From Paracoccus sp. JM45 (GTDB lineage: Bacteria > Pseudomonadota > Alphaproteobacteria > Rhodobacterales > Rhodobacteraceae): DNA of 64,000 nt. This document shows positions 1-64,000 of this stretch, in pieces; positions within the stretch are counted from its first letter, which is position 1; each line of letters starts with the position of its first letter. The notes beneath the pieces were generated by a model. That model was not told where the DNA came from, made no database searches, and was given only the letters and a program-made list of their open reading frames with translations. A program made the position numbers and the translations under genes. The DNA is taken from the NCBI RefSeq assembly GCF_003590715.1, contig NZ_QQVY01000009.1:62001-126000 (forward strand), given 5' to 3'.

Positions 1-464
1 CCCGCTGTCAGGTTGCGGACCAGCTTTTGCGTGCCGGTGTGGCAGAAGGAACAAGTCAGCGTGCAGCCAACCTGACTGCTGACACACAGCGTGCCACGAC
101 CCTCTTCGGGGATATAGACCACCTCGACCTCATGGCCGCCGGCGATACGGACCAGATATTTGCGCGTGCCATCGGTGCTGACCTGACGTGACACGATTTC
201 GGGCAGGGTAATTTCGAATTTATCGGCCAGCAGTTGGCGATAATCCTTGGCAAGATTCGTCATCTGCGCGAAATCGCGCACGCCCCAGTGATAGATCCAC
301 TGCCAGACCTGTCCGACGCGCATCTTCGCCTGACGTTCCGGAGTGCCTGCAGCGACCAGCGCTTCAAGCAGCTGCTCACGGGACAAACCGACGATATTCG
401 TGCGGCCCGTATCGGGCAGCTTGCGGGGGATGGTCAAAACATCCTGCGTGATCGGGGCGGACAT
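1..464 (-). CDS. rlmN: 23S rRNA/tRNA adenine C2-methyltransferase RlmN (3' part outside the window)
   Basis: Radical-SAM methyltransferase that forms 2-methyladenosine at A2503 of 23S rRNA (and A37 of some tRNAs in the family). The visible 154 residues are the N-terminal part. They contain a helical accessory segment with the family-typical [13 protein letters not shown] stretch, then the start of the radical-SAM barrel with the CTLTCSFC (CxxxCxxC) cluster ligands near residues 130-137. The ATG at 464 begins [15 protein letters not shown], typical of Rhodobacteraceae RlmN. The C-terminal part lies beyond position 1. The neighbour upstream on the same strand is an IalB-family gene ending 119 bases before it. 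Confidence 0.93.
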
Positions 465-583
465 GACGATACCTGAAGATTGGGTGAAACGACGCAGATA
501 TGCCAAACGGGACCGGAAATCAACCAGCCCCGCCTAATTGTCCTGTCATACCTGCAATGAACGGGGCGGGTGCCCCGTCCGGA

Positions 584-1105
584 TTATTTGCAGCGTTCGC
601 GTGCCGTATTGGTCGCGGCAGTGATGCCCGACAGGCTAAACGTGTCCTTCGTGGTCGTCCCGCGCGCCGAACGGCCCGTGATGACCGCCGAGGAACCTGC
701 GCGCAACGAACTGATCATTGCCTGATCATCCGAGGGGCTGCCCGTCCATGCGCTTTCACCTTCGGTGAACAGGTTGAACTTGCGACCACCGACATCAACC
801 TCGACGGTCGAATCGGGCGCGAAGGGATAGCCGCCGGTAAAGGACACTTCACCGTCCTGACCCGGACGATAGGCCACATACAGGCGGATATCGCCGCGCT
901 GCACCTCGGTCGGCTGACCGTCTTTGGTGTTGATCGTGGACTTGGGCGGGGAAACCGCCCAGCATTCGCGGGGGCTGTCGGCTGCAAAGACCGTCCAGTC
1001 ACCCTCGGTTGCCACGACGTTGTTCGTTTCCTGGGCAATCGCCGTACCAAGTCCGGCGATCAGGACAAGACTTGCGCCGAAACCGCGCAGCGTAGTTTTC
1101 ATCAT
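584..1105 (-). CDS. Invasion-associated locus B (IalB) family periplasmic protein
   Basis: A 173-residue secreted protein of the IalB family (first named in Bartonella; widespread in alphaproteobacteria, function not settled). It begins with a Sec signal peptide (MMKTTLRGFGASLVLIAGLG, cleavage probably after AIA). The mature part has the family features: an opening GDWTVF-type strand, a C-W pair in RECWAVSP, and a closing Cys near the C terminus. The start is set by an AGGAGG at 1112-1117, six bases before the ATG at 1105; a second ATG at 1102 is also possible, and the longer form beginning at 1126 has no such site. No clear partner is seen nearby. Confidence 0.85.
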   Translation of the reverse strand: MMKTTLRGFGASLVLIAGLGTAIAQETNNVVATEGDWTVFAADSPRECWAVSPPKSTINTKDGQPTEVQRGDIRLYVAYRPGQDGEVSFTGGYPFAPDSTVEVDVGGRKFNLFTEGESAWTGSPSDDQAMISSLRAGSSAVITGRSARGTTTKDTFSLSGITAATNTARERCK

Positions 1106-1256
1106 GCTCTGCCTCCTGAGATTCATTTCGCCACTCGATCGGCGTTGTTCCCGATTGCGGTGGTCTTTTCAACCATCTCTCGTCAGGATAGCGAAAATCG
1201 CGGCACCCGAAAGGGCGTGCAAGCGAAATCGCGCAATTGTCAGGGAGAATTTGCGA

Positions 1257-2243
1257 ATGCGTTCCGCAGATATGATTGAACTGTGGCGCGGCGGAATGAG
1301 AGAGAGCCTGCATCGCGGCCATGCCGTGATCTGTGATGCCCACGGCCTGGTCGAGGCATGGGGCCAACCGTCGCGCACCATCTTTCCACGGTCGTCCTGT
1401 AAAATGATTCAGGCGCTTCCCCTGATCGAAAGCGGTGCCGCCGATGCGGCAGGGCTGACGGACCGCCAGCTGGCACTGGCCTGCGCCAGCCATTCGGGCG
1501 GTGATCTTCATGTCAAAGCCGTCGAAAGCTGGATCACCGGCATGGGGCTTGCCGAAGCGGATTTGCGCTGCGGCACCCATATGCCCCGCGATCCCGCCGA
1601 AAACCGCCGTCTGACCTGTTCGGATGAAAGCCCCTGTCAGTATCACAACAACTGTTCGGGAAAACACGCCGGTTTCCTGACATTGAACAAACATCTGCGC
1701 GGCGGCGCGGATTATGTCGACCCCGACCACCCCGTCCAGCAGGCTGTCAAAGCCGCATTCGAGGATGTGACAGGTGAAACCAGCCCCGGCTTCGGCATTG
1801 ACGGTTGTTCGGCCCCCAACTGGGCGTCGTCGCTGGAAGGTCTGGCACGCGGCATGGCCCGCTTTGCCAATCCCGGTAACGACACCCGCGGGCAGGCCAT
1901 GCAGCGACTGGCCACTGCCATGCGGACATATCCCGAATTGGTCGCGGGTGAAGGCCGCGCCTGCACCCTGCTGATGCAGGCGATGGACCATAAGGTCACC
2001 GTCAAGACCGGTGCCGAGGGGGTGTTTGTCGCCATCCTGCCCGAACAGGGTCTGGGAATCGCGCTGAAGATTACCGATGGCGCCACCCGCGCCGCCGAGG
2101 CTGCTATTACCGCGCTGCTGATCCATCTTGGCGCGCTGGACGCCAGACATCCGGTGGCGGAAAAGCTGCTGAACGGACCTATCCTGAACTGTCGCGGCAT
2201 GGTGACCGGCGACATGCGGACCGCACAAGCATTCCCGCATTAA
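1257..2243 (+). CDS. L-asparaginase of the Asparaginase_II (AnsA / Rhizobium type) family
   Basis: A 328-residue cytosolic enzyme expected to hydrolyse L-asparagine to aspartate and ammonia. It belongs to the rhizobial-type asparaginase family (PF06089), not to the E. coli AnsA/AnsB fold. Visible family features are the early ELWRGG strand, the SHSGG segment, the CSGKHAGFL motif (residues about 142-150) and FGIDGCSAPNWAS (residues about 178-190), with the conserved Cys/Lys/Ser residues of the serine-lysine active site. The start at 1257 follows a GGGAG about ten bases upstream; the ATG five codons later (1272) is an alternative. It diverges from the IalB gene across about 150 bases. Confidence 0.9.
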   Translation: MRSADMIELWRGGMRESLHRGHAVICDAHGLVEAWGQPSRTIFPRSSCKMIQALPLIESGAADAAGLTDRQLALACASHSGGDLHVKAVESWITGMGLAEADLRCGTHMPRDPAENRRLTCSDESPCQYHNNCSGKHAGFLTLNKHLRGGADYVDPDHPVQQAVKAAFEDVTGETSPGFGIDGCSAPNWASSLEGLARGMARFANPGNDTRGQAMQRLATAMRTYPELVAGEGRACTLLMQAMDHKVTVKTGAEGVFVAILPEQGLGIALKITDGATRAAEAAITALLIHLGALDARHPVAEKLLNGPILNCRGMVTGDMRTAQAFPH

Positions 2244-2324
2244 CACACGTCACGAAAACGACGCAGATCTATGCTTGGATGACGGTGCGGAAGTTCCCCG
2301 CTCCGTTGTCCCTCATGCCTGTCG

Positions 2325-2352
2325 CCGGCGCCCCTTGGCAGAGTGGCGCCGG
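2325..2352. terminator. GC-rich hairpin between convergent genes
   Basis: A perfect 8-bp stem (CCGGCGCC with GGCGCCGG, loop of 12 bases) lies between the ends of the asparaginase and the TauE-type gene. It has no long T-run on either strand, so it may be a weak bidirectional terminator or a transcript 3'-end stabiliser. Confidence 0.45.
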
Positions 2353-2360
2353 TTCTGCCC

Positions 2361-3119
2361 TTACAGCATCTGCCAGATCAACCGCAGCGCCAGCACGGTC
2401 GATGTGATGACAAGCAGGGGCTTGATCAGTTTCGACCCGATACGCGACGCCAGACGTGCACCCAAAGCCGCGCCGCCGATCTGCGCGACCCCCATACAGA
2501 TGCCCAAGGCCCACAGGGGATTCCCGATCAGCGAAAATGCCGCCAAGCCGCCCAGATTCGACGCGAAGTTCAGCATTTTGGTATGCGCGGTGGCCTTCAG
2601 CACGCCGTATCCGGCCAGCATCACAAAGCCGATCATATAAAAGGCCCCTGCCCCCGGCCCGATCAACCCGTCGTAAAAGCCGATAAACGGCACCATCGTC
2701 GCGGCAAACATGGTCGGCGTCATCCGGCGTGTGCGGTCCAGATCGTTCAACCCCGGCTTTAACGCGAAAAACAGCGCGATGCCGATCAGGATGACCGGCA
2801 GGACAATCCGCAAACCATCCGTGGGAATTGCCGTCACCAGCGCTGCGCCTGCAGCACCGGCAGCACCCGCAACCAGCGCCGAACGCCATTGGGTGCGCGG
2901 ATCGACCAACCCGCGCGCAGCATAGCTGATGGCCGCCGTTGCCGCGCCGAAAACGCCCTGAACCTTATTGGTCGCCAATGCCTGTGCAGGCGGAATGCCC
3001 GCAAGCATCAGAACCGGCACGGTGATCAGCCCGCCTCCGCCCGCGATGGCATCGACAAAGCCCGCAGCAAAGGCGGCTCCGATCAGAAGAATCAGCAGAT
3101 CGACAGAGAGGTCCAGCAT
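2361..3119 (-). CDS. TSUP (TauE/SafE, YfcA-like) family membrane exporter
   Basis: A 252-residue integral membrane protein of the TSUP family, proposed exporters of sulfite, sulfoacetate or related anions. The hallmark half-motif AAFAAGFVDAIAGGGGLITV (residues about 16-35) and the second-half GFYDGLIGPGAGAF repeat are present, with about eight hydrophobic segments. It lies 72 bases downstream of serB on the same strand and could be co-transcribed. Substrate cannot be told from sequence. It is far from the sulfonate operon at the other end of the window, so I do not assign it there. Confidence 0.87.
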   Translation of the reverse strand: MLDLSVDLLILLIGAAFAAGFVDAIAGGGGLITVPVLMLAGIPPAQALATNKVQGVFGAATAAISYAARGLVDPRTQWRSALVAGAAGAAGAALVTAIPTDGLRIVLPVILIGIALFFALKPGLNDLDRTRRMTPTMFAATMVPFIGFYDGLIGPGAGAFYMIGFVMLAGYGVLKATAHTKMLNFASNLGGLAAFSLIGNPLWALGICMGVAQIGGAALGARLASRIGSKLIKPLLVITSTVLALRLIWQML

Positions 3120-3191
3120 AGCGCCCCCGCATGGCGGGGCAGTTGTCCCGCAAGACCCGCCACCCCCGTTACATTATTGGAAATTCGGGCG

Positions 3192-4070
3192 TTAGCCCGC
3201 GACGAAGTCGGCTTTGTGATACCCCTGCAGATACAGCAGCGCCGTCAGATCACCGTGATTGATGCGAATCTGCGCCTGCGCCGCAACTGCGGGTTTGGCA
3301 TGCAGTGCGACGCCCGATCCGGCCAGTTGGATCATGCCCAGATCATTGGCGCCGTCCCCCACTGCCATCACATCCTGCGCCGTCAGGCCGAAGCGGTCGG
3401 TGATGCGGTTCAATGCCTCGATCTTGGCTTCGCGGCCAAGAACGGGCAGTGCGACATGGCCCGTCAGCACCCCCTCATCCGCCAGAAGGACATTGGCACG
3501 ATGTTCGTCAAAGCCCAGCTGGGCCGCGACAGCTGTGGTGAAGGCCGTGAACCCGCCCGACACCAGCGCCGCATGCGATCCATGCGCCCGCATCGTCGCC
3601 ACAAGTTCCCGCCCCCCCGAGGCCAGAGTGATTCGCGTTTCCAGCACCTGCTGAATGACATTTTCATCCAGACCCGCCAGCAGGGACACACGCTCGATCA
3701 AGGCTTCGTGAAAATCCAGCTCTCCGTTCATGGCACGGGCGGTGATATCGACCACGCGCGGGCCAACGCCTGCAAAATCAGCCAGTTCGTCGATGCATTC
3801 CTGATTGATCATGGTTGAATCCATATCCGCCAGCAGCACCTTCTTGCGACGGCCTTCGGCGGGCTGGATGACCAGATCGATCCCGATGGATTGCAGGTCG
3901 GACCAGACCTGATCCAGATCGACCGGAATATCGGCCACGTCAAATTCGGCAGCAATATCAGTGGCCAGCCAGCGCGGTTCGGACCCGCCCCAACGTGCGG
4001 AAATGCCCTGCGGAAGATCGCCATCAAGGTTGGCGGCAGCAGGGGCGGCAATCAGCGAGACGGTGAACAT
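3192..4070 (-). CDS. serB: Phosphoserine phosphatase
   Basis: HAD-family phosphatase performing the last step of serine synthesis, O-phospho-L-serine to L-serine. The 292-residue protein has an N-terminal regulatory part of about 75 residues and a C-terminal HAD domain. The DMDST (DxDxT) nucleophile motif is near residue 85, the Ser/Gly-rich SGGF motif is in the middle and GDGANDLGM is near the end. The ATG at 4070 follows a GGAAG. The reading frame stays open far upstream, but that part is antisense to serC. It diverges from serC-serA, so the three serine genes flank one control region. Confidence 0.96.
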
Positions 4071-4129
4071 GGCGCTTCCTTCAATCGACTGTCTTGGGGT
4101 GTAGATCAAAGATTTTCCTTGCGCCAGAG

Positions 4130-4202
4130 ACCTGCGGCCCCTAAGTCCGGCAGTGGGACACCCTTCCCCAACGAAGGGCTTTATAGCTGGAAGGCTAGTC
4201 AC
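4130..4202 (+). promoter_or_regulatory. Candidate serC leader RNA element
   Basis: The serC leader contains a perfect 6-bp hairpin, CCCTTC-(cccaac)-GAAGGG at 4161-4178, preceded by GGGACA and followed at 4183-4193 by a GGAAGG that serves as the ribosome site of serC. A conserved structured RNA of alphaproteobacteria, the serC motif, is known at this position upstream of serC. The layout and hairpin agree with my memory of that motif, but I could not run a covariance model. Confidence 0.6.
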
Positions 4203-5348
4203 ATGACCGAGTTGAAGACCCCGGAAACGCGTCCGGCAAACCCGCGCTTTTCTTCTGGCCCTTGCGCCAAGATCCCCCAATACAATCTGGACATGCTTGC
4301 CGACGCGCCCTTGGGCCGCTCGCATCGCGCTGCCATTGGCAAGTCGAAACTGGGCGAAGCCATCGACTTGACCCGCGAAGTCCTGAACGTTCCCGCCGAT
4401 TACCGCATCGGCATCGTCCCCGGTTCCGACACCGGCGCGGTCGAGATGGCGATGTGGACCATGCTGGGTGAACGCCCCGTGGAAATGCTGGCTTGGGAAA
4501 GCTTCGGCGAAGGCTGGGTCACGGATGCCGTGAAACAGCTGAAGCTGGACGCCACCGTCCGCAAAGCCGATTACGGTCACATCGTTGATTTCGCCGAAGT
4601 CGATTTCAACAAAGACGTCGTCTTTACATGGAACGGCACCACCAGCGGCGTGCGCGTTCCCAATGGCGATGCGATCCCCGCCGACCGTCAGGGCCTGACC
4701 ATCTGTGACGCCACCAGTGCGGCATTCGCCATGGACCTGCCGTGGGACAAGCTGGATGTCGTGACCTTCAGCTGGCAGAAAGTGCTGGGCGGCGAAGGCG
4801 CGCACGGGATGCTGATCCTGTCGCCCCGCGCGGTCGAGCGCCTGGAAAGCTTTACCCCCGACCGCCCCCTGCCCAAGATCTTCCGCCTGACCAAAGGTGG
4901 CAAGCTGATCGAAGGCATCTTCAAGGGTGAAACGATCAACACGCCCTCGATGCTGGCGGTTGAAGATTATTTGGTCGCGCTGAAATGGGCCCAAGGACTG
5001 GGCGGTGTATCGGGTCTGGTTGCCCGTGCGGATGCCAATGCCAAGGCAGTTCGTGATTTCATCGCGGACAAAGACTGGATCGCCGATCTGGCCGCTGATC
5101 CCGCCACCGGTTCGACCACCAGCGTCTGCCTGAAGTTCACCGACCCTGCCATCAAGGACGGCGCTGCCTTTGCAAAGGCTGTGGCCAAGCGGTTGGACAA
5201 GGAAAACGTGGCGCTGGACGCCGGTGCCTATCGTGATGCGCCTGCCGGTCTGCGGATCTGGTGCGGCTCGACGGTCGAGACCAGCGACGTGGCAGCCCTG
5301 ATGCCGTGGATCGAATGGGCCTATCGCGCCGAGCTGGCCGCGCAGTAA
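4203..5348 (+). CDS. serC: Phosphoserine aminotransferase
   Basis: PLP-dependent class V aminotransferase converting 3-phosphohydroxypyruvate and glutamate to O-phosphoserine and 2-oxoglutarate. The 381-residue length fits the alphaproteobacterial type. Visible are the N-terminal [11 protein letters not shown] substrate loop, the [23 protein letters not shown]-site region and the [14 protein letters not shown] segment with the PLP lysine. The ATG at 4203 follows a GGAAGG at 4189-4194. serA follows after 127 bases, so the two make a serine-synthesis operon or adjacent units. Confidence 0.96.
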
Positions 5349-5365
5349 TTTGCGTCCCGCGATGG

Positions 5366-5420
5366 CCGGGGGGCTGTCTGCCCCCCGGCCCCCCCGAGGA
5401 TATTTCCTTCACGAATGATG
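5366..5420. repeat. GC-rich intergenic palindrome with AT-rich tail, copy 1
   Basis: A hairpin with a perfect 8-bp stem (CCGGGGGG at 5366-5373, CCCCCCGG at 5381-5388) is followed by a C-run and the tail GAGGATATTTCCTTCACGAA. A diverged copy with the same layout lies at 17683-17730. Elements like this are scattered between genes in many Rhodobacteraceae genomes. Here it sits between serC and serA and could also act as a processing or termination signal. Confidence 0.65.
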
Positions 5421-5475
5421 AAATGCGCATCTGCGAGGCCAAGCCCGGATGCCGCCCCCGATAAGGATGAATGAC

Positions 5476-7065
5476 ATGCCAAAGGTTCTCGTCTCTGACA
5501 AACTGTCCGAAACCGCCGTCCAGATTTTCCGCGACCGTGGCGTCGAGGTCGATTACATGCCCGACTTGGGCAAAGATAAAGACAAGCTGGCCGAAGTGAT
5601 CGGACAGTATGACGGTTTGGCGATCCGCTCGGCCACCAAGGTTACCGACAAGCTGCTTGAAGCCGCGACCAACCTGAAGGTCATCGGCCGTGCCGGTATC
5701 GGGGTCGATAACGTCGACATCCCCGCCGCCAGCAAGAAGGGCGTGATCGTCATGAACACGCCCTTTGGCAACAGCGTGACCACCGCCGAACATGCCATCG
5801 CCATGATGTTTGCCGTGGCCCGCCAGCTGCCCGAAGCCAGCGTCAGCACCCATGCCGGCAAGTGGGAAAAGAACCGCTTTATGGGCGTCGAGCTGTTCAA
5901 CAAGACGCTTGGCGTGATCGGTGCGGGCAATATTGGTTCCATCGTGATTGACCGTGCGCTTGGCCTGCACATGAAGGTCGTCGCCTATGACCCCTTCCTG
6001 TCGGAAGACCGCGCCAAGGAACTGGGCGTCACCAAGGTCGATCTGGATGAATTGCTGGCCCGCGCCGATTTCATCACCTTCCACGTGCCGCTGACCGACA
6101 AGACCCGCAACATCCTGTCGCGCGACGCCATCGCCAAGCTGAAGCCGAATGTCCGCATCATCAACTGTGCCCGTGGCGGCCTGGTTGACGAAGAAGCATT
6201 GGCCGAAGCCCTAAACGAAGGCCGCGTTGCCGGTGCTGCATTCGACGTGTTTGCGGTCGAGCCTGCCACCGACAGCCCGCTGTTCAACCTGCCGAACGTC
6301 GTCGTCACCCCGCACTTGGGTGCCGCCACGACCGAAGCACAGGAAAACGTGGCCCTGCAGGTCGCGGAACAGATGTCGGATTACCTGTTGACCGGCGCTG
6401 TCGAAAACGCGCTGAATATGCCCTCGGTCACGGCGGAAGAAGCAACCGTCATGGGTCCGTGGATCAAGCTGGCCTCGCATCTGGGCGCTTTCGTCGGCCA
6501 GATGACGGATGAGCCGATCAAGGCGATCAACGTGCTTTATGACGGCACGGTGTCGACGATGAACCTGAACGCGTTGAACGCGGCTGTGATTGCGGGCGTG
6601 ATGAAGGCGACGAACCCGGATGTGAACATGGTCTCGGCCCCCGTGATGGCCAAGGATCGTGGCGTGCAGGTGTCGACCACCCGTCAGGACAAGGCCGGCG
6701 CATACGAAGGCTATATCAAGCTGACCTGCGTCACCGACACGCGTGAGCGTTCGATTGCGGGCACGGTCTTCAGCGACGGCAAGCCGCGCTTCATCCAGAT
6801 CCGCGGTATCAATGTCGACGCCGAGGTGGGCGAACACATGCTGTATACCCGCAATAAGGACGTTCCGGGCGTCATCGGCCAGCTGGGCATGACCTTGGGC
6901 GATCTGGGCGTGAACATCGCGAACTTCACGCTTGGCCGTTCGGCCAATGACAAGGATGCGATCGCGATTCTTTATCTGGACGAAGCGATCAGCAACGACG
7001 CTTTGGCCACCTTGCAGAACACCGGTAAGTTCCTGCAGGCCCGCGGATTGCAATTCGAGGTTTGA
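5476..7065 (+). CDS. serA: D-3-phosphoglycerate dehydrogenase
   Basis: NAD-dependent first enzyme of serine synthesis (3-phosphoglycerate to 3-phosphohydroxypyruvate). At 529 residues it is the long type: substrate-binding domain, Rossmann domain with GAGNIGS near residues 147-153, the catalytic Arg/Glu/His set (CARGG near 232-236, TPHLGAAT near 280-287), an intervening ASB domain and a C-terminal ACT domain (residues about 455-529) that usually binds serine for feedback. I take the ATG at 5476: the AAGGA at 5463-5467 is correctly spaced for it and directly abuts the alternative ATG at 5467. Confidence 0.96.
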   Translation: MPKVLVSDKLSETAVQIFRDRGVEVDYMPDLGKDKDKLAEVIGQYDGLAIRSATKVTDKLLEAATNLKVIGRAGIGVDNVDIPAASKKGVIVMNTPFGNSVTTAEHAIAMMFAVARQLPEASVSTHAGKWEKNRFMGVELFNKTLGVIGAGNIGSIVIDRALGLHMKVVAYDPFLSEDRAKELGVTKVDLDELLARADFITFHVPLTDKTRNILSRDAIAKLKPNVRIINCARGGLVDEEALAEALNEGRVAGAAFDVFAVEPATDSPLFNLPNVVVTPHLGAATTEAQENVALQVAEQMSDYLLTGAVENALNMPSVTAEEATVMGPWIKLASHLGAFVGQMTDEPIKAINVLYDGTVSTMNLNALNAAVIAGVMKATNPDVNMVSAPVMAKDRGVQVSTTRQDKAGAYEGYIKLTCVTDTRERSIAGTVFSDGKPRFIQIRGINVDAEVGEHMLYTRNKDVPGVIGQLGMTLGDLGVNIANFTLGRSANDKDAIAILYLDEAISNDALATLQNTGKFLQARGLQFEV

Positions 7066-7073
7066 CCTGAACC

Positions 7074-7101
7074 CCGCGCGCCCTTACCCAAGGGCGCGCG
7101 G
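7074..7101 (+). terminator. Strong hairpin after serA
   Basis: A perfect 12-bp stem, CCGCGCGCCCTT with AAGGGCGCGCGG and a four-base loop, begins nine bases after the serA stop. There is no T-run, so it may be a stabiliser or a weak terminator before the next gene at 7142. Confidence 0.6.
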
Positions 7102-7141
7102 CACCCCTGCCTTGCCGCGCGCCACGGATAAGGATGACAGG

Positions 7142-7864
7142 ATGCGACTTTACGCAATCGGCGATATCCACGGACAATTGGACCTGTTGAAGGCCGCGCA
7201 TCAGCGCATCTTCGATGATGGCGGGCCGGATGCGACCATCGCCCATGTGGGCGATCTGATCGACCGCGGACCGGATTCTGCAAGTGTGGTCGAATACCTG
7301 ATGCAAGGACGCAATGCGGGCCGACCTTGGGTTATTACGCGCGGCAACCATGACCGCTTTCTGCCGAATTTTCTGAACACGCCGGATTGGACAGACAAGG
7401 GTATGTCGACTGGCGCGCATTGGGTGGATCATCCGGGGCTGGGGGCGGCTGCGACGCTGGCCTCTTACGGGGTGGACATTGACCAGCCGCGCGCCGATCT
7501 GCACCGCGATGCCCTGCGTGCCGTGCCTGCCACCCATGCCAAGTTTCTGGCGACCCTGCCCCTGTGGTATCTGCATCCACTGGCGCTGGTCGTTCATGCG
7601 GGTGTGCGTCCGAGTGTCGATCTGCAAGCGCAGGACGAACATGATCTGGTCTGGATCCGCAAAGGTTTTCTGGAACACGAAGGGGGGTATGGCCCGTTAG
7701 TTGTTCATGGCCATACCGCGCTGGAACGTCCGACGCTTTATCGCAACCGGCTAAATATCGACAGCGGTGCCGCCTATGGCCGCAAGATGACCGCCGTGGC
7801 GATCGAAGCGGACGGCGTCCATGTGCTGACAGAAACGGGCCGCGTGCCCATGCAGGTGGAATAG
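7142..7864 (+). CDS. Calcineurin-like metallophosphoesterase (PPP-type serine/threonine phosphatase family)
   Basis: A 240-residue cytosolic phosphoesterase with the complete PPP signature: GDIHG (residues 7-11), GDLIDRG (about 39-45), GNHD (about 67-70) and VHGHT near the C terminus (about 196-200), which together bind two metal ions. Related bacterial proteins act on phosphoproteins or on small phosphoesters; the substrate is not evident here. An AAGGATGACAGG precedes the ATG. It abuts creA with no gap, so the two are translated from one message. Confidence 0.9.
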   Translation: MRLYAIGDIHGQLDLLKAAHQRIFDDGGPDATIAHVGDLIDRGPDSASVVEYLMQGRNAGRPWVITRGNHDRFLPNFLNTPDWTDKGMSTGAHWVDHPGLGAAATLASYGVDIDQPRADLHRDALRAVPATHAKFLATLPLWYLHPLALVVHAGVRPSVDLQAQDEHDLVWIRKGFLEHEGGYGPLVVHGHTALERPTLYRNRLNIDSGAAYGRKMTAVAIEADGVHVLTETGRVPMQVE

Positions 7865-8329
7865 ATGATACGGAATTTTGCAGCAGCGCTTTTGATGGCA
7901 GCCCTTCCCGCGCAGGTGATGGCAGAGGAAGTCGCCCGTGTCGGCGTCGATTGGGTCGGCAATGATGTCATCGTCGAGGCGATCCACGACCCCAAAGTCT
8001 CGGGCGTGACCTGCCATCTGGCCTATTTCAGCCGCTCGGTTCTGGACCGGCTCAGTCAGGGCAACTGGTTCGAGGACCCTTCGAACAGCGCCATCCAGTG
8101 CACCCGCACGGGTCCCATCAACCTGTCCGAGATTGACACAGGCGATGACGGCGAAAAGGTTTTCAGCGAAGGCCGGTCGCTGGTGTTCAAATCGCTTAGC
8201 GTGCGGCGCATCTATGATGCGGAAAACCGTGTGCTGATCTATCTGGCCCATAGCGCGGAACTGTCCGAAGGCTCGGCCAAGATGTCGCTGGCCACGGTTC
8301 CCCTGACGGATGAGGATCAGGCCCCCTGA
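7865..8329 (+). CDS. creA: CreA family periplasmic protein
   Basis: A 154-residue protein with an N-terminal signal peptide (MIRNFAAALLMAALPAQVMA) and the CreA domain. Landmarks shared with E. coli CreA are the strand around IVEAIHDPKVSGVTCHL, the paired cysteines (in TCHL and in IQCTRTGPI), SLVFKSL and a YDAENRVLIYL segment. The biological role of CreA is unknown despite its name. The start directly follows the stop of the phosphoesterase, and AGGTGG at its end serves as ribosome site. Confidence 0.88.
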   Translation: MIRNFAAALLMAALPAQVMAEEVARVGVDWVGNDVIVEAIHDPKVSGVTCHLAYFSRSVLDRLSQGNWFEDPSNSAIQCTRTGPINLSEIDTGDDGEKVFSEGRSLVFKSLSVRRIYDAENRVLIYLAHSAELSEGSAKMSLATVPLTDEDQAP

Positions 8330-8421
8330 CCTGCGTTGCGTCACCCCGCTGTCATCCGGTGGACAGAATCGCATTCAACAGCTAAACAGCCGCTGTCTTT
8401 TAAGGATATCGGACGTTGACG

Positions 8422-8769
8422 ATGGAAGCCCCCCGGATACCGGTTGAAAGCCGCAGTGCGAAATACAGCTTGGGCCAGGTGGTCAAGCACCGGAACCGCC
8501 CGTTCCGCGGGGTGATTTTCGATGTCGATCCGGAATTCGCCAATACCGACGAATGGTATGAATCCATCCCCGAGGATGCCCGACCGGAAAAAGACCAGCC
8601 CTTCTATCACCTCTTTGCCGAAACCGAGGCGACCTATTACGTTGCCTATGTGTCGGAAGGCAACCTAGAGCTGGATATCTCAGGCGAACCGCTAGAGCAT
8701 CCCGAGGTGGATGAGATGTTTGGCGATTACGAAGACGGGCGCTATCATCTGGCGGCGCATATCAACTGA
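8422..8769 (+). CDS. hspQ: Heat shock protein HspQ
   Basis: A 115-residue member of the HspQ (YccV, hemimethylated-DNA-binding) family, known in enterobacteria as a specificity-enhancing factor of Lon protease. Typical features are SLGQVVKHRNRPFRGVIFDV near the N terminus, a DQPFYHLFAE strand and YVAYVSEGNL. I chose the ATG at 8422; a TTG two codons earlier (8416) lies nine bases after an AAGGA and is an alternative start. The 3' end overlaps by eight bases the convergent RsbW-like gene. Confidence 0.9.
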   Translation: MEAPRIPVESRSAKYSLGQVVKHRNRPFRGVIFDVDPEFANTDEWYESIPEDARPEKDQPFYHLFAETEATYYVAYVSEGNLELDISGEPLEHPEVDEMFGDYEDGRYHLAAHIN

Positions 8770-9238
8770 GGTTTTCATCCTCCCTTTCCATGAATGGGAT
8801 GTTGAACGCCAGATAGTTGCGGCTGGAGGCGCGGTAATAACATAGCGCCTGCGTCAGGTTCTGCACCAGAAACCAGCCAAAGCCACCTTCGGGCAGATTA
8901 TCCGCAATGGCGGGTGGCAGACTGCGTGGCAGCATACACGCATCAGGCAATGACACCCCATCATCGGCCAGTGCACAGGCCAACCCCGCCTGATGCCGCA
9001 CGATACACAGATGGATGACGGGCAGCCTGTCACTGGTGGCGACAGGCGCATGTTCGGCGACGTTGTTCATCAGCTCGGCCATGACCAGTTCCAGCCGCCC
9101 CAGCGTATCATCGCAGACATCACGGGCAAAGCGGTGGCGCATGTCGGTCAGCGTGGCACGGACAACAACCGGATCGGCATCCAGCACGCGATGGAACATC
9201 GGCTGGGTCTTCGGGGGCACGACAGCCTTCAACCTCAT
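8762..9238 (-). CDS. RsbW-like anti-sigma factor kinase (GHKL ATPase)
   Basis: A 158-residue single-domain GHKL ATPase. Seen are an N box ELVMAELMNNVAEHA (residues about 50-64), a degenerate G1 box around ADDGVSLPD and a G2 box EGGFGWFLVQNL (about 117-128). Such proteins bind a sigma factor or another partner and phosphorylate a STAS antagonist. Its start overlaps by four bases the stop of the STAS gene upstream, so the two are a classic antagonist/kinase pair. No sigma factor or PP2C phosphatase is adjacent, so the target is unknown. Confidence 0.85.
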   Translation of the reverse strand: MRLKAVVPPKTQPMFHRVLDADPVVVRATLTDMRHRFARDVCDDTLGRLELVMAELMNNVAEHAPVATSDRLPVIHLCIVRHQAGLACALADDGVSLPDACMLPRSLPPAIADNLPEGGFGWFLVQNLTQALCYYRASSRNYLAFNIPFMEREDENLS

Positions 9239-9567
9239 TCATTAGCTTCCTTCTGGATCGCATCGGGGCGGATGTCGAAGACGCGGTCCATCCGCGTCAG
9301 GCGGAAGACACGTTCGACGTTGGGGGTCATCGCGCAAAGCACAATCGCCAGATTGTCAGGCAGGCTTTTTCGCACCGCGATCATCGCCCCAAGGCCGGAG
9401 CTGTCCATGAAGGTGACGTTTGCCATATCCAGATGCACCGGCTTGCGATGCTTGACCACGATTTCGCGCAGCTTGTCCTTGAAGGGGGTGGCAATGGCAG
9501 CATCGATCCGCGCCTCGGTCACCTTGATTTGCAGATAGGCGCCGGCGTCTTCGACGATGAACTTCAT
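9235..9567 (-). CDS. STAS-domain anti-sigma factor antagonist (RsbV/SpoIIAA-like)
   Basis: A 110-residue single STAS domain. The conserved switch MANVTFMDSSGLGAMIAV (residues about 50-67) includes the DSSG serine expected to be phosphorylated by the adjacent kinase. The gene is first in a two-gene operon with the RsbW-like protein (ATGA overlap) and diverges from the thiolase gene across 83 bases. Confidence 0.9.
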   Translation of the reverse strand: MKFIVEDAGAYLQIKVTEARIDAAIATPFKDKLREIVVKHRKPVHLDMANVTFMDSSGLGAMIAVRKSLPDNLAIVLCAMTPNVERVFRLTRMDRVFDIRPDAIQKEANE

Positions 9568-9650
9568 AACGGTGACCTTTCTTGCGTTGCCGTCTCATCA
9601 CTAGACGCAAAAGGTTACGATCCGGTAAGCGTGATGCAGGGGGGATAATC

Positions 9651-10817
9651 ATGACACATCGACAGATCTATATTTTGGGGGCAGCCCGCACACCGATGGG
9701 CGGGCTGCAAGGCGCGTTCGCAAACGTCACCGCGCCGCAACTGGGCGGCACGGCCATCGCGGCAGCACTGGCCCGCGCTGGCGTGGCGGCGGATGCGCCG
9801 CAAGCGGTCTATATGGGCTGCGTTCTGCCTGCCGGTCTGGGTCAGGCACCGGCCCGTCAGGCAGGCTTTGCCGCATGTATGCCGGATTCGGTGCCCGCGA
9901 CGACGCTGAACAAGATGTGCGGATCGGGGATGCAGGCGGCGATGATGGCCTGTGACGCCCTTCGTGCAGGCAGTGCCGATCTGGTTGTGGCGGGCGGCAT
10001 GGAAAGCATGACCAACGCCCCCTATCTGCTGCCCAAGATGCGCAGCGGTGCGCGGCTGGGGCACGGTCAGGTCATCGACCATATGTTTCTGGACGGTCTG
10101 GAGGACGCCTATGACAAGGGCCGCCTGATGGGCACCTTTGCCGAGGATTGCGCCAGCGAATTCGCCTTTACCCGTCAGGCGCAGGATGATTACGCCCTTG
10201 CCAGCCTGACCCGCGCGCTGGCTGCCATCGACAGCGGTGCGTTCAAACCCGAAATCGCCCCTGTCACCGTATCGGGTCGCGGCCGCGATACCATCGTCGA
10301 TACCGACGAACAGCCCGCCAAGGCCCGCCCCGACAAGATCCCGCATCTGAAGCCCGCCTTTCGCAAGGATGGCACGGTGACGGCGGCCAACAGCAGCTCG
10401 ATCTCGGACGGGGCGGCGGCGCTGGTGCTGGGCACGCAGGGCGATGGCGCGATGGCCCGCATTGTCGGCTATGCCAGTCACGCCCAGGCGCCCGGCCATT
10501 TTCCGACCGCCCCTGTGCCTGCGGCGGAAAAGCTGCTGGCGCAGATCGGCTGGTCAAAAGACGACGTTGACCTGTGGGAGGTGAACGAAGCCTTTGCCGT
10601 CGTCCCGATGGCCTTTATGGCGCGGATGTCCCTGCCCCATGACAAGGTGAACGTGAATGGCGGGGCCTGCGCCCTTGGCCATCCGATCGGCGCGTCGGGT
10701 GCGCGCATCATCGTCACATTGGTCCATGCCCTTCAAACACGCGGCCTGCGACGAGGCATCGCAGCCATTTGCATCGGTGGAGGAGAGGGCACCGCATTGG
10801 CCGTGGAACTGGTCTGA
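9651..10817 (+). CDS. Acetyl-CoA C-acetyltransferase (thiolase)
   Basis: A 388-residue thiolase joining or cleaving acyl-CoA and acetyl-CoA. Catalytic residues are in place: the nucleophilic Cys of NKMCGSGMQA (near residue 88), the His of NEAFAV (near 345) and the Cys of ALGHPIGASG plus CIGGGEG near the end. An Ile-Leu-Gly-Ala-Ala-Arg-Thr-Pro start (ILGAARTPMGG) is standard. The GGGGGG at 9639-9644 marks the ribosome site. No PHB or fatty-acid genes are adjacent, so it could serve acetoacetyl-CoA, leucine or fatty-acid metabolism. Confidence 0.92.
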   Translation: MTHRQIYILGAARTPMGGLQGAFANVTAPQLGGTAIAAALARAGVAADAPQAVYMGCVLPAGLGQAPARQAGFAACMPDSVPATTLNKMCGSGMQAAMMACDALRAGSADLVVAGGMESMTNAPYLLPKMRSGARLGHGQVIDHMFLDGLEDAYDKGRLMGTFAEDCASEFAFTRQAQDDYALASLTRALAAIDSGAFKPEIAPVTVSGRGRDTIVDTDEQPAKARPDKIPHLKPAFRKDGTVTAANSSSISDGAAALVLGTQGDGAMARIVGYASHAQAPGHFPTAPVPAAEKLLAQIGWSKDDVDLWEVNEAFAVVPMAFMARMSLPHDKVNVNGGACALGHPIGASGARIIVTLVHALQTRGLRRGIAAICIGGGEGTALAVELV

Positions 10818-10835
10818 CCTCTGCCCAAGAATAAA

Positions 10836-10871
10836 GCAGAAAGGCGCGTCGATGCACATTGCGCCTTCTGC
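10836..10871 (+). terminator. Imperfect hairpin after the thiolase gene
   Basis: GCAGAAAGGCGC at 10836-10847 pairs, with one bulged A, with GCGCCTTCTGC at 10861-10871, 18 bases after the thiolase stop. It lacks a T-run. The rest of the gap to 10996 contains an inverted repeat GTCAC-AA-GTGAC (10951-10962), possibly an operator for the following operon. Confidence 0.4.
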
Positions 10872-10995
10872 ATTCGGGGTGCATTGCGGAACTAACGGGC
10901 AATATCTGCGGTTCGTCTGTAGACTTGGCACGAAGCTTGGGGATCATCCTGTCACAAGTGACCCGAACAAACATGCGTCAGGCAGTGGGGGGATA

Positions 10996-12405
10996 ATGAG
11001 TTATTATAACGAAATGTTCGAAGGCGATCAGGTTCGCGACCCCTATGCGCGCCTGCGGGAATGGGTCGACACCATGCCCGATGATTTCCGCCAGATGAAA
11101 CAGGCCGAGGCCGAAGCATTGTTCCGGCGCATCGGCATCACCTTTGCCGTTTACGGCGAAGGCGGCGATCCCGACCGTCTGATCCCCTTCGACATGATGC
11201 CCCGCGTTTTTGAACAGGCCGAATGGCGCAAACTGGAACGCGGTATCAAACAACGCGCCCGCGCCCTGAACGCCTTTCTGCGTGATGTCTATGGCCGCGG
11301 TGAAATCGTCCGCGCCGGACGGATCCCCGCCCGTCTTGTCTATCAGAACGAGGCTTATGAAAAATCAGTGGTGGGCTTTGTGCCGCCGCGGGGAATCTAT
11401 TCCCATATCATCGGCATCGACCTTGTGCGGACCGCCAAGGACGAATTCTATGTGCTGGAGGATAACTGCCGCACGCCCTCGGGTGTCAGCTATATGCTGG
11501 AAAACCGCGAAATCATGATGCGAATGTTCCCGCAGCTGTTCCGCAAGAACCGGATCGAGCCTGTGGACCAATACCCCGACCTGCTGCGCCGCACGTTGGA
11601 ATCGGTCGCCCCCGCCAAATGCGAAGGCCGTCCGACCTGCGTGATCCTAACGCCGGGTCATTACAACAGCGCCTATTACGAACACAGCTTCCTTGCCAAC
11701 CTGATGGGGGTCGAGCTGGTCGAGGGGCAGGATCTGTTCGTAGATGGTGACTTCTGCTATATGCGGACAACGACCGGCCCGCGTAAGGTCGATGTCATCT
11801 ATCGCCGGATCGACGACCCCTATCTGGACCCGCTGTGCTTTCGTCCCGACAGCATGCTGGGCATTCCGGGCCTGATGAATGTCTATCGTTCGGGCGGTGT
11901 GTCGATCTGTTCCGCGCCCGGTGCCGGAGTGGCCGATGACAAGGCAATCTATACCTTTGTGCCGGAAATGATCCGCTTTTATCTGGGCGAACAGCCCATC
12001 CTGAACAACGTCCAGACATGGACGCTGTGGAAAGATGACGATTACCGCTATGTGATGGAAAACCTTGGCGATCTGGTCGTGAAAGAGGTTCACGGGTCCG
12101 GCGGTTACGGCATGCTGGTCGGCCCCAAATCGACCAAGGAAGAAATCGAGATGTTCCGCCATAAGATCAAGGCGAACCCCTCGAACTATATCGCGCAACC
12201 GACGCTGGCGCTGTCCACCTGCCCGACCTTTGTCGAAGAAGGCATCGCGCCGCGTCACGTCGATCTGCGCCCCTATTGCCTGTGCGGTGACCGGATCGAG
12301 CTGGTGCCCGGCGGTCTGACCCGTGTGGCATTGCGCGACGGCAGCCTTGTGGTCAATTCGTCCCAAGGGGGCGGCGTCAAGGACACTTGGGTGTTGTCAG
12401 AATGA
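10996..12405 (+). CDS. Circularly permuted ATP-grasp type 2 protein (predicted amidoligase of the Anbu system)
   Basis: A 469-residue protein of the circularly permuted ATP-grasp type 2 family (COG2308; formerly DUF404/DUF407). Landmarks include GIDLVRTAKDEFYVLEDNCR (residues about 141-160) followed by TPSGVSYMLENR, the DVIYRRIDDPYLDPL segment (about 260-274), and KEVHGSGGYGMLVGP (about 361-375), the ATP-binding loop. Comparative genomics predicts that this family forms amide or peptide bonds; the product is unknown. It is the first gene of a run with the alpha-E and transglutaminase genes (14 and 3 bases apart). The ATG at 10996 follows a GGGGGGA ribosome site; the longer frame upstream overlaps the thiolase. 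Confidence 0.92.
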   Translation: MSYYNEMFEGDQVRDPYARLREWVDTMPDDFRQMKQAEAEALFRRIGITFAVYGEGGDPDRLIPFDMMPRVFEQAEWRKLERGIKQRARALNAFLRDVYGRGEIVRAGRIPARLVYQNEAYEKSVVGFVPPRGIYSHIIGIDLVRTAKDEFYVLEDNCRTPSGVSYMLENREIMMRMFPQLFRKNRIEPVDQYPDLLRRTLESVAPAKCEGRPTCVILTPGHYNSAYYEHSFLANLMGVELVEGQDLFVDGDFCYMRTTTGPRKVDVIYRRIDDPYLDPLCFRPDSMLGIPGLMNVYRSGGVSICSAPGAGVADDKAIYTFVPEMIRFYLGEQPILNNVQTWTLWKDDDYRYVMENLGDLVVKEVHGSGGYGMLVGPKSTKEEIEMFRHKIKANPSNYIAQPTLALSTCPTFVEEGIAPRHVDLRPYCLCGDRIELVPGGLTRVALRDGSLVVNSSQGGGVKDTWVLSE

Positions 12406-12419
12406 GGGGAAATTCCACC

Positions 12420-13376
12420 ATGCTCAGCCGCACCGCCGCTAACCTGTTCTGGATGGGCCGTCATCTGGAACGCGCCGAAACCGCCGCCCGTCTTCTGGAT
12501 GTGGGCCAGCGCATCACCCTGCTGCCCAATACCGAAGAAGGTTATCAGAACGAATGGAATTCGTTGCTGCAGGCGTCGGGGACGTCGGAACTGTTCACCG
12601 GAAAATATGGTGAGATCAGTCAGGAAAACATCGAGGAGTTTATCTTCTTCGACCGTGAAAATCCGTCTTCCGTCGTCAATTGCATCGAAAAAGCACGCGA
12701 GGCGGGGCGTATCGTCCGTACCGCCCTGACCAGTCAGGTCTGGGACGCCCTGAACGTCACCTATCAGGACCTGCGCAAGATCGAGAATACTCCGCGCAGC
12801 CGTCTGGACACCGCATCGCTGACCGATTTCACCACCAGCCACACCTCGACCGTGCGCGGGGCGATCAATGCCACGCAGCTGCGTAATGACGGCTGGCACT
12901 TTATGAATCTTGGCTATGGTCTGGAACGGGCCGATGCCACCGCCCGTCTGCTGGATGTAAAGTATTTCGTCCTGTTGCCGCGCATCGAATTCGTGGGGTC
13001 GGGGCTGGATACCTATCAATGGCAGGTGATCTTGCGGTCGCTTTCGGCGCACCGGTCATATCATTGGGCCTATGGCGGCGATATCACCGCCGGTCAGGTA
13101 GCCGATTTCCTGATCCTGAATGGCGAAAGCCCGCGGTCGCTGATCACCTCGCTTTACGAGGTCGTCTGGCATCTTGAGGGGCTGGCACGCCGCTATGGCG
13201 ATGCCGTCAGCGCCGAGGCACGCGACAAGGGCCGCGATGTGATGGAACAATTGCAGGCCCGTGATATCGATATGATCTTCGATGAAGGTCTGCATGAATT
13301 CCTTAGCTGGTTCATTCAGGAACTGGGGACAATTTCGACACTGGTGCATCAGGATTACCTGTTGGGGGGCGCATAG
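12420..13376 (+). CDS. Alpha-E domain-containing protein (COG2307)
   Basis: A 318-residue, mostly helical protein of the alpha-E family. It starts with the characteristic MLSRTAANLFWMGRHLERAE and has a second similar helix pair at FMNLGYGLERADATARLLD (residues about 161-179). The family nearly always accompanies the circularly permuted ATP-grasp protein and is thought to work with it, but its reaction is unknown. I use the ATG at 12420, eight to ten bases after GAGGGGA; an ATG at 12402 that overlaps the upstream stop would add six residues. Confidence 0.92.
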   Translation: MLSRTAANLFWMGRHLERAETAARLLDVGQRITLLPNTEEGYQNEWNSLLQASGTSELFTGKYGEISQENIEEFIFFDRENPSSVVNCIEKAREAGRIVRTALTSQVWDALNVTYQDLRKIENTPRSRLDTASLTDFTTSHTSTVRGAINATQLRNDGWHFMNLGYGLERADATARLLDVKYFVLLPRIEFVGSGLDTYQWQVILRSLSAHRSYHWAYGGDITAGQVADFLILNGESPRSLITSLYEVVWHLEGLARRYGDAVSAEARDKGRDVMEQLQARDIDMIFDEGLHEFLSWFIQELGTISTLVHQDYLLGGA

Positions 13377-13379
13377 GCC

Positions 13380-14189
13380 ATGAAACTGCGTATTTCGCAT
13401 GAAACGACCTATCGCTATGGCCGCCCGATCCGGAATCTGGTGCAAAGCCTGCGACTGACCCCTTCTGTTTTTGAAGGGCAGAAGGTCCATGAATGGCAGA
13501 TCGATGTGACTGACGGTATCCGCGGTCCGGGGTTCCGCGACGGGGCCGGTGACTGGATCGAAGGGTGGAACGTTCGTGGCCCCGTGGATCAGGTGACAGT
13601 CCGCGTGCAGGGGCGCATCGACACCCGCGATATGGCGGGCGTACTGCGCGGCCATCGCGAAGTCGTCCACCCGTTGACCTATATGACCCATACAGATTTC
13701 ACCCAGCCCGATGACGCATTGCGCGATCTGGCCAATTCGGTCAACGGCACCAGTGACAATCTGGATCTGGCGCACCGGCTGTCTTTGCAGATCAGTGACA
13801 GCATCGCTTTTCAAAACGGCGTGACCGCAAATAACACCACCGCTGCCGAAGCTTTGGCTTTGGGCGCTGGCGTTTGTCAGGACCATACCCACGCGCTGAT
13901 CGCGCTTGCCCGTATCCGGCATCTGCCTGCACGCTATGTTTCGGGCTATCTGCATTCGACGATTGACGGCGAACCCCATGATGCCGCCCATGCATGGGCC
14001 GAAATCCATGTCGAGGGTTTGGGCTGGGTCGGCTTTGATGCTGCCAACAAATGCTGCCCCGACGAACGCTATGTCAGGTTGGGGTCGGGATTGGACGCAT
14101 CGGACGCCGCCCCGATCCGCGGCGTCGCCATGGGCAGCGGGGCCGAGGATATGGCCGTCGCCGTTCAGGTCGAGGAACTGGCCCAGTAA
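13380..14189 (+). CDS. Transglutaminase-like cysteine protease family protein (COG1305)
   Basis: A 269-residue protein with an N-terminal bacterial transglutaminase-associated region (MKLRISHETTYRYGRPIRNL) and a core with a Cys-His-Asp triad. The Cys lies in GAGVCQDHTHALIALAR (near residue 165), the His in DAAHAWAEIHVEGLGWVGFD (near 205) and the Asp at the end of that stretch. Such domains act as peptidases or amidases. It starts three bases after the alpha-E stop, so it belongs to the same operon as the ATP-grasp gene. Confidence 0.92.
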   Translation: MKLRISHETTYRYGRPIRNLVQSLRLTPSVFEGQKVHEWQIDVTDGIRGPGFRDGAGDWIEGWNVRGPVDQVTVRVQGRIDTRDMAGVLRGHREVVHPLTYMTHTDFTQPDDALRDLANSVNGTSDNLDLAHRLSLQISDSIAFQNGVTANNTTAAEALALGAGVCQDHTHALIALARIRHLPARYVSGYLHSTIDGEPHDAAHAWAEIHVEGLGWVGFDAANKCCPDERYVRLGSGLDASDAAPIRGVAMGSGAEDMAVAVQVEELAQ

Positions 14190-14192
14190 AAT

Positions 14193-14222
14193 AGGGGCCT
14201 GCAATCGCTGCGGGCCCCTTTT
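14193..14222. terminator. Bidirectional terminator between the transglutaminase and cpdB genes
   Basis: AGGGGCC (14193-14199) pairs with GGCCCCT (14213-14219) around a smaller inner stem, followed by TTTT on the plus strand and by TATTTTA on the minus strand. It can end both the plus-strand operon and cpdB. Confidence 0.75.
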
Positions 14223-14238
14223 GCGGTCACATAACCCC

Positions 14239-16212
14239 TTACAGCGTGATGCGATAGCGGGCAAAACCGTCCGCCCCCTCGCCCGCAGCCGCGATATCCA
14301 AGGTCGTGATGTCGTCGACATATGCCGCAGCACCCGGCCCCGTATCGAACAGCACCGTTGCACCATCCAAAGGCGCGAATGACCAGTTTTCATCCGCCTG
14401 CGGGTCGATGGTGCCCTGTTCGACGATATAGCGCACGATGATATCGCGGTTGGTGTCCGGGCCTTCAAAGACGACAGTCGTGCCATCCGCACCGGGGAAG
14501 GACCCGCCCCCCGAAGCGCGATAGTTATTCGTCGCCACGATGAATTCCGCCGCCATATCCAGAGGTTCGCCCTGCCACGTCAGATCGGTGATGCGGTTCG
14601 CATCGGCATGCGCCACAGCACCTTCCTTGTCGAAACGGGCGGGCTGGGACAGGTCGATGCGATAGCTGACCCCGTCCATGACGTCGAAATTATAGCTGGG
14701 GAATTCGGTGTTGATCAGGTCCTGATCCGCCTGCCCCGCAGTGATCTGGTTAAAGGCACCGGCGCTGCGTTCCAGCCAGTCCTTGACCTGCTGACCCGTG
14801 ATCCGCACCGCGCGGATGGTATTGGGATACAGATACAGATCGGCGACGTTCTTGATGGCAATGTCGCCCGTCGGAACATCGGTATAGTAATCCGCACCGC
14901 CACGACCGCCCGCCTTGAAGGGGGCTGCTGCCGACAGGATCGGCAAGCCTTCGTGTTCGGTTCCCGCCATCATCTGTTCGATATACCACGCCTGCGCGTT
15001 CGACACGATCTGCACCGACGGATCATCGGCCACCATCGCGAAATAGCTGTACAGCGGCGCGCTGGTCTGACCCACCGGACGGCGGATATAGTCCAGCGTT
15101 TCCTCGTGTTCCGCCTTGGTCACATCCTGCACGGCGGCGACGCTTTCGACCAAGGGCGTGACATTGCGATCCTCGTCCCGTTCATAGATGGGGCGCGCCT
15201 CGGACTGGTGACTGGCGATGACCCAGCGGTCGCCCTGACGTTCCATCATCAGGTCGATCAGACCCATATGCGACCCCCAGAAGCCGCCCATGACGGCGGG
15301 CTTGCCGTTAATGGTGCCTACTTCGATGTCCACGGCTTCGACGCCTTCGAAATCGGGGCCGGGGAAGACCAGATGTTGGTGGCCGGTCAGCACGACGTCA
15401 ATGCCCTGCACCCCCGCCAGCGCGACAGAGGCGTTTTCCATCTGCGGCACAGCCGTCGCGCCGCCGATGCCCGAATGGGACAGCGCCACGACCAATTCGG
15501 CGCCTTGTTCCAGCAGCTTGGGCACCCAGGCCTCGGCAGCTTCGACGATGTCGCGGGTGGTGACATTGCCTTCCAGATGGGCGCGGTCCCATTGCATGAT
15601 CTGCGGCGGCACAAAGCCGATAACACCGATGCGGATCGGATGCTGTTCGCCCGCACCATCGGTCAGCTGGTGATCCAGAATGGTATAAGGCGGCACCAGC
15701 GTCTGATCCTGATCGGGGGTGGCCCCGCGTTCGGTGACGACATTGGCACAGACAACAGGATAACCCGCCCCGGCCAGCGTGTTTTTCAGGAAATCCAGAC
15801 CATAGTTGAATTCGTGGTTACCAAGGGTGCCTGCGGCAACGCCCACCTCGTTCAACGCGGAAACGATCGGATGCATCTGTCCGTCGGACATGCCGCGTTC
15901 ATAGGCAATGTAATCGCCCATCGGGTTGCCTTGCAGAAAGTCGCCATTGTCGAACAGGATCGAATTGGTGGCCTGCGACCGGATTTCCTGCACCAGCGAC
16001 GCGGTGCGCGCCAGTCCAAGTGTATCGACCGCCTTGTCGGCGTAGTAATCATAGGGCCAGACATGCACATGCAGATCCGTCGTTTCCATGATCCGCAAAT
16101 GGGCCTGCCCCGCTTGGGCGCGCGCGGAATAGGGGTGCAGCGCGACAAGGGTCAGACCTGCGACGCTGGATGTCAGAAAGCCCCGGCGGGTCAGGGAAAA
16201 GGGATGTGTCAT
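14239..16212 (-). CDS. cpdB: 2',3'-cyclic-nucleotide 2'-phosphodiesterase / 3'-nucleotidase, periplasmic
   Basis: A 657-residue periplasmic enzyme that opens 2',3'-cyclic nucleotides and dephosphorylates 3'-nucleotides, feeding the cell phosphate and nucleosides. The N terminus is a Tat signal (SLTRRGFLTSSVAGLTL, cut near ARA). The metallophosphoesterase domain follows (TTDLHVHVWPYDYY near residue 46, DNGDFLQGNP, LGNHEFNYG, LSHSG, LTGHQH). The C-terminal 5'-nucleotidase domain carries ATNNYRASGGG. The ATG at 16212 has a GGAG six bases upstream. A Pho box lies before it. It splits the Anbu gene set but is on the opposite strand. Confidence 0.94.
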   Translation of the reverse strand: MTHPFSLTRRGFLTSSVAGLTLVALHPYSARAQAGQAHLRIMETTDLHVHVWPYDYYADKAVDTLGLARTASLVQEIRSQATNSILFDNGDFLQGNPMGDYIAYERGMSDGQMHPIVSALNEVGVAAGTLGNHEFNYGLDFLKNTLAGAGYPVVCANVVTERGATPDQDQTLVPPYTILDHQLTDGAGEQHPIRIGVIGFVPPQIMQWDRAHLEGNVTTRDIVEAAEAWVPKLLEQGAELVVALSHSGIGGATAVPQMENASVALAGVQGIDVVLTGHQHLVFPGPDFEGVEAVDIEVGTINGKPAVMGGFWGSHMGLIDLMMERQGDRWVIASHQSEARPIYERDEDRNVTPLVESVAAVQDVTKAEHEETLDYIRRPVGQTSAPLYSYFAMVADDPSVQIVSNAQAWYIEQMMAGTEHEGLPILSAAAPFKAGGRGGADYYTDVPTGDIAIKNVADLYLYPNTIRAVRITGQQVKDWLERSAGAFNQITAGQADQDLINTEFPSYNFDVMDGVSYRIDLSQPARFDKEGAVAHADANRITDLTWQGEPLDMAAEFIVATNNYRASGGGSFPGADGTTVVFEGPDTNRDIIVRYIVEQGTIDPQADENWSFAPLDGATVLFDTGPGAAAYVDDITTLDIAAAGEGADGFARYRITL

Positions 16213-16287
16213 AAGGGACTCCGAAAATACTGTTGGGCAAGATTTGCACGATATGAACCTGCTTTGCCAAGGATTGTCATCACTTTC

Positions 16288-16305
16288 ATGACAGTTGCAT
16301 GACAA
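16288..16305 (-). promoter_or_regulatory. Pho box upstream of cpdB
   Basis: On the minus strand two 7-base repeats, TTGTCAT and CTGTCAT, are separated by exactly four bases (GCAA). This is the geometry and sequence of a PhoB binding site (consensus close to CTGTCATNNNNCTGTCAT). It lies 76 bases before the cpdB start, fitting phosphate-starvation control of a phosphate-scavenging enzyme. Confidence 0.72.
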
Positions 16306-16385
16306 CCTATCCGAACGGAGACATTGCACCGCGCGCCGCCGGCCCCTAGTCTGCCGGCTGGAATACGAAGAGGAAACATCTGCCG

Positions 16386-17111
16386 ATGACCTATTGCGTC
16401 GGACTGAAACTGGACGCCGGACTGGTGCTGCTGTCAGACACCCGCACCAACGCGGGGCTGGACAATATCTCGTGCTATCGCAAGATGTTTTTCTTTGAAA
16501 ATCAGGGCGAACGCATCATCACGATCATGACTGCGGGTTCGCTTTCCGTGACCCAGACCACCATTGCCCGTCTGGAAGAGGCGATCAACGACGATCTGGC
16601 AGATGAAACCACCTCGATCCTGAAGGCCCCCACAATGCTGCGCGTGGCCACGATCATCGGCGATACGCTGTGTCGTACACGGCGTGAAATTTCGGACCAG
16701 TGCCGCGAACTTAAGCAGCAAGCGTCGGCCAGTATGATCGTCGCGGGCCAGCGTCAGGGCGGCGATATGCGGATGTTCCTGATCTATCCCGAAGGCAACT
16801 TTATCGAGGCAACGGAAGATACGCCGTTCCTGCAGATCGGCGAACATAAATACGGCAAACCGATCCTTGACCGTGTGGTGACGCCGCAGACCGACCTGCA
16901 GGACGCACAGAAAGCCGTCCTGCTGTCGATGGATTCCACGCTGCGGTCAAATCTGTCGGTTGGCATGCCGCTGGATATGGCGGTCATCGCACGTGACCAT
17001 TGTGGCGTGACCCTGCGCCGCCGCATCGAAGACGGCGACGCCGATTTCATGGAGATGAGCGCCGCTTGGTCCAATGCCCTGCGCGACAGTTTCAGCAAGG
17101 TCACCATCTGA
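16386..17111 (+). CDS. Anbu: proteasome/HslV-type ancestral beta-subunit peptidase (COG3484)
   Basis: A 241-residue Ntn-hydrolase of the Anbu family (ancestral beta subunit), related to HslV and proteasome beta subunits. The predicted catalytic Thr is residue 2, exposed by removal of Met1 (MTYCVGLKLDAGLVLLSDTR), and SDTRTNAG plus the YRKMFFF lysine region match the active-site frame. Anbu forms open-ring or helical assemblies; its substrate is not known. In many genomes it is encoded with the permuted ATP-grasp, alpha-E and transglutaminase proteins, all present at 10996-14189. Here cpdB on the other strand intervenes, so Anbu needs its own promoter in 16306-16385. Confidence 0.93.
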   Translation: MTYCVGLKLDAGLVLLSDTRTNAGLDNISCYRKMFFFENQGERIITIMTAGSLSVTQTTIARLEEAINDDLADETTSILKAPTMLRVATIIGDTLCRTRREISDQCRELKQQASASMIVAGQRQGGDMRMFLIYPEGNFIEATEDTPFLQIGEHKYGKPILDRVVTPQTDLQDAQKAVLLSMDSTLRSNLSVGMPLDMAVIARDHCGVTLRRRIEDGDADFMEMSAAWSNALRDSFSKVTI

Positions 17112-17121
17112 TCCGATGTTA

Positions 17122-17147
17122 GCGCGCCCCGTCAGGGTTGCGCGTTT
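17122..17147 (+). terminator. Terminator after the Anbu gene
   Basis: GCGCGCCCC pairs with GGGTTGCGC (17122-17130 with 17135-17143, one G-T pair and one mismatch) around a GTCA loop and is followed by GTTTAT, eleven bases after the Anbu stop. Confidence 0.6.
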
Positions 17148-17199
17148 ATGCACTGAAATCCCCCCGTTAAGCATGATGGACACATCATTGGGGGCCATC

Positions 17200-17677
17200 A
17201 TGGCCGATAGAACCACGTGCAGCGGTCTAGGAATGGGCCGAGGACGTGGCCAATATGGCCACCCGTGGGGCAAGCCCTCGCCCGCGGTCTGGGTCTGGAC
17301 CCCGCGGTGCCTTTCAGTCATTTTCCAACTTCGGCTATCAGCTTAGCGAACGCACTATCAAGCTAGCCGATGCAGTTAGCGTGTTGGATGCTCGCATCGC
17401 GGATTTAGAATACGAGGGCGAGATGGACGTCGTCATCCCGCTGAACATAGACGCGGCGGCGCACTATCTGTTCAGTCGCCTGACCGGTCCCGCCAATATG
17501 CTGGTGGTGCCGGCGCGGGATTCGGCGTCGATCCCGGACCAGCTGTTGCGGAAAATGGCGGGGGAGACGGTGATCGGTGTGCAACAGCCTATCCAGATCT
17601 GTTCAACGAACTCGACCGTCAGCGATATTCTGAACATGGCGGCAATTGTGGCAGGCGGCGTTGCCGCAGCGGAATAA
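17200..17677 (+). pseudogene. Remnant of NADP-malic enzyme MaeB (phosphotransacetylase-like C-terminal domain)
   Basis: The region reads as the last 150-160 residues of a MaeB-type malic enzyme of about 750 residues; the catalytic malic-enzyme part is absent. Family-like pieces are AEDVANMAT (17237-17263), then in the +1 frame QALARGLGLDPAV (from about 17271), then back in the first frame FSNFG, YEGEMDVVIPLN, FSRLTGPANMLVVPA and the closing QPIQIC..SVSDILNMAAI type block to 17677. The two compensating frameshifts, a short internal deletion between TVIG and QQPIQ, and the lack of any start or ribosome site indicate a decayed copy. The part from 17246 has an open frame of 143 codons, so gene finders may call it a hypothetical protein. 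Confidence 0.72.
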
Positions 17678-17682
17678 AGGAT

Positions 17683-17730
17683 GGGGGCGCTGCCCCCAGA
17701 CCCCCGGGACATTTCGGCACGAATGAAGGA
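17683..17730. repeat. GC-rich intergenic palindrome with AT-rich tail, copy 2
   Basis: GGGGGC-GCT-GCCCCC hairpin (17683-17697), then a C-run and the tail GGGACATTTCGGCACGAATG. It shares layout and the ATTTC..CACGAATGA tail with the copy at 5366-5420. It lies between the maeB remnant and the end of trhO. Confidence 0.65.
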
Positions 17731-18606
17731 TCAGGCGTTTCGTTCGAATTGACGCTGGCGTTCGCGGAAGCGTTCGCGGTCTTCGGGCGTGTATTCGTCG
17801 ATGCAGCGGTGGCAGCAGGCACCCAGTTCGAATTCAGGGCGCTGGCGGTCTTCGGGCGACAGGGGGCGACGGCAAGCGTGGCACAGGTGGTATTGTCCCT
17901 GCTGCAGCCCGTGACCAAGACTGACGCGCTGGTCGAAGACAAAGCATTCACCCTGCCACAGGCTGTCTTCCTGCGGGACTTCCTCAAGGTATTTCAGGAT
18001 GCCGCCCTGCAGGTGGAACACATCATTCACCCCCTGCGAGATCAGATAGTTTGTCGACTTTTCGCAGCGGATGCCGCCGGTGCAGAACATCGCGATCCGC
18101 TTGTTGTGGAAGCGGTGGGCGTTTTCTTCCCACCATGCCGGAAAATCGCGAAAGGTGGTGGTATCGGGGTCCACGGCGCCTTTGAATGTGCCGATCTGCA
18201 CCTCGTAATCATTACGGGTGTCGATAACAGCCACATCGGGGGCGCTGATCAATTCGTTCCAGTCCTGCGGCGCGACGTAATTTCCGACCGAGGCTGTCGG
18301 ATCGACATCAGGCTGACCCATTGTCACGATTTCCGCCTTGAGCCGGACCTTCATGCGGGCGAAAGGCGGCGTCTGGGCGGCGCTTTCCTTCCAGTCCAGT
18401 CCAGAAAAGCCGGCCCATGCGCGGATATGGGCCAGAACGGCATCAATGCCACCACGAGGGCCTGCAATGGTGCCATTGATCCCTTCGGGCGCCAACAGCA
18501 ATGTGCCGCACAGTCCCTGCGCAAGGCACAGGTCAAGCAGCGGTCCCTGCCGGACCGCAGGGTCGGGCAATCTGGCGAAATGATACAAGGCGGCGACGGT
18601 CAACAT
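17731..18606 (-). CDS. trhO: tRNA uridine(34) hydroxylase TrhO (rhodanese family)
   Basis: A 291-residue cytosolic protein of the YceA/TrhO family that makes 5-hydroxyuridine at the wobble base of tRNA. It has an N-terminal acylphosphatase-like domain (residues about 1-95, with [14 protein letters not shown]), a rhodanese domain (about 115-215) with the catalytic Cys in [12 protein letters not shown], and a C-terminal Cys-rich motif ([13 protein letters not shown]). The ATG at 18606 starts at the conserved [10 protein letters not shown]; the open frame extends twelve codons further to a TTG, which I reject. Confidence 0.93.
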
Positions 18607-18721
18607 GGGCTGGGATTTAGACAGCCCGAGTGTATTGGGCAAGGGCTGCGTCGCATCTGGGGTTGACCCCTTTGACCCTTTTTCGCCTTATTGACGCCCG
18701 AAAGCCAAGAACAGGTGCCCG

Positions 18722-19318
18722 ATGTCCAACGCGCTGATCGTGATCGACATGCAAAACGACTTCTGCCCAGGCGGCAATCTGGCCGTGGCCCATGGCGACC
18801 AGATCGTCGCGCCGATCAATGCCATGATGGATAATTTCGACGCGGTGATCCTGACGCAGGACTGGCATCCTGCCACACATGCCAGCTTTGCCGACAACCA
18901 TGATGGCGCTGCCCCCTTCGATCTGGTGCAAATGCCCTATGGCCCGCAGGTGCTGTGGCCGCGTCACTGTGTCATCGGCACCCCCGGTGCAGCGTTCCAC
19001 CGTGATCTGGCCGTCCATCGCGCCGATATAGTTTTGCGCAAGGGGTTCCGTGCAGATATCGACAGCTATTCCGCGTTTTTTGAAAACGACCATGTGACGC
19101 CGACGGGTCTTGCCGGATATTTGCGGGAACGCGGCATTGACCGGCTGTCCTTTGTCGGGCTGGCCCATGATTTCTGCGTCGCGTGGAGCGCGATCGACGC
19201 CGCCAAGCTGGGCTTTGACACGCAGGTCATCGAAAGCGCCTGCCGTGCCATCGATATGGATGGCAGCCTGTCTGCCGCCCGCGATGCGATGCGTGATGCC
19301 GGTGTTGCCTTGGTTTAG
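18722..19318 (+). CDS. pncA: Nicotinamidase
   Basis: A 198-residue isochorismatase-fold enzyme hydrolysing nicotinamide to nicotinate for NAD salvage. The catalytic triad is visible: Asp9 (VIDMQNDFCPGG), Lys107 (VLRKGF) and Cys152 (LAHDFCVAW). The metal site is marked by Asp47 and His49 in QDWHP. pncB, the next enzyme of the pathway, follows 63 bases downstream. Confidence 0.95.
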   Translation: MSNALIVIDMQNDFCPGGNLAVAHGDQIVAPINAMMDNFDAVILTQDWHPATHASFADNHDGAAPFDLVQMPYGPQVLWPRHCVIGTPGAAFHRDLAVHRADIVLRKGFRADIDSYSAFFENDHVTPTGLAGYLRERGIDRLSFVGLAHDFCVAWSAIDAAKLGFDTQVIESACRAIDMDGSLSAARDAMRDAGVALV

Positions 19319-19381
19319 CGCAGGCTTGCACCACACGCCCGTAACGGGCACCACAGATAAAATGACATAAGGAAAGCGGTC

Positions 19382-20674
19382 ATGGTCGATATCGCCACGC
19401 GCGTTTATAACCACAAGTGGAAGATCGACCCCATCGTGCGGTCGTTGATCGACACCGATTTTTACAAGCTGCTGATGTGCCAGTCGGTGTTTCGCAACCG
19501 CCCCGACACGAATGTCACTTTCAGCCTGATCAACCGCAGCAAATCCGTGCGGATGGCCGATATCATCGACGAAGGTGAATTGCGCGAACAGCTGGACCAT
19601 GTGCGCGGCCTGTCGCTGACACGTGGCGAAAGCACATGGCTGCGGGGCAACACCTTTTATGGCAAGCGCCAGATGTTCCGCCCCGACTTTATGGAGTTTC
19701 TAGAGGGGCTGCGCCTGCCCGCCTATCACCTGCAAAAGGTCGACGGGCAGTATGAACTGACCTTCGAAGGCAAATGGCCCGAGGTGATGTTGTGGGAAAT
19801 TCCCGCGCTGTCGATCCTGATGGAACTGCGGTCACGGGCGGTTCTGAAAGACATGGGCCGGTTCGAATTGCAGGTGCTTTATGCCCGCGCCATGACCCGC
19901 CTTTGGGAAAAGATCGAGGCCTTGCGCCAGCTGGACGACCTGCGAATCGCCGATTTCGGCACGCGTCGGCGTCACAGCTTTCTGTGGCAGGATTGGGCCG
20001 TGCAGGCGATGATCGAAGGTTTGGGGGACCGCTTCATCGGCACCTCGAACTGTCTGATCGCCATGCACCGCGATATCGAGGCGATCGGCACCAACGCCCA
20101 TGAACTGCCCATGGTCTATGCCGCGCTGGCCAAGGACGATCAGGCGCTGAAACAGGCCCCCTATGACGTGTTGGCCGACTGGCACGAGGAACACGAGGGC
20201 AATCTGCGGATGATCCTGCCCGACACCTATGGCAGCGAGGGCTTCCTGAAGGACGCCCCCGACTGGCTGGCGGGCTGGACCGGCATCCGTATCGACAGCG
20301 GCGATCCCGCAACCGGTGCCGAAACCGCGATCCGCTGGTGGCAGGATCGGGGCGAGGATCCGCGTAACAAACTAGTCATCTTTTCAGACGGGCTGGATCA
20401 GGACAAAATTGTGGCCCTGCACAAGCAATTCTATGGTCGTGTCAAAGTCAGCTTTGGCTGGGGCACCTTGCTGACCAATGATTTCCGCGGGCTGGTGCCG
20501 GGCGACGGGCTGGCACCGTTCAGCTTGGTCTGCAAGGCGGTTGCTGCGGATGGCCGCCCCACTGTCAAACTGTCGGATAACCCCGCCAAAGCCACCGGCC
20601 CCGCAGATGAAATTGCACGTTATAAGCGGGTCTTCGGCGTAGGTGACCAGACCTCGCAGCCGGTCAGGGTCTAA
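19382..20674 (+). CDS. pncB: Nicotinate phosphoribosyltransferase
   Basis: A 430-residue enzyme making nicotinate mononucleotide from nicotinate and PRPP (with ATP). Family landmarks are LIDTDFYKLLMCQSVF near the N terminus, FGTRRRHSFLWQDW (residues about 196-209), the autophosphorylated-His region and IRIDSGDPA..VIFSDGLD in the phosphate-binding part. It completes the NAD salvage pair with pncA. Its stop overlaps by four bases the stop of the convergent phosphate transporter gene. Confidence 0.95.
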   Translation: MVDIATRVYNHKWKIDPIVRSLIDTDFYKLLMCQSVFRNRPDTNVTFSLINRSKSVRMADIIDEGELREQLDHVRGLSLTRGESTWLRGNTFYGKRQMFRPDFMEFLEGLRLPAYHLQKVDGQYELTFEGKWPEVMLWEIPALSILMELRSRAVLKDMGRFELQVLYARAMTRLWEKIEALRQLDDLRIADFGTRRRHSFLWQDWAVQAMIEGLGDRFIGTSNCLIAMHRDIEAIGTNAHELPMVYAALAKDDQALKQAPYDVLADWHEEHEGNLRMILPDTYGSEGFLKDAPDWLAGWTGIRIDSGDPATGAETAIRWWQDRGEDPRNKLVIFSDGLDQDKIVALHKQFYGRVKVSFGWGTLLTNDFRGLVPGDGLAPFSLVCKAVAADGRPTVKLSDNPAKATGPADEIARYKRVFGVGDQTSQPVRV

Positions 20675-22110
20675 ACGCCGGTCGTCCACAGGACCAGCGC
20701 ACAGGCCGCAGCCCCCAGCCCTGCCGTAATCGGCAGGGTTACCAGCCAGGCAGCCGTGATGGTGACAACATGGCTGCGGCGGACCAGCATGCGGCGGCGC
20801 GTTTCCTCGGCAGGCATGGCGTCATGGTTGGTATCGCGGCGACGGTCCAGAAATTCGCGGGCAAAGCCCACCCCGAAAATACCCCCGACCGCCACATGGG
20901 TGGTCGAAACCGGCAACCCCATCCCCGAAGCTGTCAGCACCGTCACAGCCGTTGCCATCGATACGCAAAACGCCCGTCCCGCGTTCAGGCGGGTGATACC
21001 GCTGCCGACCATATTCACCAGACGGCGACCGAAAAACAACGTGCCGATCGCGATCGACAGGCCACCACCGATCAGGATAACGGGGGGAACGATGCCGATT
21101 TCACCGTCAAGTATCTGGCCTTTCAGGATCACCGACAAAGGCCCCGCGATATTGCCGACATCATTTGCCCCATGTGCGAACCCCATGATGACGACGGCAA
21201 TCAGCAGGGCGGGACGCAACAACCGCTTGGTCCCCGGCTTCTTGGGATGCAGCTTCAATTCGCGCAGAACCCCACGCAGTGTCATGCCATAGCCGGTCGA
21301 GACACCCAGAATGATTGCCAGCGGCTGCATAAGATACAGCTGCGGACCATCAAACAGCAGCACCGTCAGATAAGAGGCGAACACAGCGCACATCACGCCG
21401 ACCATGACCGGCAGCCAGCGCAGGGCGGCCGCCCCCCTGTCTTCGGCATCAACGACATAGGCCCGCAGAAAGATTAGCAGCAGTCCCGCCAGCGCCCCTG
21501 CCGCCAATGGGGTAATGACCCAGACAAGGGCGATCATCAGCACAGTGCCCCAAGCAACACCGCTGACGCCCAAGGCCACAGCCCCTGCGCCTGCAATCCC
21601 GCCGACAATCGAATGGGATGTACTGACCGGCAGTCCGATCCCTGTAGCCATCGTAATCCACGATGCAGCCCCGATCAGAGCCGCAACCATGACCATAGGC
21701 CCGCGAATCCCGTCCATCATGGGGGCAAGGTCAATAATGCCCCCTGCCAGACGTTCGGACACGGCCCCTCCGGCCAGAAACGCGCCAAGCATGCCCGAGC
21801 CTGCGACCAGAAAAAGCCCCGGAAGCAACGAAATCGCCCCTGCCCCGACCGCGGGACCAAGCGAGTTTGCAACATCGTTCGATCCGATCGCCACGCCAAG
21901 CCAAGCGGCCACGATCAGGCCCGCCCCCATGGCCAGCACGCCAGGCGCTGCCCCTGACAGGGCCAGAAACACTAAAAGTGCGCCCACCAAAGCAAGCACT
22001 GTCATGCCCAGCCGCCACACAGGGCGGAAGGCATGCATCTGTGCGACTTCGGCATGGCCGATGCGGCCAAGATCCTTGTCCAATGTCCGATAGGCGGGGC
22101 TGTTGCTCAT
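20671..22110 (-). CDS. Inorganic phosphate transporter, PiT family
   Basis: A 479-residue inner-membrane protein with about 11-12 hydrophobic segments. It contains the two PiT repeats: GSNDVANSLGPAVGAGAI (residues about 76-93) and GFAHGANDVGNIAGPLSVIL (residues about 310-329). A cytoplasmic N-terminal tail of about 35 residues precedes the first membrane segment. It probably carries phosphate (as metal phosphate) with protons. It is the last gene after arfB and the Nudix gene, 15 bases downstream of the latter. I see no Pho box immediately before it. Confidence 0.93.
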   Translation of the reverse strand: MSNSPAYRTLDKDLGRIGHAEVAQMHAFRPVWRLGMTVLALVGALLVFLALSGAAPGVLAMGAGLIVAAWLGVAIGSNDVANSLGPAVGAGAISLLPGLFLVAGSGMLGAFLAGGAVSERLAGGIIDLAPMMDGIRGPMVMVAALIGAASWITMATGIGLPVSTSHSIVGGIAGAGAVALGVSGVAWGTVLMIALVWVITPLAAGALAGLLLIFLRAYVVDAEDRGAAALRWLPVMVGVMCAVFASYLTVLLFDGPQLYLMQPLAIILGVSTGYGMTLRGVLRELKLHPKKPGTKRLLRPALLIAVVIMGFAHGANDVGNIAGPLSVILKGQILDGEIGIVPPVILIGGGLSIAIGTLFFGRRLVNMVGSGITRLNAGRAFCVSMATAVTVLTASGMGLPVSTTHVAVGGIFGVGFAREFLDRRRDTNHDAMPAEETRRRMLVRRSHVVTITAAWLVTLPITAGLGAAACALVLWTTGV

Positions 22111-22125
22111 GAAGCAAGCGGGCTG

Positions 22126-22584
22126 TTATTTTTGAACTTCATAGGGGTCTAAAGCGTTCAGAATGGCTTTCAGTTCCGGCTCGGCCACCAATTCTGCCGC
22201 CTTCTTCGGGGCGAACCAACGGCGCTTGCGCTGGCCTGCTTCCGGAAACTCGTCCTCCAGCGCGGTGACAGTCAGCAAGAAGACCCGCACCTGAACAGGA
22301 ACAGAAAATCCGCTGTCTTGCCCTTTGTTATAGCTAAAGCGACCCAATTCGCGCTTTTCGATAGGACCGCGCACACCGGCTTCTTCCCACGCCTCTTGTG
22401 CGGCCGCGCCTGACAGGCTGCGACCTGCCATTGGCCAGCCTTTCGGGATCACCCAGCGACCACTGTCACGGCTGGTCGCCAGCAAGACCAGTCCGGTTGT
22501 CGGATCGCGGCACACAGCCCCGACCTGCATCGACACGGGACGGCGGCCCAACAGCATTCGAAAGCATTTACGCAGAAACCTCAT
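22126..22584 (-). CDS. NUDIX hydrolase
   Basis: A 152-residue pyrophosphohydrolase. The Nudix helix is seen as PKGWPMAGRS then AAAQEAWEEAG (residues about 48-72); the REUXEE core is QEAWEE, so the usual Arg is Gln, as in a group of alphaproteobacterial diphosphoinositol-phosphohydrolase-like proteins. The substrate is unknown. Its start overlaps the arfB stop by four bases, and the phosphate transporter gene follows closely. Confidence 0.9.
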   Translation of the reverse strand: MRFLRKCFRMLLGRRPVSMQVGAVCRDPTTGLVLLATSRDSGRWVIPKGWPMAGRSLSGAAAQEAWEEAGVRGPIEKRELGRFSYNKGQDSGFSVPVQVRVFLLTVTALEDEFPEAGQRKRRWFAPKKAAELVAEPELKAILNALDPYEVQK

Positions 22585-23003
22585 TCGGAATCATCCACCT
22601 TGCCACGCAGCGACTTGACGCCCGCACGCACGGTTTTCGCCTTTAGCCGGCGTCTTTGGCTGCCAAGGGTCGGACGGGTGGCGATGCGGCGCTTGGGCGT
22701 CGTCAGCGCCTGCCGGATCAGATCGGCCAGTCGTTCACGGGCCAATTCGCGATTGCGCGCCTGACTGCGGGTTTCCTGTGCCAGAATCAGCACCGCCCCT
22801 TCGGATGTCCAGCGTCGTCCGGCCAGCCTTTGCAGGCGGCGCTTGACGGAATCGGGCAGGTGGGGGGAACGGGCAGCCTCGAACCGTAATTCGACGGCGG
22901 TTTCGACCTTATTCACGTTCTGTCCACCCGGACCTTGCGATCGGGTGAATTGTTCGGAAAGCTCCCATTCCTGGATAGAGATGTTGTCATTTATATATAT
23001 CAT
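22581..23003 (-). CDS. arfB: Alternative ribosome-rescue factor ArfB (peptidyl-tRNA hydrolase, codon independent)
   Basis: A 140-residue protein of the ArfB/YaeJ family that frees ribosomes stalled without a stop codon. It has the catalytic GGQ in TRSQGPGGQNVNKVET (residues 21-36) and a basic C-terminal tail (about 105-140, rich in Arg and Lys) that in this family enters the empty mRNA channel. This is the first gene of the arfB-nudix-pit run. The start follows a weak AAAGT region in an AT-rich promoter segment. Confidence 0.94.
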   Translation of the reverse strand: MIYINDNISIQEWELSEQFTRSQGPGGQNVNKVETAVELRFEAARSPHLPDSVKRRLQRLAGRRWTSEGAVLILAQETRSQARNRELARERLADLIRQALTTPKRRIATRPTLGSQRRRLKAKTVRAGVKSLRGKVDDSE

Positions 23004-23318
23004 AACTTTAGAATATGGCGCGTTCCTGTGTCAGTTAAAGCACAATCGGGTTAATTTGCCGTAAATACTGATGTCGTTCTGCAGTCAGAGCGCAGTGATA
23101 CCGATCCGTTCTGTCATGAAAAAGGCCAAAAGCCTTTCCGGCATCACCGGCGCTTTCTTGCACCGGTCAGCGCGGCTTTTCCGCCTTGCAGGAACCAGCG
23201 GCCCGCCGCGTGGTTTCTTTCTGCTTGCCGGACAACCGGCTGCTTGCCGTGTCAGCGTCTTGTATCTAACCTTGAACCTGTTAGCGCTGATAACAAAGAG
23301 ACCATCGGAGAGTATGGA
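23004..23318. other. 315-base gap with several hairpins between arfB and the phosphomannomutase gene
   Basis: No convincing gene. The part next to arfB (23004-23045) is AT-rich and probably its promoter. Three inverted repeats follow: AAAGGC-(caaaa)-GCCTTT at 23121-23137, which on the minus strand is followed by T residues; ACCGG/CCGGT at 23146-23167; and AACCAGCGG/CCGCGTGGTT at 23193-23215. The last 80 bases should hold the plus-strand promoter. A small open frame (23071-23322, plus) overlaps the next gene and shows no codon bias. A structured leader or small RNA is possible. Confidence 0.5.
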
Positions 23319-24707
23319 ATGACCCAAAAAGATCAGCTTGGCAGACGCGAGATCACTTGCTTCAAAGCCTATGACGTCCGCGGAGAGCTGGGCAAGAATC
23401 TTGACCCCGACGTTGCCTATCGCATCGGTCGCGCTTTTGCACAGGCCCGTGATGCCAAGCGCGTGGTCGTGGGCCGCGACAGCCGCGAAACCTCGCCCGA
23501 ACTGGCGGCGGCCCTGATCGAGGGTTTGACCGACGGTGGCGCGGATGTGCTGGATCTGGGTCTGGCCGGCACCGAGGAAGTCTATTTCCACACGGGCAAT
23601 CAGGACACCGATGGCGGGATCGAGGTCACGGCCTCGCATAACCCCATCAACTATAACGGTATGAAGATCGTCGGTCGCGGATCTGCGCCGCTGGACCCCG
23701 CGACGGAACTGCCCCCCATTGTAGAACTGGCGACAAACGGCGATTTCGCCCCCGCCACCAAGGGCAGCGTCACCGATTTCAGCCATGCCCGTGCCGAATA
23801 CGCCAGCCGCATGGCCGATTTTGTCGATATTGCGGCGCTGAAACCGATGAAGATTCTGGTCAACGCCGGCAACGGCACGGCAGGCCCGACGTTTGACGCC
23901 ATCGCCGAGGAACTGGAGCGCCGTGGCGCGCCGCTGACCTTCGTGCGGATGCACCACAATGTCGACAGCAGCTTCCCGAACGGCATTCCGAACCCGCTGC
24001 TGGATGAAAACCAGCCGCCCACCGTCGAACGCATGATTGCCGAAAAGGCCGATCTTGGCGTTGCATGGGATGGCGATTTCGACCGCTGCTTCTTCTTTGA
24101 CGAAAATGGCCGCTTTATCCCCGGCGAATATATCGTCGGGCTGCTGGGTGCTGCTTTCCTTGAAAAGTCGCCCGGTGAAAAAGTCGTGCATGACCCCCGT
24201 GTCATCATGAATACCCGCGCCATGATCGAGGAAGCCGGTGGCGAGGCTGTGGTCAGCAAGACCGGCCATGCCTTTATCAAGCGCAAGATGCGTGATGTCA
24301 GCGCCATCTATGGCGGCGAGATGTCGGCCCACCATTACTTCCGCGATTTCTATTACTGCGACAGCGGCATGATCCCGTGGTTGCTGATGATCGAACTGCT
24401 GTCGCGCAAGGGCAAGACGCTGGCGGAACTGCTGGAAGAACGGATGCGGCTTTACCCGTCCTCGGGGGAAACCAACTATACCATCGCCGATCCCGATGCG
24501 GCCATCGCGCGCCTGATCGACACCTATGAGGCGAAAGCCGACAGCCGTGACGATCTGGACGGTGTGTCGCTGAACTTTGGCAACTGGCGCTTTAACCTGC
24601 GCAAATCGAACACCGAACCGGTGGTCCGCCTGAACATCGAAGCCGACGGCGATGCGGCATTGGTGGCGGAAAAGCAGGCCGAACTTGCAGCATTGCTGAA
24701 AGCCTGA
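23319..24707 (+). CDS. Phosphomannomutase / phosphoglucomutase (ManB/CpsG type)
   Basis: A 462-residue alpha-D-phosphohexomutase interconverting hexose 6- and 1-phosphates, the source of GDP-mannose or UDP-glucose precursors. Seen are ITCFKAYDVRGELG at the N terminus, the phosphoserine loop VTASHNPINYNG (residues about 103-114), the metal loop WDGDFDRC (about 248-255), the sugar loop GGEMSAHHYF and the phosphate loop RKSNTEPVVR near the end. GGAG lies eight bases before the ATG. It faces the polysaccharide region and can supply its sugar nucleotides together with galU and galE. Confidence 0.93.
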   Translation: MTQKDQLGRREITCFKAYDVRGELGKNLDPDVAYRIGRAFAQARDAKRVVVGRDSRETSPELAAALIEGLTDGGADVLDLGLAGTEEVYFHTGNQDTDGGIEVTASHNPINYNGMKIVGRGSAPLDPATELPPIVELATNGDFAPATKGSVTDFSHARAEYASRMADFVDIAALKPMKILVNAGNGTAGPTFDAIAEELERRGAPLTFVRMHHNVDSSFPNGIPNPLLDENQPPTVERMIAEKADLGVAWDGDFDRCFFFDENGRFIPGEYIVGLLGAAFLEKSPGEKVVHDPRVIMNTRAMIEEAGGEAVVSKTGHAFIKRKMRDVSAIYGGEMSAHHYFRDFYYCDSGMIPWLLMIELLSRKGKTLAELLEERMRLYPSSGETNYTIADPDAAIARLIDTYEAKADSRDDLDGVSLNFGNWRFNLRKSNTEPVVRLNIEADGDAALVAEKQAELAALLKA

Positions 24708-24713
24708 TCCCGC

Positions 24714-24746
24714 AAGGGGCCGCATCCTGAAGATGCGGCCCCTTTC
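24714..24746. terminator. Strong terminator shared by two convergent genes
   Basis: A perfect 13-bp stem (AAGGGGCCGCATC with GATGCGGCCCCTT, loop CTGAA) is followed by TTCTT on the plus strand. It lies between the phosphomannomutase stop and the stop of the convergent sulfotransferase gene at 24748. Confidence 0.85.
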
Positions 24747-24747
24747 T

Positions 24748-26145
24748 TCAGGCAGGGTCTTCGAAACCGAAGGCGATATAATCGCGCAGATAGACTGCTT
24801 TGGCTTTATTGATAAGATTTTTCTCTAGCAGGAATTCTGGCATTTTTTCTGGAACCAGCGTCGGCAATTTGCTGGTATTTGCACCCGCCGCAGCTGCCAA
24901 CATGGAAATATCATCCGCCATCCGGTCTTCGCGGATCAGCATGTCCGGCGTGGCAAAGCGTGAAAATCCTGACACGACCTCGGACTGGCTGGCCCAATCG
25001 GGATGTGTCGGCAATGTCGTTTGCCCGTTCAGGTTTCGCCGTAAAAAACCCAGAAAATCGTCGAACAGCGCGACCTTCTGGTCCTGAGGCATCTCTGCCA
25101 GAGCCTCATCTGCGGGCAAGGCGACATGATAGATGTCGCGCAGCATCTGGCGCAATTCGGGCGATGCCTGCGTCAGCACATGACCGAAGGCCGTCCATGC
25201 CCGATGCAACGGATGGCGCAACACGGTAAAGCTGCGATGGCCCGGGTGTTTGCGTTTCCATTGGCGCAGACTGGATTGGGTAAAATCCTTGCTCAATCCG
25301 CCCGACGCCGTCAGCCATTCGCGCACAATTGGCCCCGGACCGCAGCGCACCGGCATATACAGCATCCCATTGCCAGCCTCACTGGCCATAAAACTGGGGA
25401 CCGATGGCCCCCTTCGGGGTTCGAAATTCGGAATACGGCGCAGGGTGAAGGGATCGACCTGTCCCAGATCTTCCTGCATCTGGTCGAAATTCTGCACCTT
25501 ATCCGACAATTCGCGTGCATTTTGCGGAATCTGGTCACTTGCAGGGTCCAGACGGCCAACATCACTGCGTCCCATCCAATGGGCCAGTCCGGTCATCACC
25601 TCGGCGTCGCGCAGATCCTCGTATCCCAGCCAGAAACCGCTTTGTCCGGTCACCTGCAACCGGTGCATTACCCGCATCTGGAAGCTTTCGATCGCCGATA
25701 ACATGTCGCGAAATTCGGGGCCGTCATAGGTCACGGTGGCGGGGATCGGAATTTCGGTCTCGTTCAGTTTCCACTGGTTGGTTTCCCGCGCAACCAAGGT
25801 CGAGACATAGCTGTCCAGTGGATTGCGCGTCAGAATGATCTTGGCGCAAAGCGGATCATTCATGATGGCATCGAACACGCGCGGATCATGGTCGTGGAAA
25901 TAGCGGAAACCGGCCATATGGCCAGGCTTGTTGAACAAGGTGTTCAACAACACCATGGGATCGGCCTCACGCTCGGCGCGGGTTACACCTTCCAGTTCGT
26001 CCTTATCGGGCCAGCCCATCATATAGGGATTGAACGCCTCGCCAAAACAGGTGACGCCCCGCAGCCCGTTTAACGTAGCCTCCAGCAGGTTCGATCCTGT
26101 CCGCATTTCAGCGAAAATCACGAAGCTGCGAAATGGTTCGGTCAT
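24748..26145 (-). CDS. Sulfotransferase-family protein with two tandem sulfotransferase-like domains
   Basis: A 465-residue protein resembling NodH/Stf0-type sulfotransferases, which move sulfate from PAPS to a sugar. The first domain has the 5'-phosphosulfate loop FAEMRTGSNLLEATL (residues 11-25) and the 3'-phosphate segment KIILTRNPLDSYVS (102-115). The second half repeats the plan in degenerate form: MPVRCGPGPIVREWL (264-278) and SFTVLRHPLHRAWTAF (305-320). The 3' end of the polysaccharide operon; its start overlaps the GT14 gene stop by four bases. cysQ, which removes the PAP by-product, lies at the other end of the cluster. Confidence 0.78.
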   Translation of the reverse strand: MTEPFRSFVIFAEMRTGSNLLEATLNGLRGVTCFGEAFNPYMMGWPDKDELEGVTRAEREADPMVLLNTLFNKPGHMAGFRYFHDHDPRVFDAIMNDPLCAKIILTRNPLDSYVSTLVARETNQWKLNETEIPIPATVTYDGPEFRDMLSAIESFQMRVMHRLQVTGQSGFWLGYEDLRDAEVMTGLAHWMGRSDVGRLDPASDQIPQNARELSDKVQNFDQMQEDLGQVDPFTLRRIPNFEPRRGPSVPSFMASEAGNGMLYMPVRCGPGPIVREWLTASGGLSKDFTQSSLRQWKRKHPGHRSFTVLRHPLHRAWTAFGHVLTQASPELRQMLRDIYHVALPADEALAEMPQDQKVALFDDFLGFLRRNLNGQTTLPTHPDWASQSEVVSGFSRFATPDMLIREDRMADDISMLAAAAGANTSKLPTLVPEKMPEFLLEKNLINKAKAVYLRDYIAFGFEDPA

Positions 26146-27845
26146 TCGGCGGCCGTCCTTTCAGACATAAGTGAATCAGGTATCGGCAAACCATCACCCG
26201 ACAAACGCGGCCGGAGTCCGGAATTGCGCAAGCGACGCAACAATTGGGACAAGCCATCCAGATTGCGCATATGGGGCAAACTGTCTAGCACCGTTGGCGG
26301 GGACGGCATCTGTTGAACCGCCTGCAGCAGGATGCTTTGCGGACGCGCCAGAAAATCGGTCAGTTCATGGACCTGCACGCGCGCCTTGACCCAGACGGAA
26401 TTCAACACCTCCAACTGGGCAATTTCGGCGCGTTGCAAAATGGCCGTCACCCGCCGGATATCGTCAAAGGGCATATCCGATTCCAGCAAAGGCAGCATCC
26501 ATGCCCCCGTCACGACATGCAGATGCGCATTCGGGTCCGTGGCGATGAACCAGTTCAGCGACTGGTTGTCGCGCGGGCTGAACTGGAACACCTGCATTTT
26601 GGGGGCAATGCGGATCAATGCGGTCAGGAACCCCTGCGGATCACCGTCGCGGATCTGAGGATTGGCCGAAATGGCACCTGGCCCTATTTCGCACCGGCCC
26701 GCGAATTCGACCTGCTCGGGACCAAGCAAATGGCCATGCACATCGGCATCGACAATGCCTGACAACCAGTTGTCAAAGTCGGGGAAGATATCGCTGAAGC
26801 CTTGGAACAGCACATAAGGCGCCGAGGTCTTGCCATTTTCGGCGTCCTTGCGCGGATAGCGGCTTTGCATATAAAGCCCCGGCCTGCCCAGCAAGCGGCG
26901 CCGCACGGTGCGGTTGATCATCCGTTCGAAGCGCTGGGGCTGCGGGTGGCCAAGATCGGGATAACCGTCGCGCTTGGCCGGAAAATGGTCCAGCAAACGG
27001 GTTGCCCCCTCCCAGACCTTGCGGGCAACGAAGCAGCGTGATTCCTCCAGCATCAGGGCATGGTCGTCATACAGCTGATAGGGACGGCCATCATGATCGA
27101 ATTTTGCCAGTGTCAAAGACTGGCTTTCGATACGCACGGCATGCCGCCGCGCCAGCGTCTGGAAGTAACTTTCGTCCGGTATCCATGACAAACGGAAATA
27201 GCGGTCGAATTCGTCGCGGCGCGGATCTTCCAGAATGGCGCGCAGCGTGCGGGTCGTCAGGCACCACCATTGCGATCCAAGATAGGGCGAAACCCCTTTC
27301 GGCAGTTGGCGCTTGATTTTAAAACTGCGCTGCCATGCCACAAATCTATCGAACATCCAGCGCTGACGCCGCCAGTCCAGCGGGTAATAGAGGGTGAATC
27401 TTTCCTCGTTCAGGCCGCCGACAGCCCAGCCGACGTCATTGGCACTGACGCTTTCGATATAGTCCTTTTCAGGGTCTAAAGCCAGATAGGCACATAGATC
27501 GGACACCGGCCGCAGCGGCAGACAGGACCCCGATGCCAGATAGACATGTGTCAGATCGGGGAATGTATCCAGCAACAGCTGTGTCGCATCCTGTGTCGCA
27601 TGGACCAGACTAAACCTGCCCCAGTCACAAGACATCCGCGGCGAATAGAGAATATCCGGCAGGTCCGACAACGCCTGCTTCATGGTGTCGACAGATTTCG
27701 CCGATGCCTTGGCATCGATATGGATCGCGACCCGTGCCCCGCCGTTCACCCAGATGCGCGCCATATGCGCGGCCACATCCAGTCGGGCGTGACATAGCAA
27801 GACCACACCCAGTTGGACCCCCTCTTGTGCGACGGCCGTGATCAT
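26142..27845 (-). CDS. GT14-type (beta-1,6-N-acetylglucosaminyltransferase-like) glycosyltransferase with a large C-terminal extension
   Basis: A 567-residue protein. The N-terminal 270 residues match the Branch / core-2 I-branching enzyme family: LGVVLLCHARLDVAAHMARI, IHIDAKA, THVYLASGSCLPLRP (near residue 108) and SQWWCLTTRTLRAIL (about 193-207) with the IPDESYFQTL acidic site. The remaining 300 residues are a conserved extension of unknown function seen in Rhodobacteraceae. The acceptor is unknown. Translation is coupled at both ends: the ATG at 27845 overlaps the preceding gene by four bases, and the stop overlaps the sulfotransferase start. Confidence 0.8.
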   Translation of the reverse strand: MITAVAQEGVQLGVVLLCHARLDVAAHMARIWVNGGARVAIHIDAKASAKSVDTMKQALSDLPDILYSPRMSCDWGRFSLVHATQDATQLLLDTFPDLTHVYLASGSCLPLRPVSDLCAYLALDPEKDYIESVSANDVGWAVGGLNEERFTLYYPLDWRRQRWMFDRFVAWQRSFKIKRQLPKGVSPYLGSQWWCLTTRTLRAILEDPRRDEFDRYFRLSWIPDESYFQTLARRHAVRIESQSLTLAKFDHDGRPYQLYDDHALMLEESRCFVARKVWEGATRLLDHFPAKRDGYPDLGHPQPQRFERMINRTVRRRLLGRPGLYMQSRYPRKDAENGKTSAPYVLFQGFSDIFPDFDNWLSGIVDADVHGHLLGPEQVEFAGRCEIGPGAISANPQIRDGDPQGFLTALIRIAPKMQVFQFSPRDNQSLNWFIATDPNAHLHVVTGAWMLPLLESDMPFDDIRRVTAILQRAEIAQLEVLNSVWVKARVQVHELTDFLARPQSILLQAVQQMPSPPTVLDSLPHMRNLDGLSQLLRRLRNSGLRPRLSGDGLPIPDSLMSERTAAE

Positions 27846-28867
27846 GCCCAATTCCCCCGCGATATCAGGCCAAGATCCTCGAGCTGGCGCCAATCCTGAA
27901 ATTCGCGGGACTCGCTGCACCAGAGGTCTGTGCCGCTGGTCAGCCGCGAATGATAGGCTTTGTATTCCTTGCTGTTGGCGTAATGCTGGCGACGGTCCAG
28001 TTCCTCGGCCGATTTTTCAACAAAGGTCGACAGGAATTTGGCATGCAACAGACAACCCGACGCCTGTTCACCGCCATTTTCATCATAAACCTCGTTCAGG
28101 GATTTGGGCAGTAACATATGGGTCGAGCTGACATAGGCATAACGCCATGACCATTTGACCAAAGGCGTCTTGTTCAGCGCCGGACCCGCCGTAGGGTCCG
28201 ATTTGAAAAAGTTACGCGTGCGCGGGCCGCCCTGTATCCACAGATTCCCGTAATACCAGTTTTTATGGATACTGTAATTCGCCGGATCGAACCATTTGGC
28301 AATGCGGAAGGGATCCGCGCCTTCTTCGTATATCTCGTCCTCGATATTGCCGCGTGGATACATATCCAGCAGCATCGACGGGAAAGACATCCGCCCCGAT
28401 GATTCAAGCCACCCTGTTAGCGCCGACAGCGGGCGTGTGTCGCAATGCGGATAGATCAGGAATTCGTCAGGATCGACCGTCAGGCACCAATGGCCGTCGC
28501 CGTATTTCATCAGCAGCCGGTTGATCCAGTCCATCCCGAAACGCGCACGTTTATAGCTGGCATTGGTCCACCACAAAGACACGTCACGTTGTTCGGCCAG
28601 ATAATTGCCGCTGCCATCCTGACTGTTGTTATTGACGAACAGGAAATGCTTCACGCCAAGGTTGCGGTAATAGTCCAGAAAATAGGGTAAGCGCACCCGT
28701 TCGTTGCGCATTGTTACAAAGGCCAGAACATCGCCGGTCCGGATCTGCTCGGTGCGGTTGACGACCGGTTTAAGGGCGTTGCGTCGGTTGAACGCACGCG
28801 CAATCAGATATTGACGCTCGATACGTCGCCGCAGCCGGTCCGAGATGGGCAATTTAGCCAGTTTCAT
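27842..28867 (-). CDS. Glycosyltransferase family 2-like protein (Glyco_tranf_2_4 type), paralogue A
   Basis: A 341-residue predicted cytosolic glycosyltransferase. The GT-A features are VLAFVTMRNERVRLPYFLDY (residues about 47-66), FLFVNNNSQDGSG and a DPDEFLIYP metal-binding DxD-like site (about 133-141) preceded by YGDGHWCLTV. It is clearly related to the next gene upstream (shared YGDGHWCLTVD, SYKRARFG and EELDRRQH blocks), so the two arose by duplication. I take the ATG at 28867; a GTG three codons before is possible. The ribosome site is weak. Confidence 0.8.
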   Translation of the reverse strand: MKLAKLPISDRLRRRIERQYLIARAFNRRNALKPVVNRTEQIRTGDVLAFVTMRNERVRLPYFLDYYRNLGVKHFLFVNNNSQDGSGNYLAEQRDVSLWWTNASYKRARFGMDWINRLLMKYGDGHWCLTVDPDEFLIYPHCDTRPLSALTGWLESSGRMSFPSMLLDMYPRGNIEDEIYEEGADPFRIAKWFDPANYSIHKNWYYGNLWIQGGPRTRNFFKSDPTAGPALNKTPLVKWSWRYAYVSSTHMLLPKSLNEVYDENGGEQASGCLLHAKFLSTFVEKSAEELDRRQHYANSKEYKAYHSRLTSGTDLWCSESREFQDWRQLEDLGLISRGNWA

Positions 28868-28954
28868 GGCTAACACCGATGGGAATACGGAAATTTGATA
28901 ACCATTTCATACCTACTAGCAATGTGCTGCAAGAGGCGAATTGGCAAGGCTTTT

Positions 28955-29998
28955 TCAGGATTTTCCTGCGGGTTTCCAGTTGCCCGTACCCATTAATCCC
29001 AATTGAACCAGCTGTTCCCACCCCTGATATCTAACGGAATTTCCGTCGCACAACACAGGGCCGGCTGCGACCGCCTGATGATAACCGGCATAAGCTTCCG
29101 GCCGGACGAAATGTTGACGGCGATCCAGTTCCTCTTGTGATTTTGCAACAATATCGGGAAGAAATTTTCCGTGCAAAAGGACACCGGACAAATGCTGTCC
29201 CGATGGACCGTTATAAAGGTCATTTAGCCTGCGTGGCAGCACGGAATGGGTCGAATTTACGTAAACCTGTCGCCAGTTCCAACGCATCAGCGGCAGCTTG
29301 TTCAACGTAGGGGACATATTCGGATCGTCTGCAAAGAATGCCCGTTCGCGAAGACCGCCTTGCACCCAAAGGTTGTTGCGGGGTTCCATGCGGCTTTGGC
29401 GGAAAGGACCTGCGTCGTACCACGGCAGACATTCTTCCAAGGGGGCCGTCAACGGGGCGTCACTGGTGCCGATGGGCCCTGTGGGATATAAATCCAGCAT
29501 CAGCGCACCCATGCCGGTCAGACCCTGCCCTTCCAGATGGGCGACCAGATGGGGCAACGGTCTGCTGTCGTGATGGGGATAGACCAGCAATTCATCCGCA
29601 TCGACGGTCAGACACCAATGCCCGTCGCCGTATTGCATCAATAACGAATTGGCCCAATCCAGCCCAAAGCGTGCCTGACGGTAGCTTGCGGTGCAAGACC
29701 ACAACGACACATCCGGCTGGCTGGCCAGAAATTCAGCCGAACCGTCATTGCTGTCGTTATCGACAATCAGGAATTGCGCCACGCCCAAGCCGCGGTAATG
29801 CGCCAGAAAACGGGACAAATGCGGCAATTCGTTGCGAAGCGTTGTGACGACCAGAATATCGTTAACTGCAATCGCGGCGGTGCGATCCACCACTGGCGAA
29901 AGCGAATGGCGCGCCTTGATAGCGCGCCACAGCAGTTCACGTCGCTTCCATCTGACCCGATAGGCGTGCCAAAGGTCACGAAGCTTTGGCAGGCTCAC
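28955..29998 (-). CDS. Glycosyltransferase family 2-like protein (Glyco_tranf_2_4 type), paralogue B
   Basis: A 347-residue paralogue of the protein at 27842-28867 with the same order of blocks: ILVVTTLRNELPHLSRFLAH, FLIVDNDSNDGSAEFL, YGDGHWCLTVDADELLVYP and EELDRRQHF near the C terminus. I set the start at the GTG at 29998, which overlaps the galE stop (GTGA) and begins VSLPKLRDLW. The frame is open to 30076, but that part is antisense-free overlap with galE. A gap of 87 bases separates it from paralogue A. The sugar and acceptor are unknown. Confidence 0.78.
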   Translation of the reverse strand: MSLPKLRDLWHAYRVRWKRRELLWRAIKARHSLSPVVDRTAAIAVNDILVVTTLRNELPHLSRFLAHYRGLGVAQFLIVDNDSNDGSAEFLASQPDVSLWSCTASYRQARFGLDWANSLLMQYGDGHWCLTVDADELLVYPHHDSRPLPHLVAHLEGQGLTGMGALMLDLYPTGPIGTSDAPLTAPLEECLPWYDAGPFRQSRMEPRNNLWVQGGLRERAFFADDPNMSPTLNKLPLMRWNWRQVYVNSTHSVLPRRLNDLYNGPSGQHLSGVLLHGKFLPDIVAKSQEELDRRQHFVRPEAYAGYHQAVAAGPVLCDGNSVRYQGWEQLVQLGLMGTGNWKPAGKS

Positions 29999-30981
29999 TT
30001 CTGGTAATCGCCCGCCTGATGCCAGCGCCACGCATCCGCGATCATCTGCTTCATGGTCGAGCGGTCGGGCGTCCAACCCAGATCGGTCTTGGCCCGCTGG
30101 CTGCCACAGACAAGCTTGACCGCATCGCCGCCACGGCGTGGACCATCAACCATCGGAACCTGACGGTTCGTCACATGACGGGTTGCATCGACAACTTCAC
30201 GCACCGAAAACCCGTCACCCGTTCCCAGACAGAACACCTGACTGCCCTTATCAGCGCGCAGCCATTCCAGACCTTTCACATGCGCATCGACCAGATCCAT
30301 CACATGGACATAGTCGCGAATGCATGTGCCGTCTTCTGTCGGGTAATCGGTCCCATGGATGGTCAACGCAGCGCGCTTTCCATCAACCGCATCCAGAATC
30401 AGCGGAATCAGGTGCGTTTCGGGGCGGTGGAATTCGCCAACTTCACCCTCGGGATCGGCACCTGCAACGTTGAAATAGCGGAAGATAACGTGGCGCAGCC
30501 CGTAAGCCGCCTCGAAATCAATCAACATATCTTCAATCGCACGCTTGCTGGCACCATAGGCGTTCAGCGGCGCTTGCGGCGTGTTCTCGTCCAGAACCTC
30601 GCCGTCGCGGTCGCCATAGGTGGCGCAGGTCGAACTGAACACAAAGTTCATGCAACCTGCTGCAACAGCCGCCTCGATCAGGTTCAGTGACCCCGAAACG
30701 TTGTTGCGCCAGTATTTCCCCGGCTCGGCCATTGCCTCGCCCACTTGGGACAAAGCGGCGAAGTGCAGAACGGCAACAGGCTGGTATTCGGCAAAAGCCG
30801 CATCCAGCGATGCACGGTCCATCAGGTCGGCCTTGACGAAAGGTCCGAATTTGACCGCGTCTTGCCAGCCCGTCGACAGGTTATCCAAAGTGACAGGGGT
30901 ATAGCCTGCCTGCGAAAGGGCTTTGCATGCGTGCGAGCCGATATAGCCCGCACCACCCGTGACCAGCACATTTTGTGACAT
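29995..30981 (-). CDS. galE: UDP-glucose 4-epimerase
   Basis: A 328-residue extended SDR that interconverts UDP-glucose and UDP-galactose. Seen are the Rossmann motif VTGGAGYIGSHACKAL (residues 7-22), the catalytic Ser-Tyr-Lys set (SSTCATYGD, then YGASK near residues 145-149) and FRYFNVAGADPEGEVGE. It lies five bases after galU and is coupled to the following glycosyltransferase, so it supplies UDP-galactose for the locus. Confidence 0.94.
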   Translation of the reverse strand: MSQNVLVTGGAGYIGSHACKALSQAGYTPVTLDNLSTGWQDAVKFGPFVKADLMDRASLDAAFAEYQPVAVLHFAALSQVGEAMAEPGKYWRNNVSGSLNLIEAAVAAGCMNFVFSSTCATYGDRDGEVLDENTPQAPLNAYGASKRAIEDMLIDFEAAYGLRHVIFRYFNVAGADPEGEVGEFHRPETHLIPLILDAVDGKRAALTIHGTDYPTEDGTCIRDYVHVMDLVDAHVKGLEWLRADKGSQVFCLGTGDGFSVREVVDATRHVTNRQVPMVDGPRRGGDAVKLVCGSQRAKTDLGWTPDRSTMKQMIADAWRWHQAGDYQK

Positions 30982-30986
30982 CAAGA

Positions 30987-31883
30987 TTACTCGGCCGCCC
31001 GACGCATCGACATGACATGGTGCAGATATTCCGCGAATTCGTCTTTCAACTCGTCACGCTCAAGGCCGAAGGCCACCGTGGCTTGCAGGAAGCCCGCTTT
31101 CGAACCGCAGTCGAAACGCTGGCCGCGGAAGCGCAGGCCAAAGACGTCGCGGCCTGCCTGAATTTCTTCGCCGATTGCGTCGGTCAGCTGGATCTCTCCA
31201 CCGGCGCCCTGCTTCAGCTTGGCAAGGTTTTTCATGACAGTCGGCGCGAGGATATAGCGACCGATCACGGCAAGATTGGACGGCTCGGTTCCCATAGCGG
31301 GTTTTTCGACCATGCCTTTGGCACGAACCAATGCGCCCATATCTTCAGCCACATCCAGCACGCCATAGGACGATACTTTTTCCGGCGCGACTTCCATCGT
31401 GGCAACCATGCTGCCGCCGGTTTCCTGATAGGCCTCGATCATTTGCTGCAGGCAGGGCGGTTCGCCCTGAATAACGTCATCGGTCAGCACGACCGCGAAA
31501 GGTTCGTCGTCGGACAACAAGCGGCGGGCACACCAGACGGCATGACCCAAGCCCAGTGCCTTGTGCTGGCGGATATAGGCGATTGCGCCCGAATCCATAT
31601 TTGTTTCGCGCAGAACTTCCAGCAGCTTGTCCTTGCCGGCTTTGCGAAGATTGCTTTCCAGTTCGTGCGAATGGTCGAAGTAATCTTCCAGTGCACCCTT
31701 GCCACGCGAGGTGACAAAGATGAATTCCTTGATACCCGCAGCGCGGGCCTCGTCGATGGCGTATTGGATCAGTGGCTTGTCGACCAGTGACAGGATTTCT
31801 TTCGGGATGCTTTTCGTCGCGGGAAGGAAGCGTGTTCCCAAACCTGCAACCGGAAAGATGGCTTTTGTAACCTTGCGACCCAT
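30987..31883 (-). CDS. galU: UTP-glucose-1-phosphate uridylyltransferase
   Basis: A 298-residue nucleotidyltransferase making UDP-glucose. The N-terminal nucleotide-binding motif AIFPVAGLGTRFLPATKSIP (residues 8-27), the EILSLVDKPLIQYAIDEA segment, LTDDVIQ and MVEKPA are all standard. The ATG at 31883 has a GAGG eight bases upstream. It is the first gene of the run galU-galE-GT-GT-GT14-sulfotransferase. The 189 bases before it (31884-32072) hold the likely promoter and no gene. Confidence 0.95.
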   Translation of the reverse strand: MGRKVTKAIFPVAGLGTRFLPATKSIPKEILSLVDKPLIQYAIDEARAAGIKEFIFVTSRGKGALEDYFDHSHELESNLRKAGKDKLLEVLRETNMDSGAIAYIRQHKALGLGHAVWCARRLLSDDEPFAVVLTDDVIQGEPPCLQQMIEAYQETGGSMVATMEVAPEKVSSYGVLDVAEDMGALVRAKGMVEKPAMGTEPSNLAVIGRYILAPTVMKNLAKLKQGAGGEIQLTDAIGEEIQAGRDVFGLRFRGQRFDCGSKAGFLQATVAFGLERDELKDEFAEYLHHVMSMRRAAE

Positions 31884-32072
31884 TTCAACTACCTCTGATG
31901 ACGTGGCGGACCAAATTTCCGCCGCAATTGTTGCCACTGCCTACACGCAGTAACGTAAACTTCAATCCAAAGACTATATTCTAGGCAGTTACTCGCCAAG
32001 ACATTCCGCCGGAACGATACAAATAATTCACAGTAGGCCGCTGTAAGTTGCACTGTTCTGATGAATGCGTGA

Positions 32073-32873
32073 TCACTCCAGCCCCATTTCGGACATCATT
32101 TGTTCGAGGCGTATAACGTCTTCGGGATTGTTTAGTTCCCAGAATTGCCGCCCCTTGGCCTGAACCTGCACACAAAGGACCTGTCGTCCGCGTTCCAGAA
32201 ACCGCAGCTGTTCAAGACCTTCAAGTTTCTCCAGCGGGCCTTCAGGCCATGTGGCGTATTCGGCCAGGGCCTTTGGCCGGTAAGCATAGACACCGACGTG
32301 ATGGAACACCGGGCTGTCAGCATCATCGGCCACATTGCCCGCCACGAAGGGGATGACCTCTTTCGAAAAATAAAGCGCCTGCCCGTCATGCCCGAACACC
32401 GCTGTGGTTCCTCCGACGCGACCGGCATGGCGATCCGCGACCAGATCGGCCCGCATCCGGCCCGAACAGCGCAGAACCGGCGTTGCCACTTGTGCGGCAG
32501 GGGCAGCGCGCAGACCTGCGACCAGATCCTCGACGAACCAAGCGGGGGTCAAAGGCGCATCGCCTTGCAGGTTCACCACAATTTCCGGACTGATGCCCAG
32601 ATTGGTGATCGCCTCGGCGCAGCGTTCGGTCCCGTTGCGGCATCCGGTGCCGGTCATCACAACCTGTGCGCCAAAACCCGTCGCATGATCGCGAATGCGG
32701 TCGTCATCGGTGGCAATCACCACCTGATCCACGCCGGACACGGCCATGGCAGCATCCCAGCTGCGGCGGATCAGGCTGCGCGCTTGCCCGCCAGCGCCGC
32801 GCAATTCGACCAAGGGCTTGCCTGGATAGCGCGTCGAGGCGTGGCGCGCCGGAATGACGATAACGACCGACAT
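32073..32873 (-). CDS. kdsB: 3-deoxy-manno-octulosonate cytidylyltransferase family protein
   Basis: A 266-residue CMP-sugar synthetase of the KdsB family, activating Kdo (or a related acid sugar) with CTP. It has IPARHASTRYPGKPLVEL (residues 7-24), the NGTERCAEA and VNLQGDAP motifs and HHVGVYAYR in the acceptor half. The NGTER and QGDAPLTP variants differ a little from the housekeeping enzyme (SGTER, QGDEP), so a capsule-type paralogue is possible. It starts one base after the cysQ stop. Confidence 0.85.
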   Translation of the reverse strand: MSVVIVIPARHASTRYPGKPLVELRGAGGQARSLIRRSWDAAMAVSGVDQVVIATDDDRIRDHATGFGAQVVMTGTGCRNGTERCAEAITNLGISPEIVVNLQGDAPLTPAWFVEDLVAGLRAAPAAQVATPVLRCSGRMRADLVADRHAGRVGGTTAVFGHDGQALYFSKEVIPFVAGNVADDADSPVFHHVGVYAYRPKALAEYATWPEGPLEKLEGLEQLRFLERGRQVLCVQVQAKGRQFWELNNPEDVIRLEQMMSEMGLE

Positions 32874-32874
32874 C

Positions 32875-33672
32875 TTATGCCTTCACCAGCAATACACCCG
32901 GGGCATAGGCAATGAAGAACGGGTTTTCGAAGCCCGACTTGCCATAGACAAACGTGCTGTGATCATCAAAGCGGACAACTTCGCCGCCCGCACCGCGCAA
33001 GACAGCATCACCTGCCGCCGTATCCCATTCCATCGTGCGACCCAGACGCGGATAAAGGTCCGCCTCGCCCGTTGCCACCAGACAGAACTTCAGCGACGAC
33101 CCGGCACTGGTCATATCGCGCACACCGTATTGCCCGATATAGGCATCGGTTGCAGCATCACGGTGCGATTTCGAAGCTACGACCATCAACCCGCGGTTGT
33201 CAGGTGTTGCATTCACACCGATCGGCGATACGGCACCGGGCTTGTCACCGAAAGGTGCCTTTTCCTCGACCGACATACCATCGGCGGCGGTATAGAACAG
33301 ACGGTTCTTGGCGGGGGCATAGACGACACCGCGAACCGGGACGCCGTTTTCGACATAGGCGATGTTGACGGTGAAATCGCCGCGGCGCTTGACGAATTCC
33401 TTGGTGCCGTCCAGCGGATCGACAATCAGGAAGGTCGACAGCATCTGGCCGTGGGTATCGGCCTGTTCCTCGGTCACCAGCGGAATATCGGGAAATGCCT
33501 CGCGCAGGCCGGCCGAGATGATGGCATCTGCGGCTTCATCCGCTTCGGTTACCGGCGAATCATCAGCCTTGGTCCGTGTCTCGAAATCGTCGGACTGATA
33601 GATTTCCATGATCCGTTCCCCGGCCAGCAGGGCAAGGCGGCGCATCTCGGTGGTCAATCGATCGAATTGCAT
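32875..33672 (-). CDS. cysQ: 3'(2'),5'-bisphosphate nucleotidase
   Basis: A 265-residue inositol-monophosphatase-fold enzyme that hydrolyses PAP, the by-product of PAPS-dependent sulfate transfer, to AMP. It contains the metal site SPVTEADEAADAI, the EEQ segment, the signature DPLDGTKEFVKR (residues 86-97) and EWDTAAGDAVL near residue 212. Besides general sulfate assimilation, it is well placed to serve the sulfotransferase at 24748-26145. It diverges from the ABC-2 permease gene across 157 bases holding a perfect inverted repeat. Confidence 0.92.
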   Translation of the reverse strand: MQFDRLTTEMRRLALLAGERIMEIYQSDDFETRTKADDSPVTEADEAADAIISAGLREAFPDIPLVTEEQADTHGQMLSTFLIVDPLDGTKEFVKRRGDFTVNIAYVENGVPVRGVVYAPAKNRLFYTAADGMSVEEKAPFGDKPGAVSPIGVNATPDNRGLMVVASKSHRDAATDAYIGQYGVRDMTSAGSSLKFCLVATGEADLYPRLGRTMEWDTAAGDAVLRGAGGEVVRFDDHSTFVYGKSGFENPFFIAYAPGVLLVKA

Positions 33673-33728
33673 TCACTTTCCTTTACGTGACAAGGCCAAG
33701 CCAGCCAAGCCGGATTGTGTGAGGGTCC

Positions 33729-33747
33729 TGCTATCCTTATGATAGCA
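33729..33747. promoter_or_regulatory. Perfect inverted repeat between divergent cysQ and ABC permease genes
   Basis: TGCTATC and GATAGCA, separated by CTTAT, form a perfect 7-bp dyad with a five-base spacer, 56 bases before cysQ and 82 before the permease gene. The size and position suit a dimeric regulator's operator; a small hairpin in the transcript is the alternative. Confidence 0.5.
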
Positions 33748-33829
33748 TGACGGGATATCGGCAAGCGTTGCACCGTTTTCACAGCAGCGCCTGCGACAAT
33801 CCAGCACCAATTCGGATCGGAGTGTCAGG

Positions 33830-34654
33830 ATGCTGTTCAAGCAACGCCAAAGCCGGAACATGTTACAGGCGGCATTCACGACGCTTGCGCTGATATACCA
33901 CCAAACGGTCTATAACCTGCGAAACGGACACCGGAATGCGGCGATTGGCCTGCTTTTGACCGTGGTACAAACGACTTTAATGTTGCTCATTTTCTTAGGC
34001 TTGTATCGACTGGTGGGGATTAAAAGCACGCCTCTACGAGGCGACTTCCTTCTATATATCATGTCGGGAATTTTCGTTTTTATGCTTCACGTACAAACAG
34101 TTGGTGCAATTGCAAGCTCTCACTCTGTTTCTTCTGGGATCATTAAGCACCAGCCTTTGAACGCTGCTGTTTTGATTTCGGGAGCAGCACTGGCAGCCTT
34201 GTACAAGCAGGTGATCAGCATTCTTGTACTGCTACTTGCTTATAATGCTTTTTTTTCACCGATCGAAATTTATGACCCATTAGGAGCAGCAATGCTCTTT
34301 GGCCTAGCGTGGTTTTCAGGTGTTTGTGTCGGCTTCTTGTTTCTTGGTATTCGGCCTTGGTCTCCCGCCACAGCTACTTTGTTAACCACCCTCTACCAGC
34401 GGGTGAATATGTTTGCCTCGGGGAAATTCTTTGTTGCCAATGTCATGCCCAACTTCCTGCTGCCGTGGTTCATCTGGAATCCCCTGTTCCACCTGATCGA
34501 TCAGGAACGCGGATTTCTGTTCATCAACTACTCGCCGCATAAAACATGGCTAATGTATCCTTTCTGGTTCTCGATCGCGACGCTGATGGTCGGACTGCTG
34601 ATCAACTTCACGACCCGCAAGCACGAATCGATCAGTTGGGCGGCAACTCAGTAA
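33830..34654 (+). CDS. ABC-2 type transporter permease, polysaccharide export type
   Basis: A 274-residue inner-membrane protein with six predicted membrane segments, similar in plan to KpsM/Wzm-type permeases that export capsule or O-polysaccharide. No ATPase gene (KpsT type) or outer-membrane export gene is next to it. The middle of the gene (about 33970-34430) is much richer in A+T and uses codons unlike the ends, for example TTA, ATA, AGC-poor stretches and a run of eight T. The last 200 bases return to the local composition. This points to acquisition or recombination within the gene. Confidence 0.8.
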   Translation: MLFKQRQSRNMLQAAFTTLALIYHQTVYNLRNGHRNAAIGLLLTVVQTTLMLLIFLGLYRLVGIKSTPLRGDFLLYIMSGIFVFMLHVQTVGAIASSHSVSSGIIKHQPLNAAVLISGAALAALYKQVISILVLLLAYNAFFSPIEIYDPLGAAMLFGLAWFSGVCVGFLFLGIRPWSPATATLLTTLYQRVNMFASGKFFVANVMPNFLLPWFIWNPLFHLIDQERGFLFINYSPHKTWLMYPFWFSIATLMVGLLINFTTRKHESISWAATQ

Positions 34655-34689
34655 GATCCACCCTGAATTCACGACAAAAGGCAGCACAT

Positions 34690-34709
34690 AAGGCCGATTT
34701 TACGGCCTT
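34690..34709 (+). terminator. Hairpin after the ABC permease gene
   Basis: AAGGCC-(gattttac)-GGCCTT lies 36 bases after the permease stop. No T-run follows, so termination would be partial. Confidence 0.4.
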
Positions 34710-34715
34710 GCGGTG

Positions 34716-34743
34716 CTTGCGGGGCTGAATTGCATCCCTATAT
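34716..34743 (+). promoter_or_regulatory. RpoH (sigma-32) type heat-shock promoter of dnaK
   Basis: CTTG at 34716-34719 and CCTATAT at 34737-34743 are separated by exactly 17 bases. This agrees with the alphaproteobacterial RpoH consensus (CTTG-N17-CYTATNT). It lies 115 bases before the dnaK start. Confidence 0.72.
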
Positions 34744-34858
34744 ACACCCCCGAAGCACTCCGGAGGTTCCGGATCGGTTTCACGCAGAAGGGATCGGGCC
34801 TCGGGGGCCAAAACGGACCCGAAGCTCATAATATCGCCGCAAGAGAGGTTATATTCAT

Positions 34859-36769
34859 ATGTCTAAAGTCATCGGCATCGACCTTGGCACCACCAACAGC
34901 TGTGTGGCCATCATGGACGGCAGCCAGCCCAAGGTTATCGAAAACAGCGAAGGCGTCCGCACCACGCCATCCATCGTCGGTTTCACCGACGGCGAGCGTC
35001 TGGTCGGCCAGCCCGCCAAGCGTCAGGCCGTCACCAACCCGACGAACACCGTTTTTGCCGTCAAGCGCCTGATCGGCCGTCGCATCGGCGATGATGCCGT
35101 GGAAAAGGACCGCAAGCTGGTCCCTTATAACATCGTGGACGGTGGCAACGGCGACGCATGGGTCGAAGTCAAGGACGAGAAATATTCCCCCTCGCAGGTC
35201 AGCGCGATGATCCTTCAGAAGATGAAGGAAACCGCTGAATCCTATCTGGGCGAAACCGTGACGCAGGCCGTGATTACCGTTCCGGCCTATTTCAACGATG
35301 CACAGCGTCAGGCCACCAAAGACGCCGGCAAGATTGCCGGTCTGGAAGTCCTGCGCATCATCAACGAGCCGACCGCAGCCGCATTGGCCTATGGTCTGGA
35401 CAAGAAAGAAACCAAAACCATCGCGGTCTATGACCTTGGCGGCGGTACTTTCGATATTACCATTCTGGAAATTGACGACGGCCTGTTCGAAGTCAAATCG
35501 ACCAATGGCGACACCTTCCTTGGTGGCGAAGATTTCGACATGCGCATCGTCAGCTATCTGGCAGATGAATTCAAAAAAGAGCATGGCGTCGATCTGACCA
35601 AAGACAAGATGGCTCTGCAGCGTCTGAAAGAAGCTGCCGAAAAAGCCAAAATCGAGCTGTCCTCCTCCAGCCAGACCGAAATCAACCAGCCCTTCATCAG
35701 CATGGGTTCGAACGGCCAGCCGCTGCACATGGTGATGAAGCTGACCCGCGCAAAGCTGGAAAGCATCGTTTCCGATCTGATCAAGCGCACCATGAAGCCG
35801 GTTCAGGAAGCCCTGAAAGACGCCGGTTGTGCCAAGTCGGAAATCGACGAGGTTGTTCTGGTCGGCGGTATGACCCGCATGCCCAAGGTCATTCAGGAAG
35901 TCACCGATTTCTTCGGCAAAGAGCCCCATAAAGGCGTGAACCCCGATGAAGTTGTTGCATTGGGCGCTGCCATTCAGGCCGGTGTTCTGCAAGGCGACGT
36001 CAAGGACGTGGTTCTGTTGGACGTGACGCCGCTGTCGATGGGTATCGAGACCCTTGGTGGTGTGTTTACCCGCCTGATCGACCGCAACACGACGATCCCG
36101 ACCAAGAAAGGTCAGATCTTCTCGACCGCCGAAGACAACCAGAACGCCGTGACGATCCGGGTCTTCCAAGGCGAGCGTGAGATGGCTGCCGACAACAAAA
36201 TGCTTGGCCAGTTCAATCTGGAAGATATTCCGCCCGCTCCGCGCGGCCTGCCACAGATCGAGGTTACCTTCGACATCGACGCCAACGGCATCGTGTCGGT
36301 CAGCGCCAAAGATAAAGGCACCGGCAAAGAGCATAACATTACCATTCAGGCTTCGGGTGGCCTGAGCGATGAAGACATCCAGCGTATGGTGCAGGATGCC
36401 GAAAACAACGCCGAAGCCGACAAGGATCGCCGCGATCTGGTCGAAGCGCGCAATCAGGCCGAAAGCCTGATCCATTCGACCAACAAGTCGCTGGCCGATC
36501 ATGGCGATAAGGTCGACAGCTCGACCGTCGAGGCGATCGAACTGGCCGTTGGCGCATTGGAAGAAGCCTTGAAGTCGGAAGACGCAGGCAAGATCCGTGC
36601 CGGCATCCAGAACGTGATGGATGCCTCCATGCGTCTGGGCGAAGCGATCTACAAAGCCCAAGAGGGTGCTGAAGAAGCTGGCGCCAAGGACGATTCGGAA
36701 CGCGAAGTCGACGAAGATATCGTTGATGCCGATTTCGAAGATCTGGGTGAAGACAAGAAGCGCGGCTAA
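34859..36769 (+). CDS. dnaK: Molecular chaperone DnaK (Hsp70)
   Basis: A 636-residue cytosolic Hsp70. The nucleotide-binding domain (residues about 1-385) shows [16 protein letters not shown] at the N terminus, [12 protein letters not shown] and [16 protein letters not shown]. The peptide-binding domain and helical lid follow, ending in the acidic tail [19 protein letters not shown]. It works with DnaJ (next gene) and GrpE. A heat-shock promoter lies upstream, and a hairpin terminator separates it from dnaJ. AGAGAGG serves as ribosome site. Confidence 0.98.
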
Positions 36770-36790
36770 TCAGGGCCGTATCCCAAAAAA

Positions 36791-36832
36791 GGGCCGATCC
36801 GCAAGTATTGCGGGGCGGCCCATTTTATTTTG
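36791..36832 (+). terminator. Intrinsic terminator between dnaK and dnaJ
   Basis: GGGCCG..CCGCAA pairs with TTGCGG..CGGCCC around a short loop (36791-36821), followed by ATTTTATTTT. It should lower dnaJ expression relative to dnaK. Confidence 0.8.
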
Positions 36833-36854
36833 GGACAGTTGAATAGGACGACAC

Positions 36855-38024
36855 ATGAGCAAGCGTTGCTATTACGAGGTGCTCGGGGTCAGCCGCGGGG
36901 CCTCGGCCGACGAGATCAAGAAAGCCTATCGCGGCAAGGCCAAAGAGCTGCATCCCGATCGCAATCCGGGTGATACGACTGCCGAGGCCCGCTTCAAGGA
37001 AGCGAACGAGGCTTATGATTGCCTGAAAGACGACCAGAAGAAATCGGCCTATGACCGCTTTGGCCATGCTGCCTTCGAAGGCGGTGGTGGCGGATTCGGC
37101 GGGGGTCGCGGCGGTGCCGGACCACAAGGCGATTTCGGATCGGCCTTTGCGGATGTTTTCGAGGATCTGTTCGGGGATATGATGGGCCGTCGCGGTGGCG
37201 GCGGAGGTGGACGGTCGCGCGCACAGCGCGGTCAGGATCTGCGCTTCAATCTGAACGTGACCTTGGAAGACGCCTATGTCGGCGTCCAGAAGCCGATCAC
37301 GGTCACCGGATCGACAGCCTGTGACGAATGCGACGGAACGGGGGCCGAAGGCTCGACCCAGCCCGCCACCTGCCCGACCTGTGCAGGTATGGGTAAGGTC
37401 CGCGCGCAACAGGGCTTCTTTACCGTCGAACGCGCCTGTCCTACCTGTGGCGGCGCAGGCCAGATCATCAAGAACCCTTGCAAATCCTGCCACGGCGCAG
37501 GACGCATGGAACGCGAACGCACCTTGTCGGTCAATATTCCGGCAGGCGTCGAAACCGGTACCCGCATCCGCCTGACGGGCGAAGGCGAGGCTGGCTTGCG
37601 CGGCGGTCCTGCGGGCGATCTTTATATCTTTGTCGAGATCGGGGAACATTCGATATTCCTGCGCGACGGACGGACATTGGCCTGTCAGGTCCCTGTCAGC
37701 ATGGCAACCGCTGCGCTTGGCGGCGAGGTCGAGGTTCCGACGATCGACGGCGGTCGCGCCAAGGTCAAGGTTCCCGCCGGCAGCCAGACCGGACGCCAGA
37801 TGCGCCTGCGCGGCAAAGGCATGCCCCCCTTGCGTCACGGCCCCGGTGCCGGTGGCGATCTGGGCGACATGCTGATCGAGCTGACGGTCGAAACGCCCGT
37901 CAATCTGACCACGCGCCAGCGCGAATTGCTGCGCGAGTTCGAAGAACAGAAGGCCGACAACAGCCCGCAATCCGACAACTTCTTCAGCAAGGTAAAAACC
38001 TTCTGGGACGGGATGACCCGCTGA
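36855..38024 (+). CDS. dnaJ: Co-chaperone DnaJ (Hsp40)
   Basis: A 389-residue class I J-protein. It has the J domain with HPD at residues 33-35, a Gly/Phe-rich linker (about 75-118), four zinc-binding CxxCxGxG repeats ([32 protein letters not shown]; about 155-212) and C-terminal substrate domains. It stimulates the DnaK ATPase. The start lies 23 bases after the terminator tail, with AGGACG before the ATG. Confidence 0.97.
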
Positions 38025-38058
38025 TCGCGGATTAACCCTTTATTTACCGTTCGGGCCC

Positions 38059-38844
38059 ATGCTTGCAGGCATGGACCCGAATCGATCTTTTGGCGAAATG
38101 CCCATGTCTTTATTCACCCCCGCGTCCGACGACGTGGCGCAGGTGGCTCCGCAGCCGCGCGGCAAGACGTCCCCCTCATATCTGGCAGACCACCGTGCGC
38201 GATTGCGCGACCGCTTTTTGCAAGGCGGTGCGACAGCCATGCCCGATTACGAACTGCTGGAACTGATCCTGTTCCGCGCCATTCCGCGTCAGGATGTCAA
38301 ACCGCTGGCGCGGCGCTTGATCGAAACCTTCGGCGATTTCAACCGCGTGCTGACAGCAACATCTGCCCGATTGCAAGCCGTGGAAGGTGCTGGTCCCGCC
38401 GTGGTCACAGAACTGAAAATCGTTGAAGCGGCAGCCCAACGTATGGCCCGCGCCCGTGTGATGAACCGTCCCGTGCTGTCAAGCTGGCAGGACCTGCTGG
38501 ATTATTGCCATACTGCCATGGCACATCGCGAAATCGAACAGTTCCGCGTGCTGTATCTGGACCGCAAGAATGTCCTGATCGCGGATGAAGAGCAGGCACA
38601 GGGTACTGTGGACCACGTTCCCGTCTACCCGCGCGAAATTATCCGCAGGGCACTGGAACTGAATGCCTCGGCCCTGATTCTGGTGCATAATCATCCCTCG
38701 GGCGATCCTACTCCGTCCGATTCAGATATAACCATGACGGCCCGCATCGCGCAGGGTGCCGACAGCATGGGGATCACGATCCATGACCATCTGATCATCG
38801 GCAAATCACGCGAACTCAGCTTCTGCTCGGAAGGGTTACTGTAA
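38059..38844 (+). CDS. radC: RadC family JAB-domain protein
   Basis: A 261-residue RadC protein: an N-terminal helix-hairpin-helix part (about residues 45-125) and a C-terminal JAB/MPN metal site with HNHPSGDPTPSDSD (about 213-226). The early link with DNA repair has not held up; the role is unclear. Several in-frame ATGs exist (38059, 38071, 38098, 38104) without a clear ribosome site, so the start is uncertain; the conserved part begins near PSYLADHRARLR. Confidence 0.9.
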   Translation: MLAGMDPNRSFGEMPMSLFTPASDDVAQVAPQPRGKTSPSYLADHRARLRDRFLQGGATAMPDYELLELILFRAIPRQDVKPLARRLIETFGDFNRVLTATSARLQAVEGAGPAVVTELKIVEAAAQRMARARVMNRPVLSSWQDLLDYCHTAMAHREIEQFRVLYLDRKNVLIADEEQAQGTVDHVPVYPREIIRRALELNASALILVHNHPSGDPTPSDSDITMTARIAQGADSMGITIHDHLIIGKSRELSFCSEGLL

Positions 38845-39016
38845 CCGTTGCGTTGTGCATTTGCGACAGATGCGTCGAAATGCGCGGGGCGCTTCCGGCT
38901 TACCGGCTAGACTGACGTAAAATTGAACGATAGAACCGCAACGCGAAGGCTACGTCTTGGACGTGGCCCGGAATGTCGTATCGGCCTGAATTTCGGCCCG
39001 AATTGGAGTATGACCC

Positions 39017-39580
39017 GTGTCCCACGCAGATGACCACGTAGGCACCCGGAGGGATTTCCTCTATTATGCCGCGGCGGGCGCAGGCACGGTGGCCGCCGGA
39101 GCCGCCGCCTGGACGCTTGTGAACCAAATGAACCCATCGGCAGATGTTCAGGCCCTTGCCTCGATTCCGGTCGATGTCAGTGGCGTAACCGCCGGCACCC
39201 AGATCACTGTTCTGTTCTTGGGCAAACCGGTGTTTATCCGCCGCCGCACCCCCGAAGAGATCGAGGCGGGACGTGCCGTTCCGCTGTCGGATCTGACCGA
39301 CCAGAATTCCCAGAACCCCAACCTGTCGGCCGGCGAACCCGCAACCGACGAAAACCGCACCATGGACGAGGCCGGTGAATGGCTGGTCCAGATTGGCGTC
39401 TGCACCCATCTGGGTTGCGTGCCGATCGGCGATGGTGCCGGTGATTTCGGTGGCTGGTTCTGTCCTTGCCACGGCAGCCATTATGACACGGCTGGCCGTA
39501 TCCGTCGGGGCCCCGCGCCCCAGAATATGCACATTCCCGTGGCGTCGTTCATCAACGACACCACCATTCAGCTGGGCTGA
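39017..39580 (+). CDS. petA: Ubiquinol-cytochrome c reductase iron-sulfur (Rieske) subunit
   Basis: A 187-residue Rieske protein of the bc1 complex, which oxidises ubiquinol and reduces cytochrome c1. A twin-arginine signal-anchor ([20 protein letters not shown]) leads into the periplasmic domain with the cluster ligands CTHLGC and CPCHGSHYD. The start codon is GTG, eight bases after GGAG; the overlapping ATG at 39010 is out of frame. Its sequence is very close to the FbcF protein of Paracoccus denitrificans as I remember it. First gene of fbcFBC. Confidence 0.97.
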
Positions 39581-39591
39581 GGAGGGTTCTC

Positions 39592-40914
39592 ATGGCCGGA
39601 ATACCGCACGACCATTATCAGCCCCAAACGGGCTTCGAACGCTGGCTGCACCGCCGCTTGCCGGTTGCCGGCCTGTTGTATGACACGCTTGTCATCCCGA
39701 CACCAAAGAACCTGAACTGGATGTGGATCTGGGGCATCGTCCTGACCTTCTGTCTGGCGCTTCAGATCATCACCGGCATTGTTCTGGTGATGCACTATAC
39801 CCCGCATGTCGATCTGGCCTTCGCCAGCGTCGAACATATCATGCGCGACGTGAATGGCGGCTATATGCTGCGCTATCTGCATGCGAACGGCGCATCGCTG
39901 TTCTTTGTGGCCGTCTATCTGCACATTTTCCGCAGCCTGTATTACGGCAGCTATAAGGCACCCCGTGAAGTCACGTGGATCGTCGGCATGCTGATCTATC
40001 TGCTGATGATGGCGACGGCTTTCATGGGTTACGTTCTGCCTTGGGGACAGATGTCCTTTTGGGGCGCGACCGTGATTACCGGCCTGTTCGGCGCCATTCC
40101 CGGCATTGGTGAATCGCTGCAAACATGGCTTCTGGGCGGACCTGCTGTCGGCAACCCGACGCTGAACCGCTTCTTCTCGCTGCACTATCTGCTGCCTTTC
40201 GTGATTGCAGGTCTGGTGATCGTCCACATCTGGGCCTTCCACACCACCGGCAACAACAACCCGACCGGCGTCGAAGTGCGTCGCGGTTCGAAAGAAGAAG
40301 CGCAGAAAGATACCCTGCCCTTCTGGCCCTATTTCGTGATCAAGGATCTGCTGGCGTTGACCGTCATCATGGTCGTTTTCTTCGCGATTGTCGGCTTTAT
40401 GCCCAACTATCTTGGCCACCCCGACAACTATATCGAGGCGAACGCTCTTGCGACGCCTGCGCATATTGTTCCCGAATGGTACTTCCTGCCCTTCTACGCG
40501 ATCCTGCGCGCCTTTGATGGCGATGTCTGGGCCGTGCAACTGGTGCAGTTCCTGTCCTTCGGCATCGTCGACGCCAAGTTCTTTGGTGTTCTGGCCATGT
40601 TCGGCGCGATCATTGTCATGGCACTGGTGCCTTGGCTGGACACGTCGCGCGTACGCTCGGGCCGTTACCGTCCACAGTTCAAGTGGTGGTTCTGGCTGCT
40701 GGCCGTCGATTTCATCGTGCTGATGTGGGTTGGCGCCATGCCGACCGAGGGTCCTTATCCCTATATCGCTCTGCTAGCCTCGACCTATTGGTTCGCCTAC
40801 TTCCTGATCATCCTGCCGCTGCTGGGCGTTATCGAAAAGCCCGAACAGATGCCTGCCACGATCGAGGAAGACTTCAACGCGCATTATAGCGCCAAGGCGA
40901 CACCGGCCGAGTAA
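39592..40914 (+). CDS. petB: Ubiquinol-cytochrome c reductase cytochrome b subunit
   Basis: A 440-residue membrane protein with eight transmembrane helices that carries hemes bL and bH. Seen are heme-ligand helices ([26 protein letters not shown]), the Qo-site helix with [13 protein letters not shown] (residues about 299-311) and the ef-loop. GAGGAGG precedes the ATG, and the gene follows the Rieske gene by eleven bases. Confidence 0.98.
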
Positions 40915-40927
40915 GGAGAGCCAACGA

Positions 40928-41968
40928 ATGACCCTGAGAACCAAGACGCTCACGGCCGCGCTGGCCCTGACGATCTCTGCGACCGGCTTTGCGCTGGCGC
41001 AGGAAGGCACCACGACCACGGTGCCGATGCAGCCGGCGGACGCACAAGAAGCGCCCGCCGAGGGTACGACCTTTGTCGCGACCCCCGCAGAAGAAGCGGC
41101 ACCTGTCGAAACCGCAGCGGAAGAACCCGCAGCGCCCGAAGCCGAGGCGGAACCCGCCGAGGTCGCGGACGACCATGGTGACGCCGATGCGGAACACGCG
41201 GATGCAGGTCACGATGATGCGGCCGAAGACCATGGCGACAGCCATGCGACCGCCCATATCGAGGATATCGACTTCAGCTTCGAAGGTCCCTTCGGCAGCT
41301 ATGACCAGTTCCAGCTGCAGCGCGGCCTTCAGGTCTATACCGAAGTCTGCGCCGCATGCCACGGCATGAAGTTCGTGCCGATCCGCGCCCTGTCCGACGA
41401 TGGCGGCCCCGGCCTGCCAGAAGATCAGGTGCGTGCCTATGCTGGCGACCTTCTGCCCATCGTAGATGCAGCCACGGGTGAAGAGCGCGATCGCGTTTCG
41501 ACCGACCATTTCCCGACCGTGTCGGGCATGGGCATGGGTCCCGACCTGTCGCTGATGGCCAAGGCGCGTGCCGGTTTCCACGGCCCGATCGGTCTGGGTG
41601 TTAACCAGTTCGTCAATGGTATCGGCGGACCGGAATACATCCACGCGGTTCTGACCAGTTATACCGGTGAGGAAAAAGAACAGGCTGGTTCCGTGCTTTA
41701 CGGCAACAGCGCCTTTCCCGGCGGCTGGATCAGCATGCCGCCTCCGCTGTCGGAAGACCGCGTCACGTACGAGGATGGCACCCCTGCCACCGTCGATCAG
41801 ATGTCGACCGATATGTCGGCATTCCTGATGTGGACTGCTGAACCCAAGATGATGGACCGCAAGATGGTCGGCCTTGTTGCCGTGCTGTTCCTGATGGTTC
41901 TCAGCGCGCTGCTGTATCTTGTGAACAAGCGCCTTTGGGCACCCCACAAGGGTAAGCTGAAGCACTGA
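40928..41968 (+). CDS. petC: Cytochrome c1 with an acidic N-terminal extension
   Basis: A 346-residue subunit of the bc1 complex. A signal peptide (ending near ALAQ) is followed by about 85 residues made almost entirely of Ala, Glu, Asp, Pro and His (residues about 30-115). Then comes the cytochrome domain with the heme site CAACHGMK (about 143-150), a Met-ligand region and a C-terminal membrane anchor ([20 protein letters not shown]). The acidic tract is the known peculiarity of Paracoccus cytochrome c1, although shorter here than in P. denitrificans. Last gene of fbcFBC. Confidence 0.97.
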
Positions 41969-41995
41969 TCGCCTGCAATCATGACGACCTGAACG

Positions 41996-42023
41996 AACGC
42001 GCCCCGCAACGGGCGCGTTTTTT
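41996..42023 (+). terminator. Terminator of the fbcFBC operon
   Basis: A perfect 9-bp stem (AACGCGCCC with GGGCGCGTT) and a six-base loop are followed directly by a T-run, 27 bases after the cytochrome c1 stop. Confidence 0.9.
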
Positions 42024-42086
42024 CGTCTCTGGACAAGCCGTAAGGCCATCAGTCACATAGCGACCGTTGGAACGGAGGAGACGGCA

Positions 42087-42962
42087 ATGGCGATCTGGAA
42101 TCTGGGCTCGATCAATATCGACCAAACCTATCGGTTGGACAGCCTGCCCAAACCGGGTGAGACATTGGCATCGCGCAACCACAGCTTCGGTCTGGGCGGC
42201 AAGGGTGCGAACCAGTCGGTGGCCGCAGCCATGGCAGGGGCCGTGACGCATCACTTGGGGGCAATGGGAACCGGCGATGACTGGGTTCTGGACAGTCTTG
42301 CCTCCAAAGGCGTCGATACCACCCATATCGCCCGCCTGCCGGATGAGGCGACGGGCCATGCGATTATCATGGTGGATCGCGATGCCGAAAACGCCATCAT
42401 CATCCATCCCGGTGCCAATCGCGCCATCGACGAAGCTGCACTGACCGAAACGCTGGCGGGTTTTTCGGATCGCGACATCCTGCTGATCCAGAATGAAACC
42501 AATGGTCAGGTCGCCGCGGCCAAGGCCGCTAGGGCGCAAGGGGCGCGGGTCATCTATTCTGCCGCACCTTTCGATCTGGACGCCGTGCGCGACGTCCTGC
42601 CCCATGTCAGCATCCTTGCCATGAACGAGGGCGAGGCCGCCCAGCTGTTCGCATCGCTTTCGGGCGATATGACGGTGCAGGGTTTGCTGATCACCCGCGG
42701 GTCGCAGGGGGCCGAATACCACGATCTGACCGATAACCAGACCTATGAACAGGCATCCTTCAAGGTGACGCCCGTGGATACGACCGGCGCGGGCGATACC
42801 TTCGCGGGCTATTTCGCCGCCGGTCTGGATGCGGGGCTGGCCATTCCCGGCGCGCTGCGCCGCGCATCGGCTGCTGCCGCATTGCAAGTCACCCGCGAAG
42901 GCGCGGGCGATGCCATTCCAACCTCATCCGAGGTTGACGCCTTTCTGGCCGATCAATCCTGA
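42087..42962 (+). CDS. Ribokinase-like PfkB family carbohydrate kinase
   Basis: A 291-residue sugar kinase of the PfkB family, most like ribokinase. Visible are the N-terminal [11 protein letters not shown] strand, [13 protein letters not shown] (residues about 37-49) and the catalytic and anion-hole motif [13 protein letters not shown] (about 231-243). No sugar transporter lies beside it, so the substrate (ribose or another sugar) is open. A GGAGGAG ribosome site precedes the ATG. The 3' end overlaps aroC by ten bases, convergently. Confidence 0.87.
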
Positions 42963-44059
42963 CCGATGCGCCCGCGCAGGCCACCGGTCTGCGCGCGGTC
43001 CATCAGCAGGTGATCCAACAATACGCAGGCGGCCATCGCCTCGGCCACGGGCACGGCGCGGATGCCAACGCAGGGGTCGTGGCGGCCCTTGGTGATGACC
43101 TCGATTTCCTCGCCCCGCGAATTGATCGACCGGCGCGGCGTGGTGATCGAGCTGGTCGGTTTGATCGAAAACCGCACCACGATGTCCTGACCCGTTGAAA
43201 TACCGCCCAAGATACCGCCCGCGTGATTCGACAGAAATTCGGGGCCGTTTTCGCCCATGCGAATCTCGTCCGCGTTTGACACGCCAGTCAGGCTGGCCGC
43301 GGCCATACCCTCGCCGATCTCGACGCCTTTGACGGCATTGATCGACATCATGGCGGCGGCCAGATCGGTGTCCAGTTTGGCATAGACCGGCGCACCAACG
43401 CCCGGCGGGCAGTGCCGCACCAACACTTCGATCGCGGCGCCGACGCTGTTCTGGTCCTTGCGGATGCCGTCCAGATAATCAGACCAAGCCTCGACCGCCC
43501 CCGCATCGGGCAAAAAGAACGGGTTGCCGTCGATGGCATCCGCGTCAAAGCGGTTGCGGTCCAGATGCATATCGCCCATCTGCACCATATAGCCGATGAT
43601 CTGCATATCGGGTGCCAGCTGCGCCAGCACCGCATGGGCCACCGCCCCTGCCGCCACCCGCGCCGCCGTTTCGCGGGCTGATGAGCGACCGCCGCCGCGA
43701 TAATCGCGCACACCGTATTTCAGGTGATAGCTGATATCGGCATGACCGGGGCGGAAACTGGTGGCGATATCGCCGTAATCCTTGGACCGCTGGTCGGTAT
43801 TCTCGATCATCAGCTGGATCGAGGTTCCGGTCGTCACGCCTTCAAACACCCCCGACAGGATGCGGACCTGATCGGCCTCGCGCCGTTGGGTGGTGTGTTT
43901 GCTGGTGCCGGGGCGGCGGCGGTCCATGAAGCGCTGGATATATTCCTCGGACAGCGGGACGCCGGGGGGGACGCCATCGACGGTCGCGCCAAGCGCAGGG
44001 CCGTGGCTTTCACCCCAAGTGGTGAAACGGAATTCGCGGCCGAAAGTGTTATAGCTCAT
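42953..44059 (-). CDS. aroC: Chorismate synthase
   Basis: A 368-residue FMN-dependent enzyme converting EPSP to chorismate at the end of the shikimate pathway. All family signatures are present: [18 protein letters not shown] near the N terminus, [20 protein letters not shown] (residues about 119-138) and [17 protein letters not shown] near the C terminus. Its start overlaps the mutS stop by four bases, so it is translated from the same message. Confidence 0.97.
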
Positions 44060-46686
44060 GCTCGGGCGTCCTCGGTCAGGGCTTTCAATTGATAGACCAG
44101 ATCCAGCGCCTCGCGCGGGGTCAGGCTGTCGGGATGCACCGCTTTCAGCGCCGCGTCCAGCGGGGATGCCTTGGCAGGTGCGGGGGCTGGCGGGGCCGCG
44201 CGGAACAGCGGCAGATCGTCGATCAGCGCGGCGGGACGGGCGGCACCTTGGCGTTCACCCGATTCCAGCGCGTCCAGAACCTGCCTTGCGCGGTCCACGA
44301 CCGATGCGGGCAGACCGGCCAGACGCGCCACCTGCACGCCATAGCTGCGGTCGGCGGCACCTTTGCGGACCTCATGCAGGAAGATCACGTCACCTTCCCA
44401 TTCGCGCACGGCCACGGTGGCGTTTTCAACGCCGTCCAGCCGCGCAGTCAGGGCGGTCATTTCGTGGTAATGCGTGGCAAAGAGGGCGCGGCAGCGGTTG
44501 GCGGCGTGCAAATGCTCCATCACCGCCCAAGCGATGGACAGACCGTCCCATGTCGCCGTGCCGCGCCCGATTTCATCCAGAATGACCAGCGCGTGGTCGT
44601 CGGCCTGATTCAGAATGGCGGCGGTTTCTACCATCTCCACCATAAAGGTCGACCGGCCCCGCGCCAGATCATCGGCGGCACCCACACGGCTGAACAACTG
44701 GCTGACGATGCCGATATGGGCATGGCGGGCGGGCACGAAACCGCCCGCTTGTGCCAAGACCGCGATCAGGGCGTTCTGGCGCAGGAAGGTCGATTTACCC
44801 GCCATGTTGGGACCGGTCAGCAACCAGATGGCCGGCGTCGCGCCTTGGGTCAGGTCGCAGTCATTGGCGACAAAGCTTTCGGCCTTGCGCTTCAACGCGC
44901 GTTCCACGACCGGATGCCGCCCGCCGGTGATGGAAAAGGCGCGGCTGTCATCGACCTGCGGGCGCACCCAGCCTTCGCCGGATGCAATATCGGCGAAGGC
45001 GCCCGCCAAGTCGATTTCCGCCAGCGCCCGCGCCGCCTGTCCGATGGGTCCGGCGTGGTCCAGCACGGCGGCGCGCAGGCGGTCATAGATGCCGCGCTCA
45101 ATCTCCAAGGCGCGGTCGCGGGCGTTGAGGATGCGAGTCTCCAGTTCCGACAGCTCGACCGTGGTAAAGCGGATCTGGTTGGCGGTGGTCTGGCGGTGGA
45201 TAAAGGTCTGGTTCAGCGGCGCGGCCATCATGCGTTCGGCATGGGTGGTCGTGGTTTCGATGAAATAGCCCAGCACGTTGTTATGCTTGATCTTCAGCGC
45301 GCTGACACCGGCCATGGCCGCATATTCGGCCTGCATTCCGGCAATGACGCCGCGACCTTCGTCGCGCAGGCGGCGGGTCTGGTCCAGATCCTCGTCATAG
45401 GTTTCCGCGACGAAGCCACCGTCACGGGCCAGAAAGGGCGGTTCTGCCACCAGCGCGTCGTCCAGCAGGTCGATCAGGTCGTCATGGCCCGTCAGGTGCG
45501 CCACCGCGTCGCGCAGGACCGGCGCAGCATCTTCGGGCAGGCGTTCGGCAATGGCCGCCCCTTGGGTCAGCCCAGCGCGGATCGCAGCCAGATCGCGCGG
45601 ACCGCCCCGTTCCAGCGCCAGCCGCGACAGGGCGCGATCCATATCAGGCACGCGGGCCAGCGCGTTGCGCAGATCGGCCAGCAGGCGCGGATCATCGACC
45701 AGCATCGCAACGCCATCCTGACGCGCATGGATCAGCGTCAGATCACGGCTGGGCGCACTGACGCGCCGTTCCAGCAGACGCGCACCCGGCGCGGTCACCG
45801 TGCGGTCGATGGCGGCCAGCAGCGACCCTTCGCGACCACCGGACAACGCCTGCGTCAGTTCCAGATTGCGGCGGGTGGCGGCATCGATCTGCATCGCGCC
45901 GCCCGCCTGTTCGCGGACCGGATGGCGCAGCAGGGGTAGCTTGCCCTTTTGCGTCATGTCCAGATAATCGACGATCGCGCCCATGGCGCCCTGTTCGGCG
46001 CGGGTAAAGCTGCCGAACCCGTCCAGCGTTTCGACGCCGTAAAGCGCGCACAGCCGCCGCACGCCCGCGCTGCTGTCAAAGGCACCGGCATGCAGATCGG
46101 TCAGGGCAGCGCCGGCGTCCTGCACCAGTTCCTCGAACTCATAGCCTGCGGCCAGAACCTCGCGCGGGGTCAGGCGGGCCAGTTCGGGGGCCAGACGCGA
46201 CGGCGGGCATTCCATCACCTGAAACGCACCAGTCGAAATATCAACCCATGCCAGCGCCCCTTCGTCACGAACCTGTGCATAGGCGGCAAGATAATTGTGG
46301 CGGCGCGCCTCCAGCAGCGATTCCTCGGTCAGGGTGCCGGGGGTGACAAGGCGGACGACATCGCGGGCCACGACGGATTTGCTGCCGCGCTTCTTGGCTT
46401 CGGCGGGGTCCTCCATCTGTTCGGCGATGGCGACGCGGAACCCCTTGCGGATCAGCGTTAGCAGATAGCTTTCGGACGCATGGACAGGCACCCCGCACAT
46501 CGGGATCGGTTCACCCTGATATGTGCCACGTTTTGTCAGCGCGATGTCCAATGCGGCGGCGGCCTGCACCGCATCGTCAAAGAACATCTCGTAGAAGTCG
46601 CCCATGCGATAGAACAGCAGCGCACCAGGGTTCGCCTCGCGGATCGCAAGATATTGCGCCATCATTGGGGTGGGCTGGTCGGTCAT
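44056..46686 (-). CDS. mutS: DNA mismatch repair protein MutS
   Basis: An 876-residue mismatch-recognition ATPase. The N-terminal mismatch-binding motif is seen as [15 protein letters not shown] (residues about 25-39, the Phe-x-Glu of the family). The C-terminal ATPase has the Walker [18 protein letters not shown] (about 623-639), the signature STFMVEM..TAAIL and the Walker [16 protein letters not shown]. It acts with MutL, which is not in the window. aroC follows with a four-base overlap. Confidence 0.97.
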
Positions 46687-46759
46687 GACGGTCCTTCGCT
46701 GTCCTCTGGCCCCTGTATCTAGCTGCTTGCGTGCGGCGGTTAAACCTTTACATTCACCC

Positions 46760-46848
46760 CAACCTCGGGGTGCCCAAATGGGCTGAGACGCAATCGCGGA
46801 CCCGTTGAACCTGATCCGGTCTTACACCCGGCGGAGGGAAGGTGACGG
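46760..46848 (+). promoter_or_regulatory. TPP riboswitch (THI element) controlling thiBPQ
   Basis: The leader contains the core of the thiamine pyrophosphate riboswitch in order: CTCGGGGTGCCC, the pyrimidine-sensing GGCTGAGA (46781-46788), ACCCGTTGAACCTGATCCGG, then ACACCCGGCGGAGGGAAGG, closing with GTGA. It ends about 40 bases before thiB. In proteobacteria such elements usually block translation or cause termination when TPP is plentiful. Confidence 0.95.
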
Positions 46849-46887
46849 CTGTCCTTTCTTTCGAAACCCGTTTGAGAGGAGACTGCC

Positions 46888-47868
46888 TTGAAACCCCTGT
46901 TGATCGCCACCGCCCTGCTGGCCGCCACCCCCGCCTTGGCGCAGGACCGAGTGCTGACCGTCTATGCCAGCGATTACATCGCCAGCGAATGGGGCCCCGG
47001 CCCGACGATCAAATCCGAATTCGAGGCCTTCTGCGACTGCACGCTGGATTTCGTCACCGGCGACATCCTGCCCCGCCTGCTGATGGAGGGTGAGAGCACC
47101 GATGCCGATATCGTTTTCGGCCTGAACACCGATGTCACTGCCCGCGCCCGCGCATCCGGCCTATTCGCGCCCCACGGGCAGGACACCTCTGGCCTGTCGT
47201 TGCCGGTGGACTGGAGCGATGACATCTTCCTGCCCTATAACTGGGGCGAAACGGCATTCATCTATGACAACACGCGGCTGGAAAACCCGCCCGCCAGCTT
47301 TCAGGAATTGCTGGATGCGCCTGACGATCTGAAAATTGTCATTCAGGACCCTCGGTCGTCCATTTCCGGGCTGGCGCTGCTGCTCTGGGTCAAGCAAGTC
47401 TATGGCGATGACGCGCCGGATGCATGGGCCAAGCTGGCCCCCAAAGTGCTGACCGTCACGCGTGGTTGGTCCGAATCCTATGGCATGTTCACCGACGGAG
47501 AGGCGGATATGGTCCTCTCCTACACCACCTCGCCCGCTTATCACATCGCAGCGGAAGACGATCTGACCAAAAAGGCCGCCATCTTCCCCGAAGGCCATTA
47601 CTTCATGGCCGAACTGGCAGCGCAGGTCGCATCGACCGATCAGCCCGAACTGGCGCAGCAATTCATGGACTGGATCCTGACGCCGGAATTCCAGAAGACC
47701 ATCCCGCTGGCCAATTGGTCCCTGCCCGCCAAGCTGCCCCAAGACGACTGGCCGCAGGTCATGCGCGATCTGCCGCGCCCCGACAAGACGCTGTTCTATT
47801 CCGAGGACGACGCCGAAGCCCTGCGCCAACCGGCGCTGGACGAATGGCTGCGCGCCTTCGCGGGGTGA
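46888..47868 (+). CDS. thiB: Thiamine ABC transporter, periplasmic binding protein
   Basis: A 326-residue periplasmic protein binding thiamine or its phosphates. It has a signal peptide (MKPLLIATALLAATPALAQ) and ThiB features such as LTVYASDYIASEWGPGP and VTRGWSESYGMF. The start codon is TTG at 46888, set by GAGAGGAGA about six bases before it and by the signal peptide. A weak start behind a riboswitch may help keep the gene off. It overlaps thiP by four bases. Confidence 0.93.
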   Translation: MKPLLIATALLAATPALAQDRVLTVYASDYIASEWGPGPTIKSEFEAFCDCTLDFVTGDILPRLLMEGESTDADIVFGLNTDVTARARASGLFAPHGQDTSGLSLPVDWSDDIFLPYNWGETAFIYDNTRLENPPASFQELLDAPDDLKIVIQDPRSSISGLALLLWVKQVYGDDAPDAWAKLAPKVLTVTRGWSESYGMFTDGEADMVLSYTTSPAYHIAAEDDLTKKAAIFPEGHYFMAELAAQVASTDQPELAQQFMDWILTPEFQKTIPLANWSLPAKLPQDDWPQVMRDLPRPDKTLFYSEDDAEALRQPALDEWLRAFAG

Positions 47869-49382
47869 TATCCGGTCGCATCGTCGCCGCCGGTCTTGCG
47901 GCCCTGATCCTTGGCACACTGGCCGCTGTCGCATGGCAGGCGGGCGGATTGTCGGGTCTGGGCGAATGGGACTGGCGGGCGGTGCGGTTCACCGTCTGGC
48001 AGGCGGCGCTGTCGGCAACCCTGTCGGCAGTACTGGCCGTGCCGGTGGCGCGGGCCTTGGCGCGGCGGCGATTTCGCGGGCGCGGGCTGTTGGTCACCCT
48101 GCTGGGGGCGCCCTTTATCCTGCCGGTGATCGTGGCGATTATGGGGCTGATTTCGGTTTTTGGCCGCAACGGCGCGCTGAACGAAGGGTTGCGCGCATTG
48201 GGTCTGCCTGAACTGGGCATCTATGGCTGGCAGGGTGTGATTCTGGCGCATGTGTTTTTCAACCTGCCGCTGTCGGTGCGGCTGGTCCTGCAAGGCTGGC
48301 AGGCGATCCCGTCCGAACGCTTCCGGCTGGCCAGCAGCCTTGGCTTTACACCCGCCGATGTGGCCCGCCATCTGGAACGCCCGATGCTGCGCGCGGCCTT
48401 GCCCGGCGTCTGGCTGGCGGTTTTTCTGGTCTGCCTGACGTCTTTCACCGTCGCCTTGGCCCTTGGCGGCGGTCCCCGCGCCACCACTGTGGAACTGGCG
48501 ATCTATCAGGCCTTCCGCTTCGATTTCGATCTGGGACGAGCCGCAACGCTGGGGCTGGTCCAGATCGGGCTGTGCATTGCGGCCATGCTGGCGGCGCGGT
48601 GGATCGCCATTCCGGCGGGCTTTGGCGTGGGCATGGACGCAGGCCAAGGGCCGGTCGGCCCGCGCGGCTGGCGGATCTGGTCCGATGCAGCGGTGATCGC
48701 ACTAGCGGCGGGGTTCCTGCTGTGGCCACTGGGGGCGGTTCTGGCGGTGGGGGTGCCGCGCCTGCCCGCGCTGGCACCTGATGTCTGGTGGGCGGCGGGG
48801 CGGTCGGTGATCATGGCCATCACCTCGGCCCTGCTGGCGGTCACGATGTGCCTGATGCTGGCACTGACCATCGCACGCGGCGCGGGTCGCTGGGTCGAGG
48901 CGGCGGGCATGCTGCCCCTGATCGCGTCGCCGCTGGTCTTGGGAACGGGGCTGTTCATTCTGCTGCGCGGGGTGATCGGTCCACAGCAGATGGCCCTGCC
49001 CGTGACCGTGGCGATCAACGCGGCAATGGCCCTGCCATTCGGATTAAGGGCGCTGATACCAGCCGCGCGCAGTCTTCAGGATGATTACGGTCAACTGGCG
49101 GCATCATTGAACCTGACGGGATGGGCACGACTGCGCTATCTGACACTGCCCCGTCTGGCACGGCCCTTGGGGTTTGCTGCCGGATTGGCAGCGGCCTTGG
49201 CGATGGGCGATCTGGGTGTCATCACCTTATTTGCCAGCGACCAACCGACCTTGCCACTGAAGCTGTACCAGTTGATGAACAGCTATCGTATGGCAGATGC
49301 CGCAGGGGCGGCGGTGCTGCTGATGACCCTCAGTTTTGCCCTGTTCTGGATGTTCGATAGAGGAGGACGGCTGGATGCTTGA
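47865..49382 (+). CDS. thiP: Thiamine ABC transporter, permease
   Basis: A 505-residue inner-membrane protein with about twelve membrane segments in two halves, each with an EAA-type loop (RLASSLGFTPADVARHLERP; QLAASLNLTGWARLRYLTLP), as usual for fused ThiP permeases. The start is a GTG at 47865 that overlaps the thiB stop (GTGA). thiQ begins eight bases before its stop. The frame is open far upstream, but that part overlaps thiB. Confidence 0.92.
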   Translation: MISGRIVAAGLAALILGTLAAVAWQAGGLSGLGEWDWRAVRFTVWQAALSATLSAVLAVPVARALARRRFRGRGLLVTLLGAPFILPVIVAIMGLISVFGRNGALNEGLRALGLPELGIYGWQGVILAHVFFNLPLSVRLVLQGWQAIPSERFRLASSLGFTPADVARHLERPMLRAALPGVWLAVFLVCLTSFTVALALGGGPRATTVELAIYQAFRFDFDLGRAATLGLVQIGLCIAAMLAARWIAIPAGFGVGMDAGQGPVGPRGWRIWSDAAVIALAAGFLLWPLGAVLAVGVPRLPALAPDVWWAAGRSVIMAITSALLAVTMCLMLALTIARGAGRWVEAAGMLPLIASPLVLGTGLFILLRGVIGPQQMALPVTVAINAAMALPFGLRALIPAARSLQDDYGQLAASLNLTGWARLRYLTLPRLARPLGFAAGLAAALAMGDLGVITLFASDQPTLPLKLYQLMNSYRMADAAGAAVLLMTLSFALFWMFDRGGRLDA

Positions 49383-50067
49383 ACTGCAAGACATCGCGGT
49401 CCGACAGGATGATTTCAACCTTGGTGCCAATATGACCCTGCCAACCGGCGGACGGTTCGCAGTGATCGGAGCCTCGGGGTCGGGGAAATCGACGTTGCTG
49501 TCGCTGATCGGTGGTTTTCTGGCACCGGATCAGGGGCGAATCCTTTGGGACGGGCAGGATATCACACGGATGGCGGCGGGGAATCGTCCAATATCGACCC
49601 TATTCCAGCACCACAATTTGTTTCCACATTTAAACGTTAAACAAAATGTAGGAATGGGTTTGCGTCCTGATCTGCGACTGGACCACGACCAACAAACCCG
49701 CGTGGCGCAGGTGCTGGATCAGGTCGGACTGGCCGGCACCGCCGATCGTAAGCCTGCTGCGCTGTCCGGTGGCCAGCAAAGCCGTGTTGCTTTGGCACGT
49801 GTTCTGCTGCGGGCACGGCCCGTTCTGCTGCTGGATGAACCTTTTGCGGCTCTTGGTCCGGCGCTTAAGGCGGAAATGCTGGGACTGCTGGCCGATATCG
49901 CGGACGACACGAATGCGACAGTCCTGATGGTCACCCATGACCCGCAGGATGCCCGTGTCTTTTCCCCTCAGACGATATTGGTCGAAGATGGCCGCGCCCA
50001 CCCCCCGCAGGAAACAGCCCCGCTGCTGGACAATCCGCCCGCCGGACTGCGGGCCTATCTGGGATAA
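49375..50067 (+). CDS. thiQ: Thiamine ABC transporter, ATP-binding protein
   Basis: A 230-residue ABC ATPase. It has the Walker A GASGSGKSTLL (residues about 32-42), a Q loop (TLFQHHNLFPHL), the signature LSGGQQSRVALAR (about 127-139), the Walker B VLLLDEPFAALGP and the switch His in VTHDPQDA. The N terminus MLELQDIAV is correct for ThiQ; a longer frame upstream lies within thiP. Last gene of the riboswitch-controlled thiamine operon. Confidence 0.93.
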   Translation: MLELQDIAVRQDDFNLGANMTLPTGGRFAVIGASGSGKSTLLSLIGGFLAPDQGRILWDGQDITRMAAGNRPISTLFQHHNLFPHLNVKQNVGMGLRPDLRLDHDQQTRVAQVLDQVGLAGTADRKPAALSGGQQSRVALARVLLRARPVLLLDEPFAALGPALKAEMLGLLADIADDTNATVLMVTHDPQDARVFSPQTILVEDGRAHPPQETAPLLDNPPAGLRAYLG

Positions 50068-50149
50068 GATGCCGAACCACTGAAGAATATGTTCCCGCAA
50101 GGGAAACTCCTTGCTAACCTCCTGCCAGAGCATCATGGGAGGAGACCAC

Positions 50150-51106
50150 ATGTTCCATCGTATCGCCGCCGCATTGCCGATGGCTGCCTTCGGGGGCCTG
50201 ATGGCAACCGCGCCGATGGCGCAGGCGCAAGATTTCATCAATGTGCTGACGGGGGGCACCTCGGGGGTCTATTACCCCTTGGGCGTTGCCATATCGGAAA
50301 TCTATGCCGAAGGTATCGAAGGGTCGCGCACGCAGGTGCAGGCCACCAAGGCCAGCGTCGAAAACCTGAACTTGCTGGCCCAAGGCCGCGGCGAAATTGC
50401 CTTCGCCCTTGGCGACAGCGTCCAAGCCGCGTGGGAGGGGAATGAAGAAGCCGGCTTCCCCCGCCCGTTGGAAGAATTGCGCGCCATTGCCGCCATCTAT
50501 CCCAACTATATCCAGATTGTCGCGGATGCTTCCGCAGGCGTGACCACTCTTGAGGATCTGCGTGGCAAGACCATGTCCGTTGGTGCCCCCGCATCGGGCA
50601 CCGAACTGAACGCCCGCGCCATTTTTGCCGCCGCCGGCATGAGCTATGACGATCTGGGCAAGGTCGAATATCTGCCCTTCGCGGAATCGGGTGAGCTGAT
50701 CAAGAACCGCCAGCTGCAATCGACGTTGCAATCATCGGGTCTAGGCGTGGCCTTCATCAAGGACCTGTCCTCGACCCATGACATCAGCATCGTGGCCATT
50801 CCAGAAGACACCGTCAAATCCATCGGCGCGCCTTTTGTGCCCGCGATCATCCCTGCGGGCACCTATTCGGGACAGGATCAGGATGTGCCGACCGCCGCTG
50901 TCGGCAATATGCTGATCAGCCATGAAGGCGTGTCCGAGGAAACCGCCTATCAGATGACCAAGCTGCTGTTCGAAAATCTGGACCGTTTGAAATCGGCCCA
51001 TGCGGCAGCGGGCGGCATCTCGGCAGAAACCGCGCTGGACGGAATTTCCATCCCGCTGCATCCGGGGGCTGAACGTTATTATCGCGAGATCGGCCTGATC
51101 GAATAA
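50150..51106 (+). CDS. TRAP transporter solute-binding protein, TAXI family
   Basis: A 318-residue periplasmic binding protein of the TAXI type. After the signal peptide (cut near AQA) come the family marks INVLTGGTSGVYYPLG (residues about 28-43), GEIAFALGDSV and VGAPASGTELNARAI. It delivers a carboxylate, probably a dicarboxylate or amino acid such as glutamate, to the fused permease encoded next. GGAGGAG at 50138-50144 fixes the ATG at 50150. Confidence 0.9.
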   Translation: MFHRIAAALPMAAFGGLMATAPMAQAQDFINVLTGGTSGVYYPLGVAISEIYAEGIEGSRTQVQATKASVENLNLLAQGRGEIAFALGDSVQAAWEGNEEAGFPRPLEELRAIAAIYPNYIQIVADASAGVTTLEDLRGKTMSVGAPASGTELNARAIFAAAGMSYDDLGKVEYLPFAESGELIKNRQLQSTLQSSGLGVAFIKDLSSTHDISIVAIPEDTVKSIGAPFVPAIIPAGTYSGQDQDVPTAAVGNMLISHEGVSEETAYQMTKLLFENLDRLKSAHAAAGGISAETALDGISIPLHPGAERYYREIGLIE

Positions 51107-51115
51107 GCGACTGTC

Positions 51116-51139
51116 GACCCGCAGCATCAGCTGCGGGTC
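51116..51139 (+). terminator. Hairpin between the TAXI binding protein and its permease
   Basis: GACCCGCAG-(catcag)-CTGCGGGTC is a perfect 9-bp stem followed by AATTT. Placed between a binding protein and its permease, it most likely protects the upstream message or terminates part of the transcripts, so that more binding protein than permease is made. Confidence 0.6.
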
Positions 51140-51161
51140 AATTTCCATCGAAAGGTCCCCG

Positions 51162-53267
51162 ATGTCCGCATCCCCTCCCCCCGCAAGCGGGTCCGCCACG
51201 CTTGATCCCACCGCCGAGGCCGAATTCAGCGAAGGACTGCCCCCCGGTTTCGGCACCGGCATTATGGGCCGCGTCGCCTTCTGGCTGGCGGTCGTGTTTT
51301 CCCTGTTCCAGCTGTGGGCCGCCGGTTACGGCAGCCTGCCCAGTCAAGTCGTCCGCGCCATGCATGTGGGGTTCCTGCTGCTGCTGGGCTTCGGCCTTGT
51401 CGGCAACCTCGTCGCCAGAACGCAACGTGGCCAGATTTTCTTCTGGGCGCTTGGTATCCTTGGTTTCAGCACCGGCATCTATAACTGGGTTGAATATAGC
51501 GACCTGATCCGCCGCACCGGTTTTCTGACACAGATGGATCTGGTGATGGGCACCATCCTTGTCGTTCTGGTGTTTGAGGGTGCGCGCCGCCTGATGGGAT
51601 GGCCGCTTGCCGCGATCGCGGGGATATTTCTGGCCTATTGCTTCCTTGGCCAGCATCTGCCGCCGCCCTTCATCCATCGCGGCTATGGCTTTGAACAGAT
51701 CGTCGAACATTTCGCCTTCGGGACCGAGGGCATCTATGGCAGCCCGATCTATGTCAGCAGCGCCTATATCTTTATCTTCGTGGTTTTCGCGGCCTTTCTT
51801 GAACGCGCGGGCATGTTGAACCTGTTCAACGATTTCGCCCTTGGGCTGGTCGGTGGCGTGCGCGGCGGGCCTGCACAGGTGGCGGTGCTGTCATCGGCGC
51901 TGATGGGGACCATTTCGGGGTCGGGGGTGGCGAATGTTGTCGCATCCGGTCAGTTCACCATCCCGATGATGAAGAAATCCGGCTTCAAACCGGCCTTCGC
52001 TGGCGGGGTCGAGGCGACGGCCTCCATGGGCGGCCAGATCATGCCACCCGTCATGGGTGCCGTGGCTTTCATCATGGCCGAGACGTTAAACGTTCCCTAT
52101 GCATCCGTGGTCAAGGCGGCGATCATTCCCGCAGTGCTGTATTTTGGCGTCGTCTTCTGGATGGTCTGGCTGCAGGCCGGACGCGACAACCTGAAGGGTC
52201 TGCCCCGTGCCAGCTTGCCGAACCCGTGGCACGCTGTGCGCGATCAATGGCCGCTGGTGCTGCCGCTGGCCGCTTTGGTCTATCTGCTGTTCGCGGGCTA
52301 TACGCCGATCTTTGCAGGCACGATGGGTCTGGCGCTGGTGACGGTGCTGATCCTTGGCGCACCACTGGCGGCGATGATCGGACCATACGCCTTCCGCGTC
52401 ATCTTCTGGCTGGCGCTTGGGATCGCCTCGGCGCTGTTCCTGAAATACGGGATCAACCTGCTGGTCGCGGTGATCGCTGCGCTGGTGCTGGCCTGCGCGA
52501 TGTCCAAAGGTGCCCGCCCGACCATCGGCATCATCCGTGATGCATTGGCCCAAGGGGCGCGTAACGCCCTGCCCGTCGGCATGGCCTGCGCCATCGTCGG
52601 CGTGGTCATCGGCACGCTGACGCTGACCGGCATCGCATCGACCTTTATCGGGGCGATCATCGCCATCGGTCAGGATAACCTGTTCCTGTCGCTGGTACTG
52701 ACCATGCTGACCTGTCTGGTGCTGGGGATGGGGATCCCGACAATCCCGAACTATATCATCACCTCGTCCCTTGCGGGTCCGGCGCTAATGGAGCTGGGGG
52801 TCCCCCTGCTGGTCAGCCATATGTTCGTCTTCTATTTCGGGATTATGGCCGATCTGACACCGCCCGTGGCGCTGGCCTGTTTTGCGGCGGGGCCGATTGC
52901 CAAAACCTCGGGGCTGAAAATCTCGATGCAGGCCATCCGGCTGGCGGCGGCGGGGTTCATCATTCCGTTCATGGCGGTCTATACGCCATCGCTGATGTTG
53001 CAGGATGGTGGACCGATTGCCGCCCAATGGGGCTATCCGGTCGAGGTCGCCTATATCCTGCTGAAGACCGTTCTGGGCGTGGGGCTGTGGGGTGTGGCGA
53101 TGGTCGGGTATTTCCTTGACCGCACCAATGTCGTCGAACGCACGCTGGCCTTCGCCGCAGGGGTGGCGCTGATTGTGGCGATGCCGCTGTCGGACGAATT
53201 GGGCTTTGCGCTGGCGCTGGCCTTCGGGGCGATGCACTGGCTGCGGCTGCGCAAGGTCGTGGCCTGA
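51162..53267 (+). CDS. TRAP transporter permease, fused 4TM/12TM subunits
   Basis: A 701-residue inner-membrane protein joining the small (DctQ-like) and large (DctM-like) TRAP permease parts, the form that goes with TAXI binding proteins. The DctM core is visible in AVLSSALMGTISGSGVANVVASGQFTIPMM type sequence (residues about 244-273), GGVEATASMGGQIMPPVMGA and GMGIPTIPNYII. It is sodium-driven in this family. The next gene (DUF1850) begins on the last base of its stop. Confidence 0.92.
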   Translation: MSASPPPASGSATLDPTAEAEFSEGLPPGFGTGIMGRVAFWLAVVFSLFQLWAAGYGSLPSQVVRAMHVGFLLLLGFGLVGNLVARTQRGQIFFWALGILGFSTGIYNWVEYSDLIRRTGFLTQMDLVMGTILVVLVFEGARRLMGWPLAAIAGIFLAYCFLGQHLPPPFIHRGYGFEQIVEHFAFGTEGIYGSPIYVSSAYIFIFVVFAAFLERAGMLNLFNDFALGLVGGVRGGPAQVAVLSSALMGTISGSGVANVVASGQFTIPMMKKSGFKPAFAGGVEATASMGGQIMPPVMGAVAFIMAETLNVPYASVVKAAIIPAVLYFGVVFWMVWLQAGRDNLKGLPRASLPNPWHAVRDQWPLVLPLAALVYLLFAGYTPIFAGTMGLALVTVLILGAPLAAMIGPYAFRVIFWLALGIASALFLKYGINLLVAVIAALVLACAMSKGARPTIGIIRDALAQGARNALPVGMACAIVGVVIGTLTLTGIASTFIGAIIAIGQDNLFLSLVLTMLTCLVLGMGIPTIPNYIITSSLAGPALMELGVPLLVSHMFVFYFGIMADLTPPVALACFAAGPIAKTSGLKISMQAIRLAAAGFIIPFMAVYTPSLMLQDGGPIAAQWGYPVEVAYILLKTVLGVGLWGVAMVGYFLDRTNVVERTLAFAAGVALIVAMPLSDELGFALALAFGAMHWLRLRKVVA

Positions 53268-53635
53268 TGCTGTGTGTGGCCAGCGGGGCGTTTCTGCTGT
53301 CGCTGGCCACGGCGGAATTTACGCTGGATTGGCAGCATTCGGTCGAACACACCCTCTGGTGGGAACGCTGGCGGATAACCGATGCGGGGCTAGCCCCCGT
53401 CGCGGCGCGGATCACCGCATCAGGCGCAGGGATGGAGCCCCCGCCCGATGCCGTTCTGCGGGATGGTGTGTGGGAATTTACCCCGACCGTCCCGCCACAG
53501 CGCGATATCTGGCTGGGCGCATCGGGCGCGTCAATGGGGGGCTGGCAGCTATGTGCAGGCGGTCAGTGCCATGATCTGCCGGAAGGGGACGGGCCACTGC
53601 ATCTGTGGTCCGCCCCCGATTGCACCCGACCCTAG
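53267..53635 (+). CDS. DUF1850 domain-containing protein
   Basis: A 122-residue protein of the DUF1850 family, commonly found directly after TAXI-type fused TRAP permeases. It keeps the family HSVEHTLWWERW motif (residues about 24-35) and has an N-terminal hydrophobic segment, so it may be membrane-attached or exported. Its function is unknown; the overlap (TGATG) with the permease suggests a role in that transporter. Its TAG stop shares a CTAG with the stop of the convergent small gene. Confidence 0.82.
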   Translation: MLCVASGAFLLSLATAEFTLDWQHSVEHTLWWERWRITDAGLAPVAARITASGAGMEPPPDAVLRDGVWEFTPTVPPQRDIWLGASGASMGGWQLCAGGQCHDLPEGDGPLHLWSAPDCTRP

Positions 53636-53736
53636 ACGATCCACAGCCGGATCAGGAAAGCCACCGTTCCGATACAGGCAACACTGGCCAGCCAGATACC
53701 CACGAACCACGCGAATTTTCCAAGGCCTTGGCGCAT
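53632..53736 (-). CDS. Small membrane protein of the bd oxidase operon (DUF2474 family, CydX-like)
   Basis: A 34-residue protein, MRQGLGKFAWFVGIWLASVA followed by CIGTVAFLIRLWIV, with a single membrane helix. It begins on the last base of the cydB stop (TGATG). Proteins of the DUF2474 type are regularly encoded after CIO-type cydAB and probably are the counterpart of CydX, which stabilises the oxidase. It is too short for most ORF calling. Its TAG overlaps the DUF1850 stop. Confidence 0.78.
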   Translation of the reverse strand: MRQGLGKFAWFVGIWLASVACIGTVAFLIRLWIV

Positions 53737-54767
53737 CAGTGATATCCTTCACCGGGCATGATCTTGCCGCGGAACACCCAATAGGAAAACGCGGTATAGG
53801 CAAGGATGATCGGCACCAGAACCGCCGCCCCCACCAGCATGAAAATCTGGCTGTTGCGGGGGGCGGCTGCTTCCCAGATGGTGATCTCGACGGGGACGAT
53901 ATAGGGGAACATCGAAAAGCCCAGACCGATGAACCCAAGGACGAACATGCCCAAGGCAAAGAAAAACGGCCAGTAATCATGGTGCCGGACGGTCAGCGTC
54001 CGGAACATGCCAAAGGCCAGCGCCAGCACGGCCACCCCGACGCCCACGGCCAGCGCGATGTTCCAGCCCCCGAACCAGCGGCTGTAATAGCCGTCCTGCA
54101 GGAAGGGCGTCCACAGGCTGACAACGCCGATAAAGATCACCGTCGCGATGCCCAGCACCCATGCCTTGCGCTGCATCCGCGACTGCAGCGGGCCTTCGGT
54201 TTTCATGACCAGCCATGTCGCACCCAGCAACATATAGCCCACCATGACGGCCACCCCGACCATCACCGAAAACGGCGTCAGCCAGTCCCACCACCCGCCA
54301 GCATAGGCGCGGCCCGCCTTGTCGATGTCGATGCCCTGCAACAAACCGCCAAGTGTGATGCCCTGTGCAAGTGCGGCCATTGCCGACCCGCCGATAAAGG
54401 CCACATCCCAGACCCCGCGCCAGCGCTTGGTGCGCCAGCGGAATTCGAAGGCTACGCCGCGGAAGATCAGCGCCAGAAGCATGGCGATGATCGGTGCGTA
54501 CAGTGCGGGAAGGATCAGCGCATAGGCCAGTGGAAAGGCCGCAAGCAGCCCCCCGCCCCCCAGCACCAGCCATGTTTCATTGCCGTCCCAGACCGGCGCG
54601 ACCGAGTTCATCATGACATCACGATCCTCCGAGTCCTTCTCGGTCGCGAACAGCATGCCAAGACCAAGGTCGAACCCGTCAAGGACCACATAGACCAGAA
54701 CCGCAAAGGCAATCACGAATGCCCAGATGACGGTCAGATCGAAAGAGACGCCTTCTGCAATGGTCAT
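53736..54767 (-). CDS. cydB: Cytochrome bd-type quinol oxidase subunit II
   Basis: A 343-residue inner-membrane subunit with about nine helices. N-terminal features are typical of CydB: VVLDGFDLGLGML (residues about 28-40), the WDGNETWLVLGGGGLLAAFP quinol-oxidase signature (about 60-79) and FRGVAFEFRWRT. It pairs with CydA, whose stop lies one base before this gene's start, and with the 34-residue protein downstream. Confidence 0.94.
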   Translation of the reverse strand: MTIAEGVSFDLTVIWAFVIAFAVLVYVVLDGFDLGLGMLFATEKDSEDRDVMMNSVAPVWDGNETWLVLGGGGLLAAFPLAYALILPALYAPIIAMLLALIFRGVAFEFRWRTKRWRGVWDVAFIGGSAMAALAQGITLGGLLQGIDIDKAGRAYAGGWWDWLTPFSVMVGVAVMVGYMLLGATWLVMKTEGPLQSRMQRKAWVLGIATVIFIGVVSLWTPFLQDGYYSRWFGGWNIALAVGVGVAVLALAFGMFRTLTVRHHDYWPFFFALGMFVLGFIGLGFSMFPYIVPVEITIWEAAAPRNSQIFMLVGAAVLVPIILAYTAFSYWVFRGKIMPGEGYH

Positions 54768-54768
54768 G

Positions 54769-56217
54769 TCATTCTCCGGTTTGGGCGGGGTTGGGCTTTT
54801 TGTTCAGATGCTGCTGGGCGGGCGTGGTCCCTGCCGTGCGCGTCGGGCTGTTGGTAACATCCTTCAGGCGCGGTTCGGCACTGGCAGGGGCACGGTTCAT
54901 CAGGCGCATGATATAATATGTGCCTGCCCCGAAGACCGCAAAATAGACCACGACAAAGGCCATCAGCGATGCTCCGACCGCAGCGGAATCCAGTGGCGCG
55001 GCACTGTCGCTGGTGCGCAGGAAACCATAGACCGTAAAGGGCTGCCGACCTACCTCGGTCGTGACCCAGCCTGCCAGCACGGCGATCAGGCCTGATGGCG
55101 CCATGACAAGGGCAGCGCGGTGCAGCATTGTCCATTCGTAAAGGCGACCCCGCACGCGGGCCAACAGCGACCATGCACCGATGCCCAGCATTGCAAAACC
55201 GATCGCGATCATGATGCGGAACGACCAGAAGACGATGGCAACAGGGGGCTGGTCCTCGCGCGGGATGGTGTCCAGCCCGTCCAGCGGCGCATTCAGGTCA
55301 TGTTTCAGCACCAACGAGGACAGCTTGGGGATACCAACCGCATAATCCAGCCGCTGTTCTTCCTGATTGGGAATGCCGAACAGGTACAGCGGCGCGCCGT
55401 CGGGGTGGCTGTCGAAGTGACCCTCCATCGCCATGACTTTGGCGGGCTGGTGTTCCAGCGTGTTCAGCCCGTGCAGATCGCCTAGGAAAATCTGGACCGG
55501 TGCAAAAACCGCGGCCATCCACATGGCCATGGAGAACATCGTCCGCGTGGCGGGGCTGACCATATCGGGGCGACGGCGGTGGCGCAGCAGATGCAGGGCC
55601 GCAACGCCACCGACGATAAAGGCCGTCGTCAGATAGGCCGCCGTGACGGTATGCATCAGGCGATATGGGAACGAGGGGTTGAAGATCACCTGCCAGAAAT
55701 CGGTAGGCAGGAACTGACCGGTCTCGGGGTCGATCTCGAAGCCGGCGGGGGTGTGCATCCAGCTATTCACCGACAGGATCCAGAAGGCCGAAATCGCAGT
55801 TCCGACCGCCACCGCAAGGCAGCCGATCATATGCAGCGTCGCGCCGACGCGGTCACGACCGAACAGCATGATGCCCAGAAAGCCCGCCTCAAGGAAGAAG
55901 GCCGACAGCACTTCGTATGCCATTGGCGCACCGATCACCGGCCCCGCCTTATCGGAGAATACCGACCAATTGGTGCCGAACTGATAGGACATCACAATGC
56001 CCGACACGACGCCCATGGCGAAGGCAAGGGCGAAAATCTTCACCCAGTAACGGAACGCATCCAGATATTTGCTGTCTTTGGTCCATAACCACAATCCGTT
56101 CAGGACCGCCAGAAAACTGGCCAGACCGATCGTGAATGCCGGAAACAGAAAATGGAACATGACCGTGAATGCGAATTGTATTCGGGCCAGCAGGACGGCG
56201 TCTACGCTTTCGAACAT
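54769..56217 (-). CDS. cydA: Cytochrome bd-type quinol oxidase subunit I, short Q-loop (CIO) type
   Basis: A 482-residue subunit carrying the hemes of a terminal quinol oxidase. It has LLARIQFAFTVMFHFLFPAFTIG with the heme His near the N terminus, SYQFGTNW, MEGHF, and GWVTTEVGRQPFTVYGFLRT (residues about 385-404). The Q-loop between them is short, as in the cyanide-insensitive CioA group, not the E. coli long form. I use the ATG at 56217, six bases after AAAGG; a GTG seven codons upstream is possible. Such oxidases work at low oxygen or when the bc1 route is inhibited. Confidence 0.93.
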   Translation of the reverse strand: MFESVDAVLLARIQFAFTVMFHFLFPAFTIGLASFLAVLNGLWLWTKDSKYLDAFRYWVKIFALAFAMGVVSGIVMSYQFGTNWSVFSDKAGPVIGAPMAYEVLSAFFLEAGFLGIMLFGRDRVGATLHMIGCLAVAVGTAISAFWILSVNSWMHTPAGFEIDPETGQFLPTDFWQVIFNPSFPYRLMHTVTAAYLTTAFIVGGVAALHLLRHRRRPDMVSPATRTMFSMAMWMAAVFAPVQIFLGDLHGLNTLEHQPAKVMAMEGHFDSHPDGAPLYLFGIPNQEEQRLDYAVGIPKLSSLVLKHDLNAPLDGLDTIPREDQPPVAIVFWSFRIMIAIGFAMLGIGAWSLLARVRGRLYEWTMLHRAALVMAPSGLIAVLAGWVTTEVGRQPFTVYGFLRTSDSAAPLDSAAVGASLMAFVVVYFAVFGAGTYYIMRLMNRAPASAEPRLKDVTNSPTRTAGTTPAQQHLNKKPNPAQTGE

Positions 56218-56259
56218 CTGAGACCTTTCGACGTTCACCTTATACGGACGGCACCGGTT

Positions 56260-56276
56260 GGCAGGCTTTTCCTGCC
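56260..56276. other. Small hairpin in the cydA leader
   Basis: GGCAGG-(ctttt)-CCTGCC forms a perfect 6-bp stem 43 bases before the cydA start. On the minus strand it would be part of the 5' leader or of the promoter region. Confidence 0.4.
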
Positions 56277-56302
56277 CTGTCGCCGATAAGGCAGGGGCTG
56301 CT

Positions 56303-56315
56303 ATAGGTTACCTAT
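56303..56315. promoter_or_regulatory. 13-base palindrome upstream of cydAB
   Basis: ATAGGT-T-ACCTAT is a perfect dyad with a one-base centre, 86 bases before cydA, flanked by CT and TGGTAG that extend partial symmetry. It is a likely operator for a small dimeric regulator. No FNR-type site (TTGAT-N4-ATCAA) is visible in the same interval. Confidence 0.5.
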
Positions 56316-56381
56316 TGGTAGCCAAAGCACCCCCTGATCCGCAAGTGTCGTATCGCCGCAGGATCATAGGTCGCCGCAGGA

Positions 56382-57401
56382 TCAGACGATGCCCAGCATC
56401 AGCGGGATCAGCACAAGGCAGGCCAATCCCACGGTCTGGACGGTCAGCATGGCAAATGCCGCCCCGCCCACATCAACCAGACGCCCCAGCGATGTCTTCA
56501 TCCCCACAGCGGCCACTGCCGTCACCAGCAAGGACCGCGACAGGGTCGAGGCAGGCTCGATCAGGGCGGTCGGGACAAGATGCAGGGAATTCAGCGCGGC
56601 CAGCACCAGAAACGCGGTGACAAACAGCGGCATCAGGGGCGGACGCTTGCCCATGCCCGATGTATGGCGGCGCATCGCCAATGCGCCGATCAGAACCGTC
56701 GGTGCCAACAGTGTCACGCGGATCAGTTTGACAACTGTTGCAATATCGCCGGTTTCGTCACTGACGGAATAACCCGCCCCGACCACCTGCGCGACATCAT
56801 GGATGGTGCCGCCAAGAAACAGCCCCGTCAGATGTTCATCCAGACCCATGGCGCTGGCCAATATGGGATAGAGAATCATCGCGACCGTCGAAAACGCCGT
56901 AACCGAAATGACGGTAAAGGCCAGATCGCGTTCGGATGTTTCCCGCTGTGGCAGGATCGAGGCGATGGCCATCGCAGCCGAGGCCCCGCAGATCGCCACC
57001 GATCCCCCCGTCAGGAACCCGAAGGCGCGGTCGCGGCCGACCAGCCCTGCCAGCAGGATGGACAGCAGGATCGTCGTCGCCACGCAGGCGATGATAATAG
57101 CCACAAAGCCCCAGCCGATCTCGCGCACCATGTCCAGCGATACCCGCAATCCCAGCAATGCCACACCCGCACGCAGGAACACCCTGCTGGCAAAAGCGAT
57201 GCCCGCCGCAGTGCGTTCCTGTTCGGACAGGAAATTGAACGCAATGCCCAGCAGGATGGCCATCAACATCACCGGCGCGCCGTAATGGTCCGAAAGGAAT
57301 TGCGCCGCCATTGCGACGATCAGGGCCAGCGCGACACCGGGAAACAAGCGTCGCAGCGCCTCGGCCAGATGCCGGGGACGGGTCATGGAAAACTGTGTCA
57401 T
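56382..57401 (-). CDS. YeiH/PF03601 family putative sulfate or sulfite exporter
   Basis: A 339-residue inner-membrane protein with about ten helices. It has the YeiH family marks GVALLGLRVSLDMVREIG (residues about 73-90), GGSVAICGASAAMAIAS (about 130-146) and GGTIHDVAQVVGAG (about 193-206). Proposed sulfate/sulfite exporters of sulfonate-degrading bacteria belong to this family. It is the last gene of the minus-strand sulfonate island, 48 bases after dctP and beyond a terminator-like hairpin, so its expression may be partly separate. Confidence 0.85.
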   Translation of the reverse strand: MTQFSMTRPRHLAEALRRLFPGVALALIVAMAAQFLSDHYGAPVMLMAILLGIAFNFLSEQERTAAGIAFASRVFLRAGVALLGLRVSLDMVREIGWGFVAIIIACVATTILLSILLAGLVGRDRAFGFLTGGSVAICGASAAMAIASILPQRETSERDLAFTVISVTAFSTVAMILYPILASAMGLDEHLTGLFLGGTIHDVAQVVGAGYSVSDETGDIATVVKLIRVTLLAPTVLIGALAMRRHTSGMGKRPPLMPLFVTAFLVLAALNSLHLVPTALIEPASTLSRSLLVTAVAAVGMKTSLGRLVDVGGAAFAMLTVQTVGLACLVLIPLMLGIV

Positions 57402-57422
57402 GATTGTCTTTCGCTATGCGAA

Positions 57423-57442
57423 AAGGGGCCCGAAGGCCCCTT
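57423..57442 (-). terminator. Intrinsic terminator after dctP
   Basis: On the minus strand AAGGGGCC-TTCG-GGCCCCTT, an 8-bp stem with a stable UUCG tetraloop, is followed by TT and CGC. It starts eight bases after the dctP stop. Confidence 0.8.
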
Positions 57443-57449
57443 GCATATT

Positions 57450-58505
57450 TTACTGGATATCGCGGGCGCGGTTGGCGTCCATCTGGTCCTGCACGGTCTG
57501 GACCTCGGCTTTCAGGGTCGCCAGAATTTCCTCGCCCCCGTCAACATTCGAGGTGAACCAGTCATAGACGGGCTGGGCTGCGGTGGCGAATGCCTCTTTT
57601 TCGGCATCGGTCGGCACATAGATATCGCCGCCACCCGCGGTGAATTCCTCATATGCGGGAATCGACTTGCGCTTGGGCGATGCAAAGGTGGCCTGTTGCA
57701 GCTGATAGAAACCGTCATTGACGATCACGCGCATGTCTTCGGGCATGCCGGTAAAGGTCTGGTTCGACATCCACCACATCGCGCCCATATAGGCGTGGCC
57801 GTCCAGCGTCAGGTAATCCAGCCCTGCATCGGGGAATTTCATCGACATGATGTCGGTGATGCCGTTCTGCGTGCCTTCAACCACACCGGTTTGCAGCGAT
57901 GTGAACAGTTCGGCCCATGGAATCGGGGTCGGCGATGCACCAACAGCCCGCACCAGTTCCTGCGGCAGGTCGGCCACAACGGTCCGCAGCTTCATGCCCT
58001 TCAGGTCGTCAGGGGTCTGGACGCGCTTTTCGGTATTGGCAAAGTTGCGCCAGCCGCCGGTGTTGCCGATGGTCATCAGGCGCATGGTATCGCCCGAATC
58101 TGCCAGCATGCGTTCGCGCAGATCGCGGACAAAGTCACCCGACAGAACCGCCTCGGCGACGCGATCATTGGGCAGGATATAGGGCAGGTCCAGAACCTGC
58201 ACATAAGGGAACAGCCCCGCCGCCCCGTCCGAGGTCGAGATATAGACGTCGATCGACCCGTCCGCGATGCCCTGCAGGCATTCGGCACCGTTGGAACACA
58301 GTTGGGTGCCCATATAGATCTCGACCGCGATGGCGCCGTTCGACGCCGCCTCGACATAGGATTTGAAGACCTGAAGGCCGTCGTAATCCTCATCGTTCTC
58401 GTTCGAGTTGGCCACGGCGCGGATGGTATAATCCTGCGCCATAGCGGGCATGGCAATCGCCGTGCCCAGTGCCAGCGTCGCCGCCAGTGTCAGTGTTTTC
58501 ATCAT
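57450..58505 (-). CDS. dctP: TRAP transporter solute-binding protein, DctP family
   Basis: A 351-residue periplasmic binding protein. A signal peptide (MMKTLTLAATLALGTAIAMP, cut near AMAQ) precedes the DctP domain with QELVRAVGASPTPIPWAELF (residues about 178-197) and VVEGTQNGITDI, where the family Arg binds a carboxylate. Three ATGs in a row follow GGGAGGA; I take the middle one (58505), five bases after GGAGG. It is third in the dctQ-dctM-dctP order and lies in the operon with the sulfonate enzymes, so it may bind a sulfonate or its acid derivative. Confidence 0.9.
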   Translation of the reverse strand: MMKTLTLAATLALGTAIAMPAMAQDYTIRAVANSNENDEDYDGLQVFKSYVEAASNGAIAVEIYMGTQLCSNGAECLQGIADGSIDVYISTSDGAAGLFPYVQVLDLPYILPNDRVAEAVLSGDFVRDLRERMLADSGDTMRLMTIGNTGGWRNFANTEKRVQTPDDLKGMKLRTVVADLPQELVRAVGASPTPIPWAELFTSLQTGVVEGTQNGITDIMSMKFPDAGLDYLTLDGHAYMGAMWWMSNQTFTGMPEDMRVIVNDGFYQLQQATFASPKRKSIPAYEEFTAGGGDIYVPTDAEKEAFATAAQPVYDWFTSNVDGGEEILATLKAEVQTVQDQMDANRARDIQ

Positions 58506-58527
58506 CATATCCTCCCACAGAATGAAA

Positions 58528-59820
58528 TCAGTTGGCAAAGCCGGTCAGGCGCGGAATCGTCAGGGAAATGGCGGGGAAATAGGTGATCAGGAAGATCACG
58601 AAAATCTCGACCGCAAGGAAGGGCAGGATGGCCCGCGAAATGGTCGATACCCTTTCCCCCGAAACCGCCGAAGCGACAAACAGCACAAGCCCCATCGGCG
58701 GCGTCGCAAGGCCCACCGTCAGGTTAACGCACATGATCATGGCAAAGTGCACGCTGTCTACACCCATGCCGGTGAAAACCGGACCAAGGATGGGGCCAAG
58801 AATAATAATCGCCGGACCTGCATCAAGGAACATCCCCACCACGAACAGCAGGATGTTGATCAGGAACAGCAGCAGCAACGGATTGTCCGTCAGCACCAGA
58901 ATGAATTCGGCCAGCTGTTGGGGTGCATGGCTTAGCGACACGACCGTCTTGAACGACATGGCCGCGCCCACCAGCAACAGCACCACCGCCGAGGTCAGCC
59001 CCGCCTTGCCCATCACATCCGGCAATTCGCTGACCTTCAGCGTTTTCAGCACGAAGAGGCTGATCAGCAGTGCGTAAAGCACGGCGATGGCCGCAGCCTC
59101 GGTCGGGGTGAAGACGCCGAACAGGATGCCGCCAAGAATGATCACCGGTGTCAGCAGCGGAAAGAATGCTTTTAGGCTGGCCTGACCGCGTTCCGGCCAT
59201 GTGTATTTCTTGGACGCGACGGGGAAGTCGTATTTATCGGCCATCAGCTTGACCAGAACCATCAACCCCGCGCCGACCAGAACCCCCGGCACGATCCCTG
59301 CCAGAAACAATGCCGCAACGCTTTCGCCCATGACATAGGCATAGATGATCATGATGCCCGATGGCGGAATGATCGGCCCGATCACCGAACTGGCCGCCGT
59401 GATCGCCGCCGCGAATTTGCGGGTATAGCCCTGTTTTTCCATCGCGGGGATCAGCATGGACCCCAATGCCGATGTATCGGCCACAGCACTGCCCGACAGG
59501 CCCGCGAACAGCATGGACGACAGGATGTTCACATGCGCCAGACCGCCCCGCAGATGGCCGATCAGCGCCTGGCTGAATTCGACCAGACGGTGGGTGATAC
59601 CGCCGCGATTCATAATCTCGCCCGCAAGCATGAAGAAAGGGATCGCCATCAGCGGAAAGCTGTCGATGCCGTTATAGAGGTTGCGATACAGCAAGGTCAG
59701 GTCGCGTTCCTGACCGTTCAGATACAGCAGCAAACCCGGTGCGGCCAGCAGGCCGAAAAAGACGGGCAGGCCGATCAGCAGGAACACCAGAAAGACCGGA
59801 AGAAACCATACAAGCATCAT
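58528..59820 (-). CDS. dctM: TRAP transporter large permease subunit
   Basis: A 430-residue inner-membrane protein with twelve or so helices, the ion-coupled core of the TRAP transporter. Typical features are MLAGEIMNRGGITHRLVEFS (residues about 61-80), LFAGLSGSAVADTSALGSML (about 102-121) and MCVNLTVGLATPPMGLVLFV. The start overlaps the dctQ stop by four bases (ATGA). Confidence 0.94.
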   Translation of the reverse strand: MMLVWFLPVFLVFLLIGLPVFFGLLAAPGLLLYLNGQERDLTLLYRNLYNGIDSFPLMAIPFFMLAGEIMNRGGITHRLVEFSQALIGHLRGGLAHVNILSSMLFAGLSGSAVADTSALGSMLIPAMEKQGYTRKFAAAITAASSVIGPIIPPSGIMIIYAYVMGESVAALFLAGIVPGVLVGAGLMVLVKLMADKYDFPVASKKYTWPERGQASLKAFFPLLTPVIILGGILFGVFTPTEAAAIAVLYALLISLFVLKTLKVSELPDVMGKAGLTSAVVLLLVGAAMSFKTVVSLSHAPQQLAEFILVLTDNPLLLLFLINILLFVVGMFLDAGPAIIILGPILGPVFTGMGVDSVHFAMIMCVNLTVGLATPPMGLVLFVASAVSGERVSTISRAILPFLAVEIFVIFLITYFPAISLTIPRLTGFAN

Positions 59821-60404
59821 TCGGCCCCTTGTGCGCCGGTCCGCGACATCGCGGGCAGGTCAGTCACACCAAGCAGCAGCGCGATATTGCGCAGCAGCAG
59901 TTCCACATTCACGACAAACAGCATGACCATCCCGACCAGCAGCGATGACATCATCCAGCTGCGCGGCACGCGGTGCCATTCGCTGAAGTCCAGCGACACC
60001 GGCACATGCAATGACGCACTGGCAAAACGCCCGCCGATGCCCGTTACTTCGGCCCATGAGATTTTCACAGCGAAATAAAGGACCAGCAGGCATAGGACCA
60101 ACAGCATCAAATTCAGGATGCGGGCGACGACTGGCGGCAGCATTTCGGGCAGCACGTCAATCGCCACAAAGCCGCCCGCGCGGAACGCGGTCGGTGCCAT
60201 CAGTCCGGTCATCCACAGCATGCAGAAACGCGCAGCCTCGTCGGGCCATGCAAGGGCACTGTTCAGCACATAGCGGCTGAACACCTGCACCAGCGTCACC
60301 GTGACCATAACAGCCACTGCGGTGATGCCAAAGGCGCGACCTATCCGCAGGACGTGGTCGTTGATCCAGGATAAAGGCCGGATCAGCCCGCTTAGAAAAT
60401 TCAT
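59817..60404 (-). CDS. dctQ: TRAP transporter small permease subunit
   Basis: A 195-residue membrane protein with four helices (DctQ family). It carries the common FSRYVLNSALAWPDEAARFCM stretch (here split by family variation) near residues 42-62. It couples the binding protein to DctM. The ATG at 60404 follows GGAGGGG; a GTG four codons earlier lies inside that site. It begins 56 bases after the flavin reductase stop. Confidence 0.9.
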   Translation of the reverse strand: MNFLSGLIRPLSWINDHVLRIGRAFGITAVAVMVTVTLVQVFSRYVLNSALAWPDEAARFCMLWMTGLMAPTAFRAGGFVAIDVLPEMLPPVVARILNLMLLVLCLLVLYFAVKISWAEVTGIGGRFASASLHVPVSLDFSEWHRVPRSWMMSSLLVGMVMLFVVNVELLLRNIALLLGVTDLPAMSRTGAQGAE

Positions 60405-60460
60405 GTTCCCCTCCACGCCCTATACCACAACCCGGTTCCTCCTCCGGGATGTCGCGGCGC

Positions 60461-60979
60461 CTAGTTAATGTCCAGCCGTGTCACCTTGCCGCCAAAGAAT
60501 GCCAATGGATCGCCATCGCGCAGATGCGCATGCGTGACCTGCCCGACAATGATGGCATGATCGCCAGCCTCATGGACGGCGTGGCGCGTGCAGTCAAAGC
60601 GGGCCAGACAATCCGCAATGACCGGCACGCCGTCATCATTCAACTGCATCTTGTCGCCGGTCAGCGCTGCCTGATTTCGGGCCACATCAAAAGCCAGCGA
60701 TTCCTGTTCGGCACCCAGGATATGGATCGCATAATGCTGTGCCCCGACAAAGGCAGGATAGCGTGACGAACTGCGTGCGGGCGACCACAGAACCAGCGGC
60801 GGATCCATCGAGACCGATGAAAAGCTGTTGGCCGTGATCGCGACACACCCGTCGCGGCCCTTTGTCGTCACAATGGTGACGCCGGTGGCAAAGCGTCCGA
60901 AGGCGTCGCGCAGCAACCGGCCATTATCAGGGGCGGGGATAAAACTGCGGTGACCGGATGCGAATGCCGTACCGGTCAT
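60461..60979 (-). CDS. Flavin reductase (HpaC/SmoA-like), supplies reduced FMN to the monooxygenase
   Basis: A 172-residue flavin:NAD(P)H reductase of the split-barrel family. Family marks are LRDAFGRFATGVTIVTTKG (residues about 23-41), ANSFSSVSMDPPLVLWS (about 50-66) and a closing GDHAIIVGQV. It would reduce free FMN for the two-component monooxygenase encoded two genes upstream, the role of SmoA in sulfoquinovose desulfonation. Its start overlaps the aldo/keto reductase stop by one base (TAATG), so the three are co-translated. Confidence 0.88.
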   Translation of the reverse strand: MTGTAFASGHRSFIPAPDNGRLLRDAFGRFATGVTIVTTKGRDGCVAITANSFSSVSMDPPLVLWSPARSSSRYPAFVGAQHYAIHILGAEQESLAFDVARNQAALTGDKMQLNDDGVPVIADCLARFDCTRHAVHEAGDHAIIVGQVTHAHLRDGDPLAFFGGKVTRLDIN

Positions 60980-61869
60980 TATGCAACCTCGTGGCCGAGG
61001 GCGGCCTGATACAGGCGGAACCACTGCTGGCGGTCCAGATCGACCTTGGCCGCATCCGAAATCGCCGCAATGCGCGACAGGGAATTGGTGCCCAGAACCG
61101 GCATGATGGTCGCCGGATGGCGCAACAGGAAGGCAACCGCCACCGCAGCACGGTCCACACCGAATTCATTGGCCAGTTCATCCAGCACAGCCGCCACAGG
61201 GCCATCGCCGGTCATCAGGCTGCCACCGCCCAAGGGCGACCATGCCATCACGGCATCGCCACGCTTCTGGTGGAACGCCAGATCGCCATTGTTGAACGGT
61301 GCGACACTTGCCAGTGAAATCTCGATCTGGTTAGTAACCAGCTTGGTGTTCATTGCCGATTGCAGCAGTTCAACATCCCATGGGCGGAAATTCGACACGC
61401 CAACCGCGCGCAGTTTGCCTTCGCGCACCAGTGCATCAAGAACGCCGCCGGTTTCGTGGTGATCCAGTAACGGATCGGGACGGTGGATCAGCAGCAGGTC
61501 CAGATGGTCCGTGCCGAAATCACGAAGCGAACTTTCGACCGAGGCACGGATATGCGCCTCGGAGGTGTCATAATGCTTGCACGACACATCGGCATATTTC
61601 CCACAGGGGGCCACGATGTCGCATTTGCTGATCAGTTCGATCTTGTTGCGCAGGCCGGGGTCGGCCTTCAACGCGGCACCAAGGATCGCCTCGGCAGTAT
61701 AATTGCCATAGATATCGGCCTGATCCAGCGTGGTAATGCCCTGATCCAGACAGGCGTCGATCTTGGCACGCACATGCGTGACCGAGGTGTCGGTATCATC
61801 GCCAATACGCCACATGCCATAGACAAGGCGCGACAGCGAAAGACCTTCGGTAAGGGTAACACGTTCCAT
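60979..61869 (-). CDS. Aldo/keto reductase, candidate 6-oxo-glucose reductase (SmoB-like)
   Basis: A 296-residue NAD(P)H-dependent aldo/keto reductase. The catalytic tetrad is visible as Asp49 and Tyr54 (LDQADIYGNY), Lys82 (ELISKCDI) and His129 (LLLIHRPDP). The cofactor end has PVLGTNSLSRI. In the sulfo-SMO pathway an aldo/keto reductase turns the aldehyde left after C-S cleavage, 6-oxo-glucose, into glucose; the gene order here fits that role. The ATG at 61869 is joined to the monooxygenase stop (TGATG). Confidence 0.88.
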   Translation of the reverse strand: MERVTLTEGLSLSRLVYGMWRIGDDTDTSVTHVRAKIDACLDQGITTLDQADIYGNYTAEAILGAALKADPGLRNKIELISKCDIVAPCGKYADVSCKHYDTSEAHIRASVESSLRDFGTDHLDLLLIHRPDPLLDHHETGGVLDALVREGKLRAVGVSNFRPWDVELLQSAMNTKLVTNQIEISLASVAPFNNGDLAFHQKRGDAVMAWSPLGGGSLMTGDGPVAAVLDELANEFGVDRAAVAVAFLLRHPATIMPVLGTNSLSRIAAISDAAKVDLDRQQWFRLYQAALGHEVA

Positions 61870-63023
61870 CAGCGGCGTTCTCCTGCGCCAAGCGGCGTCT
61901 GCGGCGTCGTTGCGGGGACGCGGCCCCATTCACGGTTCAGCTGGCAGGTTTTCATCTGCGGCAGCACGCGGGTTCCGAAATGTTCGGCCTCATCGATATG
62001 CGGATAGCCTGACAGGATAAAGGACCGGATGCCCATCTTCTGTAATTCTTCCAGCTTGGACAAAACCTGATCGGTCGATCCGACGATGGCAGCGCCACAG
62101 CCCGACCGCGCACGACCAACGCCGGTCCACAGATTCGGTTCGATATAACCTTCAAGATCGGCCAGTTCGCGGTTGCGCGCCTGACGGCTGACCCCAAGCG
62201 AGGTCGCATCCAGCGCCCGTTCGCGAATCAGCTTGCCCTGTTCGTCATCCAGCTTGGACACGATATGTCGGGCATATTCGCGTGCCTCGGCTTCGGTATC
62301 ACGGACGATGACATGGGCGCGGAAACCGTAATCCAGCACGCGGCCATGACGTTCGGCGGCGGCATGGGCGGCCTTCATCCGGTCGGCAATATCTTCGGTT
62401 TTTTCAGGCCACATCAGGTAAACATCGCAATGTTCCCCGCACAGGTCCAGCGCGGCCGGCGAATAGCCGCCAAAATACAGCATCGGCCCGACCGTCTGAT
62501 AGGGCTTGACCGGATCTGTGTTCACATCGCTGAAATCATAGACTTGGCCATGGAAGTCGATCTTATCCTGCGTCCATGCCTGCTTCAGGATCTGCACCAC
62601 TTCGCGCGAGCGCTGGTAACGGTAATCGCTGTCGGCCTTTTCGCCCGGAAAATCCGAGGAGATGATGTTGACCGTCAAACGCCCCTGCATCATGTGATCC
62701 AGCGTGGCGATGGTCCGTGCCAGCATGATGGGCTGCATTTCACCGCAACGCACCGCCGCCAGCATGTTGATTTTATCCGTGATCGGCGCACAGCCCGCCA
62801 CGAAGGACAGGGTATCCTGCCCCACCTGATAGGACGACGGGCACAGGATGTTTCCGAATCCCTGCTGTTCGGCGGTTTTCACGATGTTCGAACAATGCGC
62901 CCAAGAGGACTTCAGATCGGGGTCCGGAACGCCCAGAAACTGGTAATCATCGGAACAAAGTGCCGAAAACCAGGATATTTCGACCTTGTCCAGATCGGCC
63001 GATGTCACGGGTACGACGGTCAT
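61869..63023 (-). CDS. SsuD-like FMNH2-dependent sulfonate monooxygenase, candidate sulfoquinovose monooxygenase (SmoC-like)
   Basis: A 384-residue class C flavin monooxygenase of the bacterial luciferase fold, aligned by eye with E. coli SsuD over its length. It keeps the residues that line the SsuD sulfonate and flavin site: Arg235 and His237 (FRAHVIVRD), Arg306 (GVGRARSGCG) and Tyr340-Pro-His342 (LSGYPH), and an aromatic Trp205 in YLMWPEK. It lacks the Cys54 equivalent of SsuD. It should cleave a C-S bond with O2, giving sulfite and an aldehyde. It is the first gene of the operon, divergent from the GntR gene. Alkanesulfonates remain an alternative substrate class. Confidence 0.85.
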   Translation of the reverse strand: MTVVPVTSADLDKVEISWFSALCSDDYQFLGVPDPDLKSSWAHCSNIVKTAEQQGFGNILCPSSYQVGQDTLSFVAGCAPITDKINMLAAVRCGEMQPIMLARTIATLDHMMQGRLTVNIISSDFPGEKADSDYRYQRSREVVQILKQAWTQDKIDFHGQVYDFSDVNTDPVKPYQTVGPMLYFGGYSPAALDLCGEHCDVYLMWPEKTEDIADRMKAAHAAAERHGRVLDYGFRAHVIVRDTEAEAREYARHIVSKLDDEQGKLIRERALDATSLGVSRQARNRELADLEGYIEPNLWTGVGRARSGCGAAIVGSTDQVLSKLEELQKMGIRSFILSGYPHIDEAEHFGTRVLPQMKTCQLNREWGRVPATTPQTPLGAGERR

Positions 63024-63055
63024 GCTTTCCTCCCCAGGTTCGCTAAATTTCTACT

Positions 63056-63100
63056 TGCATAGCCGTGTCCATGATGTAGATCAATGGTGTATCAATTGTT
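63056..63100. promoter_or_regulatory. Divergent control region of the sulfonate operon
   Basis: Between the monooxygenase and GntR genes, two ATCAAT hexamers (63080-63085 and 63091-63096) lie eleven bases apart, one helical turn. They fall in an AT-rich stretch within an otherwise GC-rich region. A TTGCAT-N16-TAGATC pair at about 63056-63083 could be a plus-strand promoter. Both fit control by the adjacent GntR protein but are not proven. Confidence 0.4.
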
Positions 63101-63120
63101 TCGGAGGGGAGGCCGGAAGG

Positions 63121-63846
63121 ATGGATGAAAATCATCTCGCATTGCCGCAGCGCCCCGACGCGTTACCCATCCACCTGCAGATCGAGGAATTGGTGATCCG
63201 CGATATCGCGGCGGGCCGATTGGTCGATGGACAGCGCCTGCCCCCCGAACGCGACATGGCGCATGCCCATGGAACCACCGTGCGAACCCTTCGTAAAGCC
63301 TTGGCAGAGCTGGAAAAAAAGGATCTGATCGAGCGGCGGCAAGGGTCGGGGAACTATATCCGCGCGGGTCAGCAGGTCACCTCGGTCTATTCGATGTTCC
63401 GGCTGGAACATGCCGTGAGTGGTGGTGGTCTGCCGAATGCACATCTGCTGTCGGTTGATTATCTGCCGAAAGATGCCGAACAACCCGATTACGGCGCATC
63501 CGACTGTGCAACACGCTTCCGCCGGCTGCGCTTTCTGGATGATGTCCCCATCGCACTGGAAGAAATCTGGCTGGACGGCAGCGCGGGTCAGGTGCCCCGC
63601 GACAAGGTGCAGGATTCTCTGTACCTGACCTATAAACGCGCTCTGCGCCTGTGGATCACACGGGCCGAGGATCGCGTCGGCATTGCCCCTGTCCCCGATT
63701 GGACCGCCCCCCGTTTCGCCCCCGCCGCAGGGACCGTTACCGCCTATATCGAACGGCTGTCATGGGCACAAACCGCGCGCGCAGTCGAATTTTCCCGTAC
63801 CTGGTACGACACCGACAAGGCGCTGTATGTACAGCGCCTGATCTGA
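63121..63846 (+). CDS. GntR/HutC-family transcriptional regulator (UTRA domain)
   Basis: A 241-residue repressor-type regulator. The N-terminal winged helix (residues about 12-80) shows LPIHLQIEELVIRDIAAGRL, the recognition region PPERDMAHAHGTTVRTLRKA and ERRQGSGNYI. The C-terminal UTRA ligand domain (about 90-238) has VPIALEEIWLDG. The ligand is probably the sulfonate or a sugar derived from it. It is divergent from the monooxygenase operon and is followed after ten bases by a Gfo/Idh/MocA gene, so it can control both. Confidence 0.92.
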   Translation: MDENHLALPQRPDALPIHLQIEELVIRDIAAGRLVDGQRLPPERDMAHAHGTTVRTLRKALAELEKKDLIERRQGSGNYIRAGQQVTSVYSMFRLEHAVSGGGLPNAHLLSVDYLPKDAEQPDYGASDCATRFRRLRFLDDVPIALEEIWLDGSAGQVPRDKVQDSLYLTYKRALRLWITRAEDRVGIAPVPDWTAPRFAPAAGTVTAYIERLSWAQTARAVEFSRTWYDTDKALYVQRLI

Positions 63847-63856
63847 GGAGGATCAC

Positions 63857-64000
63857 ATGACGACCGACACGCTGGTGCGCAACACCACCCGGACGTTGAA
63901 TTATGGCATCATCGGCTGCGGCATGATGGGCCAGGAACACCTGCGCAATATCGCCTTGCTGAAAGACACCGTCATCGGCGCGATCTTTGAACCGGACGCC
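63857..64000 (+). CDS. Gfo/Idh/MocA family protein, N-terminal part only (cut by the window edge)
   Basis: The visible 48 residues begin with ATG after GAGGAGGA and contain the NAD(P)-binding motif YGIIGCGMMGQEHL (residues about 16-29) of this family. Members are sugar dehydrogenases and also NAD-dependent glycosidases. Next to a sulfo-SMO-like operon a role as NAD-dependent sulfoquinovosidase (SqgA, GH188 type) or as a sugar dehydrogenase is possible, but the deciding part lies outside the window. Confidence 0.8.
   Translation, partial: MTTDTLVRNTTRTLNYGIIGCGMMGQEHLRNIALLKDTVIGAIFEPDA

Follow-up and report, generated by a model that had tools for sequence, protein, structure and literature searches.

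Sulfoquinovose (SQ) is the sugar of plant and algal sulfolipids. Sharma et al. 2022 reportedly described a cluster for its degradation by the sulfoquinovose monooxygenase (sulfo-SMO) route, the smo cluster of Agrobacterium tumefaciens, and Liu et al. 2023 in ISME J are said to have described sulfo-SMO clusters with a GH188 enzyme from the Roseobacter clade. The Agrobacterium cluster presumably carries a GH31 sulfoquinovosidase and a LacI regulator, whereas the locus described here, from Paracoccus sp. JM45, has a GH188 sulfoquinovosidase and a GntR-UTRA regulator. No GH31 sulfoquinovosidase was found in the Paracoccus cluster up to the contig end, which lies 66 bases past sqgA and puts any genes beyond it out of view. 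Operons for simple alkanesulfonates, which encode SsuD, usually bear an SsuABC importer.

An estimated 10 billion tons or so of SQ are made and degraded yearly (PMC10755693), so the identity of the degraders matters for carbon and sulfur cycling. According to the main text of the same source, GH188 is a near-universal component of the sulfo-SMO clusters that marine bacteria of the Roseobacter clade carry (PMC10755693, Kaur et al. 2023). These clusters likewise combine SmoC, SmoB and SmoA with a GH188 sulfoquinovosidase, and we found no difference between them and the Paracoccus locus, with the proviso that this main text names neither a transporter nor a regulator. The same three enzymes occur in the Agrobacterium cluster, which has an ABC importer for SQGro (PMC9594981) where the Paracoccus locus has a TRAP transporter. 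We put the probability that the locus is a sulfolytic SQ cluster of the Roseobacter/Paracoccus type at roughly 95%.

The smoC, smoB and smoA genes and their products

The features of the locus, located from the ORF list and Pfam matches in a 64,000-nucleotide stretch of DNA (the window), are collected in Table 1. The smoC, smoB and smoA genes all lie on the minus strand and are joined by one-base stop/start overlaps (junctions TGATG and TAATG), just as the original prediction had it. Its further description of the trio as fused into one translational unit went too far: by appearance, the overlaps suggest translational coupling, not fusion.

Table 1. Features of the Paracoccus sp. JM45 locus, in window coordinates.
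Feature	Position	Strand	Length and other details
Putative sulfate/sulfite exporter, YeiH/PF03601 family	56382..57401	-	339 aa; PF03601 219.1 bits
Possible terminator or attenuator (G+C-rich hairpin and T run) between dctP and yeiH	57423..57442	.	
TRAP solute-binding protein DctP, proposed receptor for sulfoquinovose or sulfoquinovosyl glycerol	57450..58508	-	352 aa; PF03480 188.8 bits
TRAP large permease DctM	58528..59820	-	430 aa; PF06808 398.3 bits; 4-base overlap with dctQ
TRAP small permease DctQ	59817..60404	-	195 aa; PF04290 83.2 bits
smoA-like flavin reductase	60461..60979	-	172 aa; Flavin_Reduct PF01613 119.3 bits
smoB-like aldo/keto reductase (6-oxo-glucose to glucose)	60979..61869	-	296 aa; Aldo_ket_red 175.6 bits
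smoC-like FMNH2-dependent sulfoquinovose monooxygenase	61869..63023	-	384 aa; Bac_luciferase 180.7 bits
Inferred smoC promoter	63056..63084	-	-35 TTGATC 63079-63084 (inside second repeat); 17-base spacer; -10 TATGCA 63056-63061
Candidate operator ATTGAT-N5-ATTGAT-CTAC upstream of smoC	63076..63096	-	
Divergent GntR-family regulator with UTRA ligand domain	63121..63846	+	241 aa; PF00392 and PF07702
sqgA, GH188 NAD-dependent sulfoquinovosidase	63857..64000 (start only in window)	+	377 aa; complete on contig, L002:4857-5990

SmoC aligned with 74.7% identity to 7olf and 72.8% identity to 7oh2, the two solved sulfoquinovose monooxygenases, compared with 32-35% for alkane- and methanesulfonate monooxygenases. 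The PDB titles of both structures name the oxidative desulfurization of sulfoquinovose, and that of 7olf also names A. tumefaciens. Against solved structures, the bit scores for this pair (671.9 and 653.2; best E-value 2.4e-201, far beyond chance) stood against at most 189.5 for MsuD/SsuD chains. In a tree of 36 chosen rows, a 100/100 branch parted SmoC from 10 SsuD/MsuD-type rows and left it with 7oh2 and 7olf; the clustering with SsuD or methanesulfonate enzymes for which the original prediction proposed to check was not seen. The best match in a fold comparison was 7oh2 (Z 38.4), by a modest margin over MsuD (Z 35.5). Scores, discriminating residues, tree and fold all place SmoC closer to the SQ monooxygenases than to SsuD/MsuD.

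The sulfonate-site residues to which attention had been drawn (Arg235, His237, Arg306 and Tyr340-Pro341-His342) are indeed present in SmoC. However, they were identical in all 108 SmoC-type rows and in 25 or 26 of the 26 SsuD-type rows, and thus mark the wider family and provide no evidence for a sugar substrate; as proof of a sugar sulfonate they were rejected. This alignment kept 108 of 109 SmoC rows and 26 of 28 SsuD-type rows (>300 aa), with some genomes appearing twice among the SmoC and SqgA rows, and its SsuD-type group includes 7jv3 (titled MsuD) and L136 (below the SsuD cut-off). The positions that did separate SmoC from SsuD-type rows in the alignment were S63-Q69, E95, Q97, M204, P206, R304 and C309. 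SmoC shares its fold and core residues with SsuD/MsuD and differs from them in identity, side of the tree and these discriminating positions.

One alternative is an ordinary SsuD/MsuD system that draws sulfur from simple alkanesulfonates, the aldo/keto reductase next to it being unrelated. Such a system would account for the common core residues and for the name of the best NCBIfam match of SmoC, SsuD (TIGR03565, 244.2 bits), but that score falls far below the cut-off of 518.2, and a TIGR03565 profile search of the genome gave no match at E <= 1e-100. SmoB also adjoins SmoC in all 80 named loci, a GH188 gene lies nearby, and a TRAP transporter follows instead of the SsuABC importer. On the basis of the cut-off, tree and identity, we rejected a simple alkanesulfonate monooxygenase, and we consider this alternative highly improbable.

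The aldo/keto reductase, compared with SmoB as the original prediction had suggested, was closest to 7bby, which we take to be SmoB (64.9% identity; 422.8 bits versus 210.3 for the next family), and its best E-value to solved structures was 6.5e-126, far beyond chance. It contains the motifs DQADIYG, SKC and IHRPD, which presumably carry the aldo/keto reductase tetrad. The third gene proved to encode a flavin reductase, also as anticipated. Its score to the NCBIfam FerA model (206.1 bits) was below the cut-off of 260, and its assignment as SmoA-type is based on its PF01613 match and its place in the overlapping gene trio. SmoB and SmoC matches within a 10-ORF window, a published criterion for sulfo-SMO clusters (PMC13372026), are found at the Paracoccus locus. 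Taken together, the sequence, tree position and fold of SmoC and the SmoB likeness of its neighbor support the prediction of a sulfo-SMO trio that very probably acts on sulfoquinovose.

The GH188 sulfoquinovosidase and the distribution of the cassette

The most telling neighbor of the trio, the GH188 sulfoquinovosidase gene that runs across the end of the window, was absent from the original prediction.

A sulfoquinovosidase is a usual, though not essential, member of such clusters, and here it is the GH188 enzyme SqgA, which scored 533.8 bits to 8zn9 and 370.2 and 363.8 bits to the published SqgA structures. The SQ contacts described for ArSqgA in the main text of PMC10755693 (Lys107, Tyr136, Arg166, Leu170, Lys172, Glu189, His193 and His321) are all matched in Paracoccus SqgA (Lys107, Tyr136, Arg165, Leu169, Lys171, Glu188, His192 and His322) and were unchanged in 104 of 104 locus rows whose alignment exceeded 340 residues. 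Glu163 of that source is one position off in the alignment numbering, with Glu in the neighboring column of every row. The single GH31 match in the genome was rejected as a second sulfoquinovosidase, as it scored 243.2 bits to alpha-glucosidase and 112.8 bits to YihQ.

We also considered whether the same chemistry might serve not sulfolipid SQ but a similar sulfosugar or glycoside, sulfofucose and a beta-linked SQ glycoside being examples. GH188 enzymes are described as cleaving SQ glycosides of both alpha and beta configuration (PMC10755693), sulfofucose degradation is known from another Paracoccus (PMC12421959), and the ligand of the importer is guessed from context. However, that Paracoccus is described as degrading sulfofucose through a sulfofucolytic ED pathway whose transporter is of the ABC type (PMC12421959), the identity of SmoC to SQ-titled enzymes is 73-75%, and the published GH188 contacts to SQ are kept. 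We therefore regard a different sulfosugar or glycoside as very unlikely and favor SQ.

The original prediction implied that the cassette was a surprise, which was not borne out: SmoC occurs in 39 of 125 Paracoccus genomes and in 146 of 345 genomes sampled from the bacterial family, and the cassette is ordinary and common in this family. SqgA, GntR, SmoB and SmoA surround SmoC in 78 of 80 named loci, and a SmoA homologue follows SmoB in all 79 with enough flank; no SmoB lies beside smoC in four Paracoccus stretches (L095, L099, L100 and L111) or in L158. The locus is one more genome on a known route, to which the positions that distinguish SmoC from SsuD and the family count are useful extras.

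A further known system is the SquD/SquF (sulfo-ASMO) system of Novosphingobium, represented by a plasmid locus of N. pentaromativorans (L144). There, SmoC-type (52.8%) and SmoB-type (37%) genes are adjacent, and an annotated alpha-glucosidase, a LacI regulator and a TonB receptor are present; relatives of SmoA, SqgA, GntR and the TRAP genes were not found in its 17 kb stretch, nor was the ATTGAT repeat.

The TRAP transporter and the YeiH-family gene

Among solved structures, DctP matched none closely (best 115.8 bits), so its ligand is guessed from context. Its predicted model (mean pLDDT 69.0) showed the TRAP binding-protein fold (best Z 25.7), with many TRAP receptors, those for isethionate and ectoine included, within a few Z units, and gave no hint of the ligand. 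It is conceivable that the transporter imports another solute, for instance a sugar acid or a compound resembling ectoine, and merely adjoins the Smo genes, as DctP is equally near many solved TRAP receptors and 14 of the 78 named loci with enough flank are without one. In the other 64, however, DctP is in place, and DctQ, DctM and DctP follow SmoA in that order, as they also do in Rhizobium sp. SL42; furthermore, L032, which is without TRAP genes, has a binding-protein ABC importer at the same spot, as expected for exchangeable importers. We thus consider import of another solute unlikely and retain the Smo-linked role of the transporter. A literature search judged by titles, with key papers outside its coverage, found no sulfoquinovose TRAP importer; this does not support calling one undescribed, although the use of TRAP in place of the Agrobacterium ABC importer is possibly new.

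A hairpin parts yeiH from dctP, and a PF03601 gene was in place in only 27 of 74 named loci. (Counts for DctP, DctM and YeiH exclude matches on the wrong strand or in the wrong place, as in L046, L053 and L068.) The YeiH-family protein scored 137.1 bits to TIGR00698, below the cut-off of 232.6. Profile searches of the genome with PF03404 and PF04976 yielded no sulfite-oxidizing candidate from these two families. A glucokinase is present in the genome.

The candidate operator and the proposed pathway

The GntR regulator was in place in all 76 named loci with enough flank. Upstream of smoC, an exact ATTGAT-N5-ATTGAT stood in 100 of the 103 distinct intergenic sequences and in none of 100 composition shuffles; the remaining three start inside the repeat, probably because tblastn starts replaced gene starts. 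When extended to ATTGAT-N5-ATTGAT-NTAC, its sole full match in the genome was the smoC upstream site, while the bare repeat occurs in at least two other places (L163 and L165). Of the 103 intergenic sequences, 78 held a -35/-10 pair with a 16-18 base spacer (mean in shuffles 0.01), and the smoC promoter was not among the matches of a stricter consensus scan. The repeat appears to accompany the GntR-type cassette in several alphaproteobacterial families and was not found in the sole LacI-type cluster examined. From its conservation and position over the smoC promoter, the repeat is likely an operator. It is possibly new in this role: titles pairing sulfoquinovose with GntR revealed no sulfo-SMO regulator, in a search whose coverage left out key papers and so gives no grounds for "undescribed".

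From the observed gene identities, order, conservation and residues, we infer substrate, transport, export and regulation as follows. The DctPQM transporter would import SQ or sulfoquinovosyl glycerol, and SqgA would release SQ from glycosides via transient C3 oxidation with bound NAD. SmoA would provide reduced flavin, which SmoC would use together with O2 to cleave the C-S bond. Of the two products, sulfite and 6-oxo-glucose, the latter would be reduced by SmoB to glucose for metabolism via glucokinase. Sulfite, or sulfate derived from it, may exit via the YeiH-family protein. As for regulation, the GntR-UTRA protein is probably a repressor of smoC that occupies the ATTGAT repeats over the -35 element and would be released upon binding a pathway metabolite.

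The importer and the switch, that is, the TRAP transporter and the operator, are the parts worth study, and both are testable. We think it somewhat probable that, in marine and Paracoccus sulfo-SMO systems, a TRAP transporter imports SQ or sulfoquinovosyl glycerol and a GntR-UTRA repressor reads a strictly kept ATTGAT-N5-ATTGAT over the -35 element. If so, the ligand of DctP as a TRAP receptor would be a sulfosugar or a glycoside of it, and a single motif upstream of smoC would predict SQ regulation class-wide.

Monooxygenase and partner enzymes of the cluster

The smo cluster lies near the end of contig C81 of the 81-contig, 3.6-Mb Paracoccus sp. JM45 genome (window, G000:C81:62001-126000), and the contig ends 1,056 bases past the window and 66 bases past the Gfo/Idh-type gene. 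The trio of the original prediction was recovered as three ORFs with TGATG and TAATG junctions.

Features of the smo cluster and its surroundings
Feature	Position	Strand	Remarks
serC leader (Rfam, above threshold)	4151-4203		
Ruegeria cis2 sRNA (Rfam, above threshold)	34397-34545		
TPP riboswitch (Rfam, above threshold)	46756-46856		
Second TRAP-type set	50111-53635		NMT1_3 (TAXI-like) receptor, DctM-domain large permease, DUF1850 protein
cydAB (cytochrome bd oxidase)	53736-56238	minus	directly 3′ of the cluster
G+C-rich hairpin and T run	57423-57442		between dctP and yeiH
DctQ, DctM, DctP, then PF03601 protein (YeiH)		minus	3′ of the trio
smoC-smoB-smoA	60461-63023	minus	
Direct repeat ATTGAT-N5-ATTGAT	63056-63096		over the smoC promoter-like pair
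GntR-UTRA regulator		divergent	upstream of the trio
Gfo/Idh-type gene (sqgA)	L002:4857-5990 (whole)		starts 10 bases past gntR; crosses the window end

SmoC scored 671.9 bits against 7olf and 653.2 bits against 7oh2, structures whose PDB titles name the oxidative desulfurization of sulfoquinovose (SQ), and at most 189.5 bits against MsuD and SsuD; identities were 74.7%, 72.8% and 32-35% (SsuD/MsuD rows), respectively. The proposed kinship was borne out in a 36-row tree, in which SmoC groups with 7oh2, 7olf and the cassette-borne SmoC rows, and a 100/100 branch separates these from MsuD and from nine SsuD-type rows belonging to the genus; a long-branch warning concerned a few rows other than the query. 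A predicted model (23 rows, mean pLDDT 70.1) best matched 7oh2 (Z 38.4, rmsd 3.2 over 342), followed by 7olf (37.8) and MsuD (35.5), so that the lead of the SQ enzymes in predicted fold is modest.

The sulfonate-site residues originally cited do not mark a sugar sulfonate enzyme, being identical in SmoC and SsuD-type rows. Thirteen other residues (S63, S64, Y65, Q66, V67, G68, Q69, E95, Q97, M204, P206, R304 and C309) are present in 108/108 SmoC rows, and none was seen in 26 SsuD-type rows, as judged from the four commonest letters per column. S307 is found in all 108 SmoC rows and in 2 of the 26.

The predicted likeness of the aldo/keto reductase to SmoB held, with 422.8 bits (64.9% identity) to 7bby, which we take to be SmoB, versus 210.3 bits to the next family. 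The Gfo/Idh gene product scored highest against 8zn9 (533.8 bits), which carries only the name 'Oxidoreductase, putative', followed by 8qc2 (370.2 bits) and 8qc3 (363.8 bits), the SqgA structures according to PMC10755693. Each of the eight SQ-contacting residues that this paper specifies is matched in SqgA here, and they are kept in 104 of 104 locus rows aligned over 340 residues. A single GH31 match turned up in the genome; it resembles alpha-glucosidases and was rejected as a sulfoquinovosidase.

Distribution and variation of the cassette

SmoC was detected in 39/125 genomes of the genus (E <= 1e-60), 146/345 drawn from the family, sampled at one genome for nearly every genus (E <= 1e-150), and 9/385 drawn from the class (E <= 1e-150, query 7oh2), the JM45 genome being included in each count. 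In the named genome set, at least 595 stretches matched and 582 were confirmed; the best 80 were kept, which biases these loci to near relatives. With the count limited to loci whose flanks were long enough and to genes at the expected position and on the expected strand, we found SmoB in 80/80, SmoA in 79/79, GntR in 76/76 and SqgA in 74/76 of these best 80 of 582 (L055 and L077 lack SqgA), DctQ and DctM each in 64/79, DctP in 64/78 and YeiH in 27/74. SmoC was flanked by SqgA, GntR, SmoB and SmoA together in 78 of the same 80. Annotated records of Rhizobium sp. SL42 and Ruegeria sp. TM1040 hold the same cassette, with 'putative sulfate exporter' genes nearby. CydA also adjoins the cassette in locus L003, its double L083, and L084.

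Some loci depart from this layout. A binding-protein ABC transporter occupies the position of the TRAP genes in L032, and several consecutive ORFs fill it in L071 and L082, one of which resembles an ABC ATPase by eye; no Pfam model matched the receptor-like ORF of L082. In five Paracoccus genomes searched for SmoB (pairs L146-L150), a SmoB-SmoA pair lies apart from smoC, and in four of them no SmoB adjoins smoC on the stretch examined; the cluster seems to be split or duplicated in these genomes. Likewise, no SmoB adjoins smoC in L158, from another family. An Emticicia plasmid encodes a SmoC homologue of 51% identity (L145:6489-7664) alongside a symporter and a GH95 enzyme, with no annotated aldo/keto reductase adjoining it, and this homologue may have a different substrate.

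Pathway and fate of sulfite

Sulfo-SMO has been described in Agrobacterium, Novosphingobium and the Roseobacter clade (PMC10755693, PMC13372026, PMC9594981, PMC12890257), and among marine bacteria of the Roseobacter clade GH188 is reported to be near-universal in clusters for this pathway (PMC10755693); the locus therefore belongs to a known kind of cluster. The pathway is described there as yielding sulfite and 6-oxo-glucose (6-dehydroglucose), then glucose (PMC9594981, PMC12890257). A glucokinase was found in the JM45 genome, and searches of it with PF03404 and PF04976 found no sulfite-oxidising enzyme. The PF03601 protein is a candidate sulfite exporter; it scores below the cut-off of its NCBIfam model, and 47 of the 74 named loci with enough flank (from the best 80 of 582) do not have its gene at this position. 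Here the gene is preceded by the hairpin, which may mark the operon end or an attenuator ahead of the exporter gene.

A direct repeat upstream of smoC

The repeat ATTGAT-N5-ATTGAT, unremarked in the original prediction, is likely an operator. The exact repeat occurs in 100 of 103 distinct gntR-smoC intergenic sequences, a count that does not represent independent events because the sequences share kinship, and in none of 100 shuffles that kept composition only; the remaining three sequences start inside the repeat. In 93 aligned sequences, the spacer (0.68-0.96) and a TAC after the repeat (0.92-0.95), bases not used in choosing the motif, are conserved, and most columns preceding the repeat stand at 0.28-0.51.

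Across the JM45 genome, ATTGAT-N5-ATTGAT-NTAC had one exact match, the smoC site, and four at two mismatches; a control pattern had none. Two of those four (L163 and L165) contain the exact bare repeat, which by itself therefore lacks specificity. In a search of a limited set of papers, nothing on a TRAP importer or a GntR operator for sulfo-SMO appeared among the matches listed.

Upstream of smoC, the repeat was also present in Rhizobium sp. SL42, in five of five class-level loci of other families (L155-L159) and in two of three further same-family loci (L153 and L154; L152 has no exact match), and a search of the Novosphingobium (L144) and Emticicia loci found none. The repeat goes with the GntR-type cassette and is kept upstream of smoC across Alphaproteobacteria. 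A -35-like TTGATC lies within the second repeat, with TATGCA 17 bases on, a pair absent from the output of a strict consensus promoter scan. A repressor bound to the ATTGAT repeats would block smoC.
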